Shown: positions 1-64,000 of the stretch, piece by piece
Numbering within the stretch: the stretch's first letter is position 1
Layout: each line of letters opens with the position of its first letter
Assembly: GCF_030818255.1 (NCBI RefSeq)
Contig: NZ_JAUTAG010000001.1
Span: 868,001 to 932,000, forward strand
DNA: 64,000 nt
Direction: 5' to 3'
From: Microbacterium sp. SORGH_AS_0969
GTDB taxonomy: Bacteria; Actinomycetota; Actinomycetes; Actinomycetales; Microbacteriaceae
Notes under the pieces: generated by a model
What the model saw: the letters and a program-made list of their open reading frames with translations, nothing else
Database searches by the model: none
Told to the model about the DNA's origin: nothing
Program-made: the position numbers and the translations under genes

Positions 1-82
1 CTACGCGGTGCTCCCGTGGGTCACCCGACTGCTGCGGCCGTGGCTGCAGCGTCCGCCCCGTACGCGAAAGGCTTCGTCATGA
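1..82 (+). CDS. C-terminal end of an upstream gene (partial)
   Basis: The second reading frame is open from the window edge to a TGA at 80-82. That stop overlaps the ATG of the next gene as ATGA, the usual sign of translational coupling in this genome. Only about 26 residues are visible, rich in Leu, Pro, Trp and Arg; they could be the end of a membrane protein, but no family can be named. The overlap with a well-supported start is the main support. Confidence 0.45.
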   Translation, partial: YAVLPWVTRLLRPWLQRPPRTRKASS

Positions 83-984
83 CCGCTGACCCGACCGGAC
101 ACCGCTTCCGCCTCCGCGGAGCGCACTCCTCCGCCGAGATCACCCAGGTGGGCGCCGCCCTCCGGGCCCTGACCGTCGGCGGCGTCGACCTCGTGCCGCC
201 CTATCCTGACGATCAGCCGACGCCCGCGGCATCCGGTGTCGTCCTCGTTCCGTGGCCGAACCGCATCCGTGACGGCAAGTACTCCTTCGAGGGCGCAGAG
301 CTGCAGCTCGCGATCAGCGAGCCGAAGTTCGGCAACGCCAGCCACGGACTGCTGCGATTCGGCACGTACCAGCCGATCGAGCACACCGACGAGCGACTCG
401 TCCTCGGTGCCGACGTGGTGCCGCAGACGGGCTACCCGTTCCACCTGCGAACGCGCGTGACGTACACGCTGCTGGACGACGGACTGCACGTCGCTCACCG
501 CATCGAGAACGTCGGCGCCAAGACCGCCCCTGTCGCCCTCGGCGTGCATCCGTACCTGCAGATCAGCGGGGTCGAGACCGCCGACCTGGTCATCCGGTCG
601 ACCGGGACGACCACGCTCGTGCTGGACGAGCGCAACATCCCGATCGACGAGGTGCCCGTCGACGCCGACACCGACCTGCGTGATGGTCGGCGCCTCGGGG
701 ACGCCTCACTCGACAACGGGTACCGGGGTCTGGAGAGGGATGCCGACGGTCGGGCCGTGCACACACTCACCGCCCCCGACGGTCGCGTCCTGCAGTTGTG
801 GCAGGACGCCGGATTCGGGTGGGCGCAGGTGTTCACGACCGATCGCTATCCCGGGCAGCCGCTCGCCGTGGCGATCGAGCCGATGACCGCACCCGCGAAC
901 GCCTTCGCCTCCGGAATTGACGTGCACGCATTGGCACCGAATGCCATTCTCACGCGGGAGTGGGGTATTCGTTTTAGCGCATAA
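79..984 (+). CDS. Aldose 1-epimerase family protein (galactose mutarotase-like)
   Basis: 301 residues. It is expected to interconvert alpha and beta anomers of a hexose in the cytoplasm, though family members vary in substrate. Visible family features are the conserved tract VLVPWPNRIRDG near residue 60, an early His in SHGLLR, the catalytic-type His in GVHPYL near residue 160, and a late AIEPMTAPANAF segment carrying the catalytic-type Glu. The ATG at 79 is preferred over an upstream in-frame start because GAAAGG lies at the right distance and the upstream gene stops inside it (ATGA). A strong terminator follows, so this is probably the last gene of its operon. The exact sugar cannot be told from sequence. 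Confidence 0.88.
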   Translation: MTADPTGHRFRLRGAHSSAEITQVGAALRALTVGGVDLVPPYPDDQPTPAASGVVLVPWPNRIRDGKYSFEGAELQLAISEPKFGNASHGLLRFGTYQPIEHTDERLVLGADVVPQTGYPFHLRTRVTYTLLDDGLHVAHRIENVGAKTAPVALGVHPYLQISGVETADLVIRSTGTTTLVLDERNIPIDEVPVDADTDLRDGRRLGDASLDNGYRGLERDADGRAVHTLTAPDGRVLQLWQDAGFGWAQVFTTDRYPGQPLAVAIEPMTAPANAFASGIDVHALAPNAILTREWGIRFSA

Positions 985-991
985 CAAATCA

Positions 992-1021
992 ATATGTCCC
1001 CCTTTTGGGGGACATATTTTT
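992..1021 (+). terminator. Rho-independent terminator after the epimerase gene
   Basis: Perfect 11-bp stem ATATGTCCCCC / GGGGGACATAT around a TTTT loop, running directly into five T residues. It begins 8 bases after the stop codon. This is the clearest intrinsic terminator in the window. Confidence 0.93.
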
Positions 1022-1219
1022 CCCTTACGACCTGGGGTATTTCTTCGCAAGACATTTCCTCTGGAGGCGACAGAAAAGTTAGCATTCTGCTGACGGTCTC
1101 CGTCGACGCCGGGGACCGAAGGCATTCGATTCTCGGCTTTACCCGATTAGCCGACGGGGGCCGAGGGTCTCGCGGTGCTGGGGGGCTCTCGGTCCACGCC
1201 TCAGGGAAAGTGCCCGAAA

Positions 1220-2455
1220 ATGAGCCTCGCGGTCCGATCAACCGTTTCCTCCCCCTCCTTGCGCATCACCCCCCGTGAGGTGCTCACGGCGTCGCGCTCT
1301 CTGGCGCGGCGCGCGAGCACCCTCTCGACGATGCACCTGGCGGCGGTGGTCCTGGTCGTGCTCGTGGGCGGCATCCTGGCCTCGATCGTCACCACGACCG
1401 ATCCGCTGTGGTGGCAGCTGCACTTCAGCCAGCTCGGGACCTTCCACGATGTGTCGGGCACCTTCTTCAACACCACGCTCAAGGTCGGGGGTGCTCTCGT
1501 CGTCGTCTACGCCTTCCGAGTCCGCCGCGACCTTCGTCGGCTCGGTTCACGCGCGGGTCGCCGCGGAGCCGCGACGGTGGCGCTGATCTGCCTCTCGGTG
1601 ATCGGTGTCAACCTCGCGCTCGTGGGCTGCGTTCCCCTGAACACGAACAAGGATCTGCACGACAAGGTCGCCGGCATGATGGTCCTCGGCTTCGCCGCCC
1701 TGCTCATCACCACGCCCGTGCTGCTGCACCGTCTGCACCGGCGCCTGGCGATCTCGACCGCCCTCGTGTTCGTGTTCCTGTTCGCCGGCGCCTGGCTGTT
1801 CGTCACCGCGACGATCAACCTCGCGCTGTTCGAGGTGATCGCGTTCGCGGCGATGTTCGGGTGGTCCGGCGTCTTCACGCACGCTCTCGCTCAGGCCGGC
1901 GCCGTTCCCCCCACGACGGGCGCCGACGTCGCCGCGCGTCGCTCGGCTTCCGCCGGCGCTCCGGTCGTCGCCGTCGGGCGGACCCTCACGCTGCGCTGGT
2001 CACGGAGCCCGCGTCCCGCTGCGCGGTTCCACGTCGTCGCACCCCATCCCACTGCGTCGCGCGATCTCGCCACCTGCCAGCCGTCCACGGGCCGCCTCGC
2101 GTCGGTCCGCACCGGTCGCACGGACAGCGCCGGCCACAGGTCCCTGAGCCCGTCGAAGGGACCGGACACCCGCACGGCGACTTCGACGCGCTCCGTCATC
2201 GCCGCGCACCCCACGGGTCGCGCCGTCGGCGCGCTCAGTGCCGGTCGCGCAGCTCGCGTCGGCTCAGCGGGTGTCCATCCTCTGCAACGACCTCCGGCGC
2301 GTCGTCCTCATGCGTCGCGCGCGCCGCACGCCGGGCGAGGCGTCGCTCCCGCGCTCCCTCGACGAGGTTGTACAGCGTGGGCAGCACCAGCAGCGTCAAG
2401 AACGTCGACGACACCAGCCCGCCGATCACCACGACGGCCAACGGCTGCGAGATGA
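1220..2455 (+). CDS. DUF998-like integral membrane protein with doubtful C-terminus
   Basis: The first ~230 residues look like a real membrane protein: about six hydrophobic segments, with residues such as DPLWWQLHFSQLGTF and TLKVGG after the first segment, as in DUF998 proteins of unknown function. The ATG at 1220 has AGGGA upstream. Beyond about position 1910 the frame becomes a featureless Arg/Pro/Ser-rich tail that runs 221 bases into the oppositely oriented RND gene and across a dispersed intergenic palindrome at 2138-2163. That suggests the natural end is earlier: frame 3 stops at 2145-2147 inside the palindrome, so a frameshift between about 1900 and 2100 is possible. The function is unknown. 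Confidence 0.6.
   Translation: MSLAVRSTVSSPSLRITPREVLTASRSLARRASTLSTMHLAAVVLVVLVGGILASIVTTTDPLWWQLHFSQLGTFHDVSGTFFNTTLKVGGALVVVYAFRVRRDLRRLGSRAGRRGAATVALICLSVIGVNLALVGCVPLNTNKDLHDKVAGMMVLGFAALLITTPVLLHRLHRRLAISTALVFVFLFAGAWLFVTATINLALFEVIAFAAMFGWSGVFTHALAQAGAVPPTTGADVAARRSASAGAPVVAVGRTLTLRWSRSPRPAARFHVVAPHPTASRDLATCQPSTGRLASVRTGRTDSAGHRSLSPSKGPDTRTATSTRSVIAAHPTGRAVGALSAGRAARVGSAGVHPLQRPPARRPHASRAPHAGRGVAPALPRRGCTAWAAPAASRTSTTPARRSPRRPTAAR
2138..2163. repeat. Dispersed palindromic repeat (REP-like), GGTCCCT variant
   Basis: GGTCCCTGAGCCCGTCGAAG followed by GGACC: an imperfect palindrome with GGTCCCT/AGGGACC-type arms and a GAGC..GTCGA core. The same element occurs at 9796-10008 and 42937-43043, always between genes, which argues that this stretch is non-coding. 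Confidence 0.75.
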
Positions 2456-5405
2456 ACCCGCCGTGCCCGGTGATGCCCAGCGCCATCGGCACGAGGGCGA
2501 AGATCGCGGCGAGCGCGGTCATCAGAATCGGGCGCAGACGCCGTGAGCCGCCGACGATGGTGGCATCGTGAACGCTGAGACCCCGCGCGCGGTACTGGTT
2601 CACGAGGTCGATGAGCACGATCGCGTTGGTCACGACGATGCCGACGAGCATCAGGGCGCCGATCATGCCGGCCACGCCCAGCGGCACCCCGGTCACCAGC
2701 AGCAGGAGGATCGCTCCGGTCGCGGCGAACGGCACGGACACCAAGAGCTCGAGCGGCTGACGCAGTGACTTGAACGTCGCCACCATGACGACGTAGACGA
2801 TGAGGATCGCGGCCAGCAGCGCGAGACCCAGCTGCCCGAAGGCATCCTGCTGATCGGTGACCGCGCCACCGACCTTCGCCGTCGCCCCCTCCGGGAGCTG
2901 CACGTCGGCGAGCGCCGCGTTCACGCTCGACGAAGAGCTGCCCAGGTCATCGGTCGTGGGGGTGACGGTCACCGTCGCGGTGCGCAGGCCCCGCGCGGTC
3001 GTGATCGACGGGGGCGTCTGGCTCTGCTCGACCGTCGCGATCTCATCGAGGCGTACGGTCCCGCCGGCGCTCGGGATCTCGAGGGCGCGCAGCGCGTCGA
3101 CCGTCGCGGGCGGATTCTCCGCGGCGACGTACACCGTCACGCCGCGGCCGTTGATCTCGACGGTGCCGGCTTGGCGCGGCTGCATCGTGTTGGACACGAG
3201 CGCGCCGACCGTGCGCTCCGACAGCCCGCGTTCGGCCGCAGCCGCGCGGTCGACACGCACCGAGACGAACGGTAGCGACGCGGAGAGGCTGCTGGTGACC
3301 TGCCCGATGCCGTCCTTGCCCTGCAGGCCCGCGACGACGGCGTCGTTCGCCTCCTGGAGGGACTGGCCGTCGGCGGCGGTCACGTCGACGGTGATGTCGG
3401 TGGACCCCAGGCCGCCGCCCGAGGCGGCGACCTCGATCTCGCCGGCATCCGTGATCCCCTCGAGCTCGGTGCGCACCCGCTCGCGGAGGTCGACCTGGTC
3501 GACGCCCGCCTGCGAGGTGATCGAGTAGGTGATGCCCGATCCGCCGCCCGAGAACGCGTCCCGGAGGGCGGATCCACTCGAGCCGATCGAGGTCTGCACG
3601 GTCTCGACACCGGGGGTGTCGAGGAGCACGGCCTCGACCTTCTGCGCGGCGGCGTCTTCGGCATCCAGGCTCGGAGCGGACCCGATCTTCTGGGTCACGG
3701 TGAAGGTGTTCTGTCCCGAGTCCCCGAGGAAATCGGTCTTGAGCAGGGGCACAGCGGCGAGGGTGCCGCCGAGCACCAGCACGGCCACGGTGAGCGTGAC
3801 CCAGGAGTGCTTCAGCGTCCACCGGAGGATGGGCACGTACCCCTTCTGCAGGCGCGAGGGCGGCGCGTCGGCGGCCTCGGGGTCGATCGGGTTGCCCTCG
3901 GCATCCCGGATGACCTTGCCCGGTTTGAGGAACCACGACGCCAGCACCGGCACGATCGTCAGCGACACCAGGAGCGATGCGGCCATCGCGATCGTGACGG
4001 TGAGCGAGAAGGGCCGGAAGAGCTCGCCGGTCACGTCGCCCACGAACGCGATCGGGAGGAACACCGCGACCGAGGTGATCGTGGATGCCGTGATCGCGGC
4101 CGCCACTTCGCGCACGGCGCGGACGATGGTCGGGATCTTCTCGGCGTCACCGACGTAGTGCCTCTTGATGTTCTCGATGACCACGATCGAGTCGTCGACG
4201 ACGCGACCGATCGCGATGGTGAGAGCGCCGAGGGTCAGGATGTTCAGGGAGTAACCGAACGCCTGGAGCCCGACGAAGGTGATCAGCACGCTCGTCGGGA
4301 TCGAGATCGCCGTGACGAGGGTGGAGCGCACCGACATCAGGAAGATCAGGATGACGACGACGGCGAAGACGAGGCCGAGCAGACCCTCCTGGGCCAGCGC
4401 CTCGATCGACTGCTCCACGAAGGGGGCCTGATCGAACACGACGGTGAAGGTGGCGCCGTCGCCGAGCGTGGATTCCAGGCCCGGAAGGGCGGCGAGCACC
4501 CCGCGCGACACGTCGACGGTGTTGGCGGCCGGGAGCTTCGTGACGGCGATCGTCAGGGCGGGCTTGCCGTCGACGCGCGACAGGGTCGTGGTGGGGTCGG
4601 CCCCGAGAGCGACACCGGCGACGTCGGCGATCGTCGTGGCGCCGGCGCGGAACTGCGCGGCATCGGAGGGGACGAGGGGAAGAGCAGCGATCTCGTCGAC
4701 ACTGGTGAGCTTCGCGCCCGTCTGGACCGTCAGCGTCTGGTCGCCCTCGGTGATCGATCCGCCCGGAAAGAGCACGCCGTTCGCGTCGAGAGCGTCGGTG
4801 ATCGACTGCTGGGTGTAACCGCGCTCCGCGAGCTTGCCGGCGTCGGGGGTGATCGTGACCCGCTGACCCGTTCCGCCGACGATCTGCGCGCCGTTGACAC
4901 CCTCCACGTCTTCGAGGTCGGGGATGATGCTCGTCTGCAGCGTGGACTGGACGGCCTCGGCGTCGCTGAAGCCGGTGACGGCGAGCTGGATGACCGGGAA
5001 GTCGTCGATGCTGGCCGACGCGACGGTGGTGTCGGCCGACTCGGGGAGCTGATCCTTGATGCGCGCGATCGCGGCGAGGATCTTCTGCTGAGCCGAGGCG
5101 AGATCGGTGCCGTAGGTGAAGGACGCCGAGACGATCGACGAGTTCGTCGTGCTGGTGGCCGTCGTGGACTCGAGCCCGTCCACGCCGCGGATCGCGTTCT
5201 CGATCGGTGTCGACACGTCGGCCTCGACCACCTCGGGCGAGGCGCCGGGATAGGTCGTGACGACGGCGAGCTGCGGGAACTGGATCGAAGGGATGAGCTC
5301 CTGCTTCAGGCTCGTCAGCGCGAGGCCGCCGAAAATCGCGGCGACGATCGTGACGAGGGCGATCAGGGCGCGGTTCTTCAGGCTCAGGACGGCCAGATAC
5401 GACAC
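2235..5405 (-). CDS. RND-superfamily efflux transporter permease (HAE1/AcrB-like)
   Basis: 1056 residues, the usual size for the hydrophobe/amphiphile efflux branch of RND proton antiporters. An N-terminal membrane helix is followed by a large extracytoplasmic porter region, a block of helices, a second porter region and a final block of helices. The proton-relay Asp pair is visible in GRVVDDSIVVIENI near residue 403, and the start LIPSIQFPQLAVVTTYPGASP is typical of this family. It starts with GTG at 5405. No adaptor or outer-membrane partner is nearby, as expected for a Gram-positive. A perfect dyad 25 bases upstream suggests control by a TetR-like repressor not encoded next to it. The exported substrate is unknown. 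Confidence 0.92.
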   Translation of the reverse strand: MSYLAVLSLKNRALIALVTIVAAIFGGLALTSLKQELIPSIQFPQLAVVTTYPGASPEVVEADVSTPIENAIRGVDGLESTTATSTTNSSIVSASFTYGTDLASAQQKILAAIARIKDQLPESADTTVASASIDDFPVIQLAVTGFSDAEAVQSTLQTSIIPDLEDVEGVNGAQIVGGTGQRVTITPDAGKLAERGYTQQSITDALDANGVLFPGGSITEGDQTLTVQTGAKLTSVDEIAALPLVPSDAAQFRAGATTIADVAGVALGADPTTTLSRVDGKPALTIAVTKLPAANTVDVSRGVLAALPGLESTLGDGATFTVVFDQAPFVEQSIEALAQEGLLGLVFAVVVILIFLMSVRSTLVTAISIPTSVLITFVGLQAFGYSLNILTLGALTIAIGRVVDDSIVVIENIKRHYVGDAEKIPTIVRAVREVAAAITASTITSVAVFLPIAFVGDVTGELFRPFSLTVTIAMAASLLVSLTIVPVLASWFLKPGKVIRDAEGNPIDPEAADAPPSRLQKGYVPILRWTLKHSWVTLTVAVLVLGGTLAAVPLLKTDFLGDSGQNTFTVTQKIGSAPSLDAEDAAAQKVEAVLLDTPGVETVQTSIGSSGSALRDAFSGGGSGITYSITSQAGVDQVDLRERVRTELEGITDAGEIEVAASGGGLGSTDITVDVTAADGQSLQEANDAVVAGLQGKDGIGQVTSSLSASLPFVSVRVDRAAAAERGLSERTVGALVSNTMQPRQAGTVEINGRGVTVYVAAENPPATVDALRALEIPSAGGTVRLDEIATVEQSQTPPSITTARGLRTATVTVTPTTDDLGSSSSSVNAALADVQLPEGATAKVGGAVTDQQDAFGQLGLALLAAILIVYVVMVATFKSLRQPLELLVSVPFAATGAILLLLVTGVPLGVAGMIGALMLVGIVVTNAIVLIDLVNQYRARGLSVHDATIVGGSRRLRPILMTALAAIFALVPMALGITGHGGFISQPLAVVVIGGLVSSTFLTLLVLPTLYNLVEGARERRLARRAARATHEDDAPEVVAEDGHPLSRRELRDRH

Positions 5406-5429
5406 GAAGGACCTCTCGGGATCGCGATT

Positions 5430-5447
5430 CGATACAGAGTTGTATCG
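5430..5447. promoter_or_regulatory. TetR-type operator upstream of the RND exporter
   Basis: Perfect inverted repeat CGATACA-GAGT-TGTATCG (7-4-7). Its near edge lies 25 bases before the GTG start of the exporter, where it would overlap the promoter. Size and symmetry fit a TetR-family repressor site; the cognate regulator is not in the adjacent sequence. Confidence 0.65.
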
Positions 5448-5486
5448 ACGCTCAGTATCCCACGCACCCCCGAGGGCGAGGCCGCG

Positions 5487-5852
5487 TCAGACCAGCGAAC
5501 CGATGGCCAACCCGGCGAGGGCGGCGAGAACCGACCCCACGAACGAGGCGAGGGCGTAGACCGTCGCCGTCCGCGTCCGCCCCTCCTCGGCGAACAGCGC
5601 GGTCGCCACCGCGACAGCGCTGAAGGTCGTGTAGCCGCCGAGCAGCCCCGTCCCCACGATCCACCTCCACGCCTCGTCCGCGGGAAGGCGACTCAGGATG
5701 CCGAGCACCAGCGCCCCCGAGAGGTTGACCACGAGGATGCCCCACGGGAAGCTCTCGCCCGTCCGGCGGCGGATCGCCACGTCGAGCAGGTACCGCGCCG
5801 CCGCACCGATTCCGCCCGCGAGGGCGACGGCGGCGAAGACGAGCGGGGTCAC
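5487..5852 (-). CDS. crcB: Fluoride ion transporter CrcB/Fluc, first copy
   Basis: About 121 residues with four hydrophobic segments, matching the size of CrcB (Fluc), a dual-topology dimeric channel that lets toxic fluoride leave the cell. Family motifs are GGIGAAARYLLD near the start and GLLGGYTTFSAVA in the third segment. GTG at 5852 is chosen; an in-frame TTG nine bases upstream is the alternative, and neither has a strong Shine-Dalgarno sequence. A second crcB lies immediately upstream on the same strand, the common Gram-positive arrangement in which two different subunits form one channel. Confidence 0.9.
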   Translation of the reverse strand: MTPLVFAAVALAGGIGAAARYLLDVAIRRRTGESFPWGILVVNLSGALVLGILSRLPADEAWRWIVGTGLLGGYTTFSAVAVATALFAEEGRTRTATVYALASFVGSVLAALAGLAIGSLV

Positions 5853-5943
5853 GCCCGTCAATCTACGCGGCGATCAGGCCTCGAGCGCCTCGACCCGGCG
5901 ACGCCGTTCGCGCCACCGTGGACGAGCGTGCCATGCGTCCCGC

Positions 5944-6315
5944 TCAGCGCGACCGAAGACGCCCGCGTCCGAGGACCACGCCGCCCCATGCCGCCGCCGT
6001 CCCCACGACCACCGTCGCCGCGCCCCACCACAGCTGCGTGAGGTCGGCGGACTCGACGGCGAGCGCGCTGTACGTCGTGAAGCCGCCGAGGACCCCGGTG
6101 CCGAGGAACAGTTGCGCTCGCTGCGCGCGCGACGACTCCGGCATCCGGGCTCGGAAACCGAACACGACGCCGATCGCGAACGCCCCGACGACGTTGACGA
6201 GGGGAACGAGAGCGGGCCCGAGGTCGTCCCCCAGGGCGAGGGTGAGCCCGGCGCGCGCGGCGGTGCCGATCGCGCCGCCGACCGCGACGAGGACGACATC
6301 GCGCCACATGCTCAC
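5944..6315 (-). CDS. crcB: Fluoride ion transporter CrcB/Fluc, second copy
   Basis: 123 residues, four membrane segments, with GGAIGTAARAGLT near the N-terminus and GTGVLGGFTTYSALAVE in the third segment. It starts with GTG at 6315 behind AGGG. It lies 91 bases upstream of the other crcB in the same orientation, so the two are probably co-transcribed and may make a heterodimeric channel. No fluoride riboswitch pattern was found in the 130 bases upstream. Confidence 0.9.
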   Translation of the reverse strand: MSMWRDVVLVAVGGAIGTAARAGLTLALGDDLGPALVPLVNVVGAFAIGVVFGFRARMPESSRAQRAQLFLGTGVLGGFTTYSALAVESADLTQLWWGAATVVVGTAAAWGGVVLGRGRLRSR

Positions 6316-6375
6316 CGCGCCACCCTACGCCGCTCTCCCGCACCGGCGCCGGAGCGCGCGCCCGCACGAACCCCC

Positions 6376-6439
6376 CGTCGAGTGTCCAGAACACGCCGTA
6401 ACCGGTCATCGCGTTGCGGCGTGTCTTGGACACTCAACG
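6376..6439. repeat. 64-bp dispersed palindrome, copy 1
   Basis: Two ~26-bp arms around a 12-bp centre. The right arm contains TTGCGGCGTGTCTTGGACAC and the left arm is its imperfect complement. The same 64-bp element is at 40073-40136 with a few arm changes that mostly weaken rather than abolish pairing. Here it lies between divergent genes (crcB to the left, a lipoprotein to the right), so it is not a shared operon terminator. Confidence 0.85.
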
Positions 6440-6574
6440 CCCGGGAGCGCGGCGAGGGAGCGCGGCACGGGGGCAGGGCGCGAGGGCGGGAGACGGGGCG
6501 CGCGCAACCCCCCGCGACGCGCCGGCCCCGGACGGAGCAGAATCCTCCGGCGTCCCCACACGGAAGGCGGAGTC

Positions 6575-7066
6575 ATGCCCAGATCGAGACCCGCGGCCGT
6601 CGTCGCCGCGGCCCTGAGCGTCCTCTTGCTCGCGGGTTGCGGCATCCGGATCCCGGCCGACCCGCAGGGCACCCTCGACCGCGTCGAGGGGGGAGTCCTG
6701 CACGCCGGCGTCTCCCCCAACGGCGACTTCGTACGCATCGACGGCGACCGTCCGAGCGGGAGCGAGGTCGACGCCCTCACCGACTTCGCCGCCTCGATGG
6801 ATGCCGAGGTCGACTGGACCGTCGGCTCCGAGGAGGCGCTCGTCCGCGGCCTCGAGAACGGCGATCTCGACGTCGTCGCCGGCGGCGTGACCGACGAGAC
6901 CCCGTGGACGGAGCGGGCCGGGATGACGCGTCCCTACGGCGAAGTCACCCTCGACGATGGGTCGACCGCGAAGTTCGTCATGCTCGTCCCGCTCGGCGAG
7001 AACGCTTTCGTCTCGCGGCTCGAGACCTTCTTGACCGACGAAGCCGCCACCGAGGGAGTCGGCTGA
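6575..7066 (+). CDS. Lipoprotein resembling a short extracellular solute-binding protein
   Basis: 163 residues with a signal peptide ending in the lipobox LLAG-Cys (Cys near residue 23), so it should be anchored on the outer face of the membrane. The mature part has a DALTDFAASMDAEVDW stretch and ENGDLDVVAGGVTDETPW, which look like one lobe of a family-3 (amino-acid type) periplasmic binding protein; at this length it is about half of a normal one. ATG at 6575 has GGAAGG upstream. Its stop overlaps the next ATG (TGATG), so it is coupled to the metal-transporter gene. No permease or ATPase is nearby; a role in binding a ligand for that transporter is only a guess. Confidence 0.75.
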   Translation: MPRSRPAAVVAAALSVLLLAGCGIRIPADPQGTLDRVEGGVLHAGVSPNGDFVRIDGDRPSGSEVDALTDFAASMDAEVDWTVGSEEALVRGLENGDLDVVAGGVTDETPWTERAGMTRPYGEVTLDDGSTAKFVMLVPLGENAFVSRLETFLTDEAATEGVG

Positions 7067-8069
7067 TGATCGCGCGCTTCGGCCACACCGAGCTCCCCGA
7101 GCGACAGGCTCAGGTTTTGCGCCGCGCGATCCGTCTCGAGTGGGTCACACTCGCGTTCCTCGCGGTGACCGCCACCCTCGTCTTCCTCGTCCTCGGCAAC
7201 TCGCAGGCGATGAAGGCGGCCTGGATCGAGGACCTGCTCTCGTTCATCCCCCCGATCGCGTTCCTGATCGCCGTGCGTCTGGCGCGGCGCAGACCCACCG
7301 TCCGCCACCCCTACGGCTTCCATCGTTCGGTTGCGATCGGCCACCTCGTCGCGGCGGTCGCCCTGACCGCGATGGGCCTGTTCCTCATCGTCGACTCCGG
7401 CATCGGCCTGCTCACCGCGGAGCACCCCACGATCGGCACCGTGAACCTCTTCGGCGTCACGATTTGGCTCGGCTGGCTGATGATCGCGGTGATGGCGGTC
7501 ACGGGCATTCCGCCGGTCATCGTCGGTCGAATGAAGCTCGGTCTCGCCCGCGAGCTGCACGACAAGGTTCTCTACGCCGACGCCGACATGAACAAGGCCG
7601 ACTGGATGACCTCGGTCGGCACGATCGTGGGCGTCCTCGGGATCGGCGTGGGCCTGTGGTGGATGGATGCCGCGGCGGCGATCTTCATCGCCGGGAGCAT
7701 CGTCCACGACGGCGTCGGCAACCTGCGCGCCGCCGTCGTCGACCTGATGGACGCGCGCGCGACGACCTTCGACGACGCCCACCCGCACCCTCTCGTGGAC
7801 CGGGTGGACCAGTACCTCGCGGGGCTCCCGTGGGTACGGGAGGCGGGAAGCCGCGTGCGAGACGAGGGGGGCACGTGTTCCACATCGAGGCGTTCGTCAT
7901 CCCCCATCGCCGCAAGATCGCGCTCGCCGACATCGAGAACGCCCGAGAGGGCTGCGTCGCCCTGGACGGGAAGATTCAGGACGTCGTGGTGGCGCCCGTC
8001 CCGGCGCTCCCCGACATCGTCGACGCGATCACCGTCGACGCGGTCACTCCCCGAGGATCAACCGCCTGA
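7066..8069 (+). pseudogene. Cation diffusion facilitator (CDF) metal transporter, frameshifted
   Basis: From 7066 the first frame encodes a CDF-family metal/proton antiporter: N-terminal helices, HPYGFHRS, then ADADMNKADWMTS (a helix with metal-site-like acidic residues) and a final helix pair. After about residue 268 that frame degenerates, while another frame continues with the cytoplasmic domain (VFHIEAFVIP and on to the stop at 8069). The break is at the run of six G at 7866-7871: a seventh G would give an uninterrupted 334-residue protein. It is therefore either a sequencing error in a homopolymer or a recent null mutation. The gene is coupled to the upstream lipoprotein and overlaps the convergent topoisomerase gene by 26 bases. 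Confidence 0.85.
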
Positions 8070-9009
8070 TCGCGGCATCCTTAGACCCGCCGAGTTCCAT
8101 CGTGCGCCCCTTGCGGTACAGCGAGAAGACGCGCGGGTCGATGTAGCTCGACCGCGCCACCGCGGGCGTGTTGCCGAGCGCCTCGGCGGTCGCACGAACC
8201 GCCGCGACCTCGGCCTTCTTGCGTTCGTTCTTGCCACCCGTGGCCCCGACCTTCGCGAGCGCCTCGGCCGCGAGGATCGTGCCGCGCAGCGTCCGGAAGT
8301 CCTTCGCACTGAACGGTCCGCCCGTGAGGGAGCGCACGTAGGCGTTGACGTCCCCCGGGGTGAGCGGCACGCGTCGACGCCCCCGCTTGTAGCTGAGCAG
8401 CGCGGCGCGCGAGCGGCCGAGCGCGAGTTCTTCGACGAGGGATGCCAACTCCGCATCGCGGACACGAAGGTCGGCGCGCTTGCCGCTCTTGGCGGGGAAC
8501 GAGAGCCGGATGAGGTCGCCCTCGACCGTGGCATCCCTGCGTTGGAGAGTTGTCAGGCCGCGGCTTCCGTTCGTGACGAAGTACCGCGCGTTCCCGACGC
8601 GCGGCGCGACCAGATCGAGCAAGCGGAACGACACGGCCAAGACCCGCTCGCGGTCGATGTCGCTCCGACGCAGGGACTGGGTCACCCGGGCGCGGGCCCG
8701 CGGGAGGGCCTCGGCGAGTTGAAGGGCACGGGCGAACTTCCCCTTGTCTTGCCGCTTCGACCAGTCGGCGTGATAGGTGTACTGGCGCCTCCCGGCCTCG
8801 TCGGTTCCCACGGCCTGGATGTGCGCGTTGGGCTGTGTCGCGATCCACACCTCCCGCCAGGCCGGCGGGATGACGAGGCTCCGCGCGCGTTCGGCTTCGC
8901 GCTCAGGCACCGGGGCACCCGTATGGTCCACGAAGCGATAGCCCGACCCCGAGCGCACGCGGCGGAACCCGGGGTCCTCGTAGGGCCGGACGCGGATGAG
9001 CCGCGGCAT
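8044..9009 (-). CDS. DNA topoisomerase IB (eukaryotic-like type IB)
   Basis: 321 residues, typical for bacterial type IB topoisomerases, which relax supercoils through a 3'-phosphotyrosyl intermediate without ATP. The N-terminal part contains the family tract GRRQYTYHADW; the catalytic domain has VGNARYFVTNGSRGLTTLQ, a core around GGPFSAKDFRTLRGT, and the probable nucleophile Tyr in SSYIDPRVFSLY near residue 290. The ATG is close behind the next small gene (Rho_N-like), four bases away on the same strand, so the two are probably one transcript. Confidence 0.93.
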   Translation of the reverse strand: MPRLIRVRPYEDPGFRRVRSGSGYRFVDHTGAPVPEREAERARSLVIPPAWREVWIATQPNAHIQAVGTDEAGRRQYTYHADWSKRQDKGKFARALQLAEALPRARARVTQSLRRSDIDRERVLAVSFRLLDLVAPRVGNARYFVTNGSRGLTTLQRRDATVEGDLIRLSFPAKSGKRADLRVRDAELASLVEELALGRSRAALLSYKRGRRRVPLTPGDVNAYVRSLTGGPFSAKDFRTLRGTILAAEALAKVGATGGKNERKKAEVAAVRATAEALGNTPAVARSSYIDPRVFSLYRKGRTMELGGSKDAAIRRLILGE

Positions 9010-9013
9010 CGGG

Positions 9014-9283
9014 TCAGTGGTTGCGGAGCATGTCGATCAGCTCCGCCTTCTTCTTGCCCGAGTAGCCCGTGATCCCCAGCTCTTTCGCGCGCTTCTTCAG
9101 CTCGTCGACCGTCCGGTCCTCGTAGTTCTCGGCGTGTCCGCCCTTCTCGCCGACCTTGCCGCGACCCTGGGCCGCGGCCGCGTTCGAGATGCGCGCAGCC
9201 TTCTCTTTCGAGTCGCCCTGCTTGCGCAGTTCCTCGTAGAGTTCCGGGTCTTTCAGACTGTTGGATCCTCGCCCCTGGGGCAT
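9014..9283 (-). CDS. Small Rho N-terminal-domain-like protein
   Basis: 89 residues. The first half (PQGRGSNSLKDPELYEELRK) is a basic, glycine-bearing segment; the second half (ELKKRAKELGITGYSGKKKA then ELIDML) is a SAP/Rho_N-type helical module associated with nucleic-acid binding. The ATG at 9283 is chosen over a longer reading because AAGGAG stands just before it and all recognisable sequence lies after it. It directly precedes the topoisomerase gene, which fits a DNA-associated role, but its function is not known. Confidence 0.85.
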   Translation of the reverse strand: MPQGRGSNSLKDPELYEELRKQGDSKEKAARISNAAAAQGRGKVGEKGGHAENYEDRTVDELKKRAKELGITGYSGKKKAELIDMLRNH

Positions 9284-9514
9284 GATCGTCTCCTTCCGTC
9301 GGACCACCGACGCTACGACCACCGCTCCCCACGACTGATCGGGGTTGACACCGTCCCCGCGATCGCCCGAGCCCACCCTTCTCCGCGCGAGCCCGGCTAA
9401 CAGCGTTTTCCCAGGCGCGTCAACCCCCTCCCGATCCAGCGCCCGAGTGACACGGTTGAAGAACCACTCGCCAGGGTGCCGCGTCGTGACGCGGTGAACA
9501 GCAAGGAGCCCCCC

Positions 9515-9679
9515 ATGAACATCTTCCTCATCATCATCATCGTGGCCGCGATCGTCATCGCCATCGTGAGCGGGATGAGCCAGGCCGCGAGCTTCCTCCT
9601 GTGGGTCGCGATCATCGTCGGCCTCATCGCCCTCATCGTGCTGTTGTTCCGCCTGATCAGCGGACGCAAGCCCGTTTGA
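9515..9679 (+). CDS. Small two-helix membrane protein
   Basis: 54 residues: two hydrophobic helices (residues ~2-18 and ~24-46) separated by a short polar turn, ending in RLISGRKPV. The ATG at 9515 follows AAGGAG by six bases. The composition is strongly Ile-rich and unlike any shadow frame, which supports expression. The function is unknown. Confidence 0.7.
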   Translation: MNIFLIIIIVAAIVIAIVSGMSQAASFLLWVAIIVGLIALIVLLFRLISGRKPV

Positions 9680-9795
9680 CCCCCTGAGAGGTCGACGCGT
9701 TTCGGGTGCGCGTCACCTCCCCTCCGGCGGGTTCTCCCGCCCCGGATGCCACGTGCTCATCGAGCGCGTGGCATCCGTCTTTGGCGTGGGAACCC

Positions 9796-10008
9796 GGTCC
9801 CTTCGACAAGCTCAGGGACCTCTGCTGACGCGCGCAGGGGCCGCCGCACCCCAGGTGGCTGAGCCTGTCGAAGCCACCGGGACCCGACGGCCGCCCCTCT
9901 CGAAGCCGCCGAACCCTAGGTGGCTGAGCCTGTCGAAGCCACCGGAACCCCACGGCCACCCCTCTCGAAGCCACCGCACCCCAGGTGACTGAGCCTGTCG
10001 AAGCCACC
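9796..10008. repeat. Cluster of four REP-like palindromes
   Basis: Copies at 9796-9820 (GGTCCCT/AGGGACC arms), 9854-9878, 9919-9943 and 9984-10008 (GGTGGCT or GGTGACT / AGCCACC arms), all with a GTCGA-containing core. The last three are nearly identical and are spaced 65 bp apart, with related flanks (CACCGG..CC), so they look like a small tandem array of a longer unit. They fill most of the 400 bases between the small membrane protein and the DUF4097 gene. Confidence 0.88.
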
Positions 10009-10026
10009 GGAACCCTGCCACGAGGG

Positions 10027-10078
10027 TTGACGAAAACGCGATATATCTCGATACTGTTCTCAAACGCGATATATCGCG
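10027..10078 (+). promoter_or_regulatory. Promoter with two PadR-type operators
   Basis: A -35-like TTGACG (10027-10032) and -10-like GATACT (10050-10055) are 17 bases apart. Two matching dyads, CGCGATATATCTCG at 10037-10050 and the perfect palindrome CGCGATATATCGCG at 10065-10078, are centred 28 bp apart, one in the spacer and one just downstream of -10. This arrangement would block transcription when occupied. The PadR regulator encoded two genes later is the obvious candidate, giving autoregulation. Confidence 0.8.
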
Positions 10079-10093
10079 AGAGAGGAGCCCGCC

Positions 10094-10939
10094 ATGGAGA
10101 AATGGATCGTCCACCCCGGCGAGACGCGCGTCATCGACCTGGAAGACGTACGCGAGCTGAAGATCGGCCTCGTCGGCGGCCAGATCGACGTGATCGCGCA
10201 CGACGACCCGAGCGCTCGGATCGAGGTGCACGGCGTCACGGTTAAAGACCTCCGCATCGAGATGACCGACGGCCGCCTCGAGATCGACCACCCGCAGCTG
10301 CGCTGGGACAACTTCCTCGAGGTGTTCCGCAACTTCGGCGCCGGCGGCCCCAAGGCCGAGGTGAGCGTGGCCGTGCCGCGCTCGGTCGCCCTCACCCTCG
10401 GCGTCGTGAGCGCGAGCGCCCTCGTCTCGGGTCTGCGTACCGACGCCCGCCTCAACACGGTGTCCGGCGACATCATCGTCGACGGCCTGGTCGGCGACGT
10501 GAGCGCGAACGCGGTCTCGGGCGACGTGCAGGTGCGTGAGCTCGAGGGTGCGCTGAGCGCCAACAGCGTCTCCGGCGACGTCACCGTCACCGGCACCGTG
10601 ACGAAGGCGTCGATCGACACGGTCTCGGGCGCGATGCTCGTCGACTCCACCGGCCCCGTGCAGTCGATCGCGCTCAACTCCGTCAATGGCGCGGCCACCA
10701 TCCGCCTCGACCGCGGCCTGCCCGCCAACTACGTCTCCCGCTCGGTGAGCGGGCGCGTGCAGATCGACGGACTCGTCCGCTCGGGCTCGGGTCCCACCAA
10801 CTACACGGGTTCGACCGGCACGCTCGCCGGATCCTTCGTCGACGTGCGCGCCAACACCGTGTCGGGAGAGATCACGGTGCTGCGCCGCGGCATCTCAGGG
10901 CTCCGCCCCGAGGAACTCGCCGGAGAGGAGGAATGGTGA
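10094..10939 (+). CDS. DUF4097-family beta-repeat protein
   Basis: 281 residues with no signal peptide or membrane helix. The body from about residue 95 is a beta-helix-like series of short repeats containing VSG-D (NTVSGDIIV, NAVSGDVQV, NSVSGDVTV, DTVSGAMLV), the hallmark of the DUF4097 family. Such proteins often sit beside PadR or anti-sigma-type regulators and their function is unknown. A good GAGAGGAG ribosome site precedes the ATG. The stop overlaps the start of the PadR gene, so the two are translated together from the operator-controlled promoter upstream. Confidence 0.88.
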   Translation: MEKWIVHPGETRVIDLEDVRELKIGLVGGQIDVIAHDDPSARIEVHGVTVKDLRIEMTDGRLEIDHPQLRWDNFLEVFRNFGAGGPKAEVSVAVPRSVALTLGVVSASALVSGLRTDARLNTVSGDIIVDGLVGDVSANAVSGDVQVRELEGALSANSVSGDVTVTGTVTKASIDTVSGAMLVDSTGPVQSIALNSVNGAATIRLDRGLPANYVSRSVSGRVQIDGLVRSGSGPTNYTGSTGTLAGSFVDVRANTVSGEITVLRRGISGLRPEELAGEEEW

Positions 10940-11544
10940 TGAGCCCGGTCTTCTCGCACGGCGGCCTGCGCCTGTACATCCTGAGCCTTCTCGACGAGGC
11001 CCCGCGCCACGGATACGACCTCATGCAGGCCCTGTCCGACCGCACGGGAGGCACCTACTCCCCCTCGGCCGGAACGATCTACCCCCGCCTCGCGAAGCTC
11101 GAGGACGAGGGCCTCGTCACGAAGACCGTCGACGGACGCAAGACCGTCTACGAGATCACGGATGCCGGACGCGCCGAGGTCGCGGCCCGCACGGGCGACC
11201 TCGAGGGCATCCAGGCCGACCTGGCCGACAGCGTGCGCCTCATCGCCGACGAAGTGCGCGGGAGCGTTCGGGATGCCATGCGGAGCCTCCGCGCCGATCT
11301 CGCCGCCGCATCGCGCGAGGAGCGCGAGCACGCCGAGACGACGCCTGCCGACGACGCTCGCTCCCGCACGCGCGAGCAGCTGCACCGCGCGGATGCCGCG
11401 ATCACCGAGTTCCGTGGACGCGTCCGTTCGGAGTTGCGGTCGCACGTGGCCCGCGGCGGCGAGCTCTCGGCATCCGGAATCGACGAGATCGAGGCGGCGC
11501 TGCGTCACGCGTCCGAGGCGGTCGCCCGCGCGATGCGCAGCTGA
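10939..11544 (+). CDS. PadR-family transcriptional regulator
   Basis: 201 residues. A winged-helix domain at residues ~5-85 has LYILSLLDEAPRHGYDLMQA, SAGTIYPRLAKLEDEGLV and a VYEITDAGRAEV wing, all standard for PadR. It is followed by a long helical region rich in Arg/Glu that would form the dimerisation coil, longer than in minimal PadR proteins. ATG at 10939 is chosen over the ATG at 10933 because the ribosome site GGAGAGGAGG would otherwise touch the start. It overlaps the DUF4097 gene (TGATG) and probably represses that operon through the GATATATC dyads. Confidence 0.92.
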   Translation: MSPVFSHGGLRLYILSLLDEAPRHGYDLMQALSDRTGGTYSPSAGTIYPRLAKLEDEGLVTKTVDGRKTVYEITDAGRAEVAARTGDLEGIQADLADSVRLIADEVRGSVRDAMRSLRADLAAASREEREHAETTPADDARSRTREQLHRADAAITEFRGRVRSELRSHVARGGELSASGIDEIEAALRHASEAVARAMRS

Positions 11545-11548
11545 CGCC

Positions 11549-12064
11549 TCACTCCCAGGGCAGCTCCTCGTGGGCGCCGACCGGCTCTCCCAGCGGAACG
11601 ACCAGCACCGGCCGGTGCTGCCGGTGAGAGAGCCGGGCGGCGACCGACCCGGTCAGGAACTCGCGGAGCGACTCGCCCAGTCCGCGCTTGCGGGTGCCGA
11701 CGACGAGCAACGATGCACCCACCTCGTCGGCGAGCTGGATCAGCGACAGCGCGGGATCGCCGATCAGCTGCCGCACCGACCACGTCACGGGGTTCCCCGC
11801 CAGGGCGGTCGCCGCCTCCTTCTCGACCTCGGTGAGCGCGGCGTGCGCCACCTCGCCCGCGACGTCGAGCGTCGCCGAGTTGACGTACCCGTCCGGATCC
11901 TCGAAGGCGACGAACCGCGTGGTGTCGACGTGCGCCACGATCAGTTCGACGCCCGCCAGTACGGCGTACCGCGCGGCTTCGTGCACGACGCGGGGCGACT
12001 GCCCGGGTACGACCCCCGCGATGACGGCTCCGGATGCCACAGCCGACGGCTCGTGGTCGCTCAT
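11549..12064 (-). CDS. Universal stress protein (UspA family)
   Basis: 171 residues, a single Usp domain of alpha/beta fold. The ATP-binding signature is present as VVGTRKRGLGESLREFLTGS near residue 125-145, followed by the final strand RPVLVVPLG. The N-terminal strand GAVIAGVVPGQSP and the internal VELIVAHVD also match. Usp proteins bind nucleotide and help survival under starvation or stress. It converges with the PadR gene, with only four bases between stops. Confidence 0.9.
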   Translation of the reverse strand: MSDHEPSAVASGAVIAGVVPGQSPRVVHEAARYAVLAGVELIVAHVDTTRFVAFEDPDGYVNSATLDVAGEVAHAALTEVEKEAATALAGNPVTWSVRQLIGDPALSLIQLADEVGASLLVVGTRKRGLGESLREFLTGSVAARLSHRQHRPVLVVPLGEPVGAHEELPWE

Positions 12065-12227
12065 TCCGTTCTCCCCTCGTCGCCGGTGAACCTCCGTGCG
12101 GACCGCCGACGGTCGGGGTCGAGGGGCACCGTGATATCCTGGGTGTTACTCTTACCGGCTCGGTCCGGAACCGCAATACGCAGGGCCCTGAGCACGGCCT
12201 GCGATGTCGATCGTGAGGGGGTCTCGC

Positions 12228-12410
12228 ATGGGGCGTGGCCGTCAGAAGGCGAAGCACACCAAGATCGCCCGTGAGCTGAAGTACGACACCTATTCGGTGA
12301 ACTACGCAGCGCTCGAGCGCGAACTCGGCGCACCCGAACCGGGTGAAGACGCGTACGTCGACAAGTGGGCGGACGAGTACTCCGACGAGTACGAAGACGA
12401 GAAGGCGTAG
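12228..12410 (+). CDS. DUF3073-family small acidic-tailed protein
   Basis: 60 residues: a basic N-terminus (GRGRQKAKHTKIARELKY) followed by an acidic C-terminus full of Asp, Glu and Tyr. This is the actinobacterial DUF3073 family, whose genes commonly lie by purM/purF as here, although this copy points the other way. ATG at 12228 follows GAGGGGG. The charge split suggests binding to nucleic acid or ribosomes, but that is inference. Confidence 0.88.
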   Translation: MGRGRQKAKHTKIARELKYDTYSVNYAALERELGAPEPGEDAYVDKWADEYSDEYEDEKA

Positions 12411-12446
12411 GGCCTCAGCGCCCTGCACCGGCCGCATCCGCGGCTG

Positions 12447-13664
12447 TCACCAGGCGGTGCCGTAGCGGCGCTCCCAGGCTCCCTCGATCGTCTCTCCGCG
12501 TGAGACGACGATTCCCGCGGGGATCACGCACGCGATGACAACGCCGAGCACGATCAGACCGGCCGTCCATCCGCCGGTCACCTCGTGGGTGACGCCGATG
12601 GCGAGCGGCATGAGCGCGGCGATGCCGTAGCCGACGCTCTGGACGAACCCGCTCAGCGCGACCGCGGTGTCGTGCGACCGCGTGCGCAGGCCGAAGAGCA
12701 CGAGCGCCATGGGGAACATCAGGGGCGGGATGCCGATCAGCACCACCCACAGCGTCGTCGCGGCCGCGGGGGCGAAGAGCAGCCCCGCCACCCCGGCGAG
12801 ACCGCCGACCACGGCGACGACGTAGAACGGGGCGACACTCCGCGCCCGCACGACCAAGAGCGGAACGACGAGCGAGACCGGCAAGCCCATGAACGAAAAC
12901 AGGGCGAGCAACCGGCCGGCCTCGGCGGCGTCCACCCCGGCGACGCCCATCACCAGCGGCGGCAACCACGCGAAGAGTCCGTAGGCGACGGACGAGTTCA
13001 CCCCGAACGTCGCCGCCAGCGCCCACGTCTGCGGCACGCGGATCACACGCGACAGCACGGAGGTCTTCGGCTGCTCGATGATGTCGGCGCGCGCCGCCCG
13101 GGCGCGCAGGCTCATCGCGACCCACGGCACCACCGCGGCCACGGCGACACCCGCCCAGAGCGTGAACGAGCCGCGCCATCCGACGCTCTCGGCGAGCGGC
13201 ACGGCGACCAGCGGCGGCATAAAGGTGGCGACCGCCATGGTGGTCGTGTAGATCGTCGTCATCAGGCCGATGCGAGTGGGGAAGTACTTCTTCACCACGG
13301 CGGGCAGCAGCACATTGGCGACGCCGACCGCCGCGAAGATCCCGGCGGTCGCGGCGAGCAAGGTGATCGCATCGACGGCGATCGCGCGCATCCCCAGCAT
13401 GACCGCCGCGACGACCGCCGCGAGGAGCACGAGCCGTTCGAGACCGACGCGTCGCTCGATCGCGGGAGTCACGAAGCCTGAGATCGCGAAGGCGACGGGG
13501 GGCGCCATGCCGATGAGGCCGACGACGGCGGCCGGGAGGGGGAAATCGCGCTCGATGACGATCAGGAGCGGCGACAGCGAGGCGACGGCGATGCGCAACG
13601 TCAACGCGAGCAGGACGATCGCTGCCGCGGCGAGCGCGACGGTCCCCGCGCGGCGCGGAGTCAA
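12447..13664 (-). CDS. MFS transporter, CynX/NimT-like
   Basis: About 405 residues with twelve hydrophobic segments. Supporting features are AVASLSPLLIVIERDFPLP at the start, KKYFPTRIGLMTTIYTT in the loop after helix 4, and the LLALFSFMGLPVSLVVPLL segment, as in the cyanate/nitroimidazole-type branch of the major facilitator superfamily. The only plausible start is TTG at 13664, which overlaps the stop of purF (TTGA) behind CCAGGAG. It therefore seems to depend on translational coupling to purF. The substrate is unknown; coupling to purine synthesis may be accidental. Confidence 0.85.
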   Translation of the reverse strand: MTPRRAGTVALAAAAIVLLALTLRIAVASLSPLLIVIERDFPLPAAVVGLIGMAPPVAFAISGFVTPAIERRVGLERLVLLAAVVAAVMLGMRAIAVDAITLLAATAGIFAAVGVANVLLPAVVKKYFPTRIGLMTTIYTTTMAVATFMPPLVAVPLAESVGWRGSFTLWAGVAVAAVVPWVAMSLRARAARADIIEQPKTSVLSRVIRVPQTWALAATFGVNSSVAYGLFAWLPPLVMGVAGVDAAEAGRLLALFSFMGLPVSLVVPLLVVRARSVAPFYVVAVVGGLAGVAGLLFAPAAATTLWVVLIGIPPLMFPMALVLFGLRTRSHDTAVALSGFVQSVGYGIAALMPLAIGVTHEVTGGWTAGLIVLGVVIACVIPAGIVVSRGETIEGAWERRYGTAW

Positions 13665-15136
13665 GACTCCTGGCTGCCCTCGACCCAGGCCAGGTACTCC
13701 TCCGACACGGTGCCGGTGACGTAGCGACCGTCGAAGCAGCTCATGTCGAGGTCGACCAGGTCGGTGCCCTCCATGATCGCCGCCTTGAGGTCGTCGACCT
13801 CCTGGTAGACGAGGTAGTCGCAGCCCAGCTCCTCGGCGATCTCGGGGATCGTCCGGCCGTGGGCGACGAGCTCGTGCCGCGAGGGCATGTTGATGCCGTA
13901 CACGTGCGGGTAGCGCACGGGAGGAGCGGCAGAGGCGAAGGTGACGCTCTTGGCTCCGGCATCCCGAGCCATCTGGATGATCTCGCGGCTCGTGGTGCCG
14001 CGCACGATCGAGTCGTCGACGAGCAGCACGTTCTTGCCCTGGAACTCGGTCGACATGGCGTTGAGCTTCTGGCGCACGCTCTTCTTGCGCACGGCCTGCC
14101 CGGGCATGATGAACGTCCGGCCGACGTAGCGGTTCTTGTAGAAGCCCTCGCGGTACTCGATGCCGAGCTTGCGGGCGACCTGCATCGCCGCCGGTCGCGC
14201 CGAGTCGGGGATGGGCATCACCACGTCGATGGACCCGGCGGGGGTGTACTTCGCGACGGTGTCGGCCAGGCGCTCGCCCATGCGCAAGCGCGTCTCGTAC
14301 ACCGAGACGCCGTTCATGACCGAGTCCGGACGCGCGAGGTAGACGTACTCGAACGAGCACGGCGCGAGCATCGTCTTCTCGGCGCACTGCTGGGCGTGGA
14401 GGGTGCCGTCGAGGCTGATGAAGACGGCCTCTCCGGGCTCGACGTCGCGGACGACCTCGAAGCCGGCATTCTCGAGCACGAGCGACTCGGATGCCACGAT
14501 CCACTCGTCGCGCGGCTCACCCCCGGGTACCTCGGGCGCGGGGCGCTTGCCGAGGATGAGCGGACGGATGCCGAACGGGTCGCGGAACGCGAGCAGACCG
14601 TAGCCGGCGATGAGGGCGATCGAGGCGTAGGAGCCCTCGACGCGCTCGTGCACACGACCGACCGCGCGGAAGACCTGAGCGGGGTCGAGGTCGGGGCCGG
14701 TGATCTCGGACTGCAGCTCCGAGCCGAGGATGTTCACCAGCAGCTCGGTGTCGGAGCTGGTGTTCAGGTGCCGGCGGTCCTTGTGGAACAGCTCGCTCGT
14801 GAGCTCGCGGGTGTTGGTGAGGTTGCCGTTGTGCACCAGGACGATGCCGTAGGGGGCGTTGACGTAGAAGGGCTGCGCCTCTTCTTCGCTGGAGGCCGTG
14901 CCCTTCGTGGCGTAGCGCACGTGGCCGAGACCGATGTCGCCGAGGAGGGCGCGCATGTCGCGGGTGCGGAACGCCTCACGCACCTGGCCGCGGGCCTTGT
15001 GGATGTGGAAGACGCCGCTGGACTCGGCCGTGGCCATGCCCGTTGAGTCCTGTCCCCGGTGCTGGAGAAGGAGGAGCGCGTCGTAGATCTCCTGGTTGAC
15101 CGGGCCCTGCCCGGCCATGCCGACGATGCCGCACAT
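13661..15136 (-). CDS. purF: Amidophosphoribosyltransferase
   Basis: 491 residues. It catalyses the first step of purine synthesis: PRPP plus glutamine gives 5-phosphoribosylamine. The N-terminal glutamine amidotransferase domain starts with the nucleophile Cys2 in MCGIVGM. The phosphoribosyltransferase domain has the PRPP-binding signature VLLVDDSIVRGTTSREI near residue 375. The protein is full length with no break. It lies six bases downstream of purM and overlaps the MFS gene, forming a leftward purM-purF-MFS unit. Confidence 0.97.
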   Translation of the reverse strand: MCGIVGMAGQGPVNQEIYDALLLLQHRGQDSTGMATAESSGVFHIHKARGQVREAFRTRDMRALLGDIGLGHVRYATKGTASSEEEAQPFYVNAPYGIVLVHNGNLTNTRELTSELFHKDRRHLNTSSDTELLVNILGSELQSEITGPDLDPAQVFRAVGRVHERVEGSYASIALIAGYGLLAFRDPFGIRPLILGKRPAPEVPGGEPRDEWIVASESLVLENAGFEVVRDVEPGEAVFISLDGTLHAQQCAEKTMLAPCSFEYVYLARPDSVMNGVSVYETRLRMGERLADTVAKYTPAGSIDVVMPIPDSARPAAMQVARKLGIEYREGFYKNRYVGRTFIMPGQAVRKKSVRQKLNAMSTEFQGKNVLLVDDSIVRGTTSREIIQMARDAGAKSVTFASAAPPVRYPHVYGINMPSRHELVAHGRTIPEIAEELGCDYLVYQEVDDLKAAIMEGTDLVDLDMSCFDGRYVTGTVSEEYLAWVEGSQES

Positions 15137-15142
15137 GGGGTG

Positions 15143-16285
15143 TTACTTCGCTCCGTTCGCCGGGTGACCGGCATCCGCGTACGAGCCGACCAGGCGCACG
15201 GCGCCCCCGTCGACGCCCTTCGCGCCCTGTTCGTACTCGCCCTCGGGGCGGTGGTCGTCGCGGACGACGCCGACCTGCCAGGTGGCGATGCCGTCGGCCG
15301 TGAGCGCCGCGATCGCGGCATCCGTGACCTCCGGAGAGACGACGGCGAGGAAGCCGATGCCGAGGTTCCACGTGCCCTCGGTCGCGGTCAGCTCGAGACC
15401 GCCGATGTCGGCGAGCACGCGGAACACGGGCGAGGGGCTCCACGTCGAACGGTCGACGTCGACCCACGTGTCCTGCGGCAGCACGCGCGCGAGGTTCGCG
15501 GCGATGCCGCCGCCCGTCACGTGACTGAGCGAATGGATGCCGGAGCCCACCGCCGCGTCGTCGAGCAGACGCAGCAGCGGCGAGGTGTACAGGCGCGTGG
15601 GCTCGAGGAGCGCCTCCCCCCAGGTCGCGCCGAGTTCGGCCGAGGCCGAGCCGTACGCGATGCCGGCACCGGTGATGATGTGGCGCACGAGCGAGTAGCC
15701 GTTGGAGTGCAGGCCGCTCGACGCGAGAGCGAGGACGACGTCGCCCGGGCGGACGCGGTCGGCGCCCAGGACGCGGTCGGCCTCGACGACGCCGGTCGCC
15801 GCTCCCGCGACGTCGTAGTCGTCGATGCCGAGCAGGCCGGGGTGCTCGGCGGTCTCGCCGCCGACGAGCGCGGTGCCCGTGGCCGCGCAGCCGCGCGCGA
15901 TGCCCGCGACGATGTCGGCGATGCGCTGCGGCACGACCTTGCCGCACGCGATGTAGTCGGTCATGAAGAGCGGACGCGCGCCCACCACGACGATGTCGTC
16001 GACGACCATGCCGACGAGGTCTTCGCCGATCGTGTCGTGCTTGTCGATCGCCTGCGCGATCGCGACCTTCGTACCGACACCGTCGGTGCTGGTCGCGAGC
16101 AGCGGCTTGGCGTAGTCGCGGAGCGCCGAGGCGTCGAAGAGGCCGGCGAAGCCGCCCACGCCACCGAGCACTTCGGGCCCGTGGGTGCGGCGCACGGCCG
16201 ACTTCATCAGTTCGACAGCGAGGTCTCCGGCGGCCGTGTCGACGCCGGCAGCGGAATAGGGGTTCTCGTGGGGAGCGGAGGCCAC
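15143..16285 (-). CDS. purM: Phosphoribosylformylglycinamidine cyclo-ligase (AIR synthetase)
   Basis: 380 residues. It closes the imidazole ring in purine synthesis (FGAM plus ATP to AIR). Signatures are NPYSAAGVDTAAGD at the N-terminus, STDGVGTKVAIAQ near residue 65, and the glycine-rich SHVTGGGIAANLAR near residue 255. The C-terminal ~20 residues (EYEQGAKGVDGGAVRLVG) are lineage-specific. It is followed after six bases by purF. Confidence 0.97.
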   Translation of the reverse strand: MASAPHENPYSAAGVDTAAGDLAVELMKSAVRRTHGPEVLGGVGGFAGLFDASALRDYAKPLLATSTDGVGTKVAIAQAIDKHDTIGEDLVGMVVDDIVVVGARPLFMTDYIACGKVVPQRIADIVAGIARGCAATGTALVGGETAEHPGLLGIDDYDVAGAATGVVEADRVLGADRVRPGDVVLALASSGLHSNGYSLVRHIITGAGIAYGSASAELGATWGEALLEPTRLYTSPLLRLLDDAAVGSGIHSLSHVTGGGIAANLARVLPQDTWVDVDRSTWSPSPVFRVLADIGGLELTATEGTWNLGIGFLAVVSPEVTDAAIAALTADGIATWQVGVVRDDHRPEGEYEQGAKGVDGGAVRLVGSYADAGHPANGAK

Positions 16286-16376
16286 CGGAACAGACTACCC
16301 GGGGCTGCTGTGTGCGGGCGTCCGGGTGGGGCGCGGGCCGGTTGCGGGGCCGGACGCCGGAGCGGTTGCGTGCGAC

Positions 16377-16646
16377 GGGAGGAGATGCAGCGACGGGAGG
16401 ACACCCAGCGCCCCAGCATCCTCCCCTCCCAGAATCCCCTCCCCTCCCAGACACTGGTTGCCGTTGGGGAGATAACCGGGCAAGCCACCAGGCCAGGGGG
16501 ATGGCCACTCCGGGACGGGCCGAGCACCCACCCCAGGAGGAGAATCAGCCACGGGAGGACCCCCGACGGCCAGGCATCCTCCCCTCCCAGAATCCCCTCC
16601 CTCCCAGGGACAGGGCCGAGCAAGCCACCAGGCCAGGGCACCTCCG
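16377..16646. repeat. Two G/C-skewed direct repeats left of the DUF559 gene
   Basis: Unit A (16377-16453) and unit B (16535-16609), about 158 bp apart, share GGAGGAGA..C.G.GACGGGAGG, then a GCATCCTCCCCTCCCAGAAT core and a CCTCCCCTCCCA end. Each is followed by CAAGCCACCAGGCCAGGG. The units are imperfect inverted repeats of GGGAGG and CCTCCC blocks. They fill the 363 bases between purM and the DUF559 gene; no ORF there looks real. Confidence 0.85.
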
Positions 16647-16648
16647 CC

Positions 16649-17548
16649 TCAACGAGCGCGGTGCAGCCCCTGCGCGATCGCCTGGACGATCATCAGTTGG
16701 ACCGAGGGCCAGTCGTCGACCATCTGGCGGTACCCGACGCGGATGACGTGGTAGCCGTTCAGCGCGAGAAGGGCGTCGTGTCGAACGTCGGCTTCGCGCT
16801 GCGCGCCGACATGGTGCCCACCGTCGACCTGCACGACGAGCCGCTCACCGATGAGCAGGTCCACACGACGGCCGAGGATCCACGCTTGCGGGCACAGCCT
16901 CTGGCGAAGCCATCTCAGGCGAACGAGGAGGAAGGTCTCCAGGCCGGAGTCCGCGAGCGGCGTCGCCTGTTCCGCGAGCTCGAGCGCGCGGCCCCTGAGG
17001 GGATAACGACGCATCTCGTCGAGCGTGACGAGCCCCTTGTTGAGCGCCGAATCCCAGATCGCGAGCGCCTGTTCCGGTGGGAGGCACCCGCTCACCACAC
17101 CGAGCACATTGACCACACCGTCGACCAGATCCTCCGGATGCCGCTGGATGAGAGGGCGCGAGCGATGAACGCGAGTTCCGGCCGATACGGAGATCCGCCC
17201 GGAGTGGGCGGGTGCCGCGACGTGGACGTGGTTCTGATCGAACACCCACAACCCGTGCCGGGCTGCAGCGGTGGCGCACGCGAGTGTCACGCCGCCACGC
17301 GCGGCGGAAAGGAGGTGAGCATCGGCATCGGGAAGAGCGATCCATCGCCGACGCACCCGCAGCACAGCACCGCTGCGGACGGCCGCCGCGATCGTGTCGA
17401 CGGACGTTCCCTCTCGCAGCAGGCGGGTCGTCGCGACGACCCCTTCCAGGGCACGCACCCGGGCCTGGAGGACTTCGATGCGGCGGGATAGTCGAGCGCT
17501 CATCCGGGAAGCGTGCCGGATTGCGAAGCGCGCCCGCGGGAACAGCAT
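16649..17548 (-). CDS. DUF559-type endonuclease-like protein with AbiEi-like N-terminus
   Basis: About 299 residues from the first ATG; ATG 15 codons later is an equally possible start. The N-terminal half has a winged-helix-like VVATTRLLREGTSVDTIAAA followed by VRRRWIAL and ARGGVTLACATAAARHGLW, resembling AbiEi antitoxin-like regions. The C-terminal ~100 residues have the pattern SGLETFLLVRLRWL, GRRVDLLIGERLVVQVDGG, RHDALLALNGYHVIRV, as in the Vsr-like DUF559 nuclease fold, with Asp and Gln/Asp at the positions expected for metal binding. These genes are common, variable and often multicopy in Microbacteriaceae; the target and role are unknown. Related direct repeats lie on both sides of this gene. 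Confidence 0.8.
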   Translation of the reverse strand: MLFPRARFAIRHASRMSARLSRRIEVLQARVRALEGVVATTRLLREGTSVDTIAAAVRSGAVLRVRRRWIALPDADAHLLSAARGGVTLACATAAARHGLWVFDQNHVHVAAPAHSGRISVSAGTRVHRSRPLIQRHPEDLVDGVVNVLGVVSGCLPPEQALAIWDSALNKGLVTLDEMRRYPLRGRALELAEQATPLADSGLETFLLVRLRWLRQRLCPQAWILGRRVDLLIGERLVVQVDGGHHVGAQREADVRHDALLALNGYHVIRVGYRQMVDDWPSVQLMIVQAIAQGLHRAR

Positions 17549-17608
17549 CCCGGCCTGTGGAGAAGTGGGGGTGGGGAGAAGCAGTGCTACGGGTGGGTGC
17601 CGGCCGTT

Positions 17609-17736
17609 CGGGAGGAGATTCGGCGGCGGGAGGACACCCTAGGGCCAGAGATCCTCCTGCCCCGGAATCACCTCCCCTCCCACAGGAGAAGGCCGAGACT
17701 CGGCAATGGGAGGAGATTCGGCCACGGGAGGAGCGG
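17609..17736. repeat. Direct-repeat unit C and partial unit D right of the DUF559 gene
   Basis: Unit C (17609-17685) repeats the order GGAGGAGATTCGG, CGGGAGGACACCC, ATCCTCC, CCTCCCCTCCCA seen left of the gene, in the same orientation. A partial unit D (GGAGGAGATTCGG then ACGGGAGGA) is at 17707-17736. The rest of the 290 bases between the two genes holds nothing else recognisable. Confidence 0.78.
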
Positions 17737-17837
17737 CTGAAGCTGCGGCGCCCTCCGCTCCCTGAAGTTCCTCCCGGGGGAGCGCGCCCGCCGCAAGGCC
17801 CATCCCCCACCGTCGAGACCGTCCCTACAATGACGCC

Positions 17838-18449
17838 ATGACGGCAGGCCAGCCCGAGTGGGTGATCCGCGAGGACGCGGGGTCACCGGTGCTCGTCGCG
17901 CTCTACCTGCGTCAGGTGCTCGGCATCCGGTCTCCCGACGATCTGCCCTCCCTGCGGCGCGTGCCCGCCGCCGCGGAGACGACGAGGACGGATGCCGCTC
18001 AGTCGGAGCTCGAGAGACAGTGGCGGGCCTATTGGGCGTTGACGGTGGAGCCGCAGGCGCACCCCTCCCCCGTGCCGTTGGAGTTGGTCGAGGGTTTCGA
18101 CGGGCTCGTCACGCTCCCTGTCGAGGGCGCGGAGGCCCTGCGCGATGCCGCGACGCCGTTCGCCGACGAGGCCACCGACTTCGCTCGGCAGGCGCACGGA
18201 CGGTACGCACGCGAGACGTCGGCACGTCCGGGGGTGTCGTATCGCGCCTACGCCAGCGCGATCGCCGCGCACGAACGCATCGTCGGTCGTCGCGCGCACT
18301 CGTTCGAGCTGAACGTGCAGATCCTGCCGCTGGCTCAGCGCGGAGTGTGGTGGATCGGCTCCCTCACGGTCGCGGTGACCGACGGTCTGCGCGGAGACGT
18401 GGCGGCATTCGACTCCGCGATCCACCCGATCATCGCGGAGCTCGCCTGA
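17838..18449 (+). CDS. Hypothetical protein of unknown family
   Basis: 203 residues, soluble, no signal peptide or membrane helix. Sequence shows an N-terminal WVIREDAGSPVLVALYLRQVLG segment, a middle Trp/Pro region (QWRAYWALTVEPQAHPSP), and a C-terminal block (HSFELNVQILPLAQRGVWWIG then LTVAVTDGLR) that looks like beta strands. Codon use fits the genome and the frame is clean from ATG at 17838 to TGA, so I take it as a real gene. It converges with the next gene, three bases away. No function can be assigned. Confidence 0.7.
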   Translation: MTAGQPEWVIREDAGSPVLVALYLRQVLGIRSPDDLPSLRRVPAAAETTRTDAAQSELERQWRAYWALTVEPQAHPSPVPLELVEGFDGLVTLPVEGAEALRDAATPFADEATDFARQAHGRYARETSARPGVSYRAYASAIAAHERIVGRRAHSFELNVQILPLAQRGVWWIGSLTVAVTDGLRGDVAAFDSAIHPIIAELA

Positions 18450-18452
18450 AGG

Positions 18453-18788
18453 TCAGACCCCGTGCTGCTCGTGGTCGACGATGACCTGGCGGGTGCGTCC
18501 GCCGAGGACGCGCTCGAAGATCAACGCGACGATGGCCGCGACCGTCACACCGACGACCACGCAGATCAAGGCGGTGAAGCCGAACACCTGCAGCTGCGAG
18601 TACACGACCTGCGTGTACGGGCTGACATCGGTGCTGTCGATCGCGAACGTCAGGATGAGGGCGACCAGGATGCCGACGAACGCGCCCGCGGCCAGGAAGA
18701 CGCCGTACTTGGGCGCGCGGCGAACGCTGGCCGTCTCGATCTCACCGCGAGAGAAGGACGGTCGTTCGGGGGCGGGCTGCTCGGCCAT
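18453..18788 (-). CDS. Small two-helix membrane protein
   Basis: 111 residues: a polar N-terminus of about 28 residues, a helix at ~30-50 (YGVFLAAGAFVGILVALILTF), a short outside loop and a second helix at ~70-95 (FGFTALICVVVGVTVAAIVALIF), then a basic tail. ATG at 18788 is preferred over the much longer upstream reading, which is not protein-like. Similar genes near purine genes in related bacteria are sometimes labelled potassium-transport related, but nothing here proves that. Confidence 0.75.
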   Translation of the reverse strand: MAEQPAPERPSFSRGEIETASVRRAPKYGVFLAAGAFVGILVALILTFAIDSTDVSPYTQVVYSQLQVFGFTALICVVVGVTVAAIVALIFERVLGGRTRQVIVDHEQHGV

Positions 18789-18918
18789 GAGTCCATTGTC
18801 CCACCCCCGCGCGGATGACGGGGCGCGGTGCCTACGCATCGAGCAGCGATCGCTCCGAGAGTCGAACCCTCCACACCGACACCCGTTACCCCGTGGAGCG
18901 GGGATCAGGTGATCAGGA

Positions 18919-21180
18919 CTACTCAGCACCCTTCAACGCCCCCAGCACGTCGACCCGACGCAGACGGCGCGCCAGTAGGAACGATGCGCTCAGGCCGCAC
19001 CCCACGACGATCACGACGCACCACCCGGTGGCGACCGGCGACGCGGCCGACGCGTACACGATGCGATCTGTGCGGAACACCGCCAGGTACGCCGACAGAA
19101 AAGCCATACCGGCGGGGATGCCGATGAGCGCGCCGGCGACGGTGATGGCGACGTTCTCGCGCAAGAGGAGGGCGCGGATCTCGCGCGGACGCACCCCCAG
19201 CACGGCGAGTGTCGCGTAGTCGCGGGTGCGTTCGGCGAAGGCCAGAGCGCCCAAGTTCACCAGCACGACCATGGTCAGCAGCAGCCCGAACCCTTTGATG
19301 AGCGCGAAAACATCGCCGAGGCCGTCGATCACCTGCTCAGCGTTCGCGCGCCGGTCGTCATGTGTCAGGACACTCGCGATTCCGGGCCGGCCCTCGAGCA
19401 CCTCGGCGGCCTCAGCCCCGCGCGCCAGCAGCGCGTTCGGCGAGAAGACGCCGCCCGCGCGCTCCCACGCAGACCGCGAGAGAAAGAGCCCCTGAGGCTC
19501 TCCCGCGTCAGTGACCCCGCGCACGATGACGGCGACCCCCGTCGCGGAGCCAGGCGGAAGAACCGTGACCTCATCGCCGATCGCGATCCCGCGTGCATCG
19601 GCGAGCGCGGCGCTCACGAGCGCACCGTCGGCGGGCAGCGCGACGCCGGCATCACCGTCCGGCAGGCGGTAGAGGTCGCCGTCCGACAGGACGTTGACGG
19701 CTTCGCCCCCTGCGAGGCCGTCGCCTGGCATGACGAAGGACATCTGCCACTGAACGTCGGTGATTCCGGATGCCAGGGCCTCGCCCTGCTGTGACCATGC
19801 GCCCGGAGAGAGCCGCGCCTGCGCGTCGAAGAGGTACTGCGAATCGAAGGACCGGGCGACCTGATGGTGCAGGGAATCCGGCATCCCGAATCCCGCGATG
19901 AGAAGGGTGGTGCCCCCGACCGTCGCGGCAAGTGCAGTGAGCAGGCGCCCACGCGCTGTCGCGATCTCGCGCAGGCCCCACGCGTTCAGCGGTGACATTC
20001 GCCGAAGCCGAGGGAAGACGCGCCGAGTCGTCGCGGCCCCGCCGCGCATCGCCGCCGCGGGGTCCGTGCGCCGCGCCGCGCGAGTGGCGACGACCGACAC
20101 GACCGACGCGCCCGCGACCAGCGCGACCGCGAGCGCCAGGGGCGCTGGGGTGTACGCCGGAATCCAGGCGACCAATCCGAAGCTCGACCGCTGCGACCGC
20201 AAGACGAACAGCGAGAGCACGGGAGCGAACGCGAAGCCGACGAGGGCGCCCGCGGCGACGACGATGGCGTACTGGGAGTAGTGCCGGCGCAGCTGCGTGT
20301 CGGTGACGCCGAGCGCTTTCAGCGTGGCGATGTCGCGCTGCTGCATGTCGACCAGTCGCCGCATCGAGGTGAACATCGCGAGCATCGCGACCGCCAGGAA
20401 CAAACCGAGGAACAACAGCGACAGACTTCTGATCTGTCGAATGCGGTCGGTCAGCCCCACCACTCCCGGCTGAGAGGACCGGTCGTACATGGCCAGTCGG
20501 TCGGCCCCGAGCAGCCCGGGCGCCTCCGCCATGATCCGCTCGGGCGAGCCCGCCAGGGCAACGGACACGCGACTCGGCCCGAGCGCCTGCATCTGCTGCC
20601 GCGAGACATAGGCGTAGCCGTACCTCGACGGGTCAGGCGCGTACAGACCATCGACTCCGGTGTCCGACACCTTGTCGGCCGACCGCACCCACGCCGCGAC
20701 GGTGAAGGAGTGATCCGTCGCCGCGATCCGTAGCCGCACGGTGTCCCCCACCCGAAGCGCGTGTGCCTCGGCGAATGCGGCGTCGAGAGCGATCTGGTCG
20801 TCCGTGAGATCGTCCAGGCGTCCTTCGACCGGTTCCGGGACGTCGATCCGTTCCGGCAGCGCGCTCACGACGAGGTCGCCTCGACCACCGACGACCGCCG
20901 CATCGAGCAGACCCGTGGTCTCAGCATCCGAGACCCCCGGAAGACCCCGCAACGCGTCGACCTGTTCGGGCGACGCTGACGAAGCGGTGATCCAGACGTC
21001 CGCGAGGTGGGCCTCGGCATCCATTCGCTCTTGCTCGACCTGCATCCCCCGCCACCCGCCCTCGAGCCCGCCGTACACGGCCAGGCACAGCGCGCTCATG
21101 ACGAACACGGCGACGAACTGCGCCGCCCGGAGCCGCAGATCGCGTAGGAGCTTTCGGCGCAGCAGGGCCGCGACGCTCAT
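18919..21180 (-). CDS. ABC transporter permease with two FtsX domains
   Basis: 753 residues with the layout typical of MacB/LolC-like exporters of Gram-positives: one N-terminal helix (FVAVFVMSALCLAVYGGLEG), an extracellular MacB-type domain, three helices (first FtsX domain around residues 260-360), a further helix and extracellular domain, then a second three-helix FtsX block (ERTRDYATLAVLGVRPREIRALLLREN) to the end. Such proteins do mechanotransmission rather than carry substrate through the membrane. The ATG overlaps the stop of the upstream ATPase gene, so they form one transporter. Confidence 0.92.
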   Translation of the reverse strand: MSVAALLRRKLLRDLRLRAAQFVAVFVMSALCLAVYGGLEGGWRGMQVEQERMDAEAHLADVWITASSASPEQVDALRGLPGVSDAETTGLLDAAVVGGRGDLVVSALPERIDVPEPVEGRLDDLTDDQIALDAAFAEAHALRVGDTVRLRIAATDHSFTVAAWVRSADKVSDTGVDGLYAPDPSRYGYAYVSRQQMQALGPSRVSVALAGSPERIMAEAPGLLGADRLAMYDRSSQPGVVGLTDRIRQIRSLSLLFLGLFLAVAMLAMFTSMRRLVDMQQRDIATLKALGVTDTQLRRHYSQYAIVVAAGALVGFAFAPVLSLFVLRSQRSSFGLVAWIPAYTPAPLALAVALVAGASVVSVVATRAARRTDPAAAMRGGAATTRRVFPRLRRMSPLNAWGLREIATARGRLLTALAATVGGTTLLIAGFGMPDSLHHQVARSFDSQYLFDAQARLSPGAWSQQGEALASGITDVQWQMSFVMPGDGLAGGEAVNVLSDGDLYRLPDGDAGVALPADGALVSAALADARGIAIGDEVTVLPPGSATGVAVIVRGVTDAGEPQGLFLSRSAWERAGGVFSPNALLARGAEAAEVLEGRPGIASVLTHDDRRANAEQVIDGLGDVFALIKGFGLLLTMVVLVNLGALAFAERTRDYATLAVLGVRPREIRALLLRENVAITVAGALIGIPAGMAFLSAYLAVFRTDRIVYASAASPVATGWCVVIVVGCGLSASFLLARRLRRVDVLGALKGAE

Positions 21181-21875
21181 GAGACGGGAGGGCGGGAGTC
21201 TGCCACGACCCGCCCATCGCGCATCTCGACGATGTGATCGGCGAGGTCGCGGATCGCGGGGTCGTGAGTGACCACCGCTACAATCGCGCGCCCCTCACGT
21301 GCGACGTCTGTCAGCAGGACCATCACCTCGACCCCCGATGCCGAGTCGAGGGCTCCCGTCGGCTCATCGCACAGCAGGACATCGGGCCTCTTCGCCAGCG
21401 CCCGCGCGATCGAGACCCGCTGCATCTGACCGCCCGACAGCTGCGGGGGAAAATGGCCAGCACGATCACCCAGCCCGACGCGCTCGAGCAGTTCGATCGA
21501 CGTCGGCACGTCGGCGCGGTGACGAGAGGGGAGGCGACGCGCCAACTCGACGTTTTCGAGCGCCGTGAGCTGCGGGAGCAGGTTGTAGAACTGGAACACG
21601 AACCCGACGCGGTCGCGACGGAACTCCGTGAGCTCTCGCGGGCCCGCGCCCGTGAAGATGGTGCCGTTCAGTTCGGCTTGGCCCGAGTCGGGTGTGTCCA
21701 TCGCACCGAGCACGTTCAGCAGCGTGCTCTTGCCCGACCCCGATGGTCCGACGATCGCCGCGAGCCCGCCGCTACGCAGGTGTACGGACACGTCGTCGAG
21801 AGCCAGGACCCTCGTCGCTCCCGTGCCGTACTCACGCGACAGCGCCGTGGCGCGCAGTCCTGTTCCGGATGCCAT
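21177..21875 (-). CDS. ABC transporter ATP-binding protein (MacB/LolD-like)
   Basis: 232 residues. Walker A is GPSGSGKSTLL near residue 43, the Q-loop lies in VFQFYNLLPQLTALENVELA, the ABC signature is LSGGQMQRVSIARAL near residue 145, Walker B is LLCDEPTGALD and the switch His is in VTHDP. ATG at 21875 gives the standard length; the upstream extension is not protein-like. The stop overlaps the permease start by four bases (ATGA), giving a two-gene export system. Confidence 0.95.
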   Translation of the reverse strand: MASGTGLRATALSREYGTGATRVLALDDVSVHLRSGGLAAIVGPSGSGKSTLLNVLGAMDTPDSGQAELNGTIFTGAGPRELTEFRRDRVGFVFQFYNLLPQLTALENVELARRLPSRHRADVPTSIELLERVGLGDRAGHFPPQLSGGQMQRVSIARALAKRPDVLLCDEPTGALDSASGVEVMVLLTDVAREGRAIVAVVTHDPAIRDLADHIVEMRDGRVVADSRPPVS

Positions 21876-22026
21876 CCGCTCCGTCCCCTCGTCCGGGCAC
21901 CATCCACTCCGTGGGCGCCCTCCTCGACCATGGCCGACGACCGCGCCGCGATGCTGCGGTCGGGCCGGCGTCCTCGCCGGGTGAACGATGCGGGGATATT
22001 GGGCGATCGTGCGGTGGGTGCCGGCG

Positions 22027-22383
22027 CTACGGCCGCAACGGCAGCAGCGCACTCAGGTCGGCGCGGACCCCCGAGGCCACGATCCGGCCGGCGGCGACGG
22101 CATCCGTCCAGTGCTCCCGGCCCGTGGCGACGGCGATCCAGGTGGCGGCGTCGGTCTCGACGACGTTGGGCGGAGTGCCGCGGGTGTGGCGAGGGCCCTC
22201 GATCACCTGCACGGCCCCGAACGGCGGCACCCGCATCTCGACGGAGTTGCCCGGGGCCTTCTCGGCGAGCAGCTGCAGGAGGTAGCGCACGGCGGTCGCC
22301 GTCGCAGGACGCGGGGCGTCACCGGCGGCCACCGCCGCGAGGGCGGCCCGACCGTAGCCGGTCTCGATACGACGTGGGGGCAT
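22027..22383 (-). CDS. Sterol-carrier-family (SCP2-like) small protein
   Basis: 118 residues; [20 protein letters not shown] at the start, then [30 protein letters not shown] and [22 protein letters not shown], which match the small actinobacterial family annotated as sterol carrier proteins beside purine genes. The SCP2-like fold binds lipid, but no ligand is known for this group. ATG at 22383 is used; a GTG three codons upstream is possible. It is divergent from purD, with about 150 bases between. Confidence 0.8.
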
Positions 22384-22536
22384 GGCATCCACGGTACTCG
22401 CGGGGCACGCGCGCGGCTCGAGCGCCCGCGCTGGGCCGCACGACCGCGAGCGCCCGTACCGGCCGCGCAGACTGAACCGCACCGGCCATGCCGTGCGCGC
22501 GCCACGCACGCAGAGCCCGCTCGGTAGGCTGACCGG

Positions 22537-23808
22537 GTGAGAATCCTGGTCCTCGGTTCGGGCGCGCGCGAGCACGCCATCATCCTCGCCCTGCGCTCCG
22601 AAGAGGCATCGCACGCGATCTTCGCCGCCCCCGGCAACGCGGGCATCGCGCGTGACGCCCACCTCGTCGCGCTCGCCGCGAACGACCCCGCCGAGGTGCT
22701 CACGTTCGCGAAGGACGAGGCGATCGACCTCGTCGTCGTCGGGCCCGAGGCGCCGCTGGTCGCCGGAGTCGCCGACGCCCTGCGCGAGCACGGCATCCCG
22801 GTCTTCGGTCCGGGCAAGGCGGCCGCGCAGCTCGAGGGATCCAAGACGTTCGCGAAGCGGATCATGGATGCCGCGGGCGTCCCCACCGGACGCGCGGTGC
22901 GCGCCGCCGACCTCCCCACCGTCGAAGCAGCTCTGGACGAGTACGGCGCGCCCTACGTCGTCAAGGCCGACGGGCTCGCCGCGGGCAAGGGCGTCATTGT
23001 CACGTCCGACCGCGAGGCCGCGATCGCGCACGCCACGACCTACCTCGTCACCGGCGCGGTGCTGGTCGAGGAGTTCCTCTCCGGCCCCGAGGTGTCGCTG
23101 TTCTTCCTCAGCGACGGCGACCACGTGCTCCCGTTGAGCCCCGCGCAGGACTTCAAGCGCCTGCGCGACGGCGACGAGGGCCCCAACACCGGCGGCATGG
23201 GGGCGTACTCGCCCCTGCCGTGGCTCGACGAACGCTTCGGCAGCGAGACGGAGTTCGTCGACCAGGTCACGCGCGAGATCGCGGAGCCCGTGATCCGGGA
23301 GATGGATGCCGAGGGCACCCCGTTCATCGGACTCCTCTACGCCGGCCTCATCCTGACCGAGAACGGCATCAAGGTCATCGAGTTCAACGCCCGGTTCGGC
23401 GACCCCGAGACCCAGGTCGTGCTGCCGCGCTTGATCGACCCACTGTCGGAGCTGCTGCTCGCCGCGGCCTCGGGAACGCTCGAGGACCGCCCGCGCCCCG
23501 CCTTCGCCGAAGCCGCCGCCGTGACGGTCGTGCTCGCGAGCGAGGGATACCCCGAGGCGCCGGTCACGGGTCGCCCCTTGACCGGCATCGACGACGCCGA
23601 CGAGGTCGACGGTGTCCACCTCGCGCACGCCGCGACGGCGGCATCCGACCACGGGTTCACGGCGACCGGGGGGCGCGTGCTCAGCGTCGTCGCTCTGGGC
23701 TCGACGTTCCGCGAAGCCCGCGCCGCCGCCTACGCGGGACTCGAGCGCATCGGCCTCGAGGGTGGCCAGTACCGCACCGACATCGCCGCGAAGGTCGCCG
23801 AGGACTGA
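22537..23808 (+). CDS. purD: Phosphoribosylamine--glycine ligase (GAR synthetase)
   Basis: 423 residues. It joins phosphoribosylamine (the PurF product) to glycine using ATP. The N-terminal [10 protein letters not shown] motif, the ATP-grasp region ([15 protein letters not shown], near residue 145) and the metal-binding [16 protein letters not shown] near residue 285 are all present and intact. It ends in a stretch ([20 protein letters not shown]) typical of the family C-terminus. An imperfect long hairpin follows the gene. Confidence 0.97.
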
Positions 23809-23847
23809 CGTCGGCGCGGGTGGCGCGGCATCCGCCCCACCCGTTCA

Positions 23848-23906
23848 CGGCGTGTCCCGCCATGTGCCGGAGATCGCTCCGAATTCCGCACAGAACGGGA
23901 CACACC
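23848..23906. terminator. Long imperfect hairpin between convergent genes
   Basis: Outer arms CGG-C-GTGTCCCG and CGGGACAC-A-CCG (23848-23859 / 23896-23906), with an inner stem TGTGC..CGGAG / CTCCG..GCACA around ATCG. It lies between the stops of purD (rightward) and the SDR gene (leftward) and could serve both as a terminator, although it has no T-run. Its GTGTCC theme resembles the 64-bp palindrome, but the sequences are not the same. Confidence 0.55.
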
Positions 23907-23926
23907 GCGGGGTGCCCGCGCCACGC

Positions 23927-24692
23927 TCAGTCGAGAACGGTCACCGTCGGTCCGGCATCCACGAGGATCGCCTCGCCGCTCGCCCTGCGCGGCTGCGCGG
24001 TCACGAGATCGACCGCGGCCCGCGCAACGTCGTCGACCGGGGTGAGACGCCCGCTCGGCGCGAAGCCGGCCGCGAAGCCCGCCTTGTCGTCGGGCGCACC
24101 GCCGGTGAGGCGATCGACCATCGGGGTGTCGATCACCCAGGGGCACAGCGTGAACACGTCGATCCCGGCCTCGGCGAGCAGCGGCGCGGCGCTGCGCCCC
24201 GCCGCGACCACGCCCGCCTTCGCCGCGGCGTAGGGCACGGCGATCGGCACCGGCAGCACCGTTCCGACGAACGACGCCGTGTTGACGATGACCCCGCCGC
24301 GCCGCATGTGCGTCGAGGCGTGATGCAGCCCCGACAGCACACTCGTGAGGTTCGCGTCGACGACCTCGCGCAGGGCCTCGGGCGTCCAGTTCTCCATCGG
24401 TCCGATCGGACCCTCGGTGCCCGCGTTCGAGAACCAGAAGTCGAGCGGGCCCTCGGATGCCGCGACCCGAGCGAGCTCGGCCACGTCGGCGTCGCGCGTG
24501 ATGTCGGCGGGCGACGAAGAGCGCCTCACCGCCCGCGTCCGAGATCGCCTGCACGACCGCCGCGCCGCGCTCGGCGTCGCGGCCCGAGAGGACGACGCGT
24601 GCGCCCGCTGCGGCGAGACGGTGGGCGATGGCGGCGCCGATTCCGCTGGTGCCGCCGGTGACGACGGCGGTGCGTCCGGAGAGGTGGGTCAT
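23927..24692 (-). pseudogene. Short-chain dehydrogenase/reductase (SDR), frameshifted
   Basis: A classical SDR of about 254 residues split over two frames. The first frame carries the NAD(P)-binding motif TGGTSGIGAAIAHRLAAAG; the second carries the NAG motif (FWFSNAGTEGP), a Ser followed by PYAAAKAG (the YxxxK catalytic pair) and the rest to the stop at 23927. The break is near 24503-24513: reading GCCCGCC as GCCGCC joins them as ALFVAADITRDADVAEL without a gap. The extra base may be a sequencing error or a real null. It is the last gene of a leftward cluster with a glycosyltransferase and a TetR regulator. Confidence 0.85.
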
Positions 24693-24880
24693 GATCTGTC
24701 TCTTTCTGTGGGACGGGGTGGGGGGTGGTTTGTGGAGTGGTGGACGAACCCGGCCGTGGCGCAGCGGACCGTCCGGCGGAGTTCACGCCCGACAGGCCGA
24801 CTCAGGATGCCGCGAGCCCGGCGAGTCAGCCCGGACTCCGCGCGACGGCGCGTGCGAGAGGGGCCGCGATCGACCCGGGT

Positions 24881-26167
24881 TCAGCCGCGCGCGGCGAGCA
24901 TCTGCTCGACGTCGTCGACGAGCCCCGCCGCCCCCGGCGCCACCGCGATCGCCTCGCCGACCGCCCGGGCGCGAGCCGCATAGCTCGGATCCGCGAGGAT
25001 CCGCTGAACGGCCGAGCGGATGGCATCCGGGGTCGGCCGACCCGTGCGCAGGTTCACGCCCACTCCGGCGTGCTGGACGCGCGCCGAGGTCTCGACCTTG
25101 TCTTCGGAATCGCCGGCGATCACGATCGGCACGCCATGGCGCATCGCGTGGTGCAGGCCCCCGTATCCGCCGTTGGTCACGAGCACGCTGGTGCGGGCGA
25201 GCAGCTCGTCGTACGGCAGGTAGCTCGCGGCGAACGCGTTCGCGGGAAGAGGGGGGAGGGTCTCGAGGTCGCGTCCGCCGGTGGTCACGGCGACCTGGAC
25301 GGGCAGATCCGACAGGGCCGCGAGGGTCGGTTCGATGACCTCGCTGTAGTCGGTGTTGGCGACGGTGCCCTGCGTGACGTGCACGAGCGGAAGGTCCGGG
25401 TCGAGGTCGTCGAACCATGCCGGGGCGGGTGTCGGCCGGCTCGACGCGGTGGGCATCGGACCGTAGAACCGCAGGTTCGCGGGCGCATCGCTGCGCGGAT
25501 ACTCGAACTCTTCGACCGTGAACTGCGCGAGCAGGTCGCTGCGCGAGAGCACGTCCATGAAGAACGCGCCGTTCAGGGGCGGGGCCCCGACGCCGGCGAG
25601 GAAGAGGTCGAGCGAACGGTGCACCGGACGCAGCACGGCCTTCGCCGTCACGCCGAGGACCCGATTGCGCAGACGGTTCAGCACCGGCTGACGCAGGGGC
25701 GTGATGCCGAGACCGTAAGGCGGAGTATCGCGACTCGAGAATCCCGCGGCGGTGATTCCGCACATGACGGTGAGGAGACGCTCGGAGCGCGGTCGCCCGA
25801 AGAGGGTCTGCACCCCCAGGAAGAGCATGTCGTGCAGCACGACATCGACCGGCTCTTCCGCGAGGACGTGCTCCAGGGTGGCCGCCGCGGGGCCGGCGGG
25901 ATCGAGGAACGCCCGCTCGACACCGCGGTTGATCGTCGCGAGTCCCCGCTCGCGCACGTCGCCGCCCGTTCCGATGTCGTCGAGCGTGTCGGCCTCGGGC
26001 GGAAGGGGGAGGAATCGGATGCCGGCCGCCTCGACCATCGATCGGTATCGGGCACCGGTGAGCAGGCGTACGTCCCACCCGCGACGCTGCAGTTCAGTGG
26101 CGACGACGAGGAGCGGGCCGACGTGACCGACGGCGGGCATGCTGCAGATGAGGGCAGAGGAGGTCAT
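24881..26167 (-). CDS. MGT-family glycosyltransferase (GT1, macrolide/flavonoid type)
   Basis: 428 residues, GT-B fold. The N-terminal domain starts ALICSMPAVGHVGPLLVVATEL, with His in the position of the catalytic base of this family. The C-terminal nucleotide-sugar domain has LPLVHVTQGTVANTDYSEV and the donor-site region LVTNGGYGGLHHAMRHGVP near residue 330, ending with a DAIRSAVQRILAD helix. Such enzymes transfer a hexose from a nucleotide sugar to a small hydrophobic acceptor, often a drug or natural product. It starts 33 bases downstream of a TetR gene in the same direction, which suggests inducible detoxification or tailoring; the acceptor is unknown. Confidence 0.88.
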   Translation of the reverse strand: MTSSALICSMPAVGHVGPLLVVATELQRRGWDVRLLTGARYRSMVEAAGIRFLPLPPEADTLDDIGTGGDVRERGLATINRGVERAFLDPAGPAAATLEHVLAEEPVDVVLHDMLFLGVQTLFGRPRSERLLTVMCGITAAGFSSRDTPPYGLGITPLRQPVLNRLRNRVLGVTAKAVLRPVHRSLDLFLAGVGAPPLNGAFFMDVLSRSDLLAQFTVEEFEYPRSDAPANLRFYGPMPTASSRPTPAPAWFDDLDPDLPLVHVTQGTVANTDYSEVIEPTLAALSDLPVQVAVTTGGRDLETLPPLPANAFAASYLPYDELLARTSVLVTNGGYGGLHHAMRHGVPIVIAGDSEDKVETSARVQHAGVGVNLRTGRPTPDAIRSAVQRILADPSYAARARAVGEAIAVAPGAAGLVDDVEQMLAARG

Positions 26168-26200
26168 TTCCTGTACTTTCCGGACGTCCCCGCCGCGCGT

Positions 26201-26839
26201 TCACGCGAGATTGTCGGCGAGGTGGATGAGTTGCGCCGTGAGCCACGACCGATACGTGGCGAGGTCCCATCCGCGGGCGACGATGAAGTGCGTCCAGGGA
26301 TCGGGTCCCGTGATGAGCCCGAGCACGTCGGCGGCGATGGCGACCTGGTCGACGCGGATGCGTCCGCGCTGGAGGAACCAGCCGGCCCCGATCGTCATGT
26401 CGCGGTGACGGCGCATCTCGAGGTCGAGGTAGGCGACGCGCACCTCGGCGTCGCCGTCGGCCGCGGCGAGCATGGCCCGCACGATCGCCGCGGAGCGCTG
26501 GTTCGCCTCGATGAGGAAGTCGACGTAGCGAGCGATCGCGGTGTCGGTGTCGGGCTCGCTCATGATCTCGACGAGCGCGGGACGCTCGGTGAGCGAGTGC
26601 CGCCCCTCGTCGCCCGCGAAGGTCCGTTCGAAGGCGGCGATCAGCAGAGCATGCTTGGGGCCGTTCAGGTGCACCGTCGGGATCGACACCCCCGCCTCGG
26701 CGGCGATCGCCTTGATGGTGGTGGCGACGTAGCCGTCGCGGACGAAGAGTCGACCCGCCGTGTCGACGATGTTCGCGCGTGTGGCGGCGGCCTCGGCCTG
26801 TCGCTTGGGGGACTGATAGCTGCGGGGCACGTCCCACAC
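26201..26839 (-). CDS. TetR-family regulator
   Basis: 212 residues. HTH at residues ~20-65 (RANIVDTAGRLFVRDGYVAT, then IKAIAAEAGVSIPTVHLNGPK), followed by an all-helical ligand domain. It starts at GTG 26839, one base after the stop of the upstream membrane-protein gene; a GTG three codons in is an alternative. The post-HTH sequence GPKHALLIAAFERTFAG closely parallels that of the TetR at 35284 (GPKRRLVFAAFTMAFAG), marking both as one subfamily. It probably controls the 23.9-27.5 kb cluster and may recognise the TATACG..ATATA element at 27550. Confidence 0.92.
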   Translation of the reverse strand: MWDVPRSYQSPKRQAEAAATRANIVDTAGRLFVRDGYVATTIKAIAAEAGVSIPTVHLNGPKHALLIAAFERTFAGDEGRHSLTERPALVEIMSEPDTDTAIARYVDFLIEANQRSAAIVRAMLAAADGDAEVRVAYLDLEMRRHRDMTIGAGWFLQRGRIRVDQVAIAADVLGLITGPDPWTHFIVARGWDLATYRSWLTAQLIHLADNLA

Positions 26840-26840
26840 G

Positions 26841-27479
26841 CTACTTCGCTGCGGCGGCGCCGGCCCGGGCGATGAGGAGTCCCGCGATGATCTGCGCGCC
26901 CGTGGACACGAAGTACATCGCGTTCGTCAGCCACTCGAAGGAGCTCGCGTTGATCACGGCACCGAGCGCGAAGCCGATGATCGCGAGCGCGAGGATCGCC
27001 CACCGCGCGGGGCCGGTGAGCACCCGTGCACGCGCGACGATGATGCCTCCGACGAGCAGCAGCACGCCCTGGACCGCGCTCATGGCGAACAGGAACGCCA
27101 TCGCTCCGTCGGTGGGCTCGGCCGTCGGCAGGAGGTAGGCCGCGAGCAGGTACATGCTCTGGTTCGCGAGGAAGAAGGCACCGAAGCCCAGCAGGGCGAT
27201 CTTGCCCACGAGCGACGAGCCGACCGCCCCCTGACCGTCGCCGCGGCCGAGAGCGAGCGGGAACATCGCCGCGACGTGGGCGAGGGTGCTCGCGAGGAAC
27301 AGCACCCAGAACGCGGCGGCGGGCCCCGGTTCGGAGGATACGTCGGTTCCGATCTCGAGGGCGGTGGCAGCGGTCAGCAGCACACCTCCGGTGAGGATCA
27401 GGATGCCGGCAGCTCGGAGCCATGAGGGGCTCGAGGAAGCAGGGGAAGAAGAGCGAACACTGAGGGTGGGAGCGGTCAT
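26841..27479 (-). CDS. Integral membrane protein, about six helices, unknown function
   Basis: 212 residues with six predicted hydrophobic segments, including LRAAGILILTGGVLLTAAT, ANQSMYLLAAYLLP and SSFEWLTNAMYFVSTGAQII. The general look is that of DUF4386-like proteins, but the match is loose. ATG at 27479 follows AAGGAG; the longer upstream reading adds no protein-like sequence. It is the first gene of the leftward cluster with TetR, glycosyltransferase and SDR. Confidence 0.75.
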   Translation of the reverse strand: MTAPTLSVRSSSPASSSPSWLRAAGILILTGGVLLTAATALEIGTDVSSEPGPAAAFWVLFLASTLAHVAAMFPLALGRGDGQGAVGSSLVGKIALLGFGAFFLANQSMYLLAAYLLPTAEPTDGAMAFLFAMSAVQGVLLLVGGIIVARARVLTGPARWAILALAIIGFALGAVINASSFEWLTNAMYFVSTGAQIIAGLLIARAGAAAAK

Positions 27480-27549
27480 TGGATGACTCCTTCGATGAGG
27501 CGAGGCGAGAAACGCGAGCGGGGTGAGAGTCATCCCGATCCGTTAATTA

Positions 27550-27567
27550 AATATATCTGCGTATAAG
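27550..27567. promoter_or_regulatory. TetR-subfamily operator candidate, copy 1
   Basis: On the leftward strand this reads CTTATACGCAGATATATT, in an AT-rich patch that is unusual for this genome. It overlaps the spacer after a -35-like TTGACT and before an AATTAA-type -10 region, about 70 bases upstream of the membrane-protein gene. It differs by two bases from the element at 35126-35143. Confidence 0.65.
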
Positions 27568-27571
27568 TCAA

Positions 27572-28132
27572 TTACGGAAGCGTTTTGGCCCGAACCTCTC
27601 GACGAGTTGTCGGCTGCGCATCGTGGTCGAGGTCCACCGGAGCGACCGGGCCGCGGCCGCGTCGCACCGGGAGCGGCAGGAAGATCAAGCCGATGAGCAG
27701 CACGACGAGCGACAACCGCATCGGCAGCGTGTCGACGGCGAGAAGCACCGTCGCCGGCGGGCCCTCGAGGTGATGGCGAACGACGCCGCGCACGTCGGAG
27801 ACGGCGACAGGTATCGGGTCGGCTTCGGCGTTCGCGTCTCCGCGGAGCGTCAACGAGTCGCCCTCGACGGCGACGATGCGGTGCGTGTAGCGCCCCGATC
27901 CCGGCGGCTCGACCGTGACGATCGCGCCCGGCACGAGCTCGTCGGGCTCAGCGCGGCCGACGAAGAGCACGTCACCGAGGTGGAAGGTCGGCACCATGGA
28001 GTCGCCGTCGACGCGGACGATCTCCTGCTGCGTGACCGCGCCGTAGGCGAACGGACCGCCGAGAGCGGCGAGCAGGACCGCGACGATGATCCAGCGGACC
28101 GGAGAGAGAGCGGCGCGCAGAGTACGGTTCAT
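27572..28132 (-). CDS. SipW-type (ER-type) signal peptidase I
   Basis: 186 residues. An N-terminal anchor helix (WIIVAVLLAALGGPFAYG) is followed by the catalytic Ser in DGDSMVPTFHLGDVLFV near residue 46, and by YTHRIVAVEGDSLTLRGDAN, where His replaces the Lys of ordinary bacterial enzymes. A C-terminal helix anchors the other end. SipW-type peptidases cut the special signal peptides of TasA/camelysin-like proteins. Here they would serve the four upstream gene products, several of which carry the matching G-AWFTD..(S/T)G signal. The start overlaps the stop of the upstream RCC1 gene (ATGA), making it the last gene of the operon. Confidence 0.92.
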   Translation of the reverse strand: MNRTLRAALSPVRWIIVAVLLAALGGPFAYGAVTQQEIVRVDGDSMVPTFHLGDVLFVGRAEPDELVPGAIVTVEPPGSGRYTHRIVAVEGDSLTLRGDANAEADPIPVAVSDVRGVVRHHLEGPPATVLLAVDTLPMRLSLVVLLIGLIFLPLPVRRGRGPVAPVDLDHDAQPTTRREVRAKTLP

Positions 28133-30870
28133 CGTGCGATCGCCGCGGCCGCGGCAGGCGAGGCCCACCCGAGATAACGGTACGAGACGGTGTACGTCAC
28201 GGTGCCGGGCAGCGTACAGTTTCGCCCGACAGGGGTCGACGGAGCCGCACAGAAGGAGAAACTCTGCGGCGGAAGTGGGCTCAGCTGCCCCGGGCTCAGC
28301 TTGAGCATGCCGAACCCGTCGAAACCCGCTGCCCAGGACGTTCCGTCGGAAGCGACGGCAATCGACTGCAGCTGCGCCGCGCTCACCTGCACGATGCCCG
28401 GCGCGGAGGTGGAGGAGGCCCAAGACGTCTGCATAGGCTTTGGCGTGGAGTACGCGGTCCTGATGTCACCGAGACCCAGCTGCCCGACCCCGTTGCCTCC
28501 CCAACCCCACACGTCGCCACTCGACGTCACCGCGAGCGACGAGAGGGGCCCCGCGCTCACTTGAGCGATCGACACACCGTCGCCCCACGATCTCGTCACC
28601 GGTTGCGGGCGGACGGCCGAGTGCTCTGCACCGTCGCCGTCGCCGAGGAGCCCGTTGTTACCGATCCCCCACGCATAGACCACACCTTCGCGCGTGAGCG
28701 CGAGAGAGTGCCCCTGTCCCGCGCTCACCTGTCGGATGAACGGGATAGAACCGCCGCTCGGCCAGGACACGGGCCTGGGCACGCGTGCAACGTGGGCGCT
28801 TGCGTCGCCATCTCCCAACCCGCCCCCGGCGCCGTCCCCCCACGCCCACACCGCCCCGTCTTTCGTCAACGCCAGGGAGCGATTGCCGCCCGCGCTCACC
28901 TGCCCGACAGGGACACCTTGCAGTCCGCTCCGCGCGGGAACGGGAACCGCCGAGTTCTGCGCTTCGCCGTTGCCCAGCTGCCCCTCCGTACCCCGCCCCC
29001 ACGCCCAGACGTCCCCGTCGGTAGTGACAGCCAGGGAATGTTCTGTACCCGCGCTGATCTGCGAGATCCGCGCAGTGGTGCCCCAGGTCTTGGTGACGGG
29101 AACGGGCACGACCGAGTCCTGCGCGGTGTCGTTGCCCAGTCGACCGTCGGCTCCAGCCCCCCATGCCCACACCGATCCGTCCGATGCCAGCGCCAGGGAA
29201 TGCGAGAATCCCGCGCTGACCTGCGTGATGCGCACCGCGGGCCCCCATGAGGGAGTGACGGGAACCGGCGTCTGTGCTCTGCTGCGGGAGCCGTTGCCCA
29301 GTCGGCCGTTGTCGCCTGACCCCCATGCCCAGACGGATCCGTCCGATGCCAGGGCGAGGCTGTGGGAGTAGCTCGAGCTGACCTGGGTGAATGTACGCTT
29401 GCCGATGAGAACCGGCACGATCTGGTCGGCGACGCTACCGTCACCTGTACGGACTGTCTGATTCCACCCCCACAACCCTCCTGACGACGTCACCAACAGC
29501 GACGGGGCCCGTCCGGCACTCACGTACGCGACCGCAGTATCCCCGCTGACCGCAACGAGCGCCGGCACTGATGCTCCCCGCCAGCTGTCGTCGCCGATTC
29601 GTCCGCTTGCGCCACCCCAGACCCAGACCTTTCCCGACGAGTCCAGCGCCAGCGAATGCTTGTACCCCGCACTCACCTGCGTCACGGTGTTCGCGCCGAG
29701 GGGCACTGAAACAGGGACGTTCGATCTCTTCGTGTTCGTCACCAACTGCCCGAAGATGCCGTCGCCCCACGCCCAGACCCGCCCCGACGAGTCCACCGCC
29801 AGCGAGTGCGCCGCACCCGCGCTCACCTGCGTGATGGTGACGCCCGCGCCCAACGCCACTCGAACCGGCACCAGCGCGTCGTCGGCACCGCCGTTTCCCA
29901 AGCGCCCGAGACCGCCGGATCCCCACGCCCACGCCTGGCCCGACGAATCCACCGCCAGCGAATGCGCCGCACCCGCGCTCACCTGCGTGATCGTGATACC
30001 GGAGGCCAACTTCACGGGAACCGGCACAAACGCATCCTCGGCACCGCCGTTTCCCAGCCGACCGTTGCCTCCGGTCCCCCAGGCCCATACCTTTCCCTGC
30101 GAGTCCAGCGCCAAGGAGTAGTCGCTGCCCGCGCTCACCTGCGTGATCGTCACACCAGCCGGCCACCGGACCGACACCGGCACAGGCACGAGCGAGGAAT
30201 CCGAACCGCCATTGCCCAGCCTCCCGTCAGCACCGGATCCCCACGCCCACACCGAACCAGCCGAATCGACAGCCAACGAGTGCCATTCCCCCGCGCTCAC
30301 CTGCGTGATCGTCACACCAGCCGGCCACCGGACCGACACCGGCACAGGCACGAGCGAGGAATCCGAACCGCCATTGCCCAGCCTCCCGTCAGCACCGGAT
30401 CCCCACGCCCACACCGAACCAGCCGAATCGACAGCCAACGAATGCGATCCCCCCGCGCTCACCATCCCGAACGGCTGCCCGCCCGGGTCGGTGAACGACG
30501 TCCCCGACGTCGTGCCCAACGTCTGCGCGGGACGCCCCTCGACCTGCCGCTGCACCGTGTACGTCACACCGTCGGTCACCTTGGCATCCGTCGCCCAGGA
30601 CTGTGTCGTCGCTGCCGGCCACGACACCGTGTTCCCGGCCCCCGCGGCGGCGACGGTCGGCGAGAGCGCTCCGAGCGTCGCCGCCGACGCCGAGCCGGAC
30701 ACCGAGCGGGAGTCGGTGAACCAGGCCCCTGAACCGCCTACGACGGGAACCAGTAAGAGAGCCACGACTGCCAGAGCGGCGGCGCGACCGAGCGGGGCGG
30801 CGAGGTCCGAGCGGCGCGCGGACGAAGGGGCGACGCCGCGACGGAGCGAGCGAGAGAGCGAGAAACGCAT
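28129..30870 (-). CDS. Secreted giant RCC1-repeat protein with SipW-type signal
   Basis: 913 residues. The signal region (ALLLVPVVGGSGAWFTDSRS then VSGSASAATLGALSP) is of the SipW-dependent type. Next comes what looks like the first half of an FN3-like domain (NTVSWPAATTQSW to TSGTSFTDPGG), then 14 RCC1-like repeats of ~54 residues (pattern SVWAWGSGADGRLGNGG...VSAG..HSLAVDS), enough for two seven-bladed propellers. The end (VTYTVSYRYLGWASPAAA) resembles the last two strands of an FN3 domain, preceded by a two-Cys loop CAAPSTPVGRNC. There is no LPXTG or C-terminal anchor. Bacterial RCC1 proteins are poorly characterised; ligand binding on the surface is inferred. Two of its repeats are identical at the DNA level. 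Confidence 0.88.
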   Translation of the reverse strand: MRFSLSRSLRRGVAPSSARRSDLAAPLGRAAALAVVALLLVPVVGGSGAWFTDSRSVSGSASAATLGALSPTVAAAGAGNTVSWPAATTQSWATDAKVTDGVTYTVQRQVEGRPAQTLGTTSGTSFTDPGGQPFGMVSAGGSHSLAVDSAGSVWAWGSGADGRLGNGGSDSSLVPVPVSVRWPAGVTITQVSAGEWHSLAVDSAGSVWAWGSGADGRLGNGGSDSSLVPVPVSVRWPAGVTITQVSAGSDYSLALDSQGKVWAWGTGGNGRLGNGGAEDAFVPVPVKLASGITITQVSAGAAHSLAVDSSGQAWAWGSGGLGRLGNGGADDALVPVRVALGAGVTITQVSAGAAHSLAVDSSGRVWAWGDGIFGQLVTNTKRSNVPVSVPLGANTVTQVSAGYKHSLALDSSGKVWVWGGASGRIGDDSWRGASVPALVAVSGDTAVAYVSAGRAPSLLVTSSGGLWGWNQTVRTGDGSVADQIVPVLIGKRTFTQVSSSYSHSLALASDGSVWAWGSGDNGRLGNGSRSRAQTPVPVTPSWGPAVRITQVSAGFSHSLALASDGSVWAWGAGADGRLGNDTAQDSVVPVPVTKTWGTTARISQISAGTEHSLAVTTDGDVWAWGRGTEGQLGNGEAQNSAVPVPARSGLQGVPVGQVSAGGNRSLALTKDGAVWAWGDGAGGGLGDGDASAHVARVPRPVSWPSGGSIPFIRQVSAGQGHSLALTREGVVYAWGIGNNGLLGDGDGAEHSAVRPQPVTRSWGDGVSIAQVSAGPLSSLAVTSSGDVWGWGGNGVGQLGLGDIRTAYSTPKPMQTSWASSTSAPGIVQVSAAQLQSIAVASDGTSWAAGFDGFGMLKLSPGQLSPLPPQSFSFCAAPSTPVGRNCTLPGTVTYTVSYRYLGWASPAAAAAIAR
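30128..30441. repeat. Identical 152-bp tandem copies within the RCC1 gene
   Basis: 30128-30279 and 30290-30441 are identical over 152 bases at a 162-bp offset, exactly one 54-residue RCC1 repeat. Neighbouring repeats are clearly diverged, so this pair arose by a recent in-frame duplication or gene conversion. Confidence 0.92.
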
Positions 30871-30957
30871 GCGGGTTCTTTCAGAGGGAAGGGCGGGCCG
30901 CCTGAGCAACCGAGAGGTCACCCGCGGCGGAAAGGGAAGACACGAGCACCGCGCCGC

Positions 30958-33738
30958 TCATCGCGTGATCGCCGCCGTCGCGACCGGCGAGGACCAGCCG
31001 CGGTAATCGTAGGAAACGGAATACGTCGTCGTGCCGGGGAGCGTGCACGAGCGTCCGACCAGGGTGGACGGGGGTGGGCAATTCGCGGCCGCGAAAGCGG
31101 ATGGCACCGCCACGGGTGTGGCCTGGTCCGCAACGCCTCCGTCGCCCAACTGTCCGGATCCTCCCGCACCCCATGCCCAGGCAGACCCGTCGGATGCCAA
31201 GGCCAAGGAATGCGATCCTCCGGCGCTCACCTGGGTGATCGACCGACCCGCGTCGTTCGACCATGCGGGGTTCACTGCCTGGGGAGTCAGCGCCGTTTCC
31301 ATCTTTCCCGTGCCGAGCCTGCCGTTCGAGCCGTCGCCCCACGCCCAGACGGATCCGTCGGACGCCAGCACCATCGAGTGGACCCGACCCGCAGCCACCT
31401 GCGTTGCCCAGACTCGAGGAGAAGCCCTGAACCACGGGGCAGCGACATCGACGCGACCGCGGCCGTATCCCGGAGCCGACCCGTCGCCCAAAGCGACCGG
31501 ATCCGATCCGCGGGAGGGGCGTCCACCCCACGCCCACACGTCTTTGCCGATCGACAGTTCCAGCACATGCGTCGTGCCTGCGCTGATAGCCTGCGCACCT
31601 CTCGGGGCGATCAGCTGCGGCTTGGCCGCGCGCTCCATGCCCTGCATCTGATCCGACCGCGCTACTCCCCATCCCCACAAGTCCCCCACCGAGGACACGA
31701 CCAATGCGAAGCCCGGGCCGGCGCTAACATCCGACGCCCGATAGCCCGACAGCACCCAGTTCGACGGAAAATCCACCTTCGTCGGCACCGTCTCCGTCGT
31801 CGATTCATCGGAAATCGTTCCCCATTGCCACACGGAGCCGTCGGCCGCGATAGCGAGGCACTGACCACCGCCCACCGCGACCTTGGTGATCTTGAGACCG
31901 TTTCCGCCCGTCGAGGGAACCCGGACCGGAGTGGCGCTATCCCCTCGGACATCAGGACCCAACTGCCCATCGGAACCGCTGCCCCATGCCCACACCGAGC
32001 CGTCGGATGCCAGGGCCAACGACGTCGTGTCCCCTGCGGCGACCTGTGTGATCTTGCGGGTGGGATCGTCTGCCCTCCACGATGCGCGAACCGGCACGGG
32101 TAACGAGGACGAGCGGAAGCTCGGATCGCCGTCACCCAAACGCCCGTGGGCTCCATCACCCCAGGCCCATACCGAGCCATCGGACGCCAGCGCCAGAGAA
32201 TGCGAGACACCCGCGCTGACCTGCGTGAGAGTGCGTGCACCGACCGGCCCAGGGACGGACTGGTCAGTGGTGGACCCGTTCCCGAGCAACCCGTTCCACC
32301 CGGGACCCCACGCCCAGACTGACCCGTCCGACGCCACGGCAACCGAGTGGGAAGCGCCCGCGCTCGCCTGGGTGATCCGCTTGCCCCGATCCCACAGGGC
32401 ATCGACCCGCCGGGGCCCTGAGACATGGTCGCTTTCGTCCCCGTCCCCGAGCACCCCGTTCTCGCCGCTTCCCCACGCCCACACCGACCCGTCCGACGCC
32501 ACCGCCAATGAGTGCATCGGGGCGGCGCTCACCTGCGTCGCACGCATCCCGGCATCCCACATCGCGTCGAGCCGTACCGGCCCTGAGACATGTTCCGACA
32601 CGACCCCATCGCCCAAGCGCCCGAAGCGACCTGATCCCCATGCCCACACCGATCCATCCAGCGCGACGGCCGCCGAATGCCAGATGCCCGCGCTGACCTG
32701 CGCCACACGCACGCCGGCGTCCCAGAGCGAATCCACACGCAGTGGTTCTGAAGAGTGCCCGCTCGCAACCCCATCGCCCAGAACCCCCCACGCACCGGAA
32801 CCCCAGGACCAGACGGAGCCATCAGACGCCACAGCCAACGCGTGCAACTCGCCCGCACTCACCTGCACCGCACGCACACCTGCGCCCCACAGTGCGTCGA
32901 CCCGCACCGGCGCCGAGAAATGCCTGCTGGCATCCCTGTCCCCCAGCACCGCCCCCTCGCCGTCTCCCCACGCCCAGACCGATCCGTCAGATGCCACCGC
33001 CAAAGCGAACTGCTCTCCCGCGCTCACCTGCGTCACGCGGACGCCCGCGTCCCACAAGGCGTCCACCCGCTCCGGCGCGGAGACGTGCGCGCTCGCGTCC
33101 CCGTCACCCAGCACTCCCCCGCCACCGGAGCCCCACGCCCAGACCGCCCCATCCGATGCCACCGCGAATGCAGAGGAGGACCCCGCGCTCACCTGCGTCA
33201 CCTGCACACCCGCGTCCCACAACGCCTCCACCCGCACCGGGGTCAGCGCGGGACGACCTGTCCCCTGTCCGTTCCCCAGCTGCCCGGAGGAATCGTCACC
33301 CCAGGCCCACACGGACCCGTCCGGAGCGACCCCGAATGAAGCCGTCCCACCCGCACTGATCGTCCCGAACGGCTGCCCGCCCGGGTCCGTGAACGACGTG
33401 TCCGACGTGGCCCCCAGCTGCTCGGCGGGACGCCCCTCAACCTGACGCTGCACCGAGTACGTCACACCGCTGGTCACCCCGGCATCCGTCGCCCAAGCCT
33501 GATCCGTCGCCGCCCGCCACGACACCGTGTTCCCGGCATCCGCCGCGACGACGGTCGGTGACAACGCTCCGAGCGTCGCCGCCGAGGCCGAGCCCGACAC
33601 CGACTGCGAGTCCGTGAACCAAGCCCCCGACCCGCCGACCACCGGGACCATCAGGAGCGCCATGACCGCGAGGGCCACGACGCGCACGGAAGCACGACGA
33701 GACGCCGGACGGCGAGATGAACGGCGGAGGAAGCGCAT
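30958..33738 (-). CDS. Second secreted giant RCC1-repeat protein with SipW-type signal
   Basis: 926 residues. It has the same plan as the downstream gene: a basic N-terminus, hydrophobic stretch ALAVMALLMVPVVGGSGAWF then TDSQSVSG, a half FN3-like segment (NTVSWRAATDQAW to TSDTSFTDPGG), 14 RCC1-like repeats and a final CPPPSTLVGRSC loop with VSYDYRGWSSPVATA. Repeats 2-6 form a subfamily with RVDALWDAGVRVTQVSAG. Repeats 10-12 are degenerate or have longer loops. ATG at 33738 follows GAAAGG. The two proteins share their ends closely but differ in the repeats, so they are paralogues that evolve mainly by repeat exchange. Confidence 0.88.
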   Translation of the reverse strand: MRFLRRSSRRPASRRASVRVVALAVMALLMVPVVGGSGAWFTDSQSVSGSASAATLGALSPTVVAADAGNTVSWRAATDQAWATDAGVTSGVTYSVQRQVEGRPAEQLGATSDTSFTDPGGQPFGTISAGGTASFGVAPDGSVWAWGDDSSGQLGNGQGTGRPALTPVRVEALWDAGVQVTQVSAGSSSAFAVASDGAVWAWGSGGGGVLGDGDASAHVSAPERVDALWDAGVRVTQVSAGEQFALAVASDGSVWAWGDGEGAVLGDRDASRHFSAPVRVDALWGAGVRAVQVSAGELHALAVASDGSVWSWGSGAWGVLGDGVASGHSSEPLRVDSLWDAGVRVAQVSAGIWHSAAVALDGSVWAWGSGRFGRLGDGVVSEHVSGPVRLDAMWDAGMRATQVSAAPMHSLAVASDGSVWAWGSGENGVLGDGDESDHVSGPRRVDALWDRGKRITQASAGASHSVAVASDGSVWAWGPGWNGLLGNGSTTDQSVPGPVGARTLTQVSAGVSHSLALASDGSVWAWGDGAHGRLGDGDPSFRSSSLPVPVRASWRADDPTRKITQVAAGDTTSLALASDGSVWAWGSGSDGQLGPDVRGDSATPVRVPSTGGNGLKITKVAVGGGQCLAIAADGSVWQWGTISDESTTETVPTKVDFPSNWVLSGYRASDVSAGPGFALVVSSVGDLWGWGVARSDQMQGMERAAKPQLIAPRGAQAISAGTTHVLELSIGKDVWAWGGRPSRGSDPVALGDGSAPGYGRGRVDVAAPWFRASPRVWATQVAAGRVHSMVLASDGSVWAWGDGSNGRLGTGKMETALTPQAVNPAWSNDAGRSITQVSAGGSHSLALASDGSAWAWGAGGSGQLGDGGVADQATPVAVPSAFAAANCPPPSTLVGRSCTLPGTTTYSVSYDYRGWSSPVATAAITR

Positions 33739-33805
33739 GAAGCCCTTTCGGGGAAGGCGAACGGCGGTGAGGCGGCGTCGATGGACGCGCCTCACCGCCG
33801 GAGGA

Positions 33806-34408
33806 TCAGCTGGTCGGGAACTGCGTGTCGTCGTCGAAGGTCGAGTCGGGCGCGTCGGCCTGGATGGCCTTGACGACGACGTCGAAGGCGACCGAGGCAC
33901 CCTGGAGGTCGTTGGCCGTCGTGGACGGCAGCGAGACTCGGTAGTCGAGCGTCGTCGAGGTGCCCGCGTCGAGCGCCGACGCGCTCTTCTGCAACACCGC
34001 CGCGGCGGTGGCGATCGACGTGGGGGCCGACCAGTTGCCGGCACCGCCCTGGCGGAACTCGATCTGCACAGCGTCGAGGAAGCCCGCCTTCGTCGGCGTA
34101 CCGGGATCGAGGTCGGCAGCCCAGAGGAACTTCGCGGTGCCGGAGTTCGAGATCGTGATGCTGCCTTCTTTGCCCCCGGTCGAGTCCGCGGATGGCAGCA
34201 GATTCGACACCTCGATCTTCGTAGCTCCCCCCGACGTCAGTGAGTCGAGGACGACCGTCGCCGCGGTGAGCTCGTTGCCGGTCATCTTCTGCTGGTCGGT
34301 GAACCAGGCGCCCGAGGCGAGGGTGCCCCCGACGCCGGCGAGGACGAGGGCGCCGGCTGCGAGAGCCATCTTGCGCTTGGTGCCGCGCGTTGCCGTGTTG
34401 GTCGTCAT
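33806..34408 (-). CDS. TasA/camelysin-like secreted protein with SipW-type signal
   Basis: 200 residues. The signal peptide AGALVLAGVGGTLASGAWFT then DQQKMTGNELTAATV matches the SipW substrate pattern. The mature part is a beta-rich domain (VEVSNLLPSADSTGG, GSITISNSGTAKFLWAADL) ending in ASVAFDVVVKAIQADAPD, as in TasA/CalY-like proteins that build extracellular fibres in Firmicutes; actinobacterial members are mostly uncharacterised. ATG at 34408 is chosen because the SipW signal starts there. It lies 67 bases before the first RCC1 gene in the same direction. Confidence 0.86.
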   Translation of the reverse strand: MTTNTATRGTKRKMALAAGALVLAGVGGTLASGAWFTDQQKMTGNELTAATVVLDSLTSGGATKIEVSNLLPSADSTGGKEGSITISNSGTAKFLWAADLDPGTPTKAGFLDAVQIEFRQGGAGNWSAPTSIATAAAVLQKSASALDAGTSTTLDYRVSLPSTTANDLQGASVAFDVVVKAIQADAPDSTFDDDTQFPTS

Positions 34409-34488
34409 GCGTGTTTCTCTTTCTGGAGAGGTGGATGGTGCAGAGAAATGGCCGCGCGCGGCCGAGCGACTCGAGGATCGAGCCACGA

Positions 34489-35109
34489 TCAGGGGGAGGG
34501 GATCTGCTGCGCGATGGCGCGCACGTCGAAGGACACGTGCGCGCCCTGGACGCTGTTGTCGACCGTCTCAGGGAAGCCCGCGCTCACCGCCACATCGACC
34601 GACGTGCCCGCCGCGAGCGTGAACACCCTCGTGGGTGCGGTCTCGTCGAGGCCCTGTGACGTGGACCCCAAAGCGGAGTCGAAGCCGACCTGAACCTGGT
34701 CGGCGACGCCCGCGGCATCGGAGGTGACCACCGTGCCGAAGAACACCGCTGCCGGCGCGGCGGACGTGTTGGAGAGACGGAACGTCGAGGTCGTCGCCGC
34801 CTGACCCGCCACGACACTCACCCCCGCGTCGGGGTGGTCGACGTGCGTCACGTCGAGGAAGTCGCAGGCCTGCGACGACGACGCGTGCGCGCTCGTGGCA
34901 ACCGGAGGCAGGGCGACGAGTCCGAGCGCCAGCAGGACGAGCACCGTCGCACCGGCGGCGAGGGCCCGGCGCCGCCAGAGCGCGACGGCGACGCCCGCGA
35001 TGAGGAGCACGGCTCCGAGCACCGCGAAGGGGAGCCACTCCATGCCGGTCAGCGCCAGCGATCCCGAGGGAAGTGCGGCGCCCGGATTCTCGATCGGGCA
35101 GGGATTCAT
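34489..35109 (-). CDS. TasA-like membrane-anchored protein with sorting-signal-like N-terminus
   Basis: 206 residues. Residues 1-70 are odd: a Pro/Gly-containing tract with LALTG, a helix (WLPFAVLGAVLLIAGVAVAL), a basic WRRR and then a second hydrophobic stretch ending PPVATSAHASSS like a cleavable signal. The first part has the order of an LPXTG-type sorting signal, which normally ends a protein. The remaining ~130 residues form a TasA-like beta domain, and its end (SVQGAHVSFDVRAIAQQ) parallels the end of the next gene product (DLQGASVAFDVVVKAIQ). It is first in the surface operon, opposite a TetR gene. Confidence 0.78.
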   Translation of the reverse strand: MNPCPIENPGAALPSGSLALTGMEWLPFAVLGAVLLIAGVAVALWRRRALAAGATVLVLLALGLVALPPVATSAHASSSQACDFLDVTHVDHPDAGVSVVAGQAATTSTFRLSNTSAAPAAVFFGTVVTSDAAGVADQVQVGFDSALGSTSQGLDETAPTRVFTLAAGTSVDVAVSAGFPETVDNSVQGAHVSFDVRAIAQQIPSP

Positions 35110-35125
35110 GGCATCTTCGCATTTC

Positions 35126-35143
35126 AATATATCGACGTATAAG
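35126..35143. promoter_or_regulatory. TetR-subfamily operator candidate, copy 2
   Basis: On the leftward strand this reads CTTATACGTCGATATATT, 16 of 18 bases identical to the element at 27550-27567. It lies 17 bases before the first gene of the RCC1/TasA operon and about 140 bases before the divergent TetR gene. The TATA..TATA ends give it partial dyad symmetry. Confidence 0.68.
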
Positions 35144-35283
35144 CGATTTGAAAGGTAGCGCCGTACGGCAGCCGATGCAAGTGCGAGAGGCTTCGGGAGC
35201 ATTGTTCTCGGCGACACACGCCTTTCGAATCGGACGTTATCGACGCTTTCGATCCGCCGCCTCTTGATTGCGGACAGGCCGTA

Positions 35284-35961
35284 ATGAGATTCAGGATCCG
35301 GCAGAATTCCCCCGTGACGAATCGCGCAGACGCCGCCGCCCGAACCCGACGCCGCATCCTGCAGGCGGCGGCCGAGCTCTTCAGTGAAAACGGCTACGGT
35401 CAGACGACTCTGCAAGCCATCGCGGACCGCGCCGGCGTCTCGGTCGAGAGCGTCGGCTTGGCCGGCCCGAAACGGCGCCTCGTCTTCGCCGCGTTCACCA
35501 TGGCTTTCGCCGGGCACGGCGAAGCATTCCCGGTCAGCGGCGAACCCGCCTACGTCGATCTGATGCAGCGGATGCCACTCCCCCAGGCGATCGACGAGTA
35601 CCTCACCCTTCTGACCGCCGCGATCGCCCGGACGCACCGGCTCTGGAACGCTCTTCGCGCGGCCGCGGATGCCGACCCCCGAGCGGCGGTCATGCTCGAG
35701 CAACTCCGCGCAGAACGCCGGCGCGAGTTCGAGCGATCTGCGCGCACGCTCGCAGAGCTCGCGGGCCTGCCACACGAATCGATTCCCCTGCTCGTGCGCG
35801 AGTTCTTCGCCATCGCCTCACACGAGGTCTACGACCTGCTCTCCCTGGAGTTCGACATGAGCCCCGCGGGGTTCACCGACCGGCTGCGCCGTCAGCTGGG
35901 CCAACTCATCGCCGAAGCCGGCGCAGCCTCCGCGGGTACGCCACGCACGACGTCTGGGTGA
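35284..35961 (+). CDS. TetR-family regulator divergent from the RCC1/TasA operon
   Basis: 225 residues from ATG 35284; GTG at 35314 gives a more usual N-terminus just before ARTRRRILQAAAELF, and neither start has a strong ribosome site. HTH at ~20-65 (GYGQTTLQAIADRAGVSVES), then GPKRRLVFAAFTMAFAG, which parallels the TetR at 26201. The remaining helices form a ligand domain. Position and orientation suggest it controls the surface operon through the element at 35126, and perhaps also the one at 27550. Confidence 0.9.
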   Translation: MRFRIRQNSPVTNRADAAARTRRRILQAAAELFSENGYGQTTLQAIADRAGVSVESVGLAGPKRRLVFAAFTMAFAGHGEAFPVSGEPAYVDLMQRMPLPQAIDEYLTLLTAAIARTHRLWNALRAAADADPRAAVMLEQLRAERRREFERSARTLAELAGLPHESIPLLVREFFAIASHEVYDLLSLEFDMSPAGFTDRLRRQLGQLIAEAGAASAGTPRTTSG

Positions 35962-35974
35962 GGGCGCCCGTGAC

Positions 35975-37640
35975 TCAGCGCGCGCCGGGACCGACGACGG
36001 GGAGCTCCAGCGTCACCGTCGTCCGCTCGCCCGGATCGCTCTCGATGTGCACGCGCCCCGCGTGCGCGTTGACGATCGCGCGCACCCTCGTGAGCCCCAG
36101 GCCATACCCCTGGACGGCGCGCGAGCGCGCGTGAGCGGTGCGGTAGAAGCGATCGAAGACCCGGCGCTGCTCGGCGTGGGAAAGCCCGACACCCTCGTTC
36201 GACACCGCCACCCGAACGCGATCCTCGTGCGCCCGACAGGTCACCGACACGGGCGATTCCGGTTCGCCGAACTTCACCGCGTTCGTCAGGATCTCGGCGA
36301 CCGCCTCCTCCAGCCGCTCGCGATCCGCGCGCACCTGCACGCGCTCGGCGCGCGCGATTTGCACGGGCGTCGATCGAGCGTCGGCGAGCTTCGCAATGCG
36401 CCGAGCCGCGGCATCCACGATCTCCCGGATGTCGACCTCGGCGAAACGATGGTCTCGGTCGCATCCGGTCGCCGCGACGAGGTCGGTGACCCGATCGAGC
36501 AGGTCGGCGGGCGCGACGGTTCACCACGTCGATGTACTGCCGCAGCTTCGGATCCTCGTGTCCGACGGCATCGTCGATGAGGGCGAGGAAGCCCGTCACG
36601 CCGGTGAGGGGTGTGCGCAGCTCGTGCGAGACCGTTCGGAGGAACTGCTCGCGCACCTCGATCGCATCGGCGAGCTCGGTGACGTCGTGCGCGACGACGA
36701 CGGTCCCCTGGACGGACCCGTCCGGCCGGCGGAGCTGGTTCGACGAGGCGAGCACGGCCATTTGCGCCTCGGGCGGCCCGAGCCACGCGAGGTGCCCGCG
36801 GATCACCTCGCCCCGCAGGGCGCGTGGGATGAACTGCTCCTCGGGCGGGATCCGCGTTGAGCGGTCACCGGCGAGCACGTTGCCTCCCGCGTACGGAAGC
36901 TCGTCGAGCCGGAACCCCGCAGCGCGGGCCATCTCGTAGGCCGCGGCGTTCGCCACCCGGAGGCGTCCCTCCTCGTCATAGAAGGCCACGCCCGCGGCGA
37001 CCGTGTCGAGGATCCCGATCACGAGGGACTCGGCGTCTCGCGCACCCGCGAGGGCTTCCACCTGAGCTCGATTCGCCAGGGAGAGCTGATGGCCTCGACG
37101 CCCCAGCCGACGCGCCGCCAGAAAAGACATGATGGCCAGCGCGAGTATCACGAGGGGAAGGCTCGTGACATTCGCCCATTCCGCGAACGTCTGCGGCGAG
37201 GCACCGGCGTACACGAATCGGAACACGAGCATCCCGATCGAGCCGACCACCACGAGGGCGAGCCCGGCCCACCCGAACGAGTACGCCGCCCACACCATGG
37301 GGAAGATCGCCAGCAGAATGACCCACGGCAGCACGCGAGTCACTTCAGCGCGGATGAGTGTCACCGCGACGACATCGAGGGCGGCGACCGCGATCATGGC
37401 CACGGGGGCGAACCGCTCCCACGCGACGAGCATCGCGAGCGCCGTCGCCGAGACACCGACGGCGAACCCGACGATCGAGATGGGCATCACCAGGATCGAC
37501 GGATCGACCACGAGGACAACGATCGCCACGTAGACGAGCCCGAAGAAGAACGGGAGCTGCGTCTGCGCGGCCAGGGCGCGACGCCCCTCCGGCGTGCGCG
37601 TCGCCTGGAAGATGGGCACGGGCCACCCACCGCCTCTCAC
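35975..37640 (-). pseudogene. Membrane sensor histidine kinase with PAS domain, frameshifted
   Basis: About 554 residues when joined. The N-terminal ~190 residues hold about six helices; then a PAS-like domain (LDTVAAGVAFYDEEGRLRVAN), the phosphoacceptor H-box FLRTVSHELRTPLTGVTGF near residue 360, and after the break the ATP-binding domain with AVAEILTNAVKFG (N box) and VQGYGLGLTRVRAIVNAHAG (G box). The two halves are in different frames; removing one base near 36503-36513 in GCCCGCC joins NRRA to ADLLDRVTDLV. No response regulator is adjacent, so the partner is elsewhere. Without the join the kinase would lack its catalytic domain. Confidence 0.87.
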
Positions 37641-37811
37641 CTAGCGGGTCATGGGGACGGCGGCCACGGCCTGTCAAATGCGGGGCGAGTCGCGGCAGCC
37701 AGCAAACGAAAGGTAGGTTATCCGACCATCCGCTGTCTGCAAGCCCACCGAGACCCAGAACGACAAGCGCCGCCGCCCCGGAAGGAGCGGCGGCGCCTGA
37801 GGATCGGGGTG

Positions 37812-39371
37812 CTATTCGCCGGCGGCGGCCGGAGCAGCCTGCGCCTGCGCGGCCGTAGCGGCATCGCGCGGAGCGCCGTGCGGGCGGATCATCGTCGGCC
37901 GACGCATGAACAGCACGGCGACGAGGCCCACCCCGATCACGACGATCGGCAGGATGAGCGACTGCCCCATCGCCTGCGAGAAGCCGCCGACCACCTGGGG
38001 CGGCAACGCTCCCCCGCCGAACGAGGCCGAGGCATCCGCTGCCCCCGGCAGGTTCGCCTCGAGGCGCGCCTGCATGAAGGCGGCGATGGATGCCGAGCCG
38101 ATGACCGATCCGACGGTCCGGGTCGTGTTGTAGATGCCGGCGCCGGCGCCCGCCTGGCGCGGCGGCAGGTTGCGCGTCGCGGTGGTCGCGAGCGGACCCC
38201 ACATTCCGGCGTTCCCGACCCCCATCAGCGCGGACGGGATGAGGAAAGCCCAGATCGGGGCATCGTTCAGAATGAGCGCGACGTAGATGCCGAGCGATCC
38301 GCCGACGAGCAGGAGCCCCGGCACGAGCAGGAAACGGGGGTCGGTGCGGTCGAGGAGCTTGCCGGCGAACGGGGCGAGCACGCCCGAGAGGATCGCGAGC
38401 GGCACGAGCAGCAGGGCCGACTCGGTCGGGGTGAGGCCGCGCGCGAGCTGCAGGTAGAACATCTGCGGCAGCGCCATGCTCGTGACCGTGAAGCCCACCG
38501 CGGCGATGGCGAGGTTCGCGACCGAGAAGTTGCGGTCGCGGAAGAGGTCGAGCGGCACGAGGGGCTCCCCCTTGCTGCGCGCCTGCGTCCAGACGAACAG
38601 CGCCATGACGACGACACCCGCGGCGACCATCCCCCAGATCCACGCCGCCCACGAGTAATGCTCCCCCTCCTGCAGACCGAAGACGATGAGGAACAGACCG
38701 ATCGCGCTGAGCACGACGCCGAGGATGTCGAACTTGTGCGCCGTCCGCGGAAGCTGCGGGACGAGGATCATCGCGGCGACGAAACCGATGATGCCGACGG
38801 GGATGTTGATGAAGAAGATCCACTCCCATCCGAGGCCGTCGACGAGCAGACCGCCCGCGAGCGGCCCGACGAGGGTCGCGACCCCGGCGGTGGCGCCCCA
38901 CAGCCCCATGGCGGCACCGCGGTTCTGCGGCGGGAAGGTACGCGTGATCACGGCCATCGTCTGCGGCGTCATGAGCGCGGCCCCCAGGCCCTGAACCGCA
39001 CGAGCGACGATCAGCACCTCGAGCGAGGGAGCGAGACCGCACGCCAGCGAGGCGAGCGTGAAGATCGCGAGGCCCGTCAGGTAGATGTTCTTCGGACCGA
39101 AGCGGTCGCCGAGGCGCCCGGTGATGAGCAGCGGCACGGCGTAGGTCAGCAGGTAGGCGCTGGTGACCCACACGACGTTGTCGAGGTTGTTGGTGTCCGG
39201 GTCGAGAGCCGCCTTGATCGCGGGGTTCGCGACCGAGACGATCGTGGTGTCGACGAGGATCATGAAGAAGCCGATGACGAGCGCCCAGAGGGCGGGCCAG
39301 GGGCTGCGTTCGTGGGTCTTGTGCGACCCGGTTCGGGTAGATGCCGTCGAGGCGGCGCGGGCGTCGGTCAT
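37812..39371 (-). CDS. DHA2-family MFS multidrug exporter (EmrB/QacA-like, 14 helices)
   Basis: 519 residues, with 14 hydrophobic segments. Family motifs are VDTTIVSVANPAIKAAL in helix 1, GRLGDRFGPKNIY (motif A), RAVQGLGAALMTPQTMAVI (motif B), and WGATAGVATLVGPLAGGLL (motif C, antiporter signature). It exports drugs or metabolites in exchange for protons. ATG at 39371 overlaps the stop of the PadR gene upstream, so the exporter and its likely repressor are one operon under the dyad at 40018. Confidence 0.93.
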   Translation of the reverse strand: MTDARAASTASTRTGSHKTHERSPWPALWALVIGFFMILVDTTIVSVANPAIKAALDPDTNNLDNVVWVTSAYLLTYAVPLLITGRLGDRFGPKNIYLTGLAIFTLASLACGLAPSLEVLIVARAVQGLGAALMTPQTMAVITRTFPPQNRGAAMGLWGATAGVATLVGPLAGGLLVDGLGWEWIFFINIPVGIIGFVAAMILVPQLPRTAHKFDILGVVLSAIGLFLIVFGLQEGEHYSWAAWIWGMVAAGVVVMALFVWTQARSKGEPLVPLDLFRDRNFSVANLAIAAVGFTVTSMALPQMFYLQLARGLTPTESALLLVPLAILSGVLAPFAGKLLDRTDPRFLLVPGLLLVGGSLGIYVALILNDAPIWAFLIPSALMGVGNAGMWGPLATTATRNLPPRQAGAGAGIYNTTRTVGSVIGSASIAAFMQARLEANLPGAADASASFGGGALPPQVVGGFSQAMGQSLILPIVVIGVGLVAVLFMRRPTMIRPHGAPRDAATAAQAQAAPAAAGE

Positions 39372-39991
39372 GCGAATGTCTCCCTCGAGACGCGGTGCTT
39401 GTTCTTGATGTGTTCGGGGATCTCGGCGACGCCCCACGGCAGGGTGCGATCGACGAGACGCGCGCGCAGGGAGTCCTGCCACGCGAGTTCGGCGTCGAGA
39501 AGAGCAGCCTGGCGCTGCAGCTCGACCAGGAATTGCTCGGGAGTGTCGCGATCGGCGGCGGACTCGAGACCGGCGCGATGCTCTGCGATGGAGGCGTCGA
39601 GCATTGTGCGGCGCCGGTCGAGCAGGGCGACGACCTCGTCGCGCTCAAGGTTGTGCGCTTCGGAGAGGGCGACGCGGAAGTCGCTCTGACGGTCGATCTG
39701 GGGCAGCTCGGCGCGGACCCAGTCCTCGACGGCCTGGCGACCGGCATCCAGAAGCGTGTACGTGGTGCGCTCGGGACGGTTCCCGTCGCGGTCGACGCCG
39801 ACCTCGGCGAGCAGACCGTCCCGTTCGAGGCGGGCGACCGTGTGGTAGATCGTGCCCTTCTGCAGGGGGACGAGCCGGTCGTCGCGGCGCTCCTTCAGCA
39901 GTCGGACGAGCTCGTAGGTGTGCATGTCGGCCTCGCGCAGAGTGGCGAGGATCATGACGGCGATCGGGGTGAGGCGGCTGGCGTCCGGCAT
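39368..39991 (-). CDS. PadR-family repressor of the MFS exporter
   Basis: 207 residues. The winged helix at ~8-90 has PIAVMILATLREADMHTYEL, QKGTIYHTVARLERDGLL and RTTYTLLDAGRQAV; the C-terminal region is helical (Vir_C-type dimerisation) and includes many acidic and Gln residues. ATG at 39991 has GAGGAGG seven bases before it. The stop overlaps the exporter start (ATGA). The perfect operator just upstream implies autorepression relieved by an exporter substrate. Confidence 0.93.
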   Translation of the reverse strand: MPDASRLTPIAVMILATLREADMHTYELVRLLKERRDDRLVPLQKGTIYHTVARLERDGLLAEVGVDRDGNRPERTTYTLLDAGRQAVEDWVRAELPQIDRQSDFRVALSEAHNLERDEVVALLDRRRTMLDASIAEHRAGLESAADRDTPEQFLVELQRQAALLDAELAWQDSLRARLVDRTLPWGVAEIPEHIKNKHRVSRETFA

Positions 39992-40017
39992 CCGTCCTCC
40001 TCATGGTCCGTGCTGAC

Positions 40018-40033
40018 TAGTCCACGTGGACTA
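40018..40033. promoter_or_regulatory. Perfect 16-bp operator for the PadR-MFS operon
   Basis: TAGTCCACGTGGACTA is a complete palindrome 27 bases upstream of the padR-like start. It should overlap the promoter of the leftward operon and is the most likely PadR binding site. Confidence 0.82.
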
Positions 40034-40072
40034 TACGCCCTTTCGCGCGGTCGCGCGAGCCCGCGCGAAGAG

Positions 40073-40136
40073 CGTTGAGTGTCCAAAACACGCCGCAATG
40101 TCCGGGCAGGTTGCGGCGTGTCTTGGACACTCAACG
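40073..40136. repeat. 64-bp dispersed palindrome, copy 2
   Basis: Same element as at 6376-6439: arms 40073-40098 and 40111-40136 (left CGTTGAGTGTCCAAAACACG and on, right its near complement) with a 12-base centre. It lies between the leftward PadR gene and the end of the leftward BCCT gene, where it could stop BCCT transcripts. Confidence 0.87.
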
Positions 40137-40160
40137 GGAAACGACGGCCGGGAGGGACGC

Positions 40161-41882
40161 CTACGCGTCGGCGGAGGACTCGGCCTCGACGGGAGGGGCC
40201 TTCCGCGGGCGATGCTGCGCCCACCGCACCGGGATGCCGAAGATGCCGCGCTGATTGGGCTCCTCGACCTCGAGGCCGTAGTGCTCGCCGATCGCGTCGC
40301 GCAGTTGCGCGCGTTCGGCCTTGTCGTACGCCCGCATCTCACGCCGGAACGCCGTCACCGTCGCCCAGCAGATCGCGAGCAGCACGATGCTGAAGGGCAG
40401 GGCGATGCTGATCGCCGCGGTCTGTAGCGCCTGGAGCCCGCCCGCGATGAGCAGGGCGAACGCGATGACGGCGGTGGCGAGGGCGAAGAAGACGCGCACC
40501 CAGTTCTTGGGCTCTTCTTCGCCGCCGGTCGCGATCATGCTCATCACGAGCGCGCCGGAGTCGGCGGAGGTCACGAAGAACACGGCGATGAGGATGAGGA
40601 AGCCGACGATCAGCACGACGGATCCCGGGATGCCCTCGAGCATCTGGAACAGCGCCGTCGAGACATCGACCGACCCGTCCGCACCGACGTACGAGGCCGT
40701 GCCGGTCAGCTCGCCGTAGATCGCGGTCCCGCCGAGCACGGTGAACCACAGGATGCCGACGAGCGTGGGCACCAGGATCACCCCGACGACGAACTCGCGC
40801 ACGGTGCGACCGCGCGAGATGCGCGCGATGAAGATGCCGACGAAGGGGGCCCACGAGATCCACCAGCCCCAGTAGAAGGCCGTCCAGGCCCCCTGCCAGG
40901 CCACGCCCTCGTCGCCGGCGTAGGCGCTGACCGTGAAGGACAGGCCGACGAAGCTCTGGATGTAGTTGCCGATCGACTGCACGACGTCGCGCAACAGGAA
41001 CTCGGTCGGCCCGACGAAGAGCAGGAAGAGCATCAGGACCCCGGCGAGGACGAGGTTGATGTTCGAGAGCCACTTCATGCCCTTGCCGACACCGGAGAGC
41101 ACCGAGAACAGCACCAGTCCGGTGATGATGCCGATGATGATCGCCTGACTGACGATGTTGGGGGACACGACACCGAGGAAGTCGAGGCCGGCGCTGATCT
41201 GGAGGACACCGAGACCGAGGGAGGTCGCGACCCCGAAGAGCGTGCCGACGAGGGCCGCGACATCGACGGCGTTGCCCCAGCCGCCCTGCACGAGGCGGGC
41301 GCCGAGGATCGGCTCGAGCGCCCAGCGGATGGTGCGCGGACGCTTGCGACGGTGGAAGGCGTAGGCGAGCGCGAGTCCCAGCACGACGTAGATCGACCAC
41401 GCGTGCACGCCCCAGTGCAGGAAGGTCTGCGACATGGCCTGCTGCGCGAGCTCGGCGGGGGTGCCCGTGACGCCGGGGCGGGGCGACACGAAGTGGCTGA
41501 GCGGCTCGCTCACGCCGTAGAACACCAGGCCGATGCCCATGCCCGCGGCGAACAGCAGCGAGAACCACGACATCGTCGAGAACTCGGGCTCGTCGTCGTC
41601 CTGACCGAGCTTGATGTTGCCGAAGCGGCTGAAGCCCATCGCCAGAGCGAAGACGACGAAGAACGCCGCGATCAGCACGTAGTACCAGTTGAAGGTCGAG
41701 ACGATCGCCGTCTGCACGGTGTTGAACGTGGCCTCGGCCGCGGCGGGGAAGAACAGCGCGAACGCGATGAACGCCAGGGCGATGGCCGCGGCGGGCCAGA
41801 ACACCCATCCGCGGATGGTCTTGTGGCGACTACCGAGATGGGGATCGATGTTCACCGCGGTATCGGGGGCTGCCTCGGTCAT
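40161..41882 (-). CDS. BCCT-family transporter (betaine/choline/carnitine type)
   Basis: 573 residues with 12 hydrophobic segments. Family signature: GVHAWSIYVVLGLALAYAFH, then YWGWWISWAPFVGIFIARIS with the Trp-rich substrate-site region, and SADSGALVMSMIATGG in helix 10. It takes up compatible solutes such as glycine betaine with sodium or protons. The C-terminal ~60 residues are a cytoplasmic, charged tail (EMRAYDKAERAQLRDAIGEH), the place where osmotic sensing occurs in relatives. ATG 41882 is used; an ATG eight codons upstream is possible. Confidence 0.93.
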   Translation of the reverse strand: MTEAAPDTAVNIDPHLGSRHKTIRGWVFWPAAAIALAFIAFALFFPAAAEATFNTVQTAIVSTFNWYYVLIAAFFVVFALAMGFSRFGNIKLGQDDDEPEFSTMSWFSLLFAAGMGIGLVFYGVSEPLSHFVSPRPGVTGTPAELAQQAMSQTFLHWGVHAWSIYVVLGLALAYAFHRRKRPRTIRWALEPILGARLVQGGWGNAVDVAALVGTLFGVATSLGLGVLQISAGLDFLGVVSPNIVSQAIIIGIITGLVLFSVLSGVGKGMKWLSNINLVLAGVLMLFLLFVGPTEFLLRDVVQSIGNYIQSFVGLSFTVSAYAGDEGVAWQGAWTAFYWGWWISWAPFVGIFIARISRGRTVREFVVGVILVPTLVGILWFTVLGGTAIYGELTGTASYVGADGSVDVSTALFQMLEGIPGSVVLIVGFLILIAVFFVTSADSGALVMSMIATGGEEEPKNWVRVFFALATAVIAFALLIAGGLQALQTAAISIALPFSIVLLAICWATVTAFRREMRAYDKAERAQLRDAIGEHYGLEVEEPNQRGIFGIPVRWAQHRPRKAPPVEAESSADA

Positions 41883-41993
41883 TCCATCAACGGTAGTCAG
41901 CGGCATCCCGCGGACCGGGGGGCAGGCGCCGCGAAGCGCGGTGTGGCACAATCCGCGCCGGTGCGGGGCGTCGACACCCGCAATAATGAGCGG

Positions 41994-42926
41994 GTGACCT
42001 CCGCTCCCCCCGCCGATCTCGCCGGCTGGCGCCACGTCTACTCCGGTAAGGTGCGCGACCTCTACGTTCCCGCCGACACCGCCGACGACGCCGCGCCCGC
42101 CCACCTCCTCGTCGTCGCGAGCGACCGCGTGAGCGCGTTCGACCACGTCCTCTCCCCCGGTATCCCCGACAAGGGTGTGCTGCTGACGACGCTGAGCCTG
42201 TGGTGGTTCGACCAGCTCGCCGGAAGCGACGGGGGGCGCGGCATCCCGAATCACCTCACCGCCGATCACGCGCTCGTGGGCGACGACGCGGTGGAGCTGA
42301 TCCCGGATGCCGTGCGCGGGCGCGCCATGCTCGTCCGCTCGCTCGACATGCAGCCGATCGAGTGCGTCGTTCGCGGGTACCTCACCGGCTCGGGCTGGGC
42401 GGAGTACCAGGCGTCGCGCACGGTCTGCGGCATCCCTCTTCCCGAGGGCCTGAACGACGGCGACCGCCTGCCGGAGCCGCTCTACACCCCGGCGTTCAAG
42501 GCGCCGATGGGCGAGCATGACGAGAACATCACGTTCGAGCGGTCGGTCGAGATCGTCGGAGCCGAGACGGCCGCGGCGCTGCGCGACCTGTCGCTCGAGA
42601 TCTACCGCCGCGCGTCGGCCATCGCCGAGGCGCGCGGGCTGATCCTCGCCGACACGAAGTTCGAGTTCGGCTTCGACGCCCAGGGCGTGCTGACCCTGGC
42701 CGACGAGGTGCTGACGTCGGACTCGTCTCGATACTGGGATGCCGAGTCCTGGCGCACCGGCACCACCCCCGCCGAGCGGATGGCGAGTTTCGACAAGCAG
42801 ATCGTCCGCGACTGGCTCGCGGCGAACTGGGACAAGCAGGGCGAGCCGCCCGCGCTCCCCGACGCGATCGTCGAGCGCACGCGCGAGCGGTACGCCGAGC
42901 TGCTGCGTCTGCTGACGGCATCCTGA
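41994..42926 (+). CDS. purC: SAICAR synthetase
   Basis: 310 residues. It condenses CAIR with aspartate using ATP in purine synthesis. Signatures: HVYSGKVRDLY at the start, SDRVSAFDHVLSPGIPDKG, SLDMQPIECVVRGYLTGSGW near residue 125, and the late GLILADTKFEFGF plus ADEVLTSDSSRYW. The GTG at 41994 is the best start; its ribosome site is weak. It is full length without breaks and divergent from the BCCT gene. Confidence 0.96.
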   Translation: MTSAPPADLAGWRHVYSGKVRDLYVPADTADDAAPAHLLVVASDRVSAFDHVLSPGIPDKGVLLTTLSLWWFDQLAGSDGGRGIPNHLTADHALVGDDAVELIPDAVRGRAMLVRSLDMQPIECVVRGYLTGSGWAEYQASRTVCGIPLPEGLNDGDRLPEPLYTPAFKAPMGEHDENITFERSVEIVGAETAAALRDLSLEIYRRASAIAEARGLILADTKFEFGFDAQGVLTLADEVLTSDSSRYWDAESWRTGTTPAERMASFDKQIVRDWLAANWDKQGEPPALPDAIVERTRERYAELLRLLTAS

Positions 42927-42936
42927 CCCGCCCGCG

Positions 42937-43043
42937 GAGGCTTCGACAGGCTCAGCCACCGCTCGGTCTCGCTCAGCCACCGCTCCGCTCGCCGAACCCC
43001 GGCACTGGCCCCCACCACCGGTCCCTGAGCTTGTCGAAGGGAC
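42937..43043. repeat. REP-like palindromes between purC and the NCS2 permease
   Basis: One copy at 42937-42960 (GGAGGCTTCGACAGGCTCAG then CCACC) and one at 43020-43043 (GGTCCCTGAGCTTGTCGAAG then GGAC), in opposite orientation, with half-copies (GCTCAGCCACCGCTC) between. They belong to the same family as the cluster at 9796-10008. Confidence 0.85.
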
Positions 43044-43072
43044 GCACCGCCCACATCCCCCGTAGGAGACAC

Positions 43073-44410
43073 ATGTTCCGCTGGAAGCTGCACGGCAACG
43101 GGCGCACCGTCGAGCCCGGCGCGGTCGTCGCCCCGGGCGAGCGCCTGAACTGGGGCGCCACCGTCGCGATCGGACTTCAGCACGTCATCGCGATGTTCGG
43201 TGCGACGTTCCTCGTGCCGGTGCTGACGCAGTTCCCGGTCTCGACGACGCTGCTGTTCTCGGGCGTCGGAACGCTGCTGTTCCTGCTGATCACGCGCAAC
43301 CGCCTCCCCAGCTATCTCGGGTCGTCGTTCGCGTTCATCGCCCCGATCACCGCCGCGACGACCACCGCCGGCACCGGCTCCGCCCTCGCCGGGATCGTCG
43401 CCGTCGGCGTGCTGCTCGCCGCGATCGGCTTCATCGTGCAGTTCGCCGGCCTCGGGTGGGTCGACAAGGTCATGCCACCGGTCGTCGCGGGAGCGATCGT
43501 GGCGCTCATCGGCTTCAACCTCGCACCGGTGGCGTGGGGCAGCTTCCAGAAGCAGCCGCTCACCGGCACGATCACGCTGGTCGCCGTCATCCTCTTCAGC
43601 GTGCTCTTCCGCGGCTTCCTCGGCCGCGTGTCAATCTTCCTCGGCGTGATCGTCGGCTACGTCGCGACCGTGCTGATCCAGGTGACCACCGGCGAGAAGC
43701 TCATCGACTTCGACGCCGTGAGCGCCGCTCCGTGGGTCGGCGTGCCCGAGTTCCACTTCCCCGACTTCGCCTCGCCCGGCACGTGGTCGGTCATCGCGAT
43801 GTTCCTGCCCGTCGTCCTGGTGCTCGTCGCCGAGAACGTCGGACACGTCCGCGGAGTCGCGGCGATGACGGATGCCACGGCCAACCGCTCCACCGGACGC
43901 GCCCTCATCGCCGACGGCGTCGCCACGACCCTTGCGGGCTCGTTCGGCGGCTCCGGCACCACGACCTACGGCGAGAACATCGGCGTCATGGCCGCCACCC
44001 GCGTGTACTCGACCGCGGTGTACTGGGTCGCCGGTCTCGCCGCGATCCTGCTGAGCCTCTCGCCGAAGGTCGGCGCCGTGTTCAACACCATCCCGCCCGG
44101 CGTCCTCGGTGGTGTCACGACGGCGCTCTACGGCCTCATCGGGATCATCGGCATCAAGATCTGGGTCGACAACCGCGTCGACTTCTCCCGTCCGGTCAAC
44201 CAGTACACCGGAGCGGTGGCCCTCGTGCTCGCGATCGCGGGCTTCACGATGGACATCGGCCAGTTCCAGCTCGGCGCGATCGTGCTCGGCTCGATCGCGG
44301 CCCTCGTGATCTACCACCTCGGCAACGCGATCGCCCGGGCCCGCAAGACCGGCGCCGACGACGGCGGTCCGATCCCCGCCGTCGGCCCGCTCGGCGGCGA
44401 CCCGACCTGA
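43073..44410 (+). CDS. NCS2-family nucleobase permease (uracil/xanthine type)
   Basis: 445 residues with about 14 hydrophobic segments. The family signature region GSGTTTYGENIGVMAATRVY near residue 300 and the substrate-site tract VLVAENVGHV near residue 255 point to a UraA-like uracil/proton symporter, although purine substrates cannot be excluded. The ATG at 43073 has TAGGAG upstream. It is followed after 37 bases by a small membrane-protein gene in the same direction. Confidence 0.93.
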   Translation: MFRWKLHGNGRTVEPGAVVAPGERLNWGATVAIGLQHVIAMFGATFLVPVLTQFPVSTTLLFSGVGTLLFLLITRNRLPSYLGSSFAFIAPITAATTTAGTGSALAGIVAVGVLLAAIGFIVQFAGLGWVDKVMPPVVAGAIVALIGFNLAPVAWGSFQKQPLTGTITLVAVILFSVLFRGFLGRVSIFLGVIVGYVATVLIQVTTGEKLIDFDAVSAAPWVGVPEFHFPDFASPGTWSVIAMFLPVVLVLVAENVGHVRGVAAMTDATANRSTGRALIADGVATTLAGSFGGSGTTTYGENIGVMAATRVYSTAVYWVAGLAAILLSLSPKVGAVFNTIPPGVLGGVTTALYGLIGIIGIKIWVDNRVDFSRPVNQYTGAVALVLAIAGFTMDIGQFQLGAIVLGSIAALVIYHLGNAIARARKTGADDGGPIPAVGPLGGDPT

Positions 44411-44447
44411 CCCGCGCCGCCTGTCCGCCCCATCCCCCGGAGCATCC

Positions 44448-44642
44448 GTGACCACCACCACTCGCCCCACCGCCCGCACCGGCATGATCCTCGTCGCCAT
44501 CGGCACCGTGGGCCTCGCCGCCATGCTGTGGTGGGATGCCAACGGCGCCCCCACCGTGGCCCACTTCCTCACCGCGTCGTTCGGGTACCTGATCGGCCAG
44601 GGCATCGTGACGTTCTACGCCGCGCGCCGCCGCCCGCGCTGA
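44448..44642 (+). CDS. Small two-helix membrane protein
   Basis: 64 residues: helix ~12-30 (GMILVAIGTVGLAAMLWW), a short loop DANGAPTV, helix ~38-55, ending in a basic ARRRPR tail. It starts at GTG 44448 behind GGAG. Its position right after the permease suggests co-transcription. The function is unknown. Confidence 0.65.
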   Translation: MTTTTRPTARTGMILVAIGTVGLAAMLWWDANGAPTVAHFLTASFGYLIGQGIVTFYAARRRPR

Positions 44643-44646
44643 CGGC

Positions 44647-44755
44647 CGGGGCCGCGGCATCCGGACCGTCCCGCGGAGTCCGGCCCACGGCATCCGGGCC
44701 ATCCCGCGGAGTCCGGGCCGCGGCATCCGATCCGTCACGCGGAGTCCGACCGCGA
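44647..44755. repeat. Three tandem ~33-bp repeats
   Basis: Three copies of a unit GCGGCATCCGGACCGTCCCG followed by CGGAGTCCGG, imperfect (GGGCC, GATCC variants), between the small membrane-protein gene and the PfkB gene. Each unit contains a small CGG..CCG dyad. The remaining bases to 44896 hold a possible promoter but nothing certain. Confidence 0.8.
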
Positions 44756-44896
44756 CACGCCGCCTCCACCCACCGCCCACCGGCGCGTCGCGCCGGAACT
44801 CCACCTGACGGCACAGCGCCGACCCGGCCGCGTTCGCGCCGGCCCGCTCTATGCACCATGATGACGGCGAGGCAATCGCCCACCGGAAGGACCAGG

Positions 44897-45823
44897 ATGT
44901 CGACCACCGAAGCCCACACCCATGACGTCGCCGTGCTCGGCGAGGCCCTCGTCGACATCGTGACCACCGCGGCGGGAGCGTCCGAGCGGCCCGGAGGCAG
45001 CCCCGCCAACGTGTCCGTCGCTCTCGGCCGACTCGGCCGCGACGCCACGCTCGTGGCACGCGTCGCCGACGACGAGCGCGGGGCCGCGTTGACCGCGTGG
45101 CTCTCGGCATCCGGAGTCGACCTGGTCACGGCCGGATCGCCGGAGCGCACCGCCACCGCCCGCGCCACCATCGGCGAGAACGGCAACGCGACCTACGACT
45201 TCGACATCGACTGGGTACTGCCCTCCCCCGTCGAGATCCCCGCCGCGCGGATCTTCCACACCGGATCCGTCGCCGCGACACTCGCACCGGGTGCCGACGA
45301 GGTCCGCGCCGCCGCCGAGCGCGCCCGCGCCACGGCACTGGTGAGCTACGACCCCAACATTCGTCCCGCCCTCACGGGCGGCCACGACGACGCCGCCGCC
45401 CGCGTCGAGGCGCTCGTCGCCCTGGCCGACGTCGTCAAGGCGAGCGCCGAAGACGCCGAGTGGCTCTATCCGGGCGTTGCCGCCGTCGATGTCGCGCGGC
45501 GATGGGTCGAGCTGGGCGCCGGGCTCGCCGTGATCACCGACGGAGAGGCGGGATCCCTCGCGGTCACCGCCCACACCACCGTCGAGATCGCCGCCGTTTC
45601 CGTCAGCGTCGTCGACACCGTCGGAGCGGGCGACACGTTCATGGGGACGCTGCTCGACGGCATCCTGGACATCCCCGGAGACGTCGACGAACTGCGCGCG
45701 AGCATTCGCGCCGTGGACCACGACGCCCTCGTCGCGCTGTTGAGCCGTGCGGCACGCGCCGCCGCCATCACCGTCGGCCGCGAGGGAATGGACCCCCCGA
45801 CGCGCGACGACCTGGCCGGCTGA
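44897..45823 (+). CDS. PfkB-family carbohydrate kinase (fructokinase-like)
   Basis: 308 residues, ribokinase fold. VAVLGEALVDIV at the N-terminus and ERPGGSPANVSVALGRLGRD form the sugar-site motif; the C-terminal signature DTVGAGDTFMGTLLDGIL near residue 240 carries the catalytic Asp and the anion hole. It phosphorylates a sugar with ATP, fructose being the likeliest. ATG at 44897 has GGAAGGA upstream. The last 56 bases overlap the end of the convergent sortase gene. Confidence 0.92.
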   Translation: MSTTEAHTHDVAVLGEALVDIVTTAAGASERPGGSPANVSVALGRLGRDATLVARVADDERGAALTAWLSASGVDLVTAGSPERTATARATIGENGNATYDFDIDWVLPSPVEIPAARIFHTGSVAATLAPGADEVRAAAERARATALVSYDPNIRPALTGGHDDAAARVEALVALADVVKASAEDAEWLYPGVAAVDVARRWVELGAGLAVITDGEAGSLAVTAHTTVEIAAVSVSVVDTVGAGDTFMGTLLDGILDIPGDVDELRASIRAVDHDALVALLSRAARAAAITVGREGMDPPTRDDLAG

Positions 45824-46820
45824 TCGGGCGGGTCTTCGGCGGGCGGCCGGCGGCATAGACCAGCACGCAGAGCGCACCGAAGGATGCCGGGATGATGACG
45901 GCCCACCAGGGGAAACCGGGGATGTCCGGGGCCTTGCCTGCGGCGTCGATGTCGGCCTGCGGCGTCGGGGTCACCCGCTCCCCCGTCACCAGGATGCGAT
46001 GGGTGTTGATGCCCAGAGGCGTGCAGGTGACGAGCGTCACCAGGTCTTCCCCGGCCTGCGGGAAGAGGCTCTCGGTCTCCTCCGGCAGCACGACCCGCGT
46101 GTCGCGCACGCGATAGGTGAGCACCTCTCCGAAGACCTCGATGGTGAACGTGTCGCCGACGACGACCTTGTCGAGATCATCGAAGAGCGTGGCTCCGGCG
46201 AGCCCCCGGTGCGCGGTGAGCACCGAGTGCTGGTCGGCACCGCCGACCGGCAGCGACGTGCCCTCGAGATGACCGACGCCCTTGCTCAAGGTCGCGTCGC
46301 TGGTGCCGTGATAGATCGGTAGGTCCACATCGATCGACGGGATGCGCAGCCGAGCCATCACCCCGTCGGCGCTGGCGTGAAGCAGGTCGTCGTAGACGAA
46401 CCCCGGTGCGTTCGCGCCAGAGCCCGTCGGCACGCGCGACCCCGCCTCGAGCAACGCCCCGCCCACGAGCGCGGAGTTGTAAGAGTGCGCTTCGGACAGT
46501 GCCTCGCTGCGCGTCGACCGAGTCGTCGCGCCGAGGTCGGTCTCGACGCTCACGATGAGTCGCGACTGGTTGTACTGCGTCCACCAGCTCGCCACCGTCG
46601 GGTACATGAGCAGCAGAACGCCCAGGAAGGCGACGAGGGCGAACACCACCGTTCCCCACGGCAGGTGCCATCGGCGACGACGGGCCTGGCGGCGGGATGC
46701 CGGGGGGCCGGGGTCCTCGCCGGGGGGACGCCAGGACCGACGTCGGCGCGGGTGCAGCGCGACGTCGGCCCCAGCTACGGGAGAGGTGGCGTTGGGGGAG
46801 CCCACCCCTCCCGGCTTCAT
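45768..46820 (-). CDS. Class C sortase (pilus-assembly sortase)
   Basis: 350 residues. A basic Pro-rich N-terminus is followed by a helix (WGTVVFALVAFLGVLLLMYP), the catalytic domain with His in VLTAHRG near residue 210, Cys in LVTLVTCTPLG near residue 265 and Arg in INTHRILVTGE, and a C-terminal helix (WWAVIIPASFGALCVLVY). A second membrane anchor is typical of class C enzymes, which link pilin subunits through Lys of one and the LPXTG Thr of the next. It starts four bases after the stop of the major pilin gene, last in a three-gene pilus operon. Confidence 0.94.
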   Translation of the reverse strand: MKPGGVGSPNATSPVAGADVALHPRRRRSWRPPGEDPGPPASRRQARRRRWHLPWGTVVFALVAFLGVLLLMYPTVASWWTQYNQSRLIVSVETDLGATTRSTRSEALSEAHSYNSALVGGALLEAGSRVPTGSGANAPGFVYDDLLHASADGVMARLRIPSIDVDLPIYHGTSDATLSKGVGHLEGTSLPVGGADQHSVLTAHRGLAGATLFDDLDKVVVGDTFTIEVFGEVLTYRVRDTRVVLPEETESLFPQAGEDLVTLVTCTPLGINTHRILVTGERVTPTPQADIDAAGKAPDIPGFPWWAVIIPASFGALCVLVYAAGRPPKTRPISRPGRRASGGPFPRGRR

Positions 46821-46824
46821 GCGG

Positions 46825-48231
46825 TCAGGACCGCTTCGCCCGCGCGCGGCGAGCGATGATCGTTCCCACACCCGCGACGACGAGACCGCCGCCGACGATG
46901 GTGAACAGGGCGCTTCCCGCGCCACCGGTCAGCGGGAGGTTCGGCCCCTGCTGCTGGGTGTTGTCGATGGTGACCGTCGTCGGCGTGTCTGCTCCGGTGG
47001 CGTTCACGGTGACCTGGGTCCACGGGTCGGCGGGGAGGACGTATCCGGCGGGTGCCTGCGTCTCCTTCACCCAGTAGGTGCGCGACGTCACCGAGTCGTT
47101 GCCCACCCACAGGCCGGCGATCGAGATCTTGCCGGTCGCGTCGGTGGTGAACGGACCGGTGACGAGCGCGCCGTTCTTGGCGTCGTACACCTCGAAGATC
47201 GCACCCGAGAGCGCGTTGGAGGTCGCGGCATCCGTCTTCTGGATCACGAGGGGGCCCCAGTTGGTCTGCGGCGTGTTGGTCTCGCGGTCGGATCCGTTGG
47301 TGTTGACCACGGCGGTGTTGGTGATCTGGCCGTTGGCTCCGAGGCTGGTGACCTTCGTCGAGATCTTCGCCTGAACGGCCGTCTTGCCCGCGAGCTTGGA
47401 CAGACCCGTCGAGGTGAAGGTGATCTTGACGTTGCCGGACACCGTGTAGTCGGTGTTCTCCACGAGCGTCGTTCCATCCACGGAAACGGTGGCACCCGTG
47501 TAGGACAGGCGGGCGTCGAGGTTGTCGGTGATCGAGAAGCTGCGGTAGGTGTCACCCGCGGCGAGCGCCGGGAGGGGAGCATCCACCGTCCACACGACCG
47601 TCGAACCGAGCACCGGGGCATCCGGGGCCGAGACCGACTTGGTCGGGGTGGTGTCGTTCAGCTTGTTCTTCGGGTAGACGTGCACGTCGTAGAGCCAGGT
47701 CCCCTGGTTCGGGTACGGCACCGACACGAGGAAGGGCTGCACGGGCGAGACGATCGGGTTGGGGCCGGGGTTGGTCTCGGTGACGTAGTACAGACCGTAG
47801 GGGAGGTTCGCCACAACCGCCTCACCGTTCGCTCCCGTGGTCGCCGTGGTCGAGCTCGAGAACGAGAAGGGGGCCGACGTGATGTTGGCGGGCGTGGCCG
47901 TCGCGGCCTGGTCCCAGCCGGCGGCGGTGGTCAGGTCGATCGCCGTGCCGTTGTAGGCGACGCGCTGCACCGAGAACTGCACGCCCGAGAGCGCTTGACC
48001 GAGCTGCTGGACGGCGGCCGGATCCGTGATCTCGGTACCGTTGCCCGCGGCACCGGGGTCACCCGCGTGCTTGTGGATGGTCAGCGTTCCGGTGGTACCG
48101 GTGATGTTCGACGGGCTCGCAGGGTCTGCTGCTTGTGCGGCCCCGGCGGCTCCCACCGAGCCGAGCGCGGCGAGGGCCGCGATTCCGATACCGGCGGCCA
48201 GCTTTCGCAGCCGTAGTGATCTGGTGGACAT
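46825..48231 (-). CDS. Major pilin (SpaA/SpaH-like isopeptide-forming fimbrial protein)
   Basis: 468 residues. Signal peptide LAAGIGIAALAALGSVGAAG with AQA cleavage near residue 34. The pilin motif is visible as DVHVYPKNKL near residue 180, whose Lys is the expected crosslinking residue. CnaB-type domains follow, with an E-box YWVKETQAPAGY near residue 390. The C-terminus is a sorting signal: LPLTG near residue 437, helix and ARRARAKRS tail. It forms the pilus shaft, polymerised by the sortase next door. Confidence 0.95.
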   Translation of the reverse strand: MSTRSLRLRKLAAGIGIAALAALGSVGAAGAAQAADPASPSNITGTTGTLTIHKHAGDPGAAGNGTEITDPAAVQQLGQALSGVQFSVQRVAYNGTAIDLTTAAGWDQAATATPANITSAPFSFSSSTTATTGANGEAVVANLPYGLYYVTETNPGPNPIVSPVQPFLVSVPYPNQGTWLYDVHVYPKNKLNDTTPTKSVSAPDAPVLGSTVVWTVDAPLPALAAGDTYRSFSITDNLDARLSYTGATVSVDGTTLVENTDYTVSGNVKITFTSTGLSKLAGKTAVQAKISTKVTSLGANGQITNTAVVNTNGSDRETNTPQTNWGPLVIQKTDAATSNALSGAIFEVYDAKNGALVTGPFTTDATGKISIAGLWVGNDSVTSRTYWVKETQAPAGYVLPADPWTQVTVNATGADTPTTVTIDNTQQQGPNLPLTGGAGSALFTIVGGGLVVAGVGTIIARRARAKRS

Positions 48232-48310
48232 GTGATTCTCGCTTTCTTTCCGTGGCCGCCGAGGTCGACGACAGCCGAGTAGAGAGGGGATGTGCGGGGA
48301 GGACGAACGG

Positions 48311-50689
48311 TCAGCGCGAAGACCGCAGCCGGCGCCTCAGGATCAGGGAGATGGCGATGACGGTCGCGCCCGTGAGGGTTCCGAGACCCGCGATCAGGAA
48401 CGCATCCGCTCCGACGCCGCCCGTCAGCGGCAGACGTGCCCCCGGCTGCTGCTCGTTCGTCTGCGGGCCGAGGTTCTGCGTCGTGCCGGCGTTGGCCGCT
48501 GTCACCGTGAAGGCCAGTGATCCCGCCGCGATGTATCCCGCGGGGGCCCGCGTCTCGGTGGCGGTGTACGACCCCCAGGCGAGCGCGTCGAGGCGGAACG
48601 CCCCGGGAGCGGGATCCTTGTCCAACCCGGTGCACGGGCTGCTGACGCAGTCGACGACCACGTTGTTCGGGGCAGCGAATGAGGGGCCCGAGACCGTCCA
48701 TTCCGACCCGGACAGCAGGTCGCCGGTGGCCTTCGACGTCTTGGTCCAGGCGACGCTTCCGGGCTTGCTCGCGTTCGTGATGGTGCACACCACGTCGGCG
48801 TCGGCGGCGACGGAGACCGAGGCACCGGTCACGGTGCCACCGGTGCAGCTCCACGTGCCTGTCTGGTAGCCGGTGGGCGCGCCCGACTCGGACAGCGCGT
48901 ACGCGCCCGGGGCCACGATGGCGGACGTGATCGAGCTCTCACCGGTCTTGCCCGTGATGGTCTGCGAGCCCGTTGCGGTCAGCGTCCAGTCGGCCGGGGT
49001 CGAGCTGCCGCCGTACGTGTTGTCGACCTGCTTCTTCAGCGTCAACAGACCCGAGACCGGCTTGTTGGTGAGCGTGCAGTCCACCGCATCGCCGGGCGCG
49101 ATGTTCGACACGGGGGTTCCAGACGGAGTCGCCACGGGTACGCTCTGCGTGCTGCCGTCGGCTCGAGCGATCGTGCAGACACCGCTCACGAACCGCCAAC
49201 CGCTCTGCTGCTGCTCCGAGACCGTCACCTGGGCGCGGGACGAAGCACCGGTGAATCCCAGTTGCCACGACACGTTTCCGGATGCCGGGGTGACCTGGGT
49301 GGTCGCAGACGGAGAGGCGGTGCCGGCGCCGGTCGTGAACGTCGTCACCGCACCGAGAGTCCACCCGCTCCCGGGAACCGGGTTCTGCCCGCGGATGTCC
49401 TGGATCACCTTGCGGACGGTGACGCTCGCGGTCAACGGCCGGTTGGTGAACGTGCACTCGACGCTCGCGCCCGGGCGGTTGGGGATGGTCACCGTCGAGC
49501 CGGACCCCACCGCCACCGCAGCGCCGGTCTCGTCGAGGCACGCCAGAGTGCTCGCATAGCTGGCGAGCGAACTGCCGGATCCCGTCGCCATCTGCTCCGA
49601 CAGCGTGTACGTGGCGCCCTGCAGAACGGCGAGGGGCCCGACACGGGCGGCCTGCACGCCCGTCGCCGAACCCGACGTCGTGGCGGTTCCGGAGACGACC
49701 GAGCCGCTCGTGACCGAGAGGGTGAATTGGTCCGAGCTCGCAACGCGCGCGGCGACATCCTTGCGGAGCGTCAGGTTGGCGGGGGAGTTGCAGCTGGCGA
49801 GGTCCGTGCTGTCGCTCAGTCCCGTCGTGGCGACGGAGATCAGCGTGCCCGTGGAGGTGTCGTACTCGCGCGCGGTGGTCGCGTTGCCGAGGAACATGCT
49901 GCCGCTGGTGTTGAAGGCGATCCCGTTGATTCCGGAGAAGCCGGAGGTGGTGAAGCTGAATGACTTCGACGCGGGGATCGCTCCGCCGGTGGCCGCCGCG
50001 AGGGCGGCCGCGGTCACGGAGAAAACCGTCGTGTTCGACTGGCCGCGGACGATGTACAGGTTGCCGTTCGCGTCGAACGCCATGTCGCCGTTGAACGCCG
50101 AACCGTCGGCGCCCGCCGAGGCGTCTACCGAGCCGATGAGCGTGAAGGCTCCGGTCGAGGGAACGTATCGGGTGAGCTGGAACTGGCCCCCAGAGGTGAA
50201 GCCCCCGAGGTAGTAGTTGCCGGTCTTCAGGTCGATGGCCCCCGCGACGAACGAGGTGATCGAGTTGTTGGTGTAGGTGTCGGTGGTCCTGACCCAGTTC
50301 GTCCCGGTGAAGTAGTACATGGTCGCCGTCCGCGCCGAATTGGTGCGCTCATAGGCCAGGGCCGTCGTGCCGTTCGCACCGATACCGAGGCCGTTGAATG
50401 ACGAGACGTTCGGCGCAGCCGCGCCGACGGTGGACACCGTCCCGCTCGTGATCCGCCTCATCTGACCGCCCGCGGACACCGAGTAGAACGTCTGCGGCGC
50501 GCAGGTCAACGATGCCGCGACGCCGGAGGGGACCGAGGCCGCAACCGCCCGCGGAGAGAGCGCCTGCGTGACGGCGGTCGTGACCGCGGGGCGCAGCTCG
50601 GATGCGTTCGCCGACGTGCCCGAGCAGAGCAGCCCGAGGGACACCGCGACGACCACCGCGAGACGGACGACCTTCTCGGTCCTATGCAT
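48311..50689 (-). CDS. LPXTG-anchored pilus tip/surface adhesin with CnaB-like domains
   Basis: 792 residues. Signal peptide to about residue 31 (ANA cleavage), then ~280 residues of beta-propeller-like repeats (FNGLGIGANGTTALAYE, GDMAFDANGNLYIVRGQSN, INGIAFNTSGSMFLGN), then four to five CnaB/prealbumin-like domains (LTLRKDV, VTVRKVIQ, LTLKKQV, VAWTKTS starts, E-box-like YTATETRAPAGYI). It ends with LPLTG, a helix and RRRLRSSR. A globular N-terminal domain on a Cna-B stalk with a sorting signal is the plan of a pilus tip adhesin. It is the first gene of the operon, and its ligand is unknown. Confidence 0.92.
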   Translation of the reverse strand: MHRTEKVVRLAVVVAVSLGLLCSGTSANASELRPAVTTAVTQALSPRAVAASVPSGVAASLTCAPQTFYSVSAGGQMRRITSGTVSTVGAAAPNVSSFNGLGIGANGTTALAYERTNSARTATMYYFTGTNWVRTTDTYTNNSITSFVAGAIDLKTGNYYLGGFTSGGQFQLTRYVPSTGAFTLIGSVDASAGADGSAFNGDMAFDANGNLYIVRGQSNTTVFSVTAAALAAATGGAIPASKSFSFTTSGFSGINGIAFNTSGSMFLGNATTAREYDTSTGTLISVATTGLSDSTDLASCNSPANLTLRKDVAARVASSDQFTLSVTSGSVVSGTATTSGSATGVQAARVGPLAVLQGATYTLSEQMATGSGSSLASYASTLACLDETGAAVAVGSGSTVTIPNRPGASVECTFTNRPLTASVTVRKVIQDIRGQNPVPGSGWTLGAVTTFTTGAGTASPSATTQVTPASGNVSWQLGFTGASSRAQVTVSEQQQSGWRFVSGVCTIARADGSTQSVPVATPSGTPVSNIAPGDAVDCTLTNKPVSGLLTLKKQVDNTYGGSSTPADWTLTATGSQTITGKTGESSITSAIVAPGAYALSESGAPTGYQTGTWSCTGGTVTGASVSVAADADVVCTITNASKPGSVAWTKTSKATGDLLSGSEWTVSGPSFAAPNNVVVDCVSSPCTGLDKDPAPGAFRLDALAWGSYTATETRAPAGYIAAGSLAFTVTAANAGTTQNLGPQTNEQQPGARLPLTGGVGADAFLIAGLGTLTGATVIAISLILRRRLRSSR

Positions 50690-51106
50690 GGCTTTCTCCC
50701 CCTTGTCGAATAGCGCCGATTCCGACGGCGATATTCGCGATCCCACGATCAGCCTCGTTTCGGGTAGAGGCCGCGGGCAACCACATCCGTCCTCATATCG
50801 CACGAAGTCCGACGGATGCCGTGTCCGAAGCTATTCGCCTCTCAGAGAAGTGCGAAACTTCTCACACCCTCCCTAATCCCCCGCTTTCATACGGCGGCTT
50901 CATACTCGCGTTCATACCCGCGCTCGACCGCACGGGACCCGTGCGTCGGGACGCCGACCTCAGCGGCAGGAGAGGATCGCCCCCTCGGCAGAGGGTCGAG
51001 ACCCGATCGCACGACGCCCGGTTTCGCGGGCGCGACGGATGTCGATGAGAGACCACGCCGGAACGCGACCACGTCTCACGCCCTTTGGGAATACCGCGCG
51101 AGCCTT
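50690..51106. promoter_or_regulatory. Regulatory region between the pilus operon and a LuxR gene
   Basis: 417 bases with no credible gene. It holds a perfect dyad GAGAAGT-GCGAA-ACTTCTC at 50845-50863 and three direct repeats of TTCATAC at 50886, 50899 and 50911 (steps 13 and 12, about one helical turn). These would lie some 155-230 bases upstream of the pilus start. The LuxR gene reads away leftward into this region, so the promoter here is for the pilus operon. Confidence 0.55.
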
Positions 51107-52617
51107 TCAGTCTCTTCTGGGATCCGCGGAGATGACGTTCTCGTTGACGACTGCCATGAAGAAATCACGCTCCTCCAGGAAGGAAAGCGCCTGCTCCCTG
51201 CTCGAGACTCCGAGTTTGCGATAGAGCGTGCGCAATTGCGTCTTCACCGTATTGACACTGACGCTGTCCTTTTCGGCGATGTCTTTATTTGATGCGCCAT
51301 GATAAATACTCCACGCCAGGGACTCTTCGCGAGACGTCAAGCTCGGGACGAAGGACGGCGAAGGCGGGGCGGGCAGGCTCCCACGATATTCTTCGAGCCG
51401 AGCGACGAGGGCGCGGGCCCCGGGCACCAGGTCGCCGACGACCTGCGCGACCTCGTCCAGCTCGGTGCCCGCGAGGCCGATGAACGCGTTCAGCGACAGC
51501 TGCGCACGAGCCGCCACCCGGAAGCCGTCGGTCAACGAGCGGCGCGCGCGGCCGATCTCGCCGAGGCGGTATTGAGCCACCCCCCGCACGAGCATGATCG
51601 CCGCTGCCGCGCGCAGGCTGTGCTCGGCGAGGCGCCCCACACAGGGTTGCGTGACGCGCAACACGGAGCGGTAGTCGCCCATCATCTCCAGCGCCATGGC
51701 GCGTTTCGCCTCGAGGCAGACCACGTGGGAAGGCGGCAGAGCGCACGCACTCAGCACGGCCAGCGCGCGCCGCGGCTCGCCGCGCAGCAGCAGCGTGTCG
51801 AAGTACAGGTTCGTCAGCAGAGCGCGGACGATCGAGTGCCCGCGCGACGATCCGCAGGCGAGCAGATCGCCGGCCAGGCAGACCGCTTCATCGAGGTCGC
51901 CGGAGAGCACCTGCGCCTGCACCACGGCCACGTCGGCGGCGTACGCGAGAGGATCGCCCCCGCCGACGATCTGTCGGAGGGTCGCCGCCGTGCGGAGCAG
52001 ACCGTCGGCATCCCCGCTGTTCGCGAGGACGAGGATCCGCGCCACGCTCAAGATGTAAGAGTTCTTCGCCCACGAAGAATCGTTACGCTCCGCGAGGGCG
52101 TCGCATTCAGCGATTTGAACGGATGCCAGGGCCATATCGCCGCGAAGCGCCTGACAGAGAGCCAGCACGCTCTTCGCCCGGAAGGATTCGGCCGAACTCA
52201 CACTCATACTCAATGCCCGGCGCGAATGCAGAGCGCCTGCGGCGATGTCTCCGAGGGAGCAATAAGCCTCCGCCGCATTCGCCTCGAGGAAGAAACTCGA
52301 CTGACGATCCAGAGGGACGCTAGAACGAAGATGGAAGTTCCGCCAATAGCGGCGGAGGAGATACTCGCAACTTTCCATATCATCGAGTCGTGAATGCGAG
52401 ATGAGTGCTGCGCTGAGAATAATTACGTCATTTTCGGACATATTCTGAGGGCCTGACTGGAACCTCGATGACCGCACGTAATTCAAGTCGTAGATTTGAA
52501 CGGCCGCCGCATTCGGCAACGTGCTCGCATTCACTCGGCGCGCCGACTCGCTAACCAGATCGTATGACTCGAAAAGACTCACTTCGCTTCCACCGTGATC
52601 ACTCGAGGCCCCCCTCA
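51107..52617 (-). CDS. LuxR-family regulator with large helical-repeat sensor region
   Basis: About 503 residues. The C-terminal HTH is clear: SLTSREESLAWSIYHGASNK, DIAEKDSVSVNTVKTQL, RTLYRKLGVSSREQAL. The rest is a helical, TPR-like region (repeated A-type helices such as AEAYCSLGDIAAGALHSRRAL), similar to the sensor part of MalT/LAL regulators but without their Walker A ATPase. The start is unsure: ATG 52617 is used, a GTG around 52581 with GGTGGAAG is equally possible, and longer readings are not protein-like. GC is lower at its 5' end. Its position next to the pilus operon suggests it may regulate it. Confidence 0.85.
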
Positions 52618-53260
52618 TAAGAAAACCGGAATTGCCTGTTATGCATACGTGCACGAGGCGCCACTCGATACGGCGTGCCACTGTACAGGGGCCCAACGCG
52701 CACACTCCGCTTCTTATCCGCGGCAAATAGGCGTGACGGAACCGGGCCCGTCGAGGTGTCGAACTCGCCGGCCGAGAGGGGCCCCCCGACGAAGTTCCGC
52801 CGCATATCGAGCGAAATCGGCATTCGCGATGACACGAGCATCGCGACACGCGCGGCCTCGCTCACCCGGATGTGGGAGCGCTCTCACGACGTTTCGGTCG
52901 ATTCGCCACGCGCGCGCCTCAACGGCGTGTCGCGGCTCCCTCCGGTCCGTCGCGCCGAGGGGGCGTGATCGGCCGCCGCGTGCGCGTCACCCATTTGTCA
53001 CGGCGGCGCACGGAGCGACACCGTCGCATTGTCGGCACGCCACCGAATAGCGATCCCGAGATCACAGACCGGCCGTACGCGGGATATCCAGATAACGCAA
53101 GAAATGGAAACCCGGTCGGCGCGAAATACCCAAGGACGCTCATCGACCCGACGCAGCGGACGACGGACAGAGCGAGAGCGGAAGCGACGCGGGTAAACTT
53201 GTGTACGGTGCGTCGGGAAGTCTGGTCGACATTTCGTCGATCGACCCCTCTGGAGGCTTC
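52618..53260. other. Intergenic region, 643 bp, nothing recognisable
   Basis: No frame here looks protein-coding and no RNA gene was recognised. It is less GC-rich than its surroundings in part. A promoter for the Na+/H+ antiporter probably lies around 53180-53220 (GTAAACTTGTGTAC), but no clear -35 was seen. Confidence 0.5.
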
Positions 53261-54589
53261 ATGAGCCCTGACACCGTCCGCGCGCCGAGCTGGCCGGGAT
53301 ACGCCGAGGTCCACCGCGTCACTACGCTGCTGCGCCGTGAGTCCGTCGGCGGGATGCTCCTCGTCGTCGCCGCGGTCGTGGCGATCGTCTGGGCGAACTC
53401 GCCCGCTTCCCCGACGTACTTCGCGCTGCGCGACTTCCGCTTCGGCTACGAGCCCTGGCATCTCGAACTCAGCGTCGGAGCGTGGGCCGCGGACGGCCTC
53501 CTCGCGATCTTCTTCTTCCTGGTCGGACTCGAGCTCAAACGCGAGATCGTCGTCGGAAGCCTCCGCCGGCTGAACACCGCGATCGTCCCCGTCACCGCCG
53601 CTTTCGCCGGCGTCGCCGTGCCCGCGCTCATCTATGTGGCGGTCGTGCACACCCAGCCGAGCCTGCTCGCGGGCTGGGCGATCCCCACGGCGACCGATAT
53701 CGCCTTCGCCGTCGCGGTGCTGGCCCTCGTCGGCTCGCACCTGCCCGGTCCTCTGCGCATCTTCCTGCTGACGCTCGCCGTGGTCGACGACCTCATCGCC
53801 ATCGCGATCATCGCGATCTTCTACACGAGCGACATCGCGCTGCTCCCGCTCGGCATCTTCGCCGTGCTCGTCGTCGTCTACGGCGTGATCGCTCACCGCG
53901 CCCGCGCGTGGTTCGCGCGCACGCCGTGGGCCGCGTGGGTCGTGCTGCTCCCGATCGGTTTCGCGGCCTGGGCGTTCCTGCACGCCTCGGGCGTGCACGC
54001 CACGATCGCCGGTGTGGCGCTGGCCTTCACCATTCCGGTCGCCGCATCGCGCCGCCGCGAGGCGAACACGATGGACCTCGCGGAGCAGTTCGAGCACCGC
54101 TTCCGCCCGATCTCGGCCGGCATCGCCGTCCCGCTGTTCGCGTTCTTCGCCGCGGGCGTCTCGGTCGGCGGCGGCGACGGCCTCCTTCGCGCTGTCACGG
54201 ACCCCGTGACGATCGGGGTCGTCGCGGGTCTCGTTCTCGGCAAGCCCATCGGCATCCTGCTCGGCGTTCGCCTGCTCACCCTGGTGACGAAGGTGCGTCT
54301 CGACACCGCGCTGACCTGGGTCGACCTCGCGGGCGTCGGTCTGCTGGCGGGCATCGGCTTCACCGTGTCGCTGTTGATCGCCGAGCTGAGCTTCGGCGAA
54401 GGCTCGCCGCACACCGACGACGCGAAGATCGCGATCATGGTCGCCTCGCTCCTGGCATCCGTCCTGGCGTCCTGCGTGCTCCTCGTCCGCAATCGTCGCT
54501 ACAAGCAGCTGGCGCGGGACGAAGAGGTGGATGCCGACGGCGACGACGTTCCGGACGTGTACCAGCAGCCTCTGCCGCCGGGTCGCTGA
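53261..54589 (+). CDS. nhaA: Na+/H+ antiporter NhaA
   Basis: 442 residues with about 12 hydrophobic segments. The functional Asp pair is in LTLAVVDDLIAIAIIAIFYT near residue 172, and the helix IPTATDIAFAVAVLALVG precedes it, both invariant in NhaA. It expels sodium in exchange for protons for pH and salt balance. The ATG at 53261 is preferred because TGGAGG stands five bases before it. A charged C-terminal tail of about 30 residues follows the last helix. Confidence 0.95.
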   Translation: MSPDTVRAPSWPGYAEVHRVTTLLRRESVGGMLLVVAAVVAIVWANSPASPTYFALRDFRFGYEPWHLELSVGAWAADGLLAIFFFLVGLELKREIVVGSLRRLNTAIVPVTAAFAGVAVPALIYVAVVHTQPSLLAGWAIPTATDIAFAVAVLALVGSHLPGPLRIFLLTLAVVDDLIAIAIIAIFYTSDIALLPLGIFAVLVVVYGVIAHRARAWFARTPWAAWVVLLPIGFAAWAFLHASGVHATIAGVALAFTIPVAASRRREANTMDLAEQFEHRFRPISAGIAVPLFAFFAAGVSVGGGDGLLRAVTDPVTIGVVAGLVLGKPIGILLGVRLLTLVTKVRLDTALTWVDLAGVGLLAGIGFTVSLLIAELSFGEGSPHTDDAKIAIMVASLLASVLASCVLLVRNRRYKQLARDEEVDADGDDVPDVYQQPLPPGR

Positions 54590-54593
54590 GCGC

Positions 54594-55148
54594 TCAGACC
54601 GTGGGGGCGACGGCCGGGTACTCGTCCATCGCCACGGGCTCCCATGCGGGGAGGATCTCGTCCAGGATGAACCGCCCCGCCTCGCGCCACATCTCGACGA
54701 TCTCGTCGTCGGGAATGGCGTCGAGTTCCACTCGGGTGAGCAGGCGGATGTCGGTCGACTCGCCCGCGTCGGGGTCTCCCGCGGGTTCTTCGCCGGTGAC
54801 GAGCGCGTACAGCAGGTCGGTGTGGAAGTGCGCCGGATCGGCCGAGGTGCACGCGGTCGACGACAGCACCGGCACGGGGTGCGCCGCGGCGTCGGTGAGG
54901 CGGCGCACACGCACCGCGGGCTGGAGCAGCCGCACCTGCTCGGGCTGGTAGCCGGACTCCTCTCTGAGCTCACGTCGCACTGCCGCCCAGGGTGTCTCGT
55001 CGTGCTCGACGTGACCGCCGAACATCATGAGCTTCCGTGCACGCCGGTGCAGGTGGTAGCTCAGACGGGGCTCGGGGCCGTCGATGCGGACCACGAAGAA
55101 GCTCACGGTGGCGTCGTGATCGCCGGGACGGGTGTGCAGGTGCGGCAT
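54594..55148 (-). CDS. Nudix hydrolase
   Basis: 184 residues. The Nudix box GGHVEHDETPWAAVRRELRE followed by ESGY, near residue 45-68, is complete with the metal-binding Glu residues. The protein likely hydrolyses a nucleoside diphosphate linked to another group; the substrate is not predictable. The start MPHLHTRPGDHDATVSFFVVR is chosen because the upstream reading is not protein-like. It converges with nhaA, four bases from its stop. Confidence 0.9.
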   Translation of the reverse strand: MPHLHTRPGDHDATVSFFVVRIDGPEPRLSYHLHRRARKLMMFGGHVEHDETPWAAVRRELREESGYQPEQVRLLQPAVRVRRLTDAAAHPVPVLSSTACTSADPAHFHTDLLYALVTGEEPAGDPDAGESTDIRLLTRVELDAIPDDEIVEMWREAGRFILDEILPAWEPVAMDEYPAVAPTV

Positions 55149-55324
55149 CGGCGGCTCGCTTTCAGCGGGTCGGGAACGTCCACGGTACCGGCCTCTCCCG
55201 CGCCGCCCGGACGCGGCCGCCGCCCCCACGAGAACAGGAGATCGTGCGGAAACAGGACGACCGGAAGCAGAGTGGTCCTGTCGCGGTGGCATCCCCTGTT
55301 CTGATGACGCGGGCGCGCGCCAGC

Positions 55325-55840
55325 TCAGTCCTGGGAAAGGGGGACGTCGGAGAGGGATGCCGCGAGCGCGAGCTTCGCGCGACGGTACCGGCCCCGAACG
55401 GTGGCCGGGGCCACGTTCTGCAGGTGGGCGATCTCGACGAACGACAGCCCCTCCCAGTGCGCCAATGTCACCACCTCCGCAAGCTCCGGTTCCAGTTCGC
55501 CGATGAGCGCGCGGAGGGCGATGGCTTCGGTCGAATCCGCCACCGTGTCCGCCGCCATCTCGCGGCGGAGCGTGTCAGCGAGGGCACGGCGTCGACGAGT
55601 TCCCCGCTCGGAGTTGGCGAGCACGTTTCGTGCGACACCGAACAACCACATGCGCACCTCCTCCCGAGGAGTAGGGAGATCGGCCCGGCGGCGCCACGCC
55701 GTCAGCAGCGTTTCAGCCAACAGGTCTGCCGCGTCCTGACCCACTCGCCGGGCGAAGTACCGGAGAAGGTCGGGACTCAGCTGCTCGACGAGGGCGACGA
55801 ACGACGCTTCATCGTCGCTGCGGCGGAGGGGACGCTTCAC
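55325..55840 (-). CDS. ECF-type RNA polymerase sigma factor
   Basis: 171 residues with region 2 (LSPDLLRYFARRVGQDAADLLAE, then MWLFGVARNVLAN) and region 4 (ELEPELAEVVTLAHWEGLSF, then VEIAHLQNVAPATVRGRYRRAKL). The GTG at 55840 overlaps the stop of the preceding gene (GTGA) and fits region 2; an ATG six codons upstream would overlap more. It directs polymerase to stress-type promoters, most likely including the one before its own operon. Confidence 0.92.
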   Translation of the reverse strand: MKRPLRRSDDEASFVALVEQLSPDLLRYFARRVGQDAADLLAETLLTAWRRRADLPTPREEVRMWLFGVARNVLANSERGTRRRRALADTLRREMAADTVADSTEAIALRALIGELEPELAEVVTLAHWEGLSFVEIAHLQNVAPATVRGRYRRAKLALAASLSDVPLSQD

Positions 55841-56517
55841 CGCTTCTCGCCCTCGCACAGCTCTTGGGAGGAGAAGCCCAGGCCCGTGGTGGGATAGCCC
55901 ACGGCCTCGACGTGCGACATGACGGCGGTGAAGACGGCGTCCTTGACAGCGATGTTGTATTCGACGTCGGCGTTGTACTGGTTCGTGCCGAACCCGAAGG
56001 GAACGGACTCCCCCTCGCCCTCGTAGGTCATCGGCTCTTGCCGTAGCTTCGCGATCTCGGCATCCACGTCGATCGCGTGGGCGAGGTCGGTGGTTCGGAG
56101 GTATTCACGGGCGGCGTCGGCTGCGGCGGGGTCCGCCGGCACATCCGCGGGGCGGTCCGCCGCCGGCGAGAACGTGACGTCCCCGATCCTGACCTCGCAG
56201 GTTCCACCGCCCGGGAGGGTGTAGGCGAATGACGCATCCGGGGAGAGCGCCCAGGTCTCCCACGCGGCGGGCTCCATCCAGAACCGGCTCCAGTCGACGG
56301 CGACCGCCGCATACGCCGCGCCCGCGGTCCCCAGTACGAAAACCGGGACGAGTGCGGCCGCGAGCACTCGCTTACGCCGTCCACGATTCCGGTCATCGGC
56401 GACGATCGCGCGCGCCATGGTCGAGGCACGGACGCGCACCCCGTCGTCGCTCACGTCACGTGCGCGATCAGCGCGAGTCATGATCGCGTGCAGCGCGTTG
56501 TCCACGTCGTCGTTCAT
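55837..56517 (-). CDS. Putative anti-sigma/sensor membrane protein for the ECF factor
   Basis: 226 residues. A cytoplasmic N-terminal ~55 residues (DDVDNALHAIMTRADRARD), one helix (VLAAALVPVFVLGTAGAAYA) and an outside domain of ~150 residues containing TWALSPDASFAYTLPGGG, two Cys and no known family. One helix with a short cytoplasmic head beside an ECF gene is the plan of an anti-sigma factor, but no ZAS motif is visible. ATG at 56517 is used over a GTG three codons upstream. The order anti-sigma first, sigma second is the less common one. Confidence 0.75.
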   Translation of the reverse strand: MNDDVDNALHAIMTRADRARDVSDDGVRVRASTMARAIVADDRNRGRRKRVLAAALVPVFVLGTAGAAYAAVAVDWSRFWMEPAAWETWALSPDASFAYTLPGGGTCEVRIGDVTFSPAADRPADVPADPAAADAAREYLRTTDLAHAIDVDAEIAKLRQEPMTYEGEGESVPFGFGTNQYNADVEYNIAVKDAVFTAVMSHVEAVGYPTTGLGFSSQELCEGEKR

Positions 56518-56635
56518 CCGGAACACCTTCCCTCACCGGGGGCGGAAGCACCCCTCTGGAACAGACATGTCCGGGTGTCTCCCAAACGTTGTCGGATCTT
56601 CCGGCCGGTGCAGGTACGGACGGTACGGTGACCGC

Positions 56636-57517
56636 GTGGACAATGAACGCGAGAGCCTCGTCATGCGAGCGAAGATCCTCAGGGGCTACATCACCGCGGT
56701 CGAACAGCCCGAGAAGCTCCTGCAAGTGTGCGCCGCCGCCACCGGCACTGTCGACGACGTCCGAGTCGCGGTCGCCACGGCCTTCGGCGTCAACGACATC
56801 ACCGCCGAAGCGATCCTCGACCTGCAGGTTCGGCGCTTCGCGCCGACGACGGTTGCGCAGATGAAGGCGGAGCTGGCCGAGAACGAGCGGCGCCTCGCCG
56901 ACCTCGACCTCGTGTCGAACGTCCCCGCGGCACCGAACGAGGCGGACCGCCGAGAAGACGGCGACCTTCCGCCCCGACATCTGACCGCGAGCGCGTACGG
57001 AATCTTCCTCAACGGGGCGTACGGTGTGGGAAAGTCGTCGGTGCTGGACCATCTTGGCGATCTGTTTGCCCGGCATCAACTGGCGTTCAGCCTGTTCGAT
57101 GTCGACTGGTTCCACCGTTCGTGGCCGACAGCATCCCACGACCCGCGGAACGTCGTCGTCGAGGCGGAGAACATGCGAGCCACCTGGGAGAACTATCTCT
57201 TGACGGGACCGCGTACGCCCCTCATCGCTGGCATCATCGAGACCGCGGACGACCTCGTCCGATACGAGGAAGTGTTTCAGCGGGAGCTGCGGATGGTTCT
57301 TCTCACCGCCTCACCCCGGGTCGCCGAAGACCGGCTCCGCCGCCGATATGACCGCGACAGGTACGCCGCACTTTCGTGGCACCTTGCCCGTCATCGCGAT
57401 CTCGCCTCGCGCCTCGAGACGGGCCACGGGTACGTCGTAACCGTGGACACCGACGAACTCACGCCGGCCGGGGTGGCGGCATCCATCTTCGATGCTCTTC
57501 GTCCGGGCGAGAGCTGA
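56636..57517 (+). CDS. GyrA-segment/P-loop kinase fusion protein
   Basis: 293 residues. Residues ~10-95 (RAKILRGYITAVEQPEKLLQ and on to ITAEAILDLQVRRFAPTTVA then QMKAELAENERRLADL) resemble the coiled-coil/dimer-gate segment of DNA gyrase A, without the catalytic Tyr domain. From ~residue 118 there is a P-loop domain: GIFLNGAYGVGKSSVLDHLG (Walker A), LFDVDWFHRSWP, then VLLTASPRVAEDRLRRRYDRDR, like a small-molecule kinase. GTG at 56636 is used; ATG ten codons on is possible. The two parts are both intact, so this is a true fusion. Role unknown. Confidence 0.82.
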   Translation: MDNERESLVMRAKILRGYITAVEQPEKLLQVCAAATGTVDDVRVAVATAFGVNDITAEAILDLQVRRFAPTTVAQMKAELAENERRLADLDLVSNVPAAPNEADRREDGDLPPRHLTASAYGIFLNGAYGVGKSSVLDHLGDLFARHQLAFSLFDVDWFHRSWPTASHDPRNVVVEAENMRATWENYLLTGPRTPLIAGIIETADDLVRYEEVFQRELRMVLLTASPRVAEDRLRRRYDRDRYAALSWHLARHRDLASRLETGHGYVVTVDTDELTPAGVAASIFDALRPGES

Positions 57518-57722
57518 CCGGATCTCCGCGGGGAGATGAATCGCCACGCGGGCTCTCACAGGGACGGCGCTGCTGACCGAGTATGCCGAGGCTGGTAGAT
57601 GAACAGGCACGACGCTGAGCGAACAGGCTGTCTCGGCCCAATCCGGCTCGAGCACGTTCACAGAGGCCCGCATCTCGAGGGTGCCGTCAGCAGCGACGTC
57701 CGCTCTCAGCAAACGAACAGCG

Positions 57723-58025
57723 TCAGCGCGGATCAGCCGGCTCCGGCGCGACCTCGATGGTGATGCGCCTGCCCGCTTCGATCACCCCGGGACCGCGGTC
57801 GGGTGTGGGCGCGGGAAGCGGAATCTCCTGCTCGGCTTCCCACACGATCCGGGCTTCATGCGCCGCGGGATGGAACAGTTCATCGAAGCCGAGCAGGCCG
57901 CCGGAAGACACGGCCGAAGCACCGGCCCGCCGCTGACGACGGCCGACCGCGTAGGCGACCGCCGCGAAGACGAACGGCACGCAGAGGACGACGGCGATCG
58001 TCGCCCACCCCCACACGTCTTTCAT
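57723..58025 (-). CDS. Small single-helix membrane protein
   Basis: 100 residues: helix at ~5-28 (WGWATIAVVLCVPFVFAAVA), a basic RRQRR stop-transfer, then a soluble ~65-residue tail with HPAAHEARIVWEAEQEIPLP. The frame has normal codon use and starts at an ATG opposite the lipoprotein end. No family recognised. The 205 bases between this gene and the kinase gene contain nothing recognisable. Confidence 0.6.
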   Translation of the reverse strand: MKDVWGWATIAVVLCVPFVFAAVAYAVGRRQRRAGASAVSSGGLLGFDELFHPAAHEARIVWEAEQEIPLPAPTPDRGPGVIEAGRRITIEVAPEPADPR

Positions 58026-58079
58026 GCCCGCGACTCTGCCAGACTTCTCTCCCGCAGCACACCCGCGAACCGAGAGCGA

Positions 58080-58664
58080 TCAGCCGAAGATCTGCGACGT
58101 GATCTCCGAGAGCCACGGCCGCGCGTTGACGTTGACGGTCTCGAGGTACAGCCACTTCCCGTCGCCCGCGACCACCACGTCCTCGGTCTCCGGGGTGTCG
58201 GCGGGCTTGGCGCAGTACTGCGCGCCGAAGTCCTGCGACGGCTGGCATTCGAATCCCTGCGCACCCAGCCCTTCGAGACCGGCCGTGATGTCCGCCGCGG
58301 GTGCGGTGCTCACGATGAGCAGCACCGCGGCCGACTCCTCCTGGATCCAGTTGCACGACAGCACGGTCGTCGCGTTCGCGGGCGCCGGGCGCACGAAGCC
58401 GTCTGCGTGCTGGGCGGTCAGGTCGCCGACGGTCTGCTGGCGGGTCTCGGCGGTGCCGAGATCGTCACAGGATGCCGGCAGGGCAGCGGGCAATGACGAC
58501 GGGGCCGCGGGCATCGAGGCCGTCGGCGAGGCGACCGACGCCGTCGGCGACGCGACCGGGGTGTCGCTCGGAGCCGGCGCGGCGGTTCCCGAGGCGCATC
58601 CGGTCAGTAGGGCGGCGGCCCCGATCAGCAGCGCCCCCGTGACAGCGAGTGGTGCACGACGCAT
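58080..58664 (-). CDS. Lipoprotein of unknown function (DUF3558-like look)
   Basis: 194 residues. Signal peptide with lipobox LLTG-Cys at residue 23, then a Pro/Ser/Thr/Ala-rich linker (~24-60) and a folded part with four Cys (SCDDLG, LSCNWI, FECQPS, QYCAKP) that could form two disulfides. ATG at 58664 is used. Cys spacing and the DL..AHADGF region vaguely resemble DUF3558 proteins, but this is uncertain. Confidence 0.8.
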   Translation of the reverse strand: MRRAPLAVTGALLIGAAALLTGCASGTAAPAPSDTPVASPTASVASPTASMPAAPSSLPAALPASCDDLGTAETRQQTVGDLTAQHADGFVRPAPANATTVLSCNWIQEESAAVLLIVSTAPAADITAGLEGLGAQGFECQPSQDFGAQYCAKPADTPETEDVVVAGDGKWLYLETVNVNARPWLSEITSQIFG

Positions 58665-58754
58665 GACGGTCCCCCTTCGCGCGGCGGCGATCTCCCCAGG
58701 CCATCCGCTTGTCCTGCGCTCAACATAGCTCGGTTCGCCCGACGCTTCACCCAC

Positions 58755-58777
58755 TTGACCCTCACGCAACGTGAGGG
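58755..58777 (+). promoter_or_regulatory. MerR-type promoter/operator for the VOC-MerR operon
   Basis: -35 box TTGACC (58755-58760) followed by the dyad CCCTCAC-GCAAC-GTGAGGG (58759-58777). A dyad in an extended spacer immediately after the -35 box is the standard MerR activator arrangement, in which the regulator realigns the two boxes. The -10 is not obvious. It sits about 15 bases before the VOC start. Confidence 0.78.
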
Positions 58778-58791
58778 CCGAGTCTGGAGGC

Positions 58792-59304
58792 ATGAACGAG
58801 AACCTCGACGCCTTCGACATCAGTCCCGTGCCGCCTCCGGGACCGGATGCCATCGCACCCCCGCTGTACCGCGGGATCTACGGCATGCCCCAGTTCGTCA
58901 CCATCCCGACGTCCGACCTGACGGCATCCGTCGACTTCTGGACGCGCGGGCTCGGATTCTTCGAGCTCTTCGGCATCCCGGGGCAGATGGTGCACCTGCG
59001 GCGGTGGGCGTTCCAAGACGTCCTGCTCGTGTCGGGCGAGACGCCGGCATCGGTCTCGGCGGGGCGGGTGAGCTTCGCGTGCCTCCTCGACCAGATCGAT
59101 ACTCTGGTGGCGTCGCTCGCCACCGTGGGAGTCGCCGCCGAGGCGCGCGATACCCCCTGGAACACGCGCGACGTCGAGGTCGTCACGCCCGAGAACGCGC
59201 GCGTCGTCTTCACGGCGGCCAAGGTGTTCGATCCCACGACCGTCGAGGGCCGGAATTTGCAGTCGGTCGGGATCGGGCGCGACGAGAATGACTCCCATGG
59301 GTGA
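58792..59304 (+). CDS. VOC-family protein (glyoxalase/bleomycin-resistance fold)
   Basis: 170 residues. The core is a VOC domain (residues ~35-150) starting FVTIPTSDLTASVDFWTRGL then GFFELFGIPGQMVHLRRWAF, with a second half FACLLDQIDTLVASLATVGV. Members bind metals or small molecules and often confer resistance. ATG at 58792 has GGAGG before it and matches the MerR-type promoter. Its stop lies inside the MerR gene (overlap about 17 bases). The ligand or substrate is unknown. Confidence 0.87.
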   Translation: MNENLDAFDISPVPPPGPDAIAPPLYRGIYGMPQFVTIPTSDLTASVDFWTRGLGFFELFGIPGQMVHLRRWAFQDVLLVSGETPASVSAGRVSFACLLDQIDTLVASLATVGVAAEARDTPWNTRDVEVVTPENARVVFTAAKVFDPTTVEGRNLQSVGIGRDENDSHG

Positions 59305-60088
59305 GCAGGGGATGCCGGTCGGCGAGACGGCCGTGCAACTCGGGCTGACCGTGCGCACGCTGCACCACTGGGACGAGATCGGGCTCGCGAGCCCCGCGGC
59401 CCGCTCGGCCGCCGGATACCGGCTCTACACCGACGACGACCTCGAGCGGCTCCGTCGCATCGTCGTCTACCGCGAGCTCGGTCTCGATCTCGATGCCATC
59501 CGCGCGGTGCTCGACGAGCCGGGCGGAGACGTGGCCGAGCAGTTGCGCGTCCAGCGGGCGCAACTCGCTCGCCGCATCGCCCAGTTGCAGCACCTCGACG
59601 AGGACCTCGAGCGCATGATCGCGGCGCAGGAGCGCGGCATCCTGCTATCCGAAGAGGAGCAGCGCGCGACGTTCGGGCCGGGGTGGGACACCCGCTGGCC
59701 CGCCGAGGCGCGAGAGGCCTACGGCGGGTCGCCGCAGTGGCAGCAGTACGCCGAGCGGGCGGCATCCCGCTCGGCGGACGACTGGAAGGCCGTGACGCAG
59801 ACGGTCGCGGCCTTCGACGAAGAGCTCGGCGCAGCCATCGACGCCGGCGCCCGCCCCGGCGACGCAAAGGCCGACGCGCTCGTCGAACGGCACCGCGAGG
59901 TGTTCTCGCAGTACTTCCCGATCACCCGACAGATGCAGGTGCACCTGGGCCGGATGTACGCCGCCGATCCGCGCTTCGCGGCGCACTACGACGCGGTGCG
60001 ACCCGGGCTCGCTGTGTGGCTGCGCGACGCGATCGAGGCGAGCGCCCGCGCGCACGGCATCGACTCCGACACCGCTGCCTGGGAGTGA
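59288..60088 (+). CDS. MerR-family regulator with TipAS drug-binding domain
   Basis: 266 residues. N-terminal MerR HTH (PVGETAVQLGLTVRTLHHWD, EIGLASPAARSAAGYRLYTD, then DLERLRRIVVYRELG), a coiled coil (RAQLARRIAQLQHLDEDLER) and from ~residue 125 a TipAS domain (FGPGWDTRWPAEAREAYGGS). TipA-like regulators activate transcription after binding thiopeptides or similar drugs. ATG 59288 overlaps the VOC gene; ATG 59297 is an alternative. The system VOC plus TipA-like MerR under a MerR promoter suggests a drug-inducible defence. Confidence 0.92.
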   Translation: MTPMGEQGMPVGETAVQLGLTVRTLHHWDEIGLASPAARSAAGYRLYTDDDLERLRRIVVYRELGLDLDAIRAVLDEPGGDVAEQLRVQRAQLARRIAQLQHLDEDLERMIAAQERGILLSEEEQRATFGPGWDTRWPAEAREAYGGSPQWQQYAERAASRSADDWKAVTQTVAAFDEELGAAIDAGARPGDAKADALVERHREVFSQYFPITRQMQVHLGRMYAADPRFAAHYDAVRPGLAVWLRDAIEASARAHGIDSDTAAWE

Positions 60089-61102
60089 TCAGGCCGAGCC
60101 GCGCTCGATGATCTCGGTCGGCAGGATCGCGGTGGTCGACGGCGCGCGCCCGGCGAGCAGGTCGAGCAGCATGCGGGCCATCTGCCGTCCCTGGTCTCGC
60201 GACGGCTGCCGGATCGTGGTGAGAGCGGGGACCAGCGAGGTCGCGACGGACGAGTCGTCGAACCCCATGACAGCGACGTCGCGCCCGGGCTCGATCCCCC
60301 GTTCGCGCAACGCCGTGTAGGCACCGCGGGCCATGAGGTCGCTCGCGGCGAAGACCGCGTCGGGAACGTCTCCGGATGCCAGGATCCGCCGCATTGCGGA
60401 CGCACCCTCGGCCTCGGTGAACCCGCCGTCCTCCACGGCGAACGGTTCGAGTCCAGCGGCGGCGAGGGCGTCGCGGAACCCCTGGAGCCGGTCGATGCCC
60501 GCGGGCATGTCGGCCGGGCCGGCGACGGTGGCGATACGACGGTGCCCGCGATCGATGAGGTACTGCGTGGCATCCCGCCCGCCCTGCACATTGTCGACGT
60601 CGACGTAGTGGTCGGTAGGGCGCACGCGCGCGGGGCGCCCGCCGTAGACGACGGGCACGGTGTCGGCGAGGCGGTCGATGAACGTGTCGCTGGTGTGGTG
60701 CGAAGCAACGATCGCGCCGTCGACGCTGCCGCTACGGAGGTAACCGAGCGCCTTCGCACTGGCGTCGTCGCTCGCGATGAGCATGTTCATGACGTAGTCG
60801 GACTCGCCGATCACCTGCGAGATGCCGGCGACGATGGAACCGAAGAACGGATCGCCGAAGAAGCGGTCGGTGTCTTCCGGGATGACGAGAGCGATCGCGC
60901 GTGTCTGGCGGCTGGCGAGCGATCGGGCTGCCCGGTTGGGGACGTACTGCAGCTCGTCGATCGCCCGCTGAACGGCCTCGAGAGCCGAGGGCGAGACAGC
61001 GGTCGAGCCATTCACGACGCGCGAGACCGTGGAGCGCGAGACCCCCGCCCGCGCGGCGACTTCTTCGATCGTGGCGGCACCGCGCACGGGGGTCAGTGAC
61101 AT
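60089..61102 (-). CDS. LacI-family transcriptional regulator
   Basis: 337 residues. HTH near residues 10-32 (ATIEEVAARAGVSRSTVSRV) with hinge helix AARSLASRQ, then the periplasmic-binding-like effector domain (IALVIPEDTDRFFGDPFFGS, HRRIATVAGPADMPAG, DAVFAASDLMARGA). Effector is likely a sugar or sugar phosphate. ATG at 61102 is used. No sugar genes are next to it, so its targets are elsewhere, unless it acts on its own gene. Its stop abuts that of the MerR gene. Confidence 0.94.
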   Translation of the reverse strand: MSLTPVRGAATIEEVAARAGVSRSTVSRVVNGSTAVSPSALEAVQRAIDELQYVPNRAARSLASRQTRAIALVIPEDTDRFFGDPFFGSIVAGISQVIGESDYVMNMLIASDDASAKALGYLRSGSVDGAIVASHHTSDTFIDRLADTVPVVYGGRPARVRPTDHYVDVDNVQGGRDATQYLIDRGHRRIATVAGPADMPAGIDRLQGFRDALAAAGLEPFAVEDGGFTEAEGASAMRRILASGDVPDAVFAASDLMARGAYTALRERGIEPGRDVAVMGFDDSSVATSLVPALTTIRQPSRDQGRQMARMLLDLLAGRAPSTTAILPTEIIERGSA

Positions 61103-61179
61103 CGATTCTCTCTCGGGCTCTGCGATGCGACCGCGCCGTTTGACGAGCGGCGACGTTGCGAGCGTACTCCCCCGGTGGG

Positions 61180-62123
61180 TCACAGACGCGGCGACTCCGC
61201 AGACGCGAGAGCATCTCGCAGGGCGCGGGCCGATGGGAATCCGGAAAGGGCCGCGACCTCGGCGAGCTCCCGGGCATCGTCGGCCGCGAGCAGGTCGCGC
61301 GCGAGGCGCAGGCGCTGAGCGCGGAGCACCGCCGCCGGGGTCTCGCCACGTAACCGGAACGCTCGCTCCAACCGACGCCGACCGACGCCCAGTCGCGTCG
61401 CGACATCGTGGATCGTCAGCCCCGGACGTACGGCATCCGCGTCGAGCACCGTTCGCGCCCGCGCGTACAGCAGGTCGTAACTGTCTGTCGTGTCGCGGGA
61501 GTGTCGGGGCGGCAGCATCCGGGCCTCCGCCCGGACCGCGGCGATGAGGGCTTCGAGCGAGGCGGCCATCGCCGTGGCCGCGCTAATTACCCCCCCCCCC
61601 CCCGCTGCTGGTCATGCGCGTGGAAGAGGGCGTTGACGGCCGACGTGATCATCGCGACCGACACGAGCTCTCCGTTCGCGTGGAACGCATCGGCCGCGCG
61701 GTCGCGCGCCCCATGGTCGATCTCGATACGGGCGATCGGCTCGCTGGAGCGGTAGGAGACCGCGGTGCCGCGCGGCACGAGCAGCACGTCGTTGGGTGCC
61801 AGCGGAGCCTCGGGGTCGTCGCCCACGCGGATGATTCCCCTGCCGGCAACGTGGACAACAAGGGTGTCGGTCGGCTCGTCTCGCCCGGATGCCGTCTCGT
61901 CGGGCATGCGAGGCGATCGCGACAGCGCGAGTGCGGTGTGCCACACGCGACGCACCGCCACATCGGCGACGACAGCCTCGTCGATGAAGGCGTGAGCGGT
62001 GGCCGCATCGGATTGTTCGACGGTCCAGCCGCGGAGTCGGAACCACTCGCCGACCTCTCGCCCTTCGAGCGGAATACGCCGCACGCGCCACGGCGACCGT
62101 GGCGGGTGGCGGTCGCGTGTCAC
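61180..62123 (-). pseudogene. AraC-family regulator interrupted by a 14-bp homopolymer
   Basis: The GTG at 62123 (GGAGA upstream) opens an AraC-binding-type cupin domain of ~178 residues (FIDEAVVADVAVRRVWHTAL, NDVLLVPRGTAVSYRSSEP). The frame then hits TAA right after 14 G at 61590-61603. The other half (61180-61569) is the AraC HTH: LTIHDVATRLGVGRRRLERA, FRLRGETPAAVLRAQRLRLA. With 15 or 12 G instead of 14 the two halves read through as one ~314-residue protein. A homopolymer of this length is very unusual here and would slip readily, so it may be phase variable rather than a true pseudogene; sequencing error is possible as well. Confidence 0.85.
61590..61603. repeat. Homopolymer of 14 C (14 G on the coding strand)
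   Basis: Run of 14 C on the plus strand at the junction of the two AraC halves, with GTAATTAG immediately downstream on the coding strand giving stops in two of three frames. No other run of this length was noticed in the window. Confidence 0.97.
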
Positions 62124-62374
62124 GGCAATGTCTCCAGAGCATTCCTCAGAACGAGGTCACAAAAACCTAGACCCGCTTCGCGTTGACAGAGCCGCCTCGC
62201 CCACCCAGGCCCGCTTTCCCTCACCCCGACCATCCCCACCACCAGGGATCCCCCTCACCCGCGAAGCCGGTGGAGCGACAGCCGCGACGGCGCTCCGACA
62301 CCGCCTATGCGCGGAGGAGGCGAACACGGCTGGATGTGACACGGAACATCACCCACCCTGAGAGGAACTCCCCC

Positions 62375-63616
62375 ATGGAGAACGCCCCCGAAACTCCCGC
62401 TGTCGACAGCGGACTCCCCCGCCGCACGGTGCTCACCGGCGCCGCCTGGACCATCCCCGTCATCGCCGCCGCCACTATCGCACCCACGGCGTCCGCCTCG
62501 GGCACGCTGCAGCTCGCGTTCGACAAGACGACCTACAACGGCACCGCCTGCTCAACCATCACGGGCGCGTACGTGACCGCGACGACGAACGGCGTGCCGA
62601 CGACGGGAGCGTCGATCACGGTAAGCCTGTCGAACAACTACACGTTCTCGGGCGGCTCGACGTCGGCTACCGGGCTGTCGGGGTCGAACGGGCGTTACAC
62701 GTTGCCGGACATCAACGTGCCTGCCAGCGGAGGGAGCGGTGTGCTCAACGCACAATCCGGGAGCGCTTCAGCCAGCGGAGCAATCAGCGCTTCGGCTAAG
62801 TCGGGGGGCCTCGGTTGGTATGACACCAGCCGTCAGTTCCACGCGGTCACCGCAAACATCCCCGCGGACTCCGTCCCCTACGGCGCCTGGTTCCTCACCC
62901 AGGACGGACGCCTCCTCAACGCCGCAGACGCCGCCGTCAAAGGCACCGGAATCGCCACCGTCGGCCCGGAAATCGGCGGCTACTTCGGCGTCACCCTCAA
63001 AAACGGAGGGTACGGATGGTACGACACCCAACTCCAATTCCACACCGTCACCGCAAACATCCCCGCAAACTCCGTCCCCTACGGCGCCTGGTTCCTCACC
63101 CCAGACGGACGCCTCCTCAACGCCGCAGACGCCGCCGTCAAAGGCACCGGAATCGCCACCGTCGGCCCCGTCATCAACGACTACTTCGCCGTCACCCTTA
63201 AAAACGGAGGGTACGGATGGTACGACACCAGCCGTCAGTTCCACACGGTCACCGCAAACATCCCCGCGGACTCCGTCCCCTACGGCGCCTGGTTCCTCAC
63301 CCAGGACGGACGCCTCCTCAACGCCGCAGACGCCGCCGTCAAAGGCACCGGAATCGCCACCGTCGGCCCGGAAATCGGCGGCTACTTCGGCGTCACCCTC
63401 AAAAACGGAGGGTACGGATGGTACGACACCCAACTCCAATTCCACACCGTCACCGCAAACATCCCCGCAAACTCCGTCCCCTACGGCGCCTGGTTCCTCA
63501 CCCCAGACGGACGCCTCCTCAACGCCGCAGACGCCGCCGTCAAAGGCACCGGAATCGCCACCGTCGGCCCCGTCATCAACGACTACTTCGCCGTCACCCT
63601 CAAGGGAACCTGCTAA
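62375..63616 (+). CDS. Secreted protein with four 67-residue repeats of unknown family
   Basis: 413 residues. A twin-Arg-like signal (LPRRTVLTGAAWTIPVIAAA then ASA) ends near residue 42. Next is an Ig-like/beta domain of ~95 residues (LQLAFDKTTYNGTACSTITG, NNYTFSGG). From residue ~145 there are four 67-residue repeats (GWYDT.. QFHTVTANIP, SVPYGAWFLTQDGRLLNAAD, AAVKGTGIATVGP.I..YF then VTLKNG), ending VTLKGTC. Repeats alternate in two types (A,B,A,B). ATG at 62375 has AGAGGA upstream. No LPXTG or helix anchor. The repeat is not one I recognise. Confidence 0.85.
   Translation: MENAPETPAVDSGLPRRTVLTGAAWTIPVIAAATIAPTASASGTLQLAFDKTTYNGTACSTITGAYVTATTNGVPTTGASITVSLSNNYTFSGGSTSATGLSGSNGRYTLPDINVPASGGSGVLNAQSGSASASGAISASAKSGGLGWYDTSRQFHAVTANIPADSVPYGAWFLTQDGRLLNAADAAVKGTGIATVGPEIGGYFGVTLKNGGYGWYDTQLQFHTVTANIPANSVPYGAWFLTPDGRLLNAADAAVKGTGIATVGPVINDYFAVTLKNGGYGWYDTSRQFHTVTANIPADSVPYGAWFLTQDGRLLNAADAAVKGTGIATVGPEIGGYFGVTLKNGGYGWYDTQLQFHTVTANIPANSVPYGAWFLTPDGRLLNAADAAVKGTGIATVGPVINDYFAVTLKGTC
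62813..63615. repeat. Four 201-bp tandem repeats in an ABAB pattern
   Basis: Units begin near 62813, 63014, 63215 and 63416 with a period of 201 bases. Units 1 and 3, and 2 and 4, are nearly identical (few changes), so the array grew by a recent 402-bp duplication. The slightly altered first unit (TAT for TAC, GCG for ACG) marks the older copy. Confidence 0.92.
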
Positions 63617-63633
63617 GCGCGGCGGTTCTCTTC

Positions 63634-63662
63634 GTGGCCGCCCGATCTCTTCGGGCGGCCAC
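63634..63662 (+). terminator. Strong hairpin after the repeat protein gene
   Basis: Perfect 12-bp stem GTGGCCGCCCGA / TCGGGCGGCCAC with a TCTCT loop, 18 bases after the stop. No T-run follows, so it may be a terminator of the actinobacterial type or only a 3' stabiliser. Confidence 0.7.
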
Positions 63663-63699
63663 TGCGCTCGTCGCCAAGAGTGGGAAGTGGGCTTGCCGT

Positions 63700-63912
63700 C
63701 GGCATGTCACCCGTTCACGGGGGCGGAGCTCACCCCTGACGGCGGAACAGCGACAGCGGCAAAGGCGATCCGACGGGTGGGTCCTGATTTCCGATGGAAC
63801 GCTCTACTGGTCCCAGAACGGATCCACGTTCCCCGCCGCCGCGAATAACTTTGAGCGCCTTGCCGCCGCCGACAAGGCCAACATCTACGCGCTGAGCCAG
63901 CCTGCTGATGCG
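63700..63912 (+). pseudogene. Possible coding remnant after the repeat protein
   Basis: One frame reads GWVLISDGTLYWSQNGSTFP then AAANNFERLAAADKANIYAL, more protein-like than the other frames, but it has no good start and runs on through a hairpin. It could be the tail of a decayed relative of the repeat protein. This is weak evidence; no family recognised. Confidence 0.3.
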
Positions 63913-63920
63913 TGCCCCGC

Positions 63921-63952
63921 GGGGCCGGCCGCTCATTCAAGCGGCCGGCCCC
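63921..63952. terminator. Perfect GC-rich hairpin near the window end
   Basis: GGGGCCGGCCGC / GCGGCCGGCCCC stem of 12 bp around TCATTCAA. Very stable, without a T-run. It could end transcripts of the doubtful remnant before it or of a leftward gene beyond the window edge. Confidence 0.68.
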
Positions 63953-64000
63953 GCAACCAGAGCCCGGATCGCGGGCGACCGGTGAATTGACCGCACGACG

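What the first reader, a model, noticed from the sequence alone, without database searches (positions are those of the whole stretch)
28129..35109. SipW-type secretion operon exporting two giant RCC1-repeat proteins and two TasA-like proteins
All five genes face the same way with short or overlapping junctions. Three products carry the G-AWFTD type signal that SipW-like peptidases cut, and the peptidase itself is the last gene. SipW/TasA makes fibres in Bacillus biofilms; I know of no described equivalent in which RCC1 propellers are the cargo. It could be an extracellular matrix or adhesion system.
Basis: partly seen in the sequence, partly recalled or inferred. Interest (0 to 1): 0.82.

Follow-up and report, generated by a model that had tools for sequence, protein, structure and literature searches.

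The report
Actinobacterial TasA-like fibre operon with propellers
A Microbacterium gene cluster appears to build TasA-like surface fibres that carry large RCC1 propeller proteins and are tied to the cell wall by a small protein with an unusual N-terminal sortase signal; none of this has been tested at the bench.

Summary
Five minus-strand genes run 35109-27572; the peptidase (28132-27572) lies just outside the stated interval. Three products carry SGAWFTD signals; the peptidase is ER-type. The genome is Microbacterium, near M. testaceum. The unit is not unique: two surveys found 14 genomes with a near-full-length gene-1 relative, 12 of them with RCC1 genes in the same stretch. (1) In 19 of 28 RCC1 proteins examined, both halves of a split FN3-like domain flank the RCC1 array; three relatives fuse a TasA-like domain to this module. 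(2) Gene 1 is not an ordinary TasA: an N-terminal LAxTG/LPxTG sorting signal precedes a membrane hairpin and a TasA-like domain, with Cys on both outer sides in 63 of 67 family proteins. Best model, inferred: RCC1 proteins donate a TapA-like strand at one fibre end; gene 1 anchors the other end to the wall through a sortase. Weak points: the window's own proteins miss Pfam TasA and FN3 and the LPXTG cut-off; the FN3 parts were not modelled; gene-1 fold matches are generic; nothing is bench-tested. New variant of a known kind.

The parts
34489..35109 (-). Gene 1 (206 aa): short outer tail with Cys4, LALTG at residues 18-22, TM1, basic loop, TM2 ending in an AxA site (TSAHA), Cys82, TasA-like beta domain
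   Evidence: model; TasA-like profile E=6.8e-11
35044..35058 (-). Codons of LALTG (LAxTG, class E-type sorting motif) at the protein N-terminus
   Evidence: L18, T21 and G22 invariant in 14 of 14 rows of A2
33806..34408 (-). Gene 2 (200 aa): TasA-like subunit with SGAWFTD signal and donor-strand-like segment
30958..33738 (-). RCC1-a (926 aa): SGAWFTD signal, FN3-like N-half, RCC1 array, Cys pair, FN3-like C-half
28129..30870 (-). RCC1-b (913 aa): same architecture, 14 RCC1 repeats
30478..30675 (-). RCC1-b: N-terminal part of the split FN3-like domain
28132..28251 (-). RCC1-b: Cys pair and C-terminal part of the split FN3-like domain
28324..30471 (-). RCC1-b: RCC1 array between the FN3 halves (residues 134-849; two seven-bladed rings inferred)
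30128..30451 (-). Two neighbouring 162-nt blade copies, 98% identical: recent blade amplification
27572..28132 (-). SipW-type (ER-type) signal peptidase I, 186 aa, Ser45 and His84
35126..35143 (-). CTTATACGTCGATATATT, putative operator just upstream of gene 1
   Evidence: two exact matches in the genome; same place with one mismatch in G573
27550..27567 (-). CTTATACGCAGATATATT, second exact copy, upstream of the next membrane-protein gene
35284..35961 (+). Divergent TetR-family regulator
   Evidence: relative beside gene 1 in G573
26201..27533 (-). Membrane protein (26841-27533) and second TetR (26201-26839), next downstream; relatives of both stand beside gene 1 in G314, of the membrane protein in G367

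Best explanation
A TetR-controlled operon for a TasA-type extracellular fibre. The SipW-type peptidase is expected to process gene 2 (fibre subunit) and the two RCC1 proteins (inferred). Gene 2 polymerises by donor-strand exchange, as TasA does (inferred). Each RCC1 protein has a free TasA-like N-terminal segment ahead of an already complete FN3-like domain, so it would donate a strand and start or cap a fibre, as TapA does, showing its propellers at that end (inferred). Gene 1 has a TasA-like acceptor domain but no SipW-type signal. It would hold the other end of the fibre at the surface, by its membrane hairpin and, after class E sortase action on LALTG, by the wall (inferred). Shown by sequence: gene order and its conservation, the signals, the split FN3-like domain (family profile), TasA-RCC1 fusions in relatives, the N-terminal LxxTG-hairpin-Cys architecture, and a class E sortase gene in the genome. 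Likely role: adhesion or matrix display.
For: Operon and signals. Peptidase class and Ser/His. Neighbourhood: of 14 genomes with a near-full-length gene-1 relative, 12 have RCC1, 13 a TasA-like gene and 12 a peptidase in the fetched gene-1 stretches. Over the same 299 genomes, 8 of 35 with an RCC1 match also have a peptidase match against 14 of 264 without (Fisher p=0.0015; 7 of 34 and p=0.005 without the window genome; genomes are related). TasA-like profile A5 against PDB sequences: archaeal bundling protein X E=0.0012, then TasA 0.068 and 0.082. A5 also finds the beta domain of window gene 1, E=6.8e-11. Three relatives fuse a TasA-like domain to the FN3-RCC1 module, domain E 1.4e-24 to 3.2e-28. 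Donor-like segment: 14 distinct RCC1 segments score mean z 2.85 against a matrix from 18 TasA-like genes. Split FN3: joined halves hit Fn3-like 3mpc across the junction, E=0.0043. Gene-1 family: 63 of 67 proteins have LxxTG in the first 40 residues, all 63 with a Cys before it and a Cys at residues 56-100. Sorting-signal models match at E<=0.016: LAVTG 17 of 44 and LPXTG 17 of 44 members of A3; LAVTG 7 of 14 and LPXTG 3 of 14 of A2. Class E sortase present, 235.4 bits against cut-off 160.
Confidence: 0.5

Rival explanations
1. SipW-type export of free secreted RCC1 binding proteins, in the manner of BLIP-II (named as a secreted binder in a passage of PMC9218822): the propellers bind a soluble ligand and the TasA-like genes act apart from them.
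For: The RCC1 proteins end in the FN3-like half without a C-terminal anchor. RCC1/BLIP-II repeats are known in extracellular bacterial proteins (PMC9218822 and PMC3447821, passages).
Against: TasA-like domains fused to the FN3-RCC1 module in three relatives; shared donor-like segment; conserved neighbourhood with gene 1 and gene 2.
Confidence: 0.2
2. A membrane or wall surface coat without fibres: gene 1 is a plain two-pass membrane protein, LALTG is not cut, and the SipW-type substrates bind each other as a layer.
For: Window gene 1 falls below the sorting-signal cut-offs; no fibre evidence; fold match of the beta domain is generic.
Against: LxxTG is kept near the N-terminus in 63 of 67 family proteins; L18, T21, G22 invariant in A2 at 38% mean column identity; class E sortase in the genome.
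Confidence: 0.2
3. The operon products are substrates of the class C sortase-pilus type locus about 10 kb away (45768-50803) and decorate that pilus.
For: A class C sortase and two LPLTG-ending proteins lie in the same window.
Against: RCC1 proteins and gene 2 have no sorting signal at their C-termini; only gene 1 has one, at the N-terminus. Whether relatives' clusters lie near class C sortases was not searched.
Confidence: 0.05

Closest known systems
tapA-sipW-tasA operon of Bacillus subtilis
   Same: SipW-type peptidase in an operon with TasA-like substrates; N-terminal segment after the signal as donor strand; an accessory protein that donates a strand (PMC9674648 and PMC10151520, passages read)
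   Different: Candidate accessory proteins carry RCC1 propellers nested in an FN3-like domain; a sortase-type anchor protein is present; the peptidase fails the Bacillus SipW model
Pneumococcal IgA1 protease and ZmpB/ZmpC/ZmpD (N-terminal LPXTG proteins)
   Same: LPXTG at the N-terminus ahead of the surface domain (PMC7939560 and PMC9637739, passages)
   Different: Those are large proteases; gene 1 is about 200 aa, with a short outer tail, a conserved Cys pair and a TasA-like domain. No sequence relation was tested
Archaeal bundling protein X / TasA-like archaeal fibres
   Same: Best PDB match of the TasA-like profile, E=0.0012
   Different: No RCC1 cargo or sortase anchor known to me there (recalled)
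midcut-by-XrtH proteins (NCBIfam NF033207)
   Same: 10 of 44 members of A3 match at E<=0.016, best 2.9e-6; the name points to cleavage in mid-protein
   Different: Far below the curated cut-off in the one member where bits were seen (P0046, 17 against 45); exosortase, not sortase (from the name)
Extracellular RCC1 proteins of Bifidobacterium asteroides PRL2011
   Same: Actinobacterial extracellular RCC1 proteins, function unassigned (PMC3447821 passages)
   Different: A figure legend names a sorting-motif domain and Listeria-Bacteroidetes repeats; no SipW or TasA partner in the passages read

Membership tests
SipW-type (ER-type) signal peptidase I | Passes the archaeal/ER-type signal peptidase I model TIGR02228 | tested here: met
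   52.3 bits against cut-off 51.85
SipW-type (ER-type) signal peptidase I | Ser/His instead of Ser/Lys active site (the rule itself is recalled) | tested here: met
   Ser45 and His84 in YTHRI; of 26 peptidase-like frames the pattern was read in 13, all with His and 0 with Lys; 13 were not caught by the pattern
Bacillus SipW equivalog | Passes NF046067 | tested here: not met
   19 against 190 bits
TasA/camelysin family | Match to PF12389 by window gene 2 | tested here: not met
   No Pfam hit; 5 of 9 members of A5 match at E<=1, best E 1.9e-4
TasA/camelysin family | Profile similarity to solved TasA or TasA-like fibre proteins | tested here: inconclusive
   AbpX E=0.0012, TasA 0.068 and 0.082; two unrelated chains at 0.084 and 0.1
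TasA/camelysin family | Jelly-roll subunit fold | tested here: inconclusive
TasA/camelysin family | Polymerises by donor strand | not testable with these tools
   Needs filaments
RCC1 repeat proteins | RCC1 repeats and seven-bladed propeller | tested here: met
   PF00415 and PF25390 over cut-off; model matches UVR8, TM-score by target length 0.88-0.89
Fibronectin type III domain (split) | FN3 match across the joined halves | tested here: inconclusive
   Profile of 15 joined pairs hits Fn3-like 3mpc E=0.0043; single joined proteins, all below curated cut-offs: fn3 7.2e-4 in G314, PF16656 4.8e-5 in G122, none for the window and G443
Sortase substrates (LPXTG/LAXTG) | LxxTG, hydrophobic stretch, basic residues | tested here: met
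   LALTG, TM1, RRR, conserved in A2
Sortase substrates (LPXTG/LAXTG) | Window gene 1 passes a curated sorting-signal model | tested here: not met
   13.7 against 15.9; relative P0046 passes with 19.9
Sortase substrates (LPXTG/LAXTG) | Signal at the C-terminus | tested here: not met
   It is N-terminal; start limited by an upstream in-frame stop in G573, G314 and G367
Sortase substrates (LPXTG/LAXTG) | Cut by a sortase | not testable with these tools
   Class E sortase gene present

The most novel reading that the evidence does not exclude
A new way to tie a fibre to a Gram-positive wall: sortase joins only a tiny N-terminal tail (in many relatives 5-9 residues with Cys3) to peptidoglycan, ordinary signal peptidase frees the TasA-like domain behind the hairpin, and a disulfide between tail Cys and domain Cys holds the two together. 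The anchored domain accepts the last donor strand of a TasA-like fibre whose other end is an RCC1-FN3 protein that donates but cannot accept a strand, so each fibre has fixed polarity: wall anchor, subunits, propeller tip.
Probability: 0.25. Interest if true: 0.88.

Novelty: new variant of a known kind. Interest (0 to 1): 0.66.

Why it matters
It would extend the TasA/SipW fibre principle to Actinobacteria with a new cargo class (RCC1 propellers), give extracellular bacterial RCC1 proteins a place to work, and offer a short, genetically simple system in which fibre start, growth and wall anchoring are separate genes. The N-terminal sorting signal with paired cysteines predicts an anchoring chemistry that a single mass-spectrometry experiment can confirm or exclude.

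Tried and rejected
Gene 1 as an ordinary TasA with a SipW-type signal: rejected, no AxFT motif and an N-terminal LALTG hairpin. Fold proof of a TasA domain in gene 1: tried, inconclusive; TasA is absent from the 50 Foldseek rows shown and row 48 of the second look. FN3 fold by AlphaFold: not obtained, so sequence profiles were used. Pfam on single joined FN3 halves: 2 of 4 hit an FN3-type family below cut-off, the window's not. N-halves alone against PDB: best rows 4pbx (a receptor tyrosine phosphatase, a kind that I recall as carrying FN3 domains) E=0.061 and 4n01 0.089. Uniqueness to one strain: rejected. RCC1 as obligatory cargo: rejected; other SipW-type clusters carry ice-binding-like domains (G533), a Lactonase/YNCE-type propeller (G367) or, by eye, an uninterrupted FN3-like domain (G867). 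Named relatives by the search for related loci: the A2 alignment was not conserved enough; the RCC1-b query gave 9 loci of other groups, not used further. Contrast set of 12 RCC1 loci (L081-L092, 9 genomes): none has the partners, but none of these 9 genomes had a peptidase match, so this contrast is biased; the count over all 299 genomes is the fairer one. Literature: no held paper has both SipW and RCC1; the listings of searches showed no paper on such an actinobacterial system; subscription papers are mostly not held.

Rows dropped: A3 used the window and 43 of the 67 proteins (left out: P0033, P0035-P0037, P0039, P0040, P0042-P0044, P0046-P0049, P0051-P0055, P0059-P0061, P0063, P0065, P0067). 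A6 and A7 used 15 of the 20 pairs of halves. The RCC1 table lists 28 proteins that I chose from the clusters; short or second frames such as L148 11598-12116 were not in it, and P0072 and the G573 gene are the same protein. My first count of the gene-1 motif (65 of 67) used a looser pattern; 63 of 67 is the stricter recount.

One search was a mistaken call of an RNA tool on a protein alignment.

Full report
WHAT IS THERE. The window is G000:C1:868001-932000 of one 3.94-Mb contig. The closest protein relatives of gene 1 are from Microbacterium testaceum, 95 and 83% identical, so the genome is Microbacterium, near that species (inference). On the minus strand lie gene 1 (35109-34489), gene 2 (34408-33806), RCC1-a (33738-30958), RCC1-b (30870-28129) and a signal peptidase (28132-27572), with gaps of 80, 67 and 87 nt and a 4-nt overlap. 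SGAWFTD is present in gene 2 and in both RCC1 proteins, not in gene 1. All 23 hits of PF00415 in the genome are in the two RCC1 genes.

PEPTIDASE. It passes TIGR02228 narrowly (52.3 against 51.85 bits) and fails the Bacillus SipW model (19 against 190). Ser45 and His84 are seen directly; that Ser/His marks the ER/SipW type is recalled. Two further peptidase relatives lie elsewhere in the genome (G000:C1:3825887; L093 10540-11208), each beside a small protein with a hydrophobic leader, so the operon peptidase need not be the only one able to act.

GENE ORDER IN RELATIVES. In one draw of 299 genomes of the family, the peptidase query matched 22 and the RCC1-b query 35 at E<=1e-10; of the five other same-genus genomes in that draw none matched either. 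Eight genomes have both: 8 of 35 RCC1-positive against 14 of 264 RCC1-negative genomes have a peptidase match (Fisher p=0.0015; without the window genome 7 of 34, p=0.005; relatedness not corrected). A profile of gene 1 (A1) was run on 295 genomes of the genus and 398 of the family. With near-full-length span, 9 of 295 match at E<=1e-9 and 6 of 398 at E<=1e-11, the window genome in both: 14 different genomes. Four others of these (G573 through P0002, G122, G080, G132) were in the seed of A1, so nine were found independently. Only 10 or 7 candidates per genome were scored, so the counts are lower bounds. 230 of 295 and 269 of 398 genomes have some match at E<=0.001; most listed rows cover only about the first 60 profile positions, the sorting signal, within other and often longer frames.

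I fetched the neighbourhoods. With profiles for peptidase, gene 1, TasA-like and RCC1 (built in part from these loci, so hits of seed members are circular), the gene-1 stretches hold RCC1 genes in 12 of 14 genomes (G000, G122, G080, G132, G232, G573, G443, G537, G314, G367, G445, G476), a TasA-like gene in 13 of 14 and a peptidase in 12 of 14. Missing: RCC1 in G158 and G533, TasA-like in G533, peptidase in G573 and G533, whose contigs end nearby. In G443 the peptidase is at a second gene-1 locus, not in the RCC1 stretch. The order gene 1, gene 2, RCC1, peptidase recurs in G122, G314 and G367; G080 and G476 have gene 2 first; G445 has the peptidase before a frame with 37 RCC1 repeats (at least 2,476 aa, cut by the stretch end). 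Twelve RCC1 loci from nine other genomes (L081-L092) show none of the partners, but those genomes had no peptidase match, so this contrast is biased. In the order, 5 of 347 genomes match A3 at E<=1e-10; in G867 gene 1 stands beside SipW-type proteins without RCC1.

RCC1 PROTEINS. The model of RCC1-b (mean pLDDT 72.1, pTM 0.51) has mostly confident strands in residues 134-849 with a weak stretch at 471-487; 14 repeats are counted. Seven-bladed UVR8 fits with TM-score by target length 0.88-0.89, so two seven-bladed rings are likely (inference). Two neighbouring blades are 98% identical over 162 nt: amplification is recent. Before the array stands a stretch with the FN3 pattern up to FTD, after it a Cys pair and a YTVSYRYLGW-like strand. 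Of 28 RCC1 proteins listed from these clusters, the Cys pair with C-half is found by pattern in 21 and both halves in 19 (two of the rows are one protein). Three of the seven without it show it by eye; four (two of G051, one of G163, one of G445) do not. A profile of 15 joined pairs of halves hits PDB Fn3-like protein 3mpc across the junction (E=0.0043); N-halves alone give only 0.061 and 0.089. Single joined sequences hit an FN3-type family below cut-off in 2 of 4, not for the window. In G867 a SipW-type protein has, by eye, the same FN3-like pattern without an insert, with a CTD motif near the same place, so the array looks like an insert into an older FN3 cap (inference). G122 has two such modules in one protein.

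TASA LINK. The profile of nine gene-2 relatives (A5) finds archaeal bundling protein X (E=0.0012) and TasA (0.068, 0.082) among PDB sequences, followed by unrelated chains at 0.084 and 0.1; 5 of 9 members match PF12389 at E<=1, best 1.9e-4, the window member does not. The same profile covers about the N-terminal 200-220 residues of three RCC1 proteins of G132 and G232 (domain E 3.2e-28, 1.3e-27, 1.4e-24; A5 holds other proteins of these two genomes): TasA-like domain and FN3-RCC1 module in one chain. It finds the beta domain of gene 1 in the window (6.8e-11) and in G443 (4.6e-10). TasA polymerises by a donor strand, residues 28-38 after the signal, and TapA donates its N-terminal strand (PMC9674648, PMC10151520; passages only). 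The segment after the signal in 14 distinct RCC1 proteins resembles the TasA-like one above shuffles (mean z 2.85; the sequences are related, so this is not a probability); the window's two segments reach only 2.04 and 1.72.

GENE 1. All 14 rows of A2 share L18, T21, G22 and Cys82; in A3 (44 rows) Cys4, L18 and G22 are invariant, T21 and a Cys behind TM2 nearly so. A profile search brought 67 proteins, among them Mycetocola, Compostimonas and Promicromonospora. In a strict recount 63 of 67 have LxxTG in the first 40 residues, and all 63 have a Cys before it and one at residues 56-100; one has LPDAG, three lack the N-terminal part; 56 of 67 begin M/V-x-C. Many begin MNCDPLPxTG. In G573, G314 and G367 an in-frame stop lies just upstream, so the tail is truly short there. 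Sorting-signal models match part of the family, the window member below cut-off. The genome has three sortase matches; one is class E (235.4 against 160) and one class C (253.7 against 160). Class E enzymes take LAXTG (PMC5148588, passages). N-terminal LPXTG is known in pneumococcal IgA1 and Zmp proteases (PMC7939560, PMC9637739, passages). Basic residues after TM1 put the tail and the beta domain both outside, which makes a disulfide possible; this is inference.

REGULATION. CTTATACGNNGATATATT has exactly two perfect matches in the genome, before gene 1 and before the next downstream gene; with three mismatches there are two more, and one in the reversed control. With one mismatch it stands at the same place in G573; eight other loci scanned there gave none up to four mismatches but for one in G314. 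Two TetR proteins, 28% identical, flank the operon. Binding is inference.

JUDGEMENT. A SipW-type system with TasA-like subunits is a known kind. RCC1 propellers nested in an FN3-like cap, TasA-RCC1 fusions, and an N-terminal sorting-signal anchor with paired Cys make a new variant. No held paper has SipW and RCC1 together. Function rests on anatomy and comparison only.

Noticed in passing
window 45768-50803 (-): Class C sortase (45768-46925), a 468-aa LPLTG protein (46825-48231) and an 830-aa LPLTG protein (48311-50803): a sortase-pilus type locus about 10 kb from the operon.
   Followed up: partly
window 27550-27567 and 35126-35143: An 18-nt motif with exactly two perfect copies in the whole genome, bracketing the operon, beside two TetR genes.
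   Followed up: partly
L093 9861-11208 (G000:C1:1879860-1881207): A second SipW-type pair elsewhere in the genome: a 197-aa protein with an AYWN-type leader (TIGR04088 26.9 bits) followed by a peptidase relative.
   Followed up: no
L151 969-1583 (G476): A second gene-1-like frame (MDIVEPEICTVSVGALPATG..., E 1.9e-25) between the RCC1 gene and the peptidase.
   Followed up: no
L150 1647-3935 (G533): A SipW-type cargo with two ice-binding-like stretches (PF11999) next to a gene-1 relative: cargo differs between clusters.
   Followed up: partly
L149 1-7429 (G445): A frame of at least 2,476 aa with 37 RCC1 repeats, cut by the end of the fetched stretch, without the FN3 pattern.
   Followed up: no
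L160 10170-11528 (G367): A SipW-type protein with an FN3-like start (by eye) and a Lactonase/YNCE-type propeller instead of RCC1.
   Followed up: partly
L155 8808-9374 (G220): A TIGR04089 protein (147.9 against 60 bits) in a cluster with peptidase and a TasA-like protein but no RCC1.
   Followed up: no
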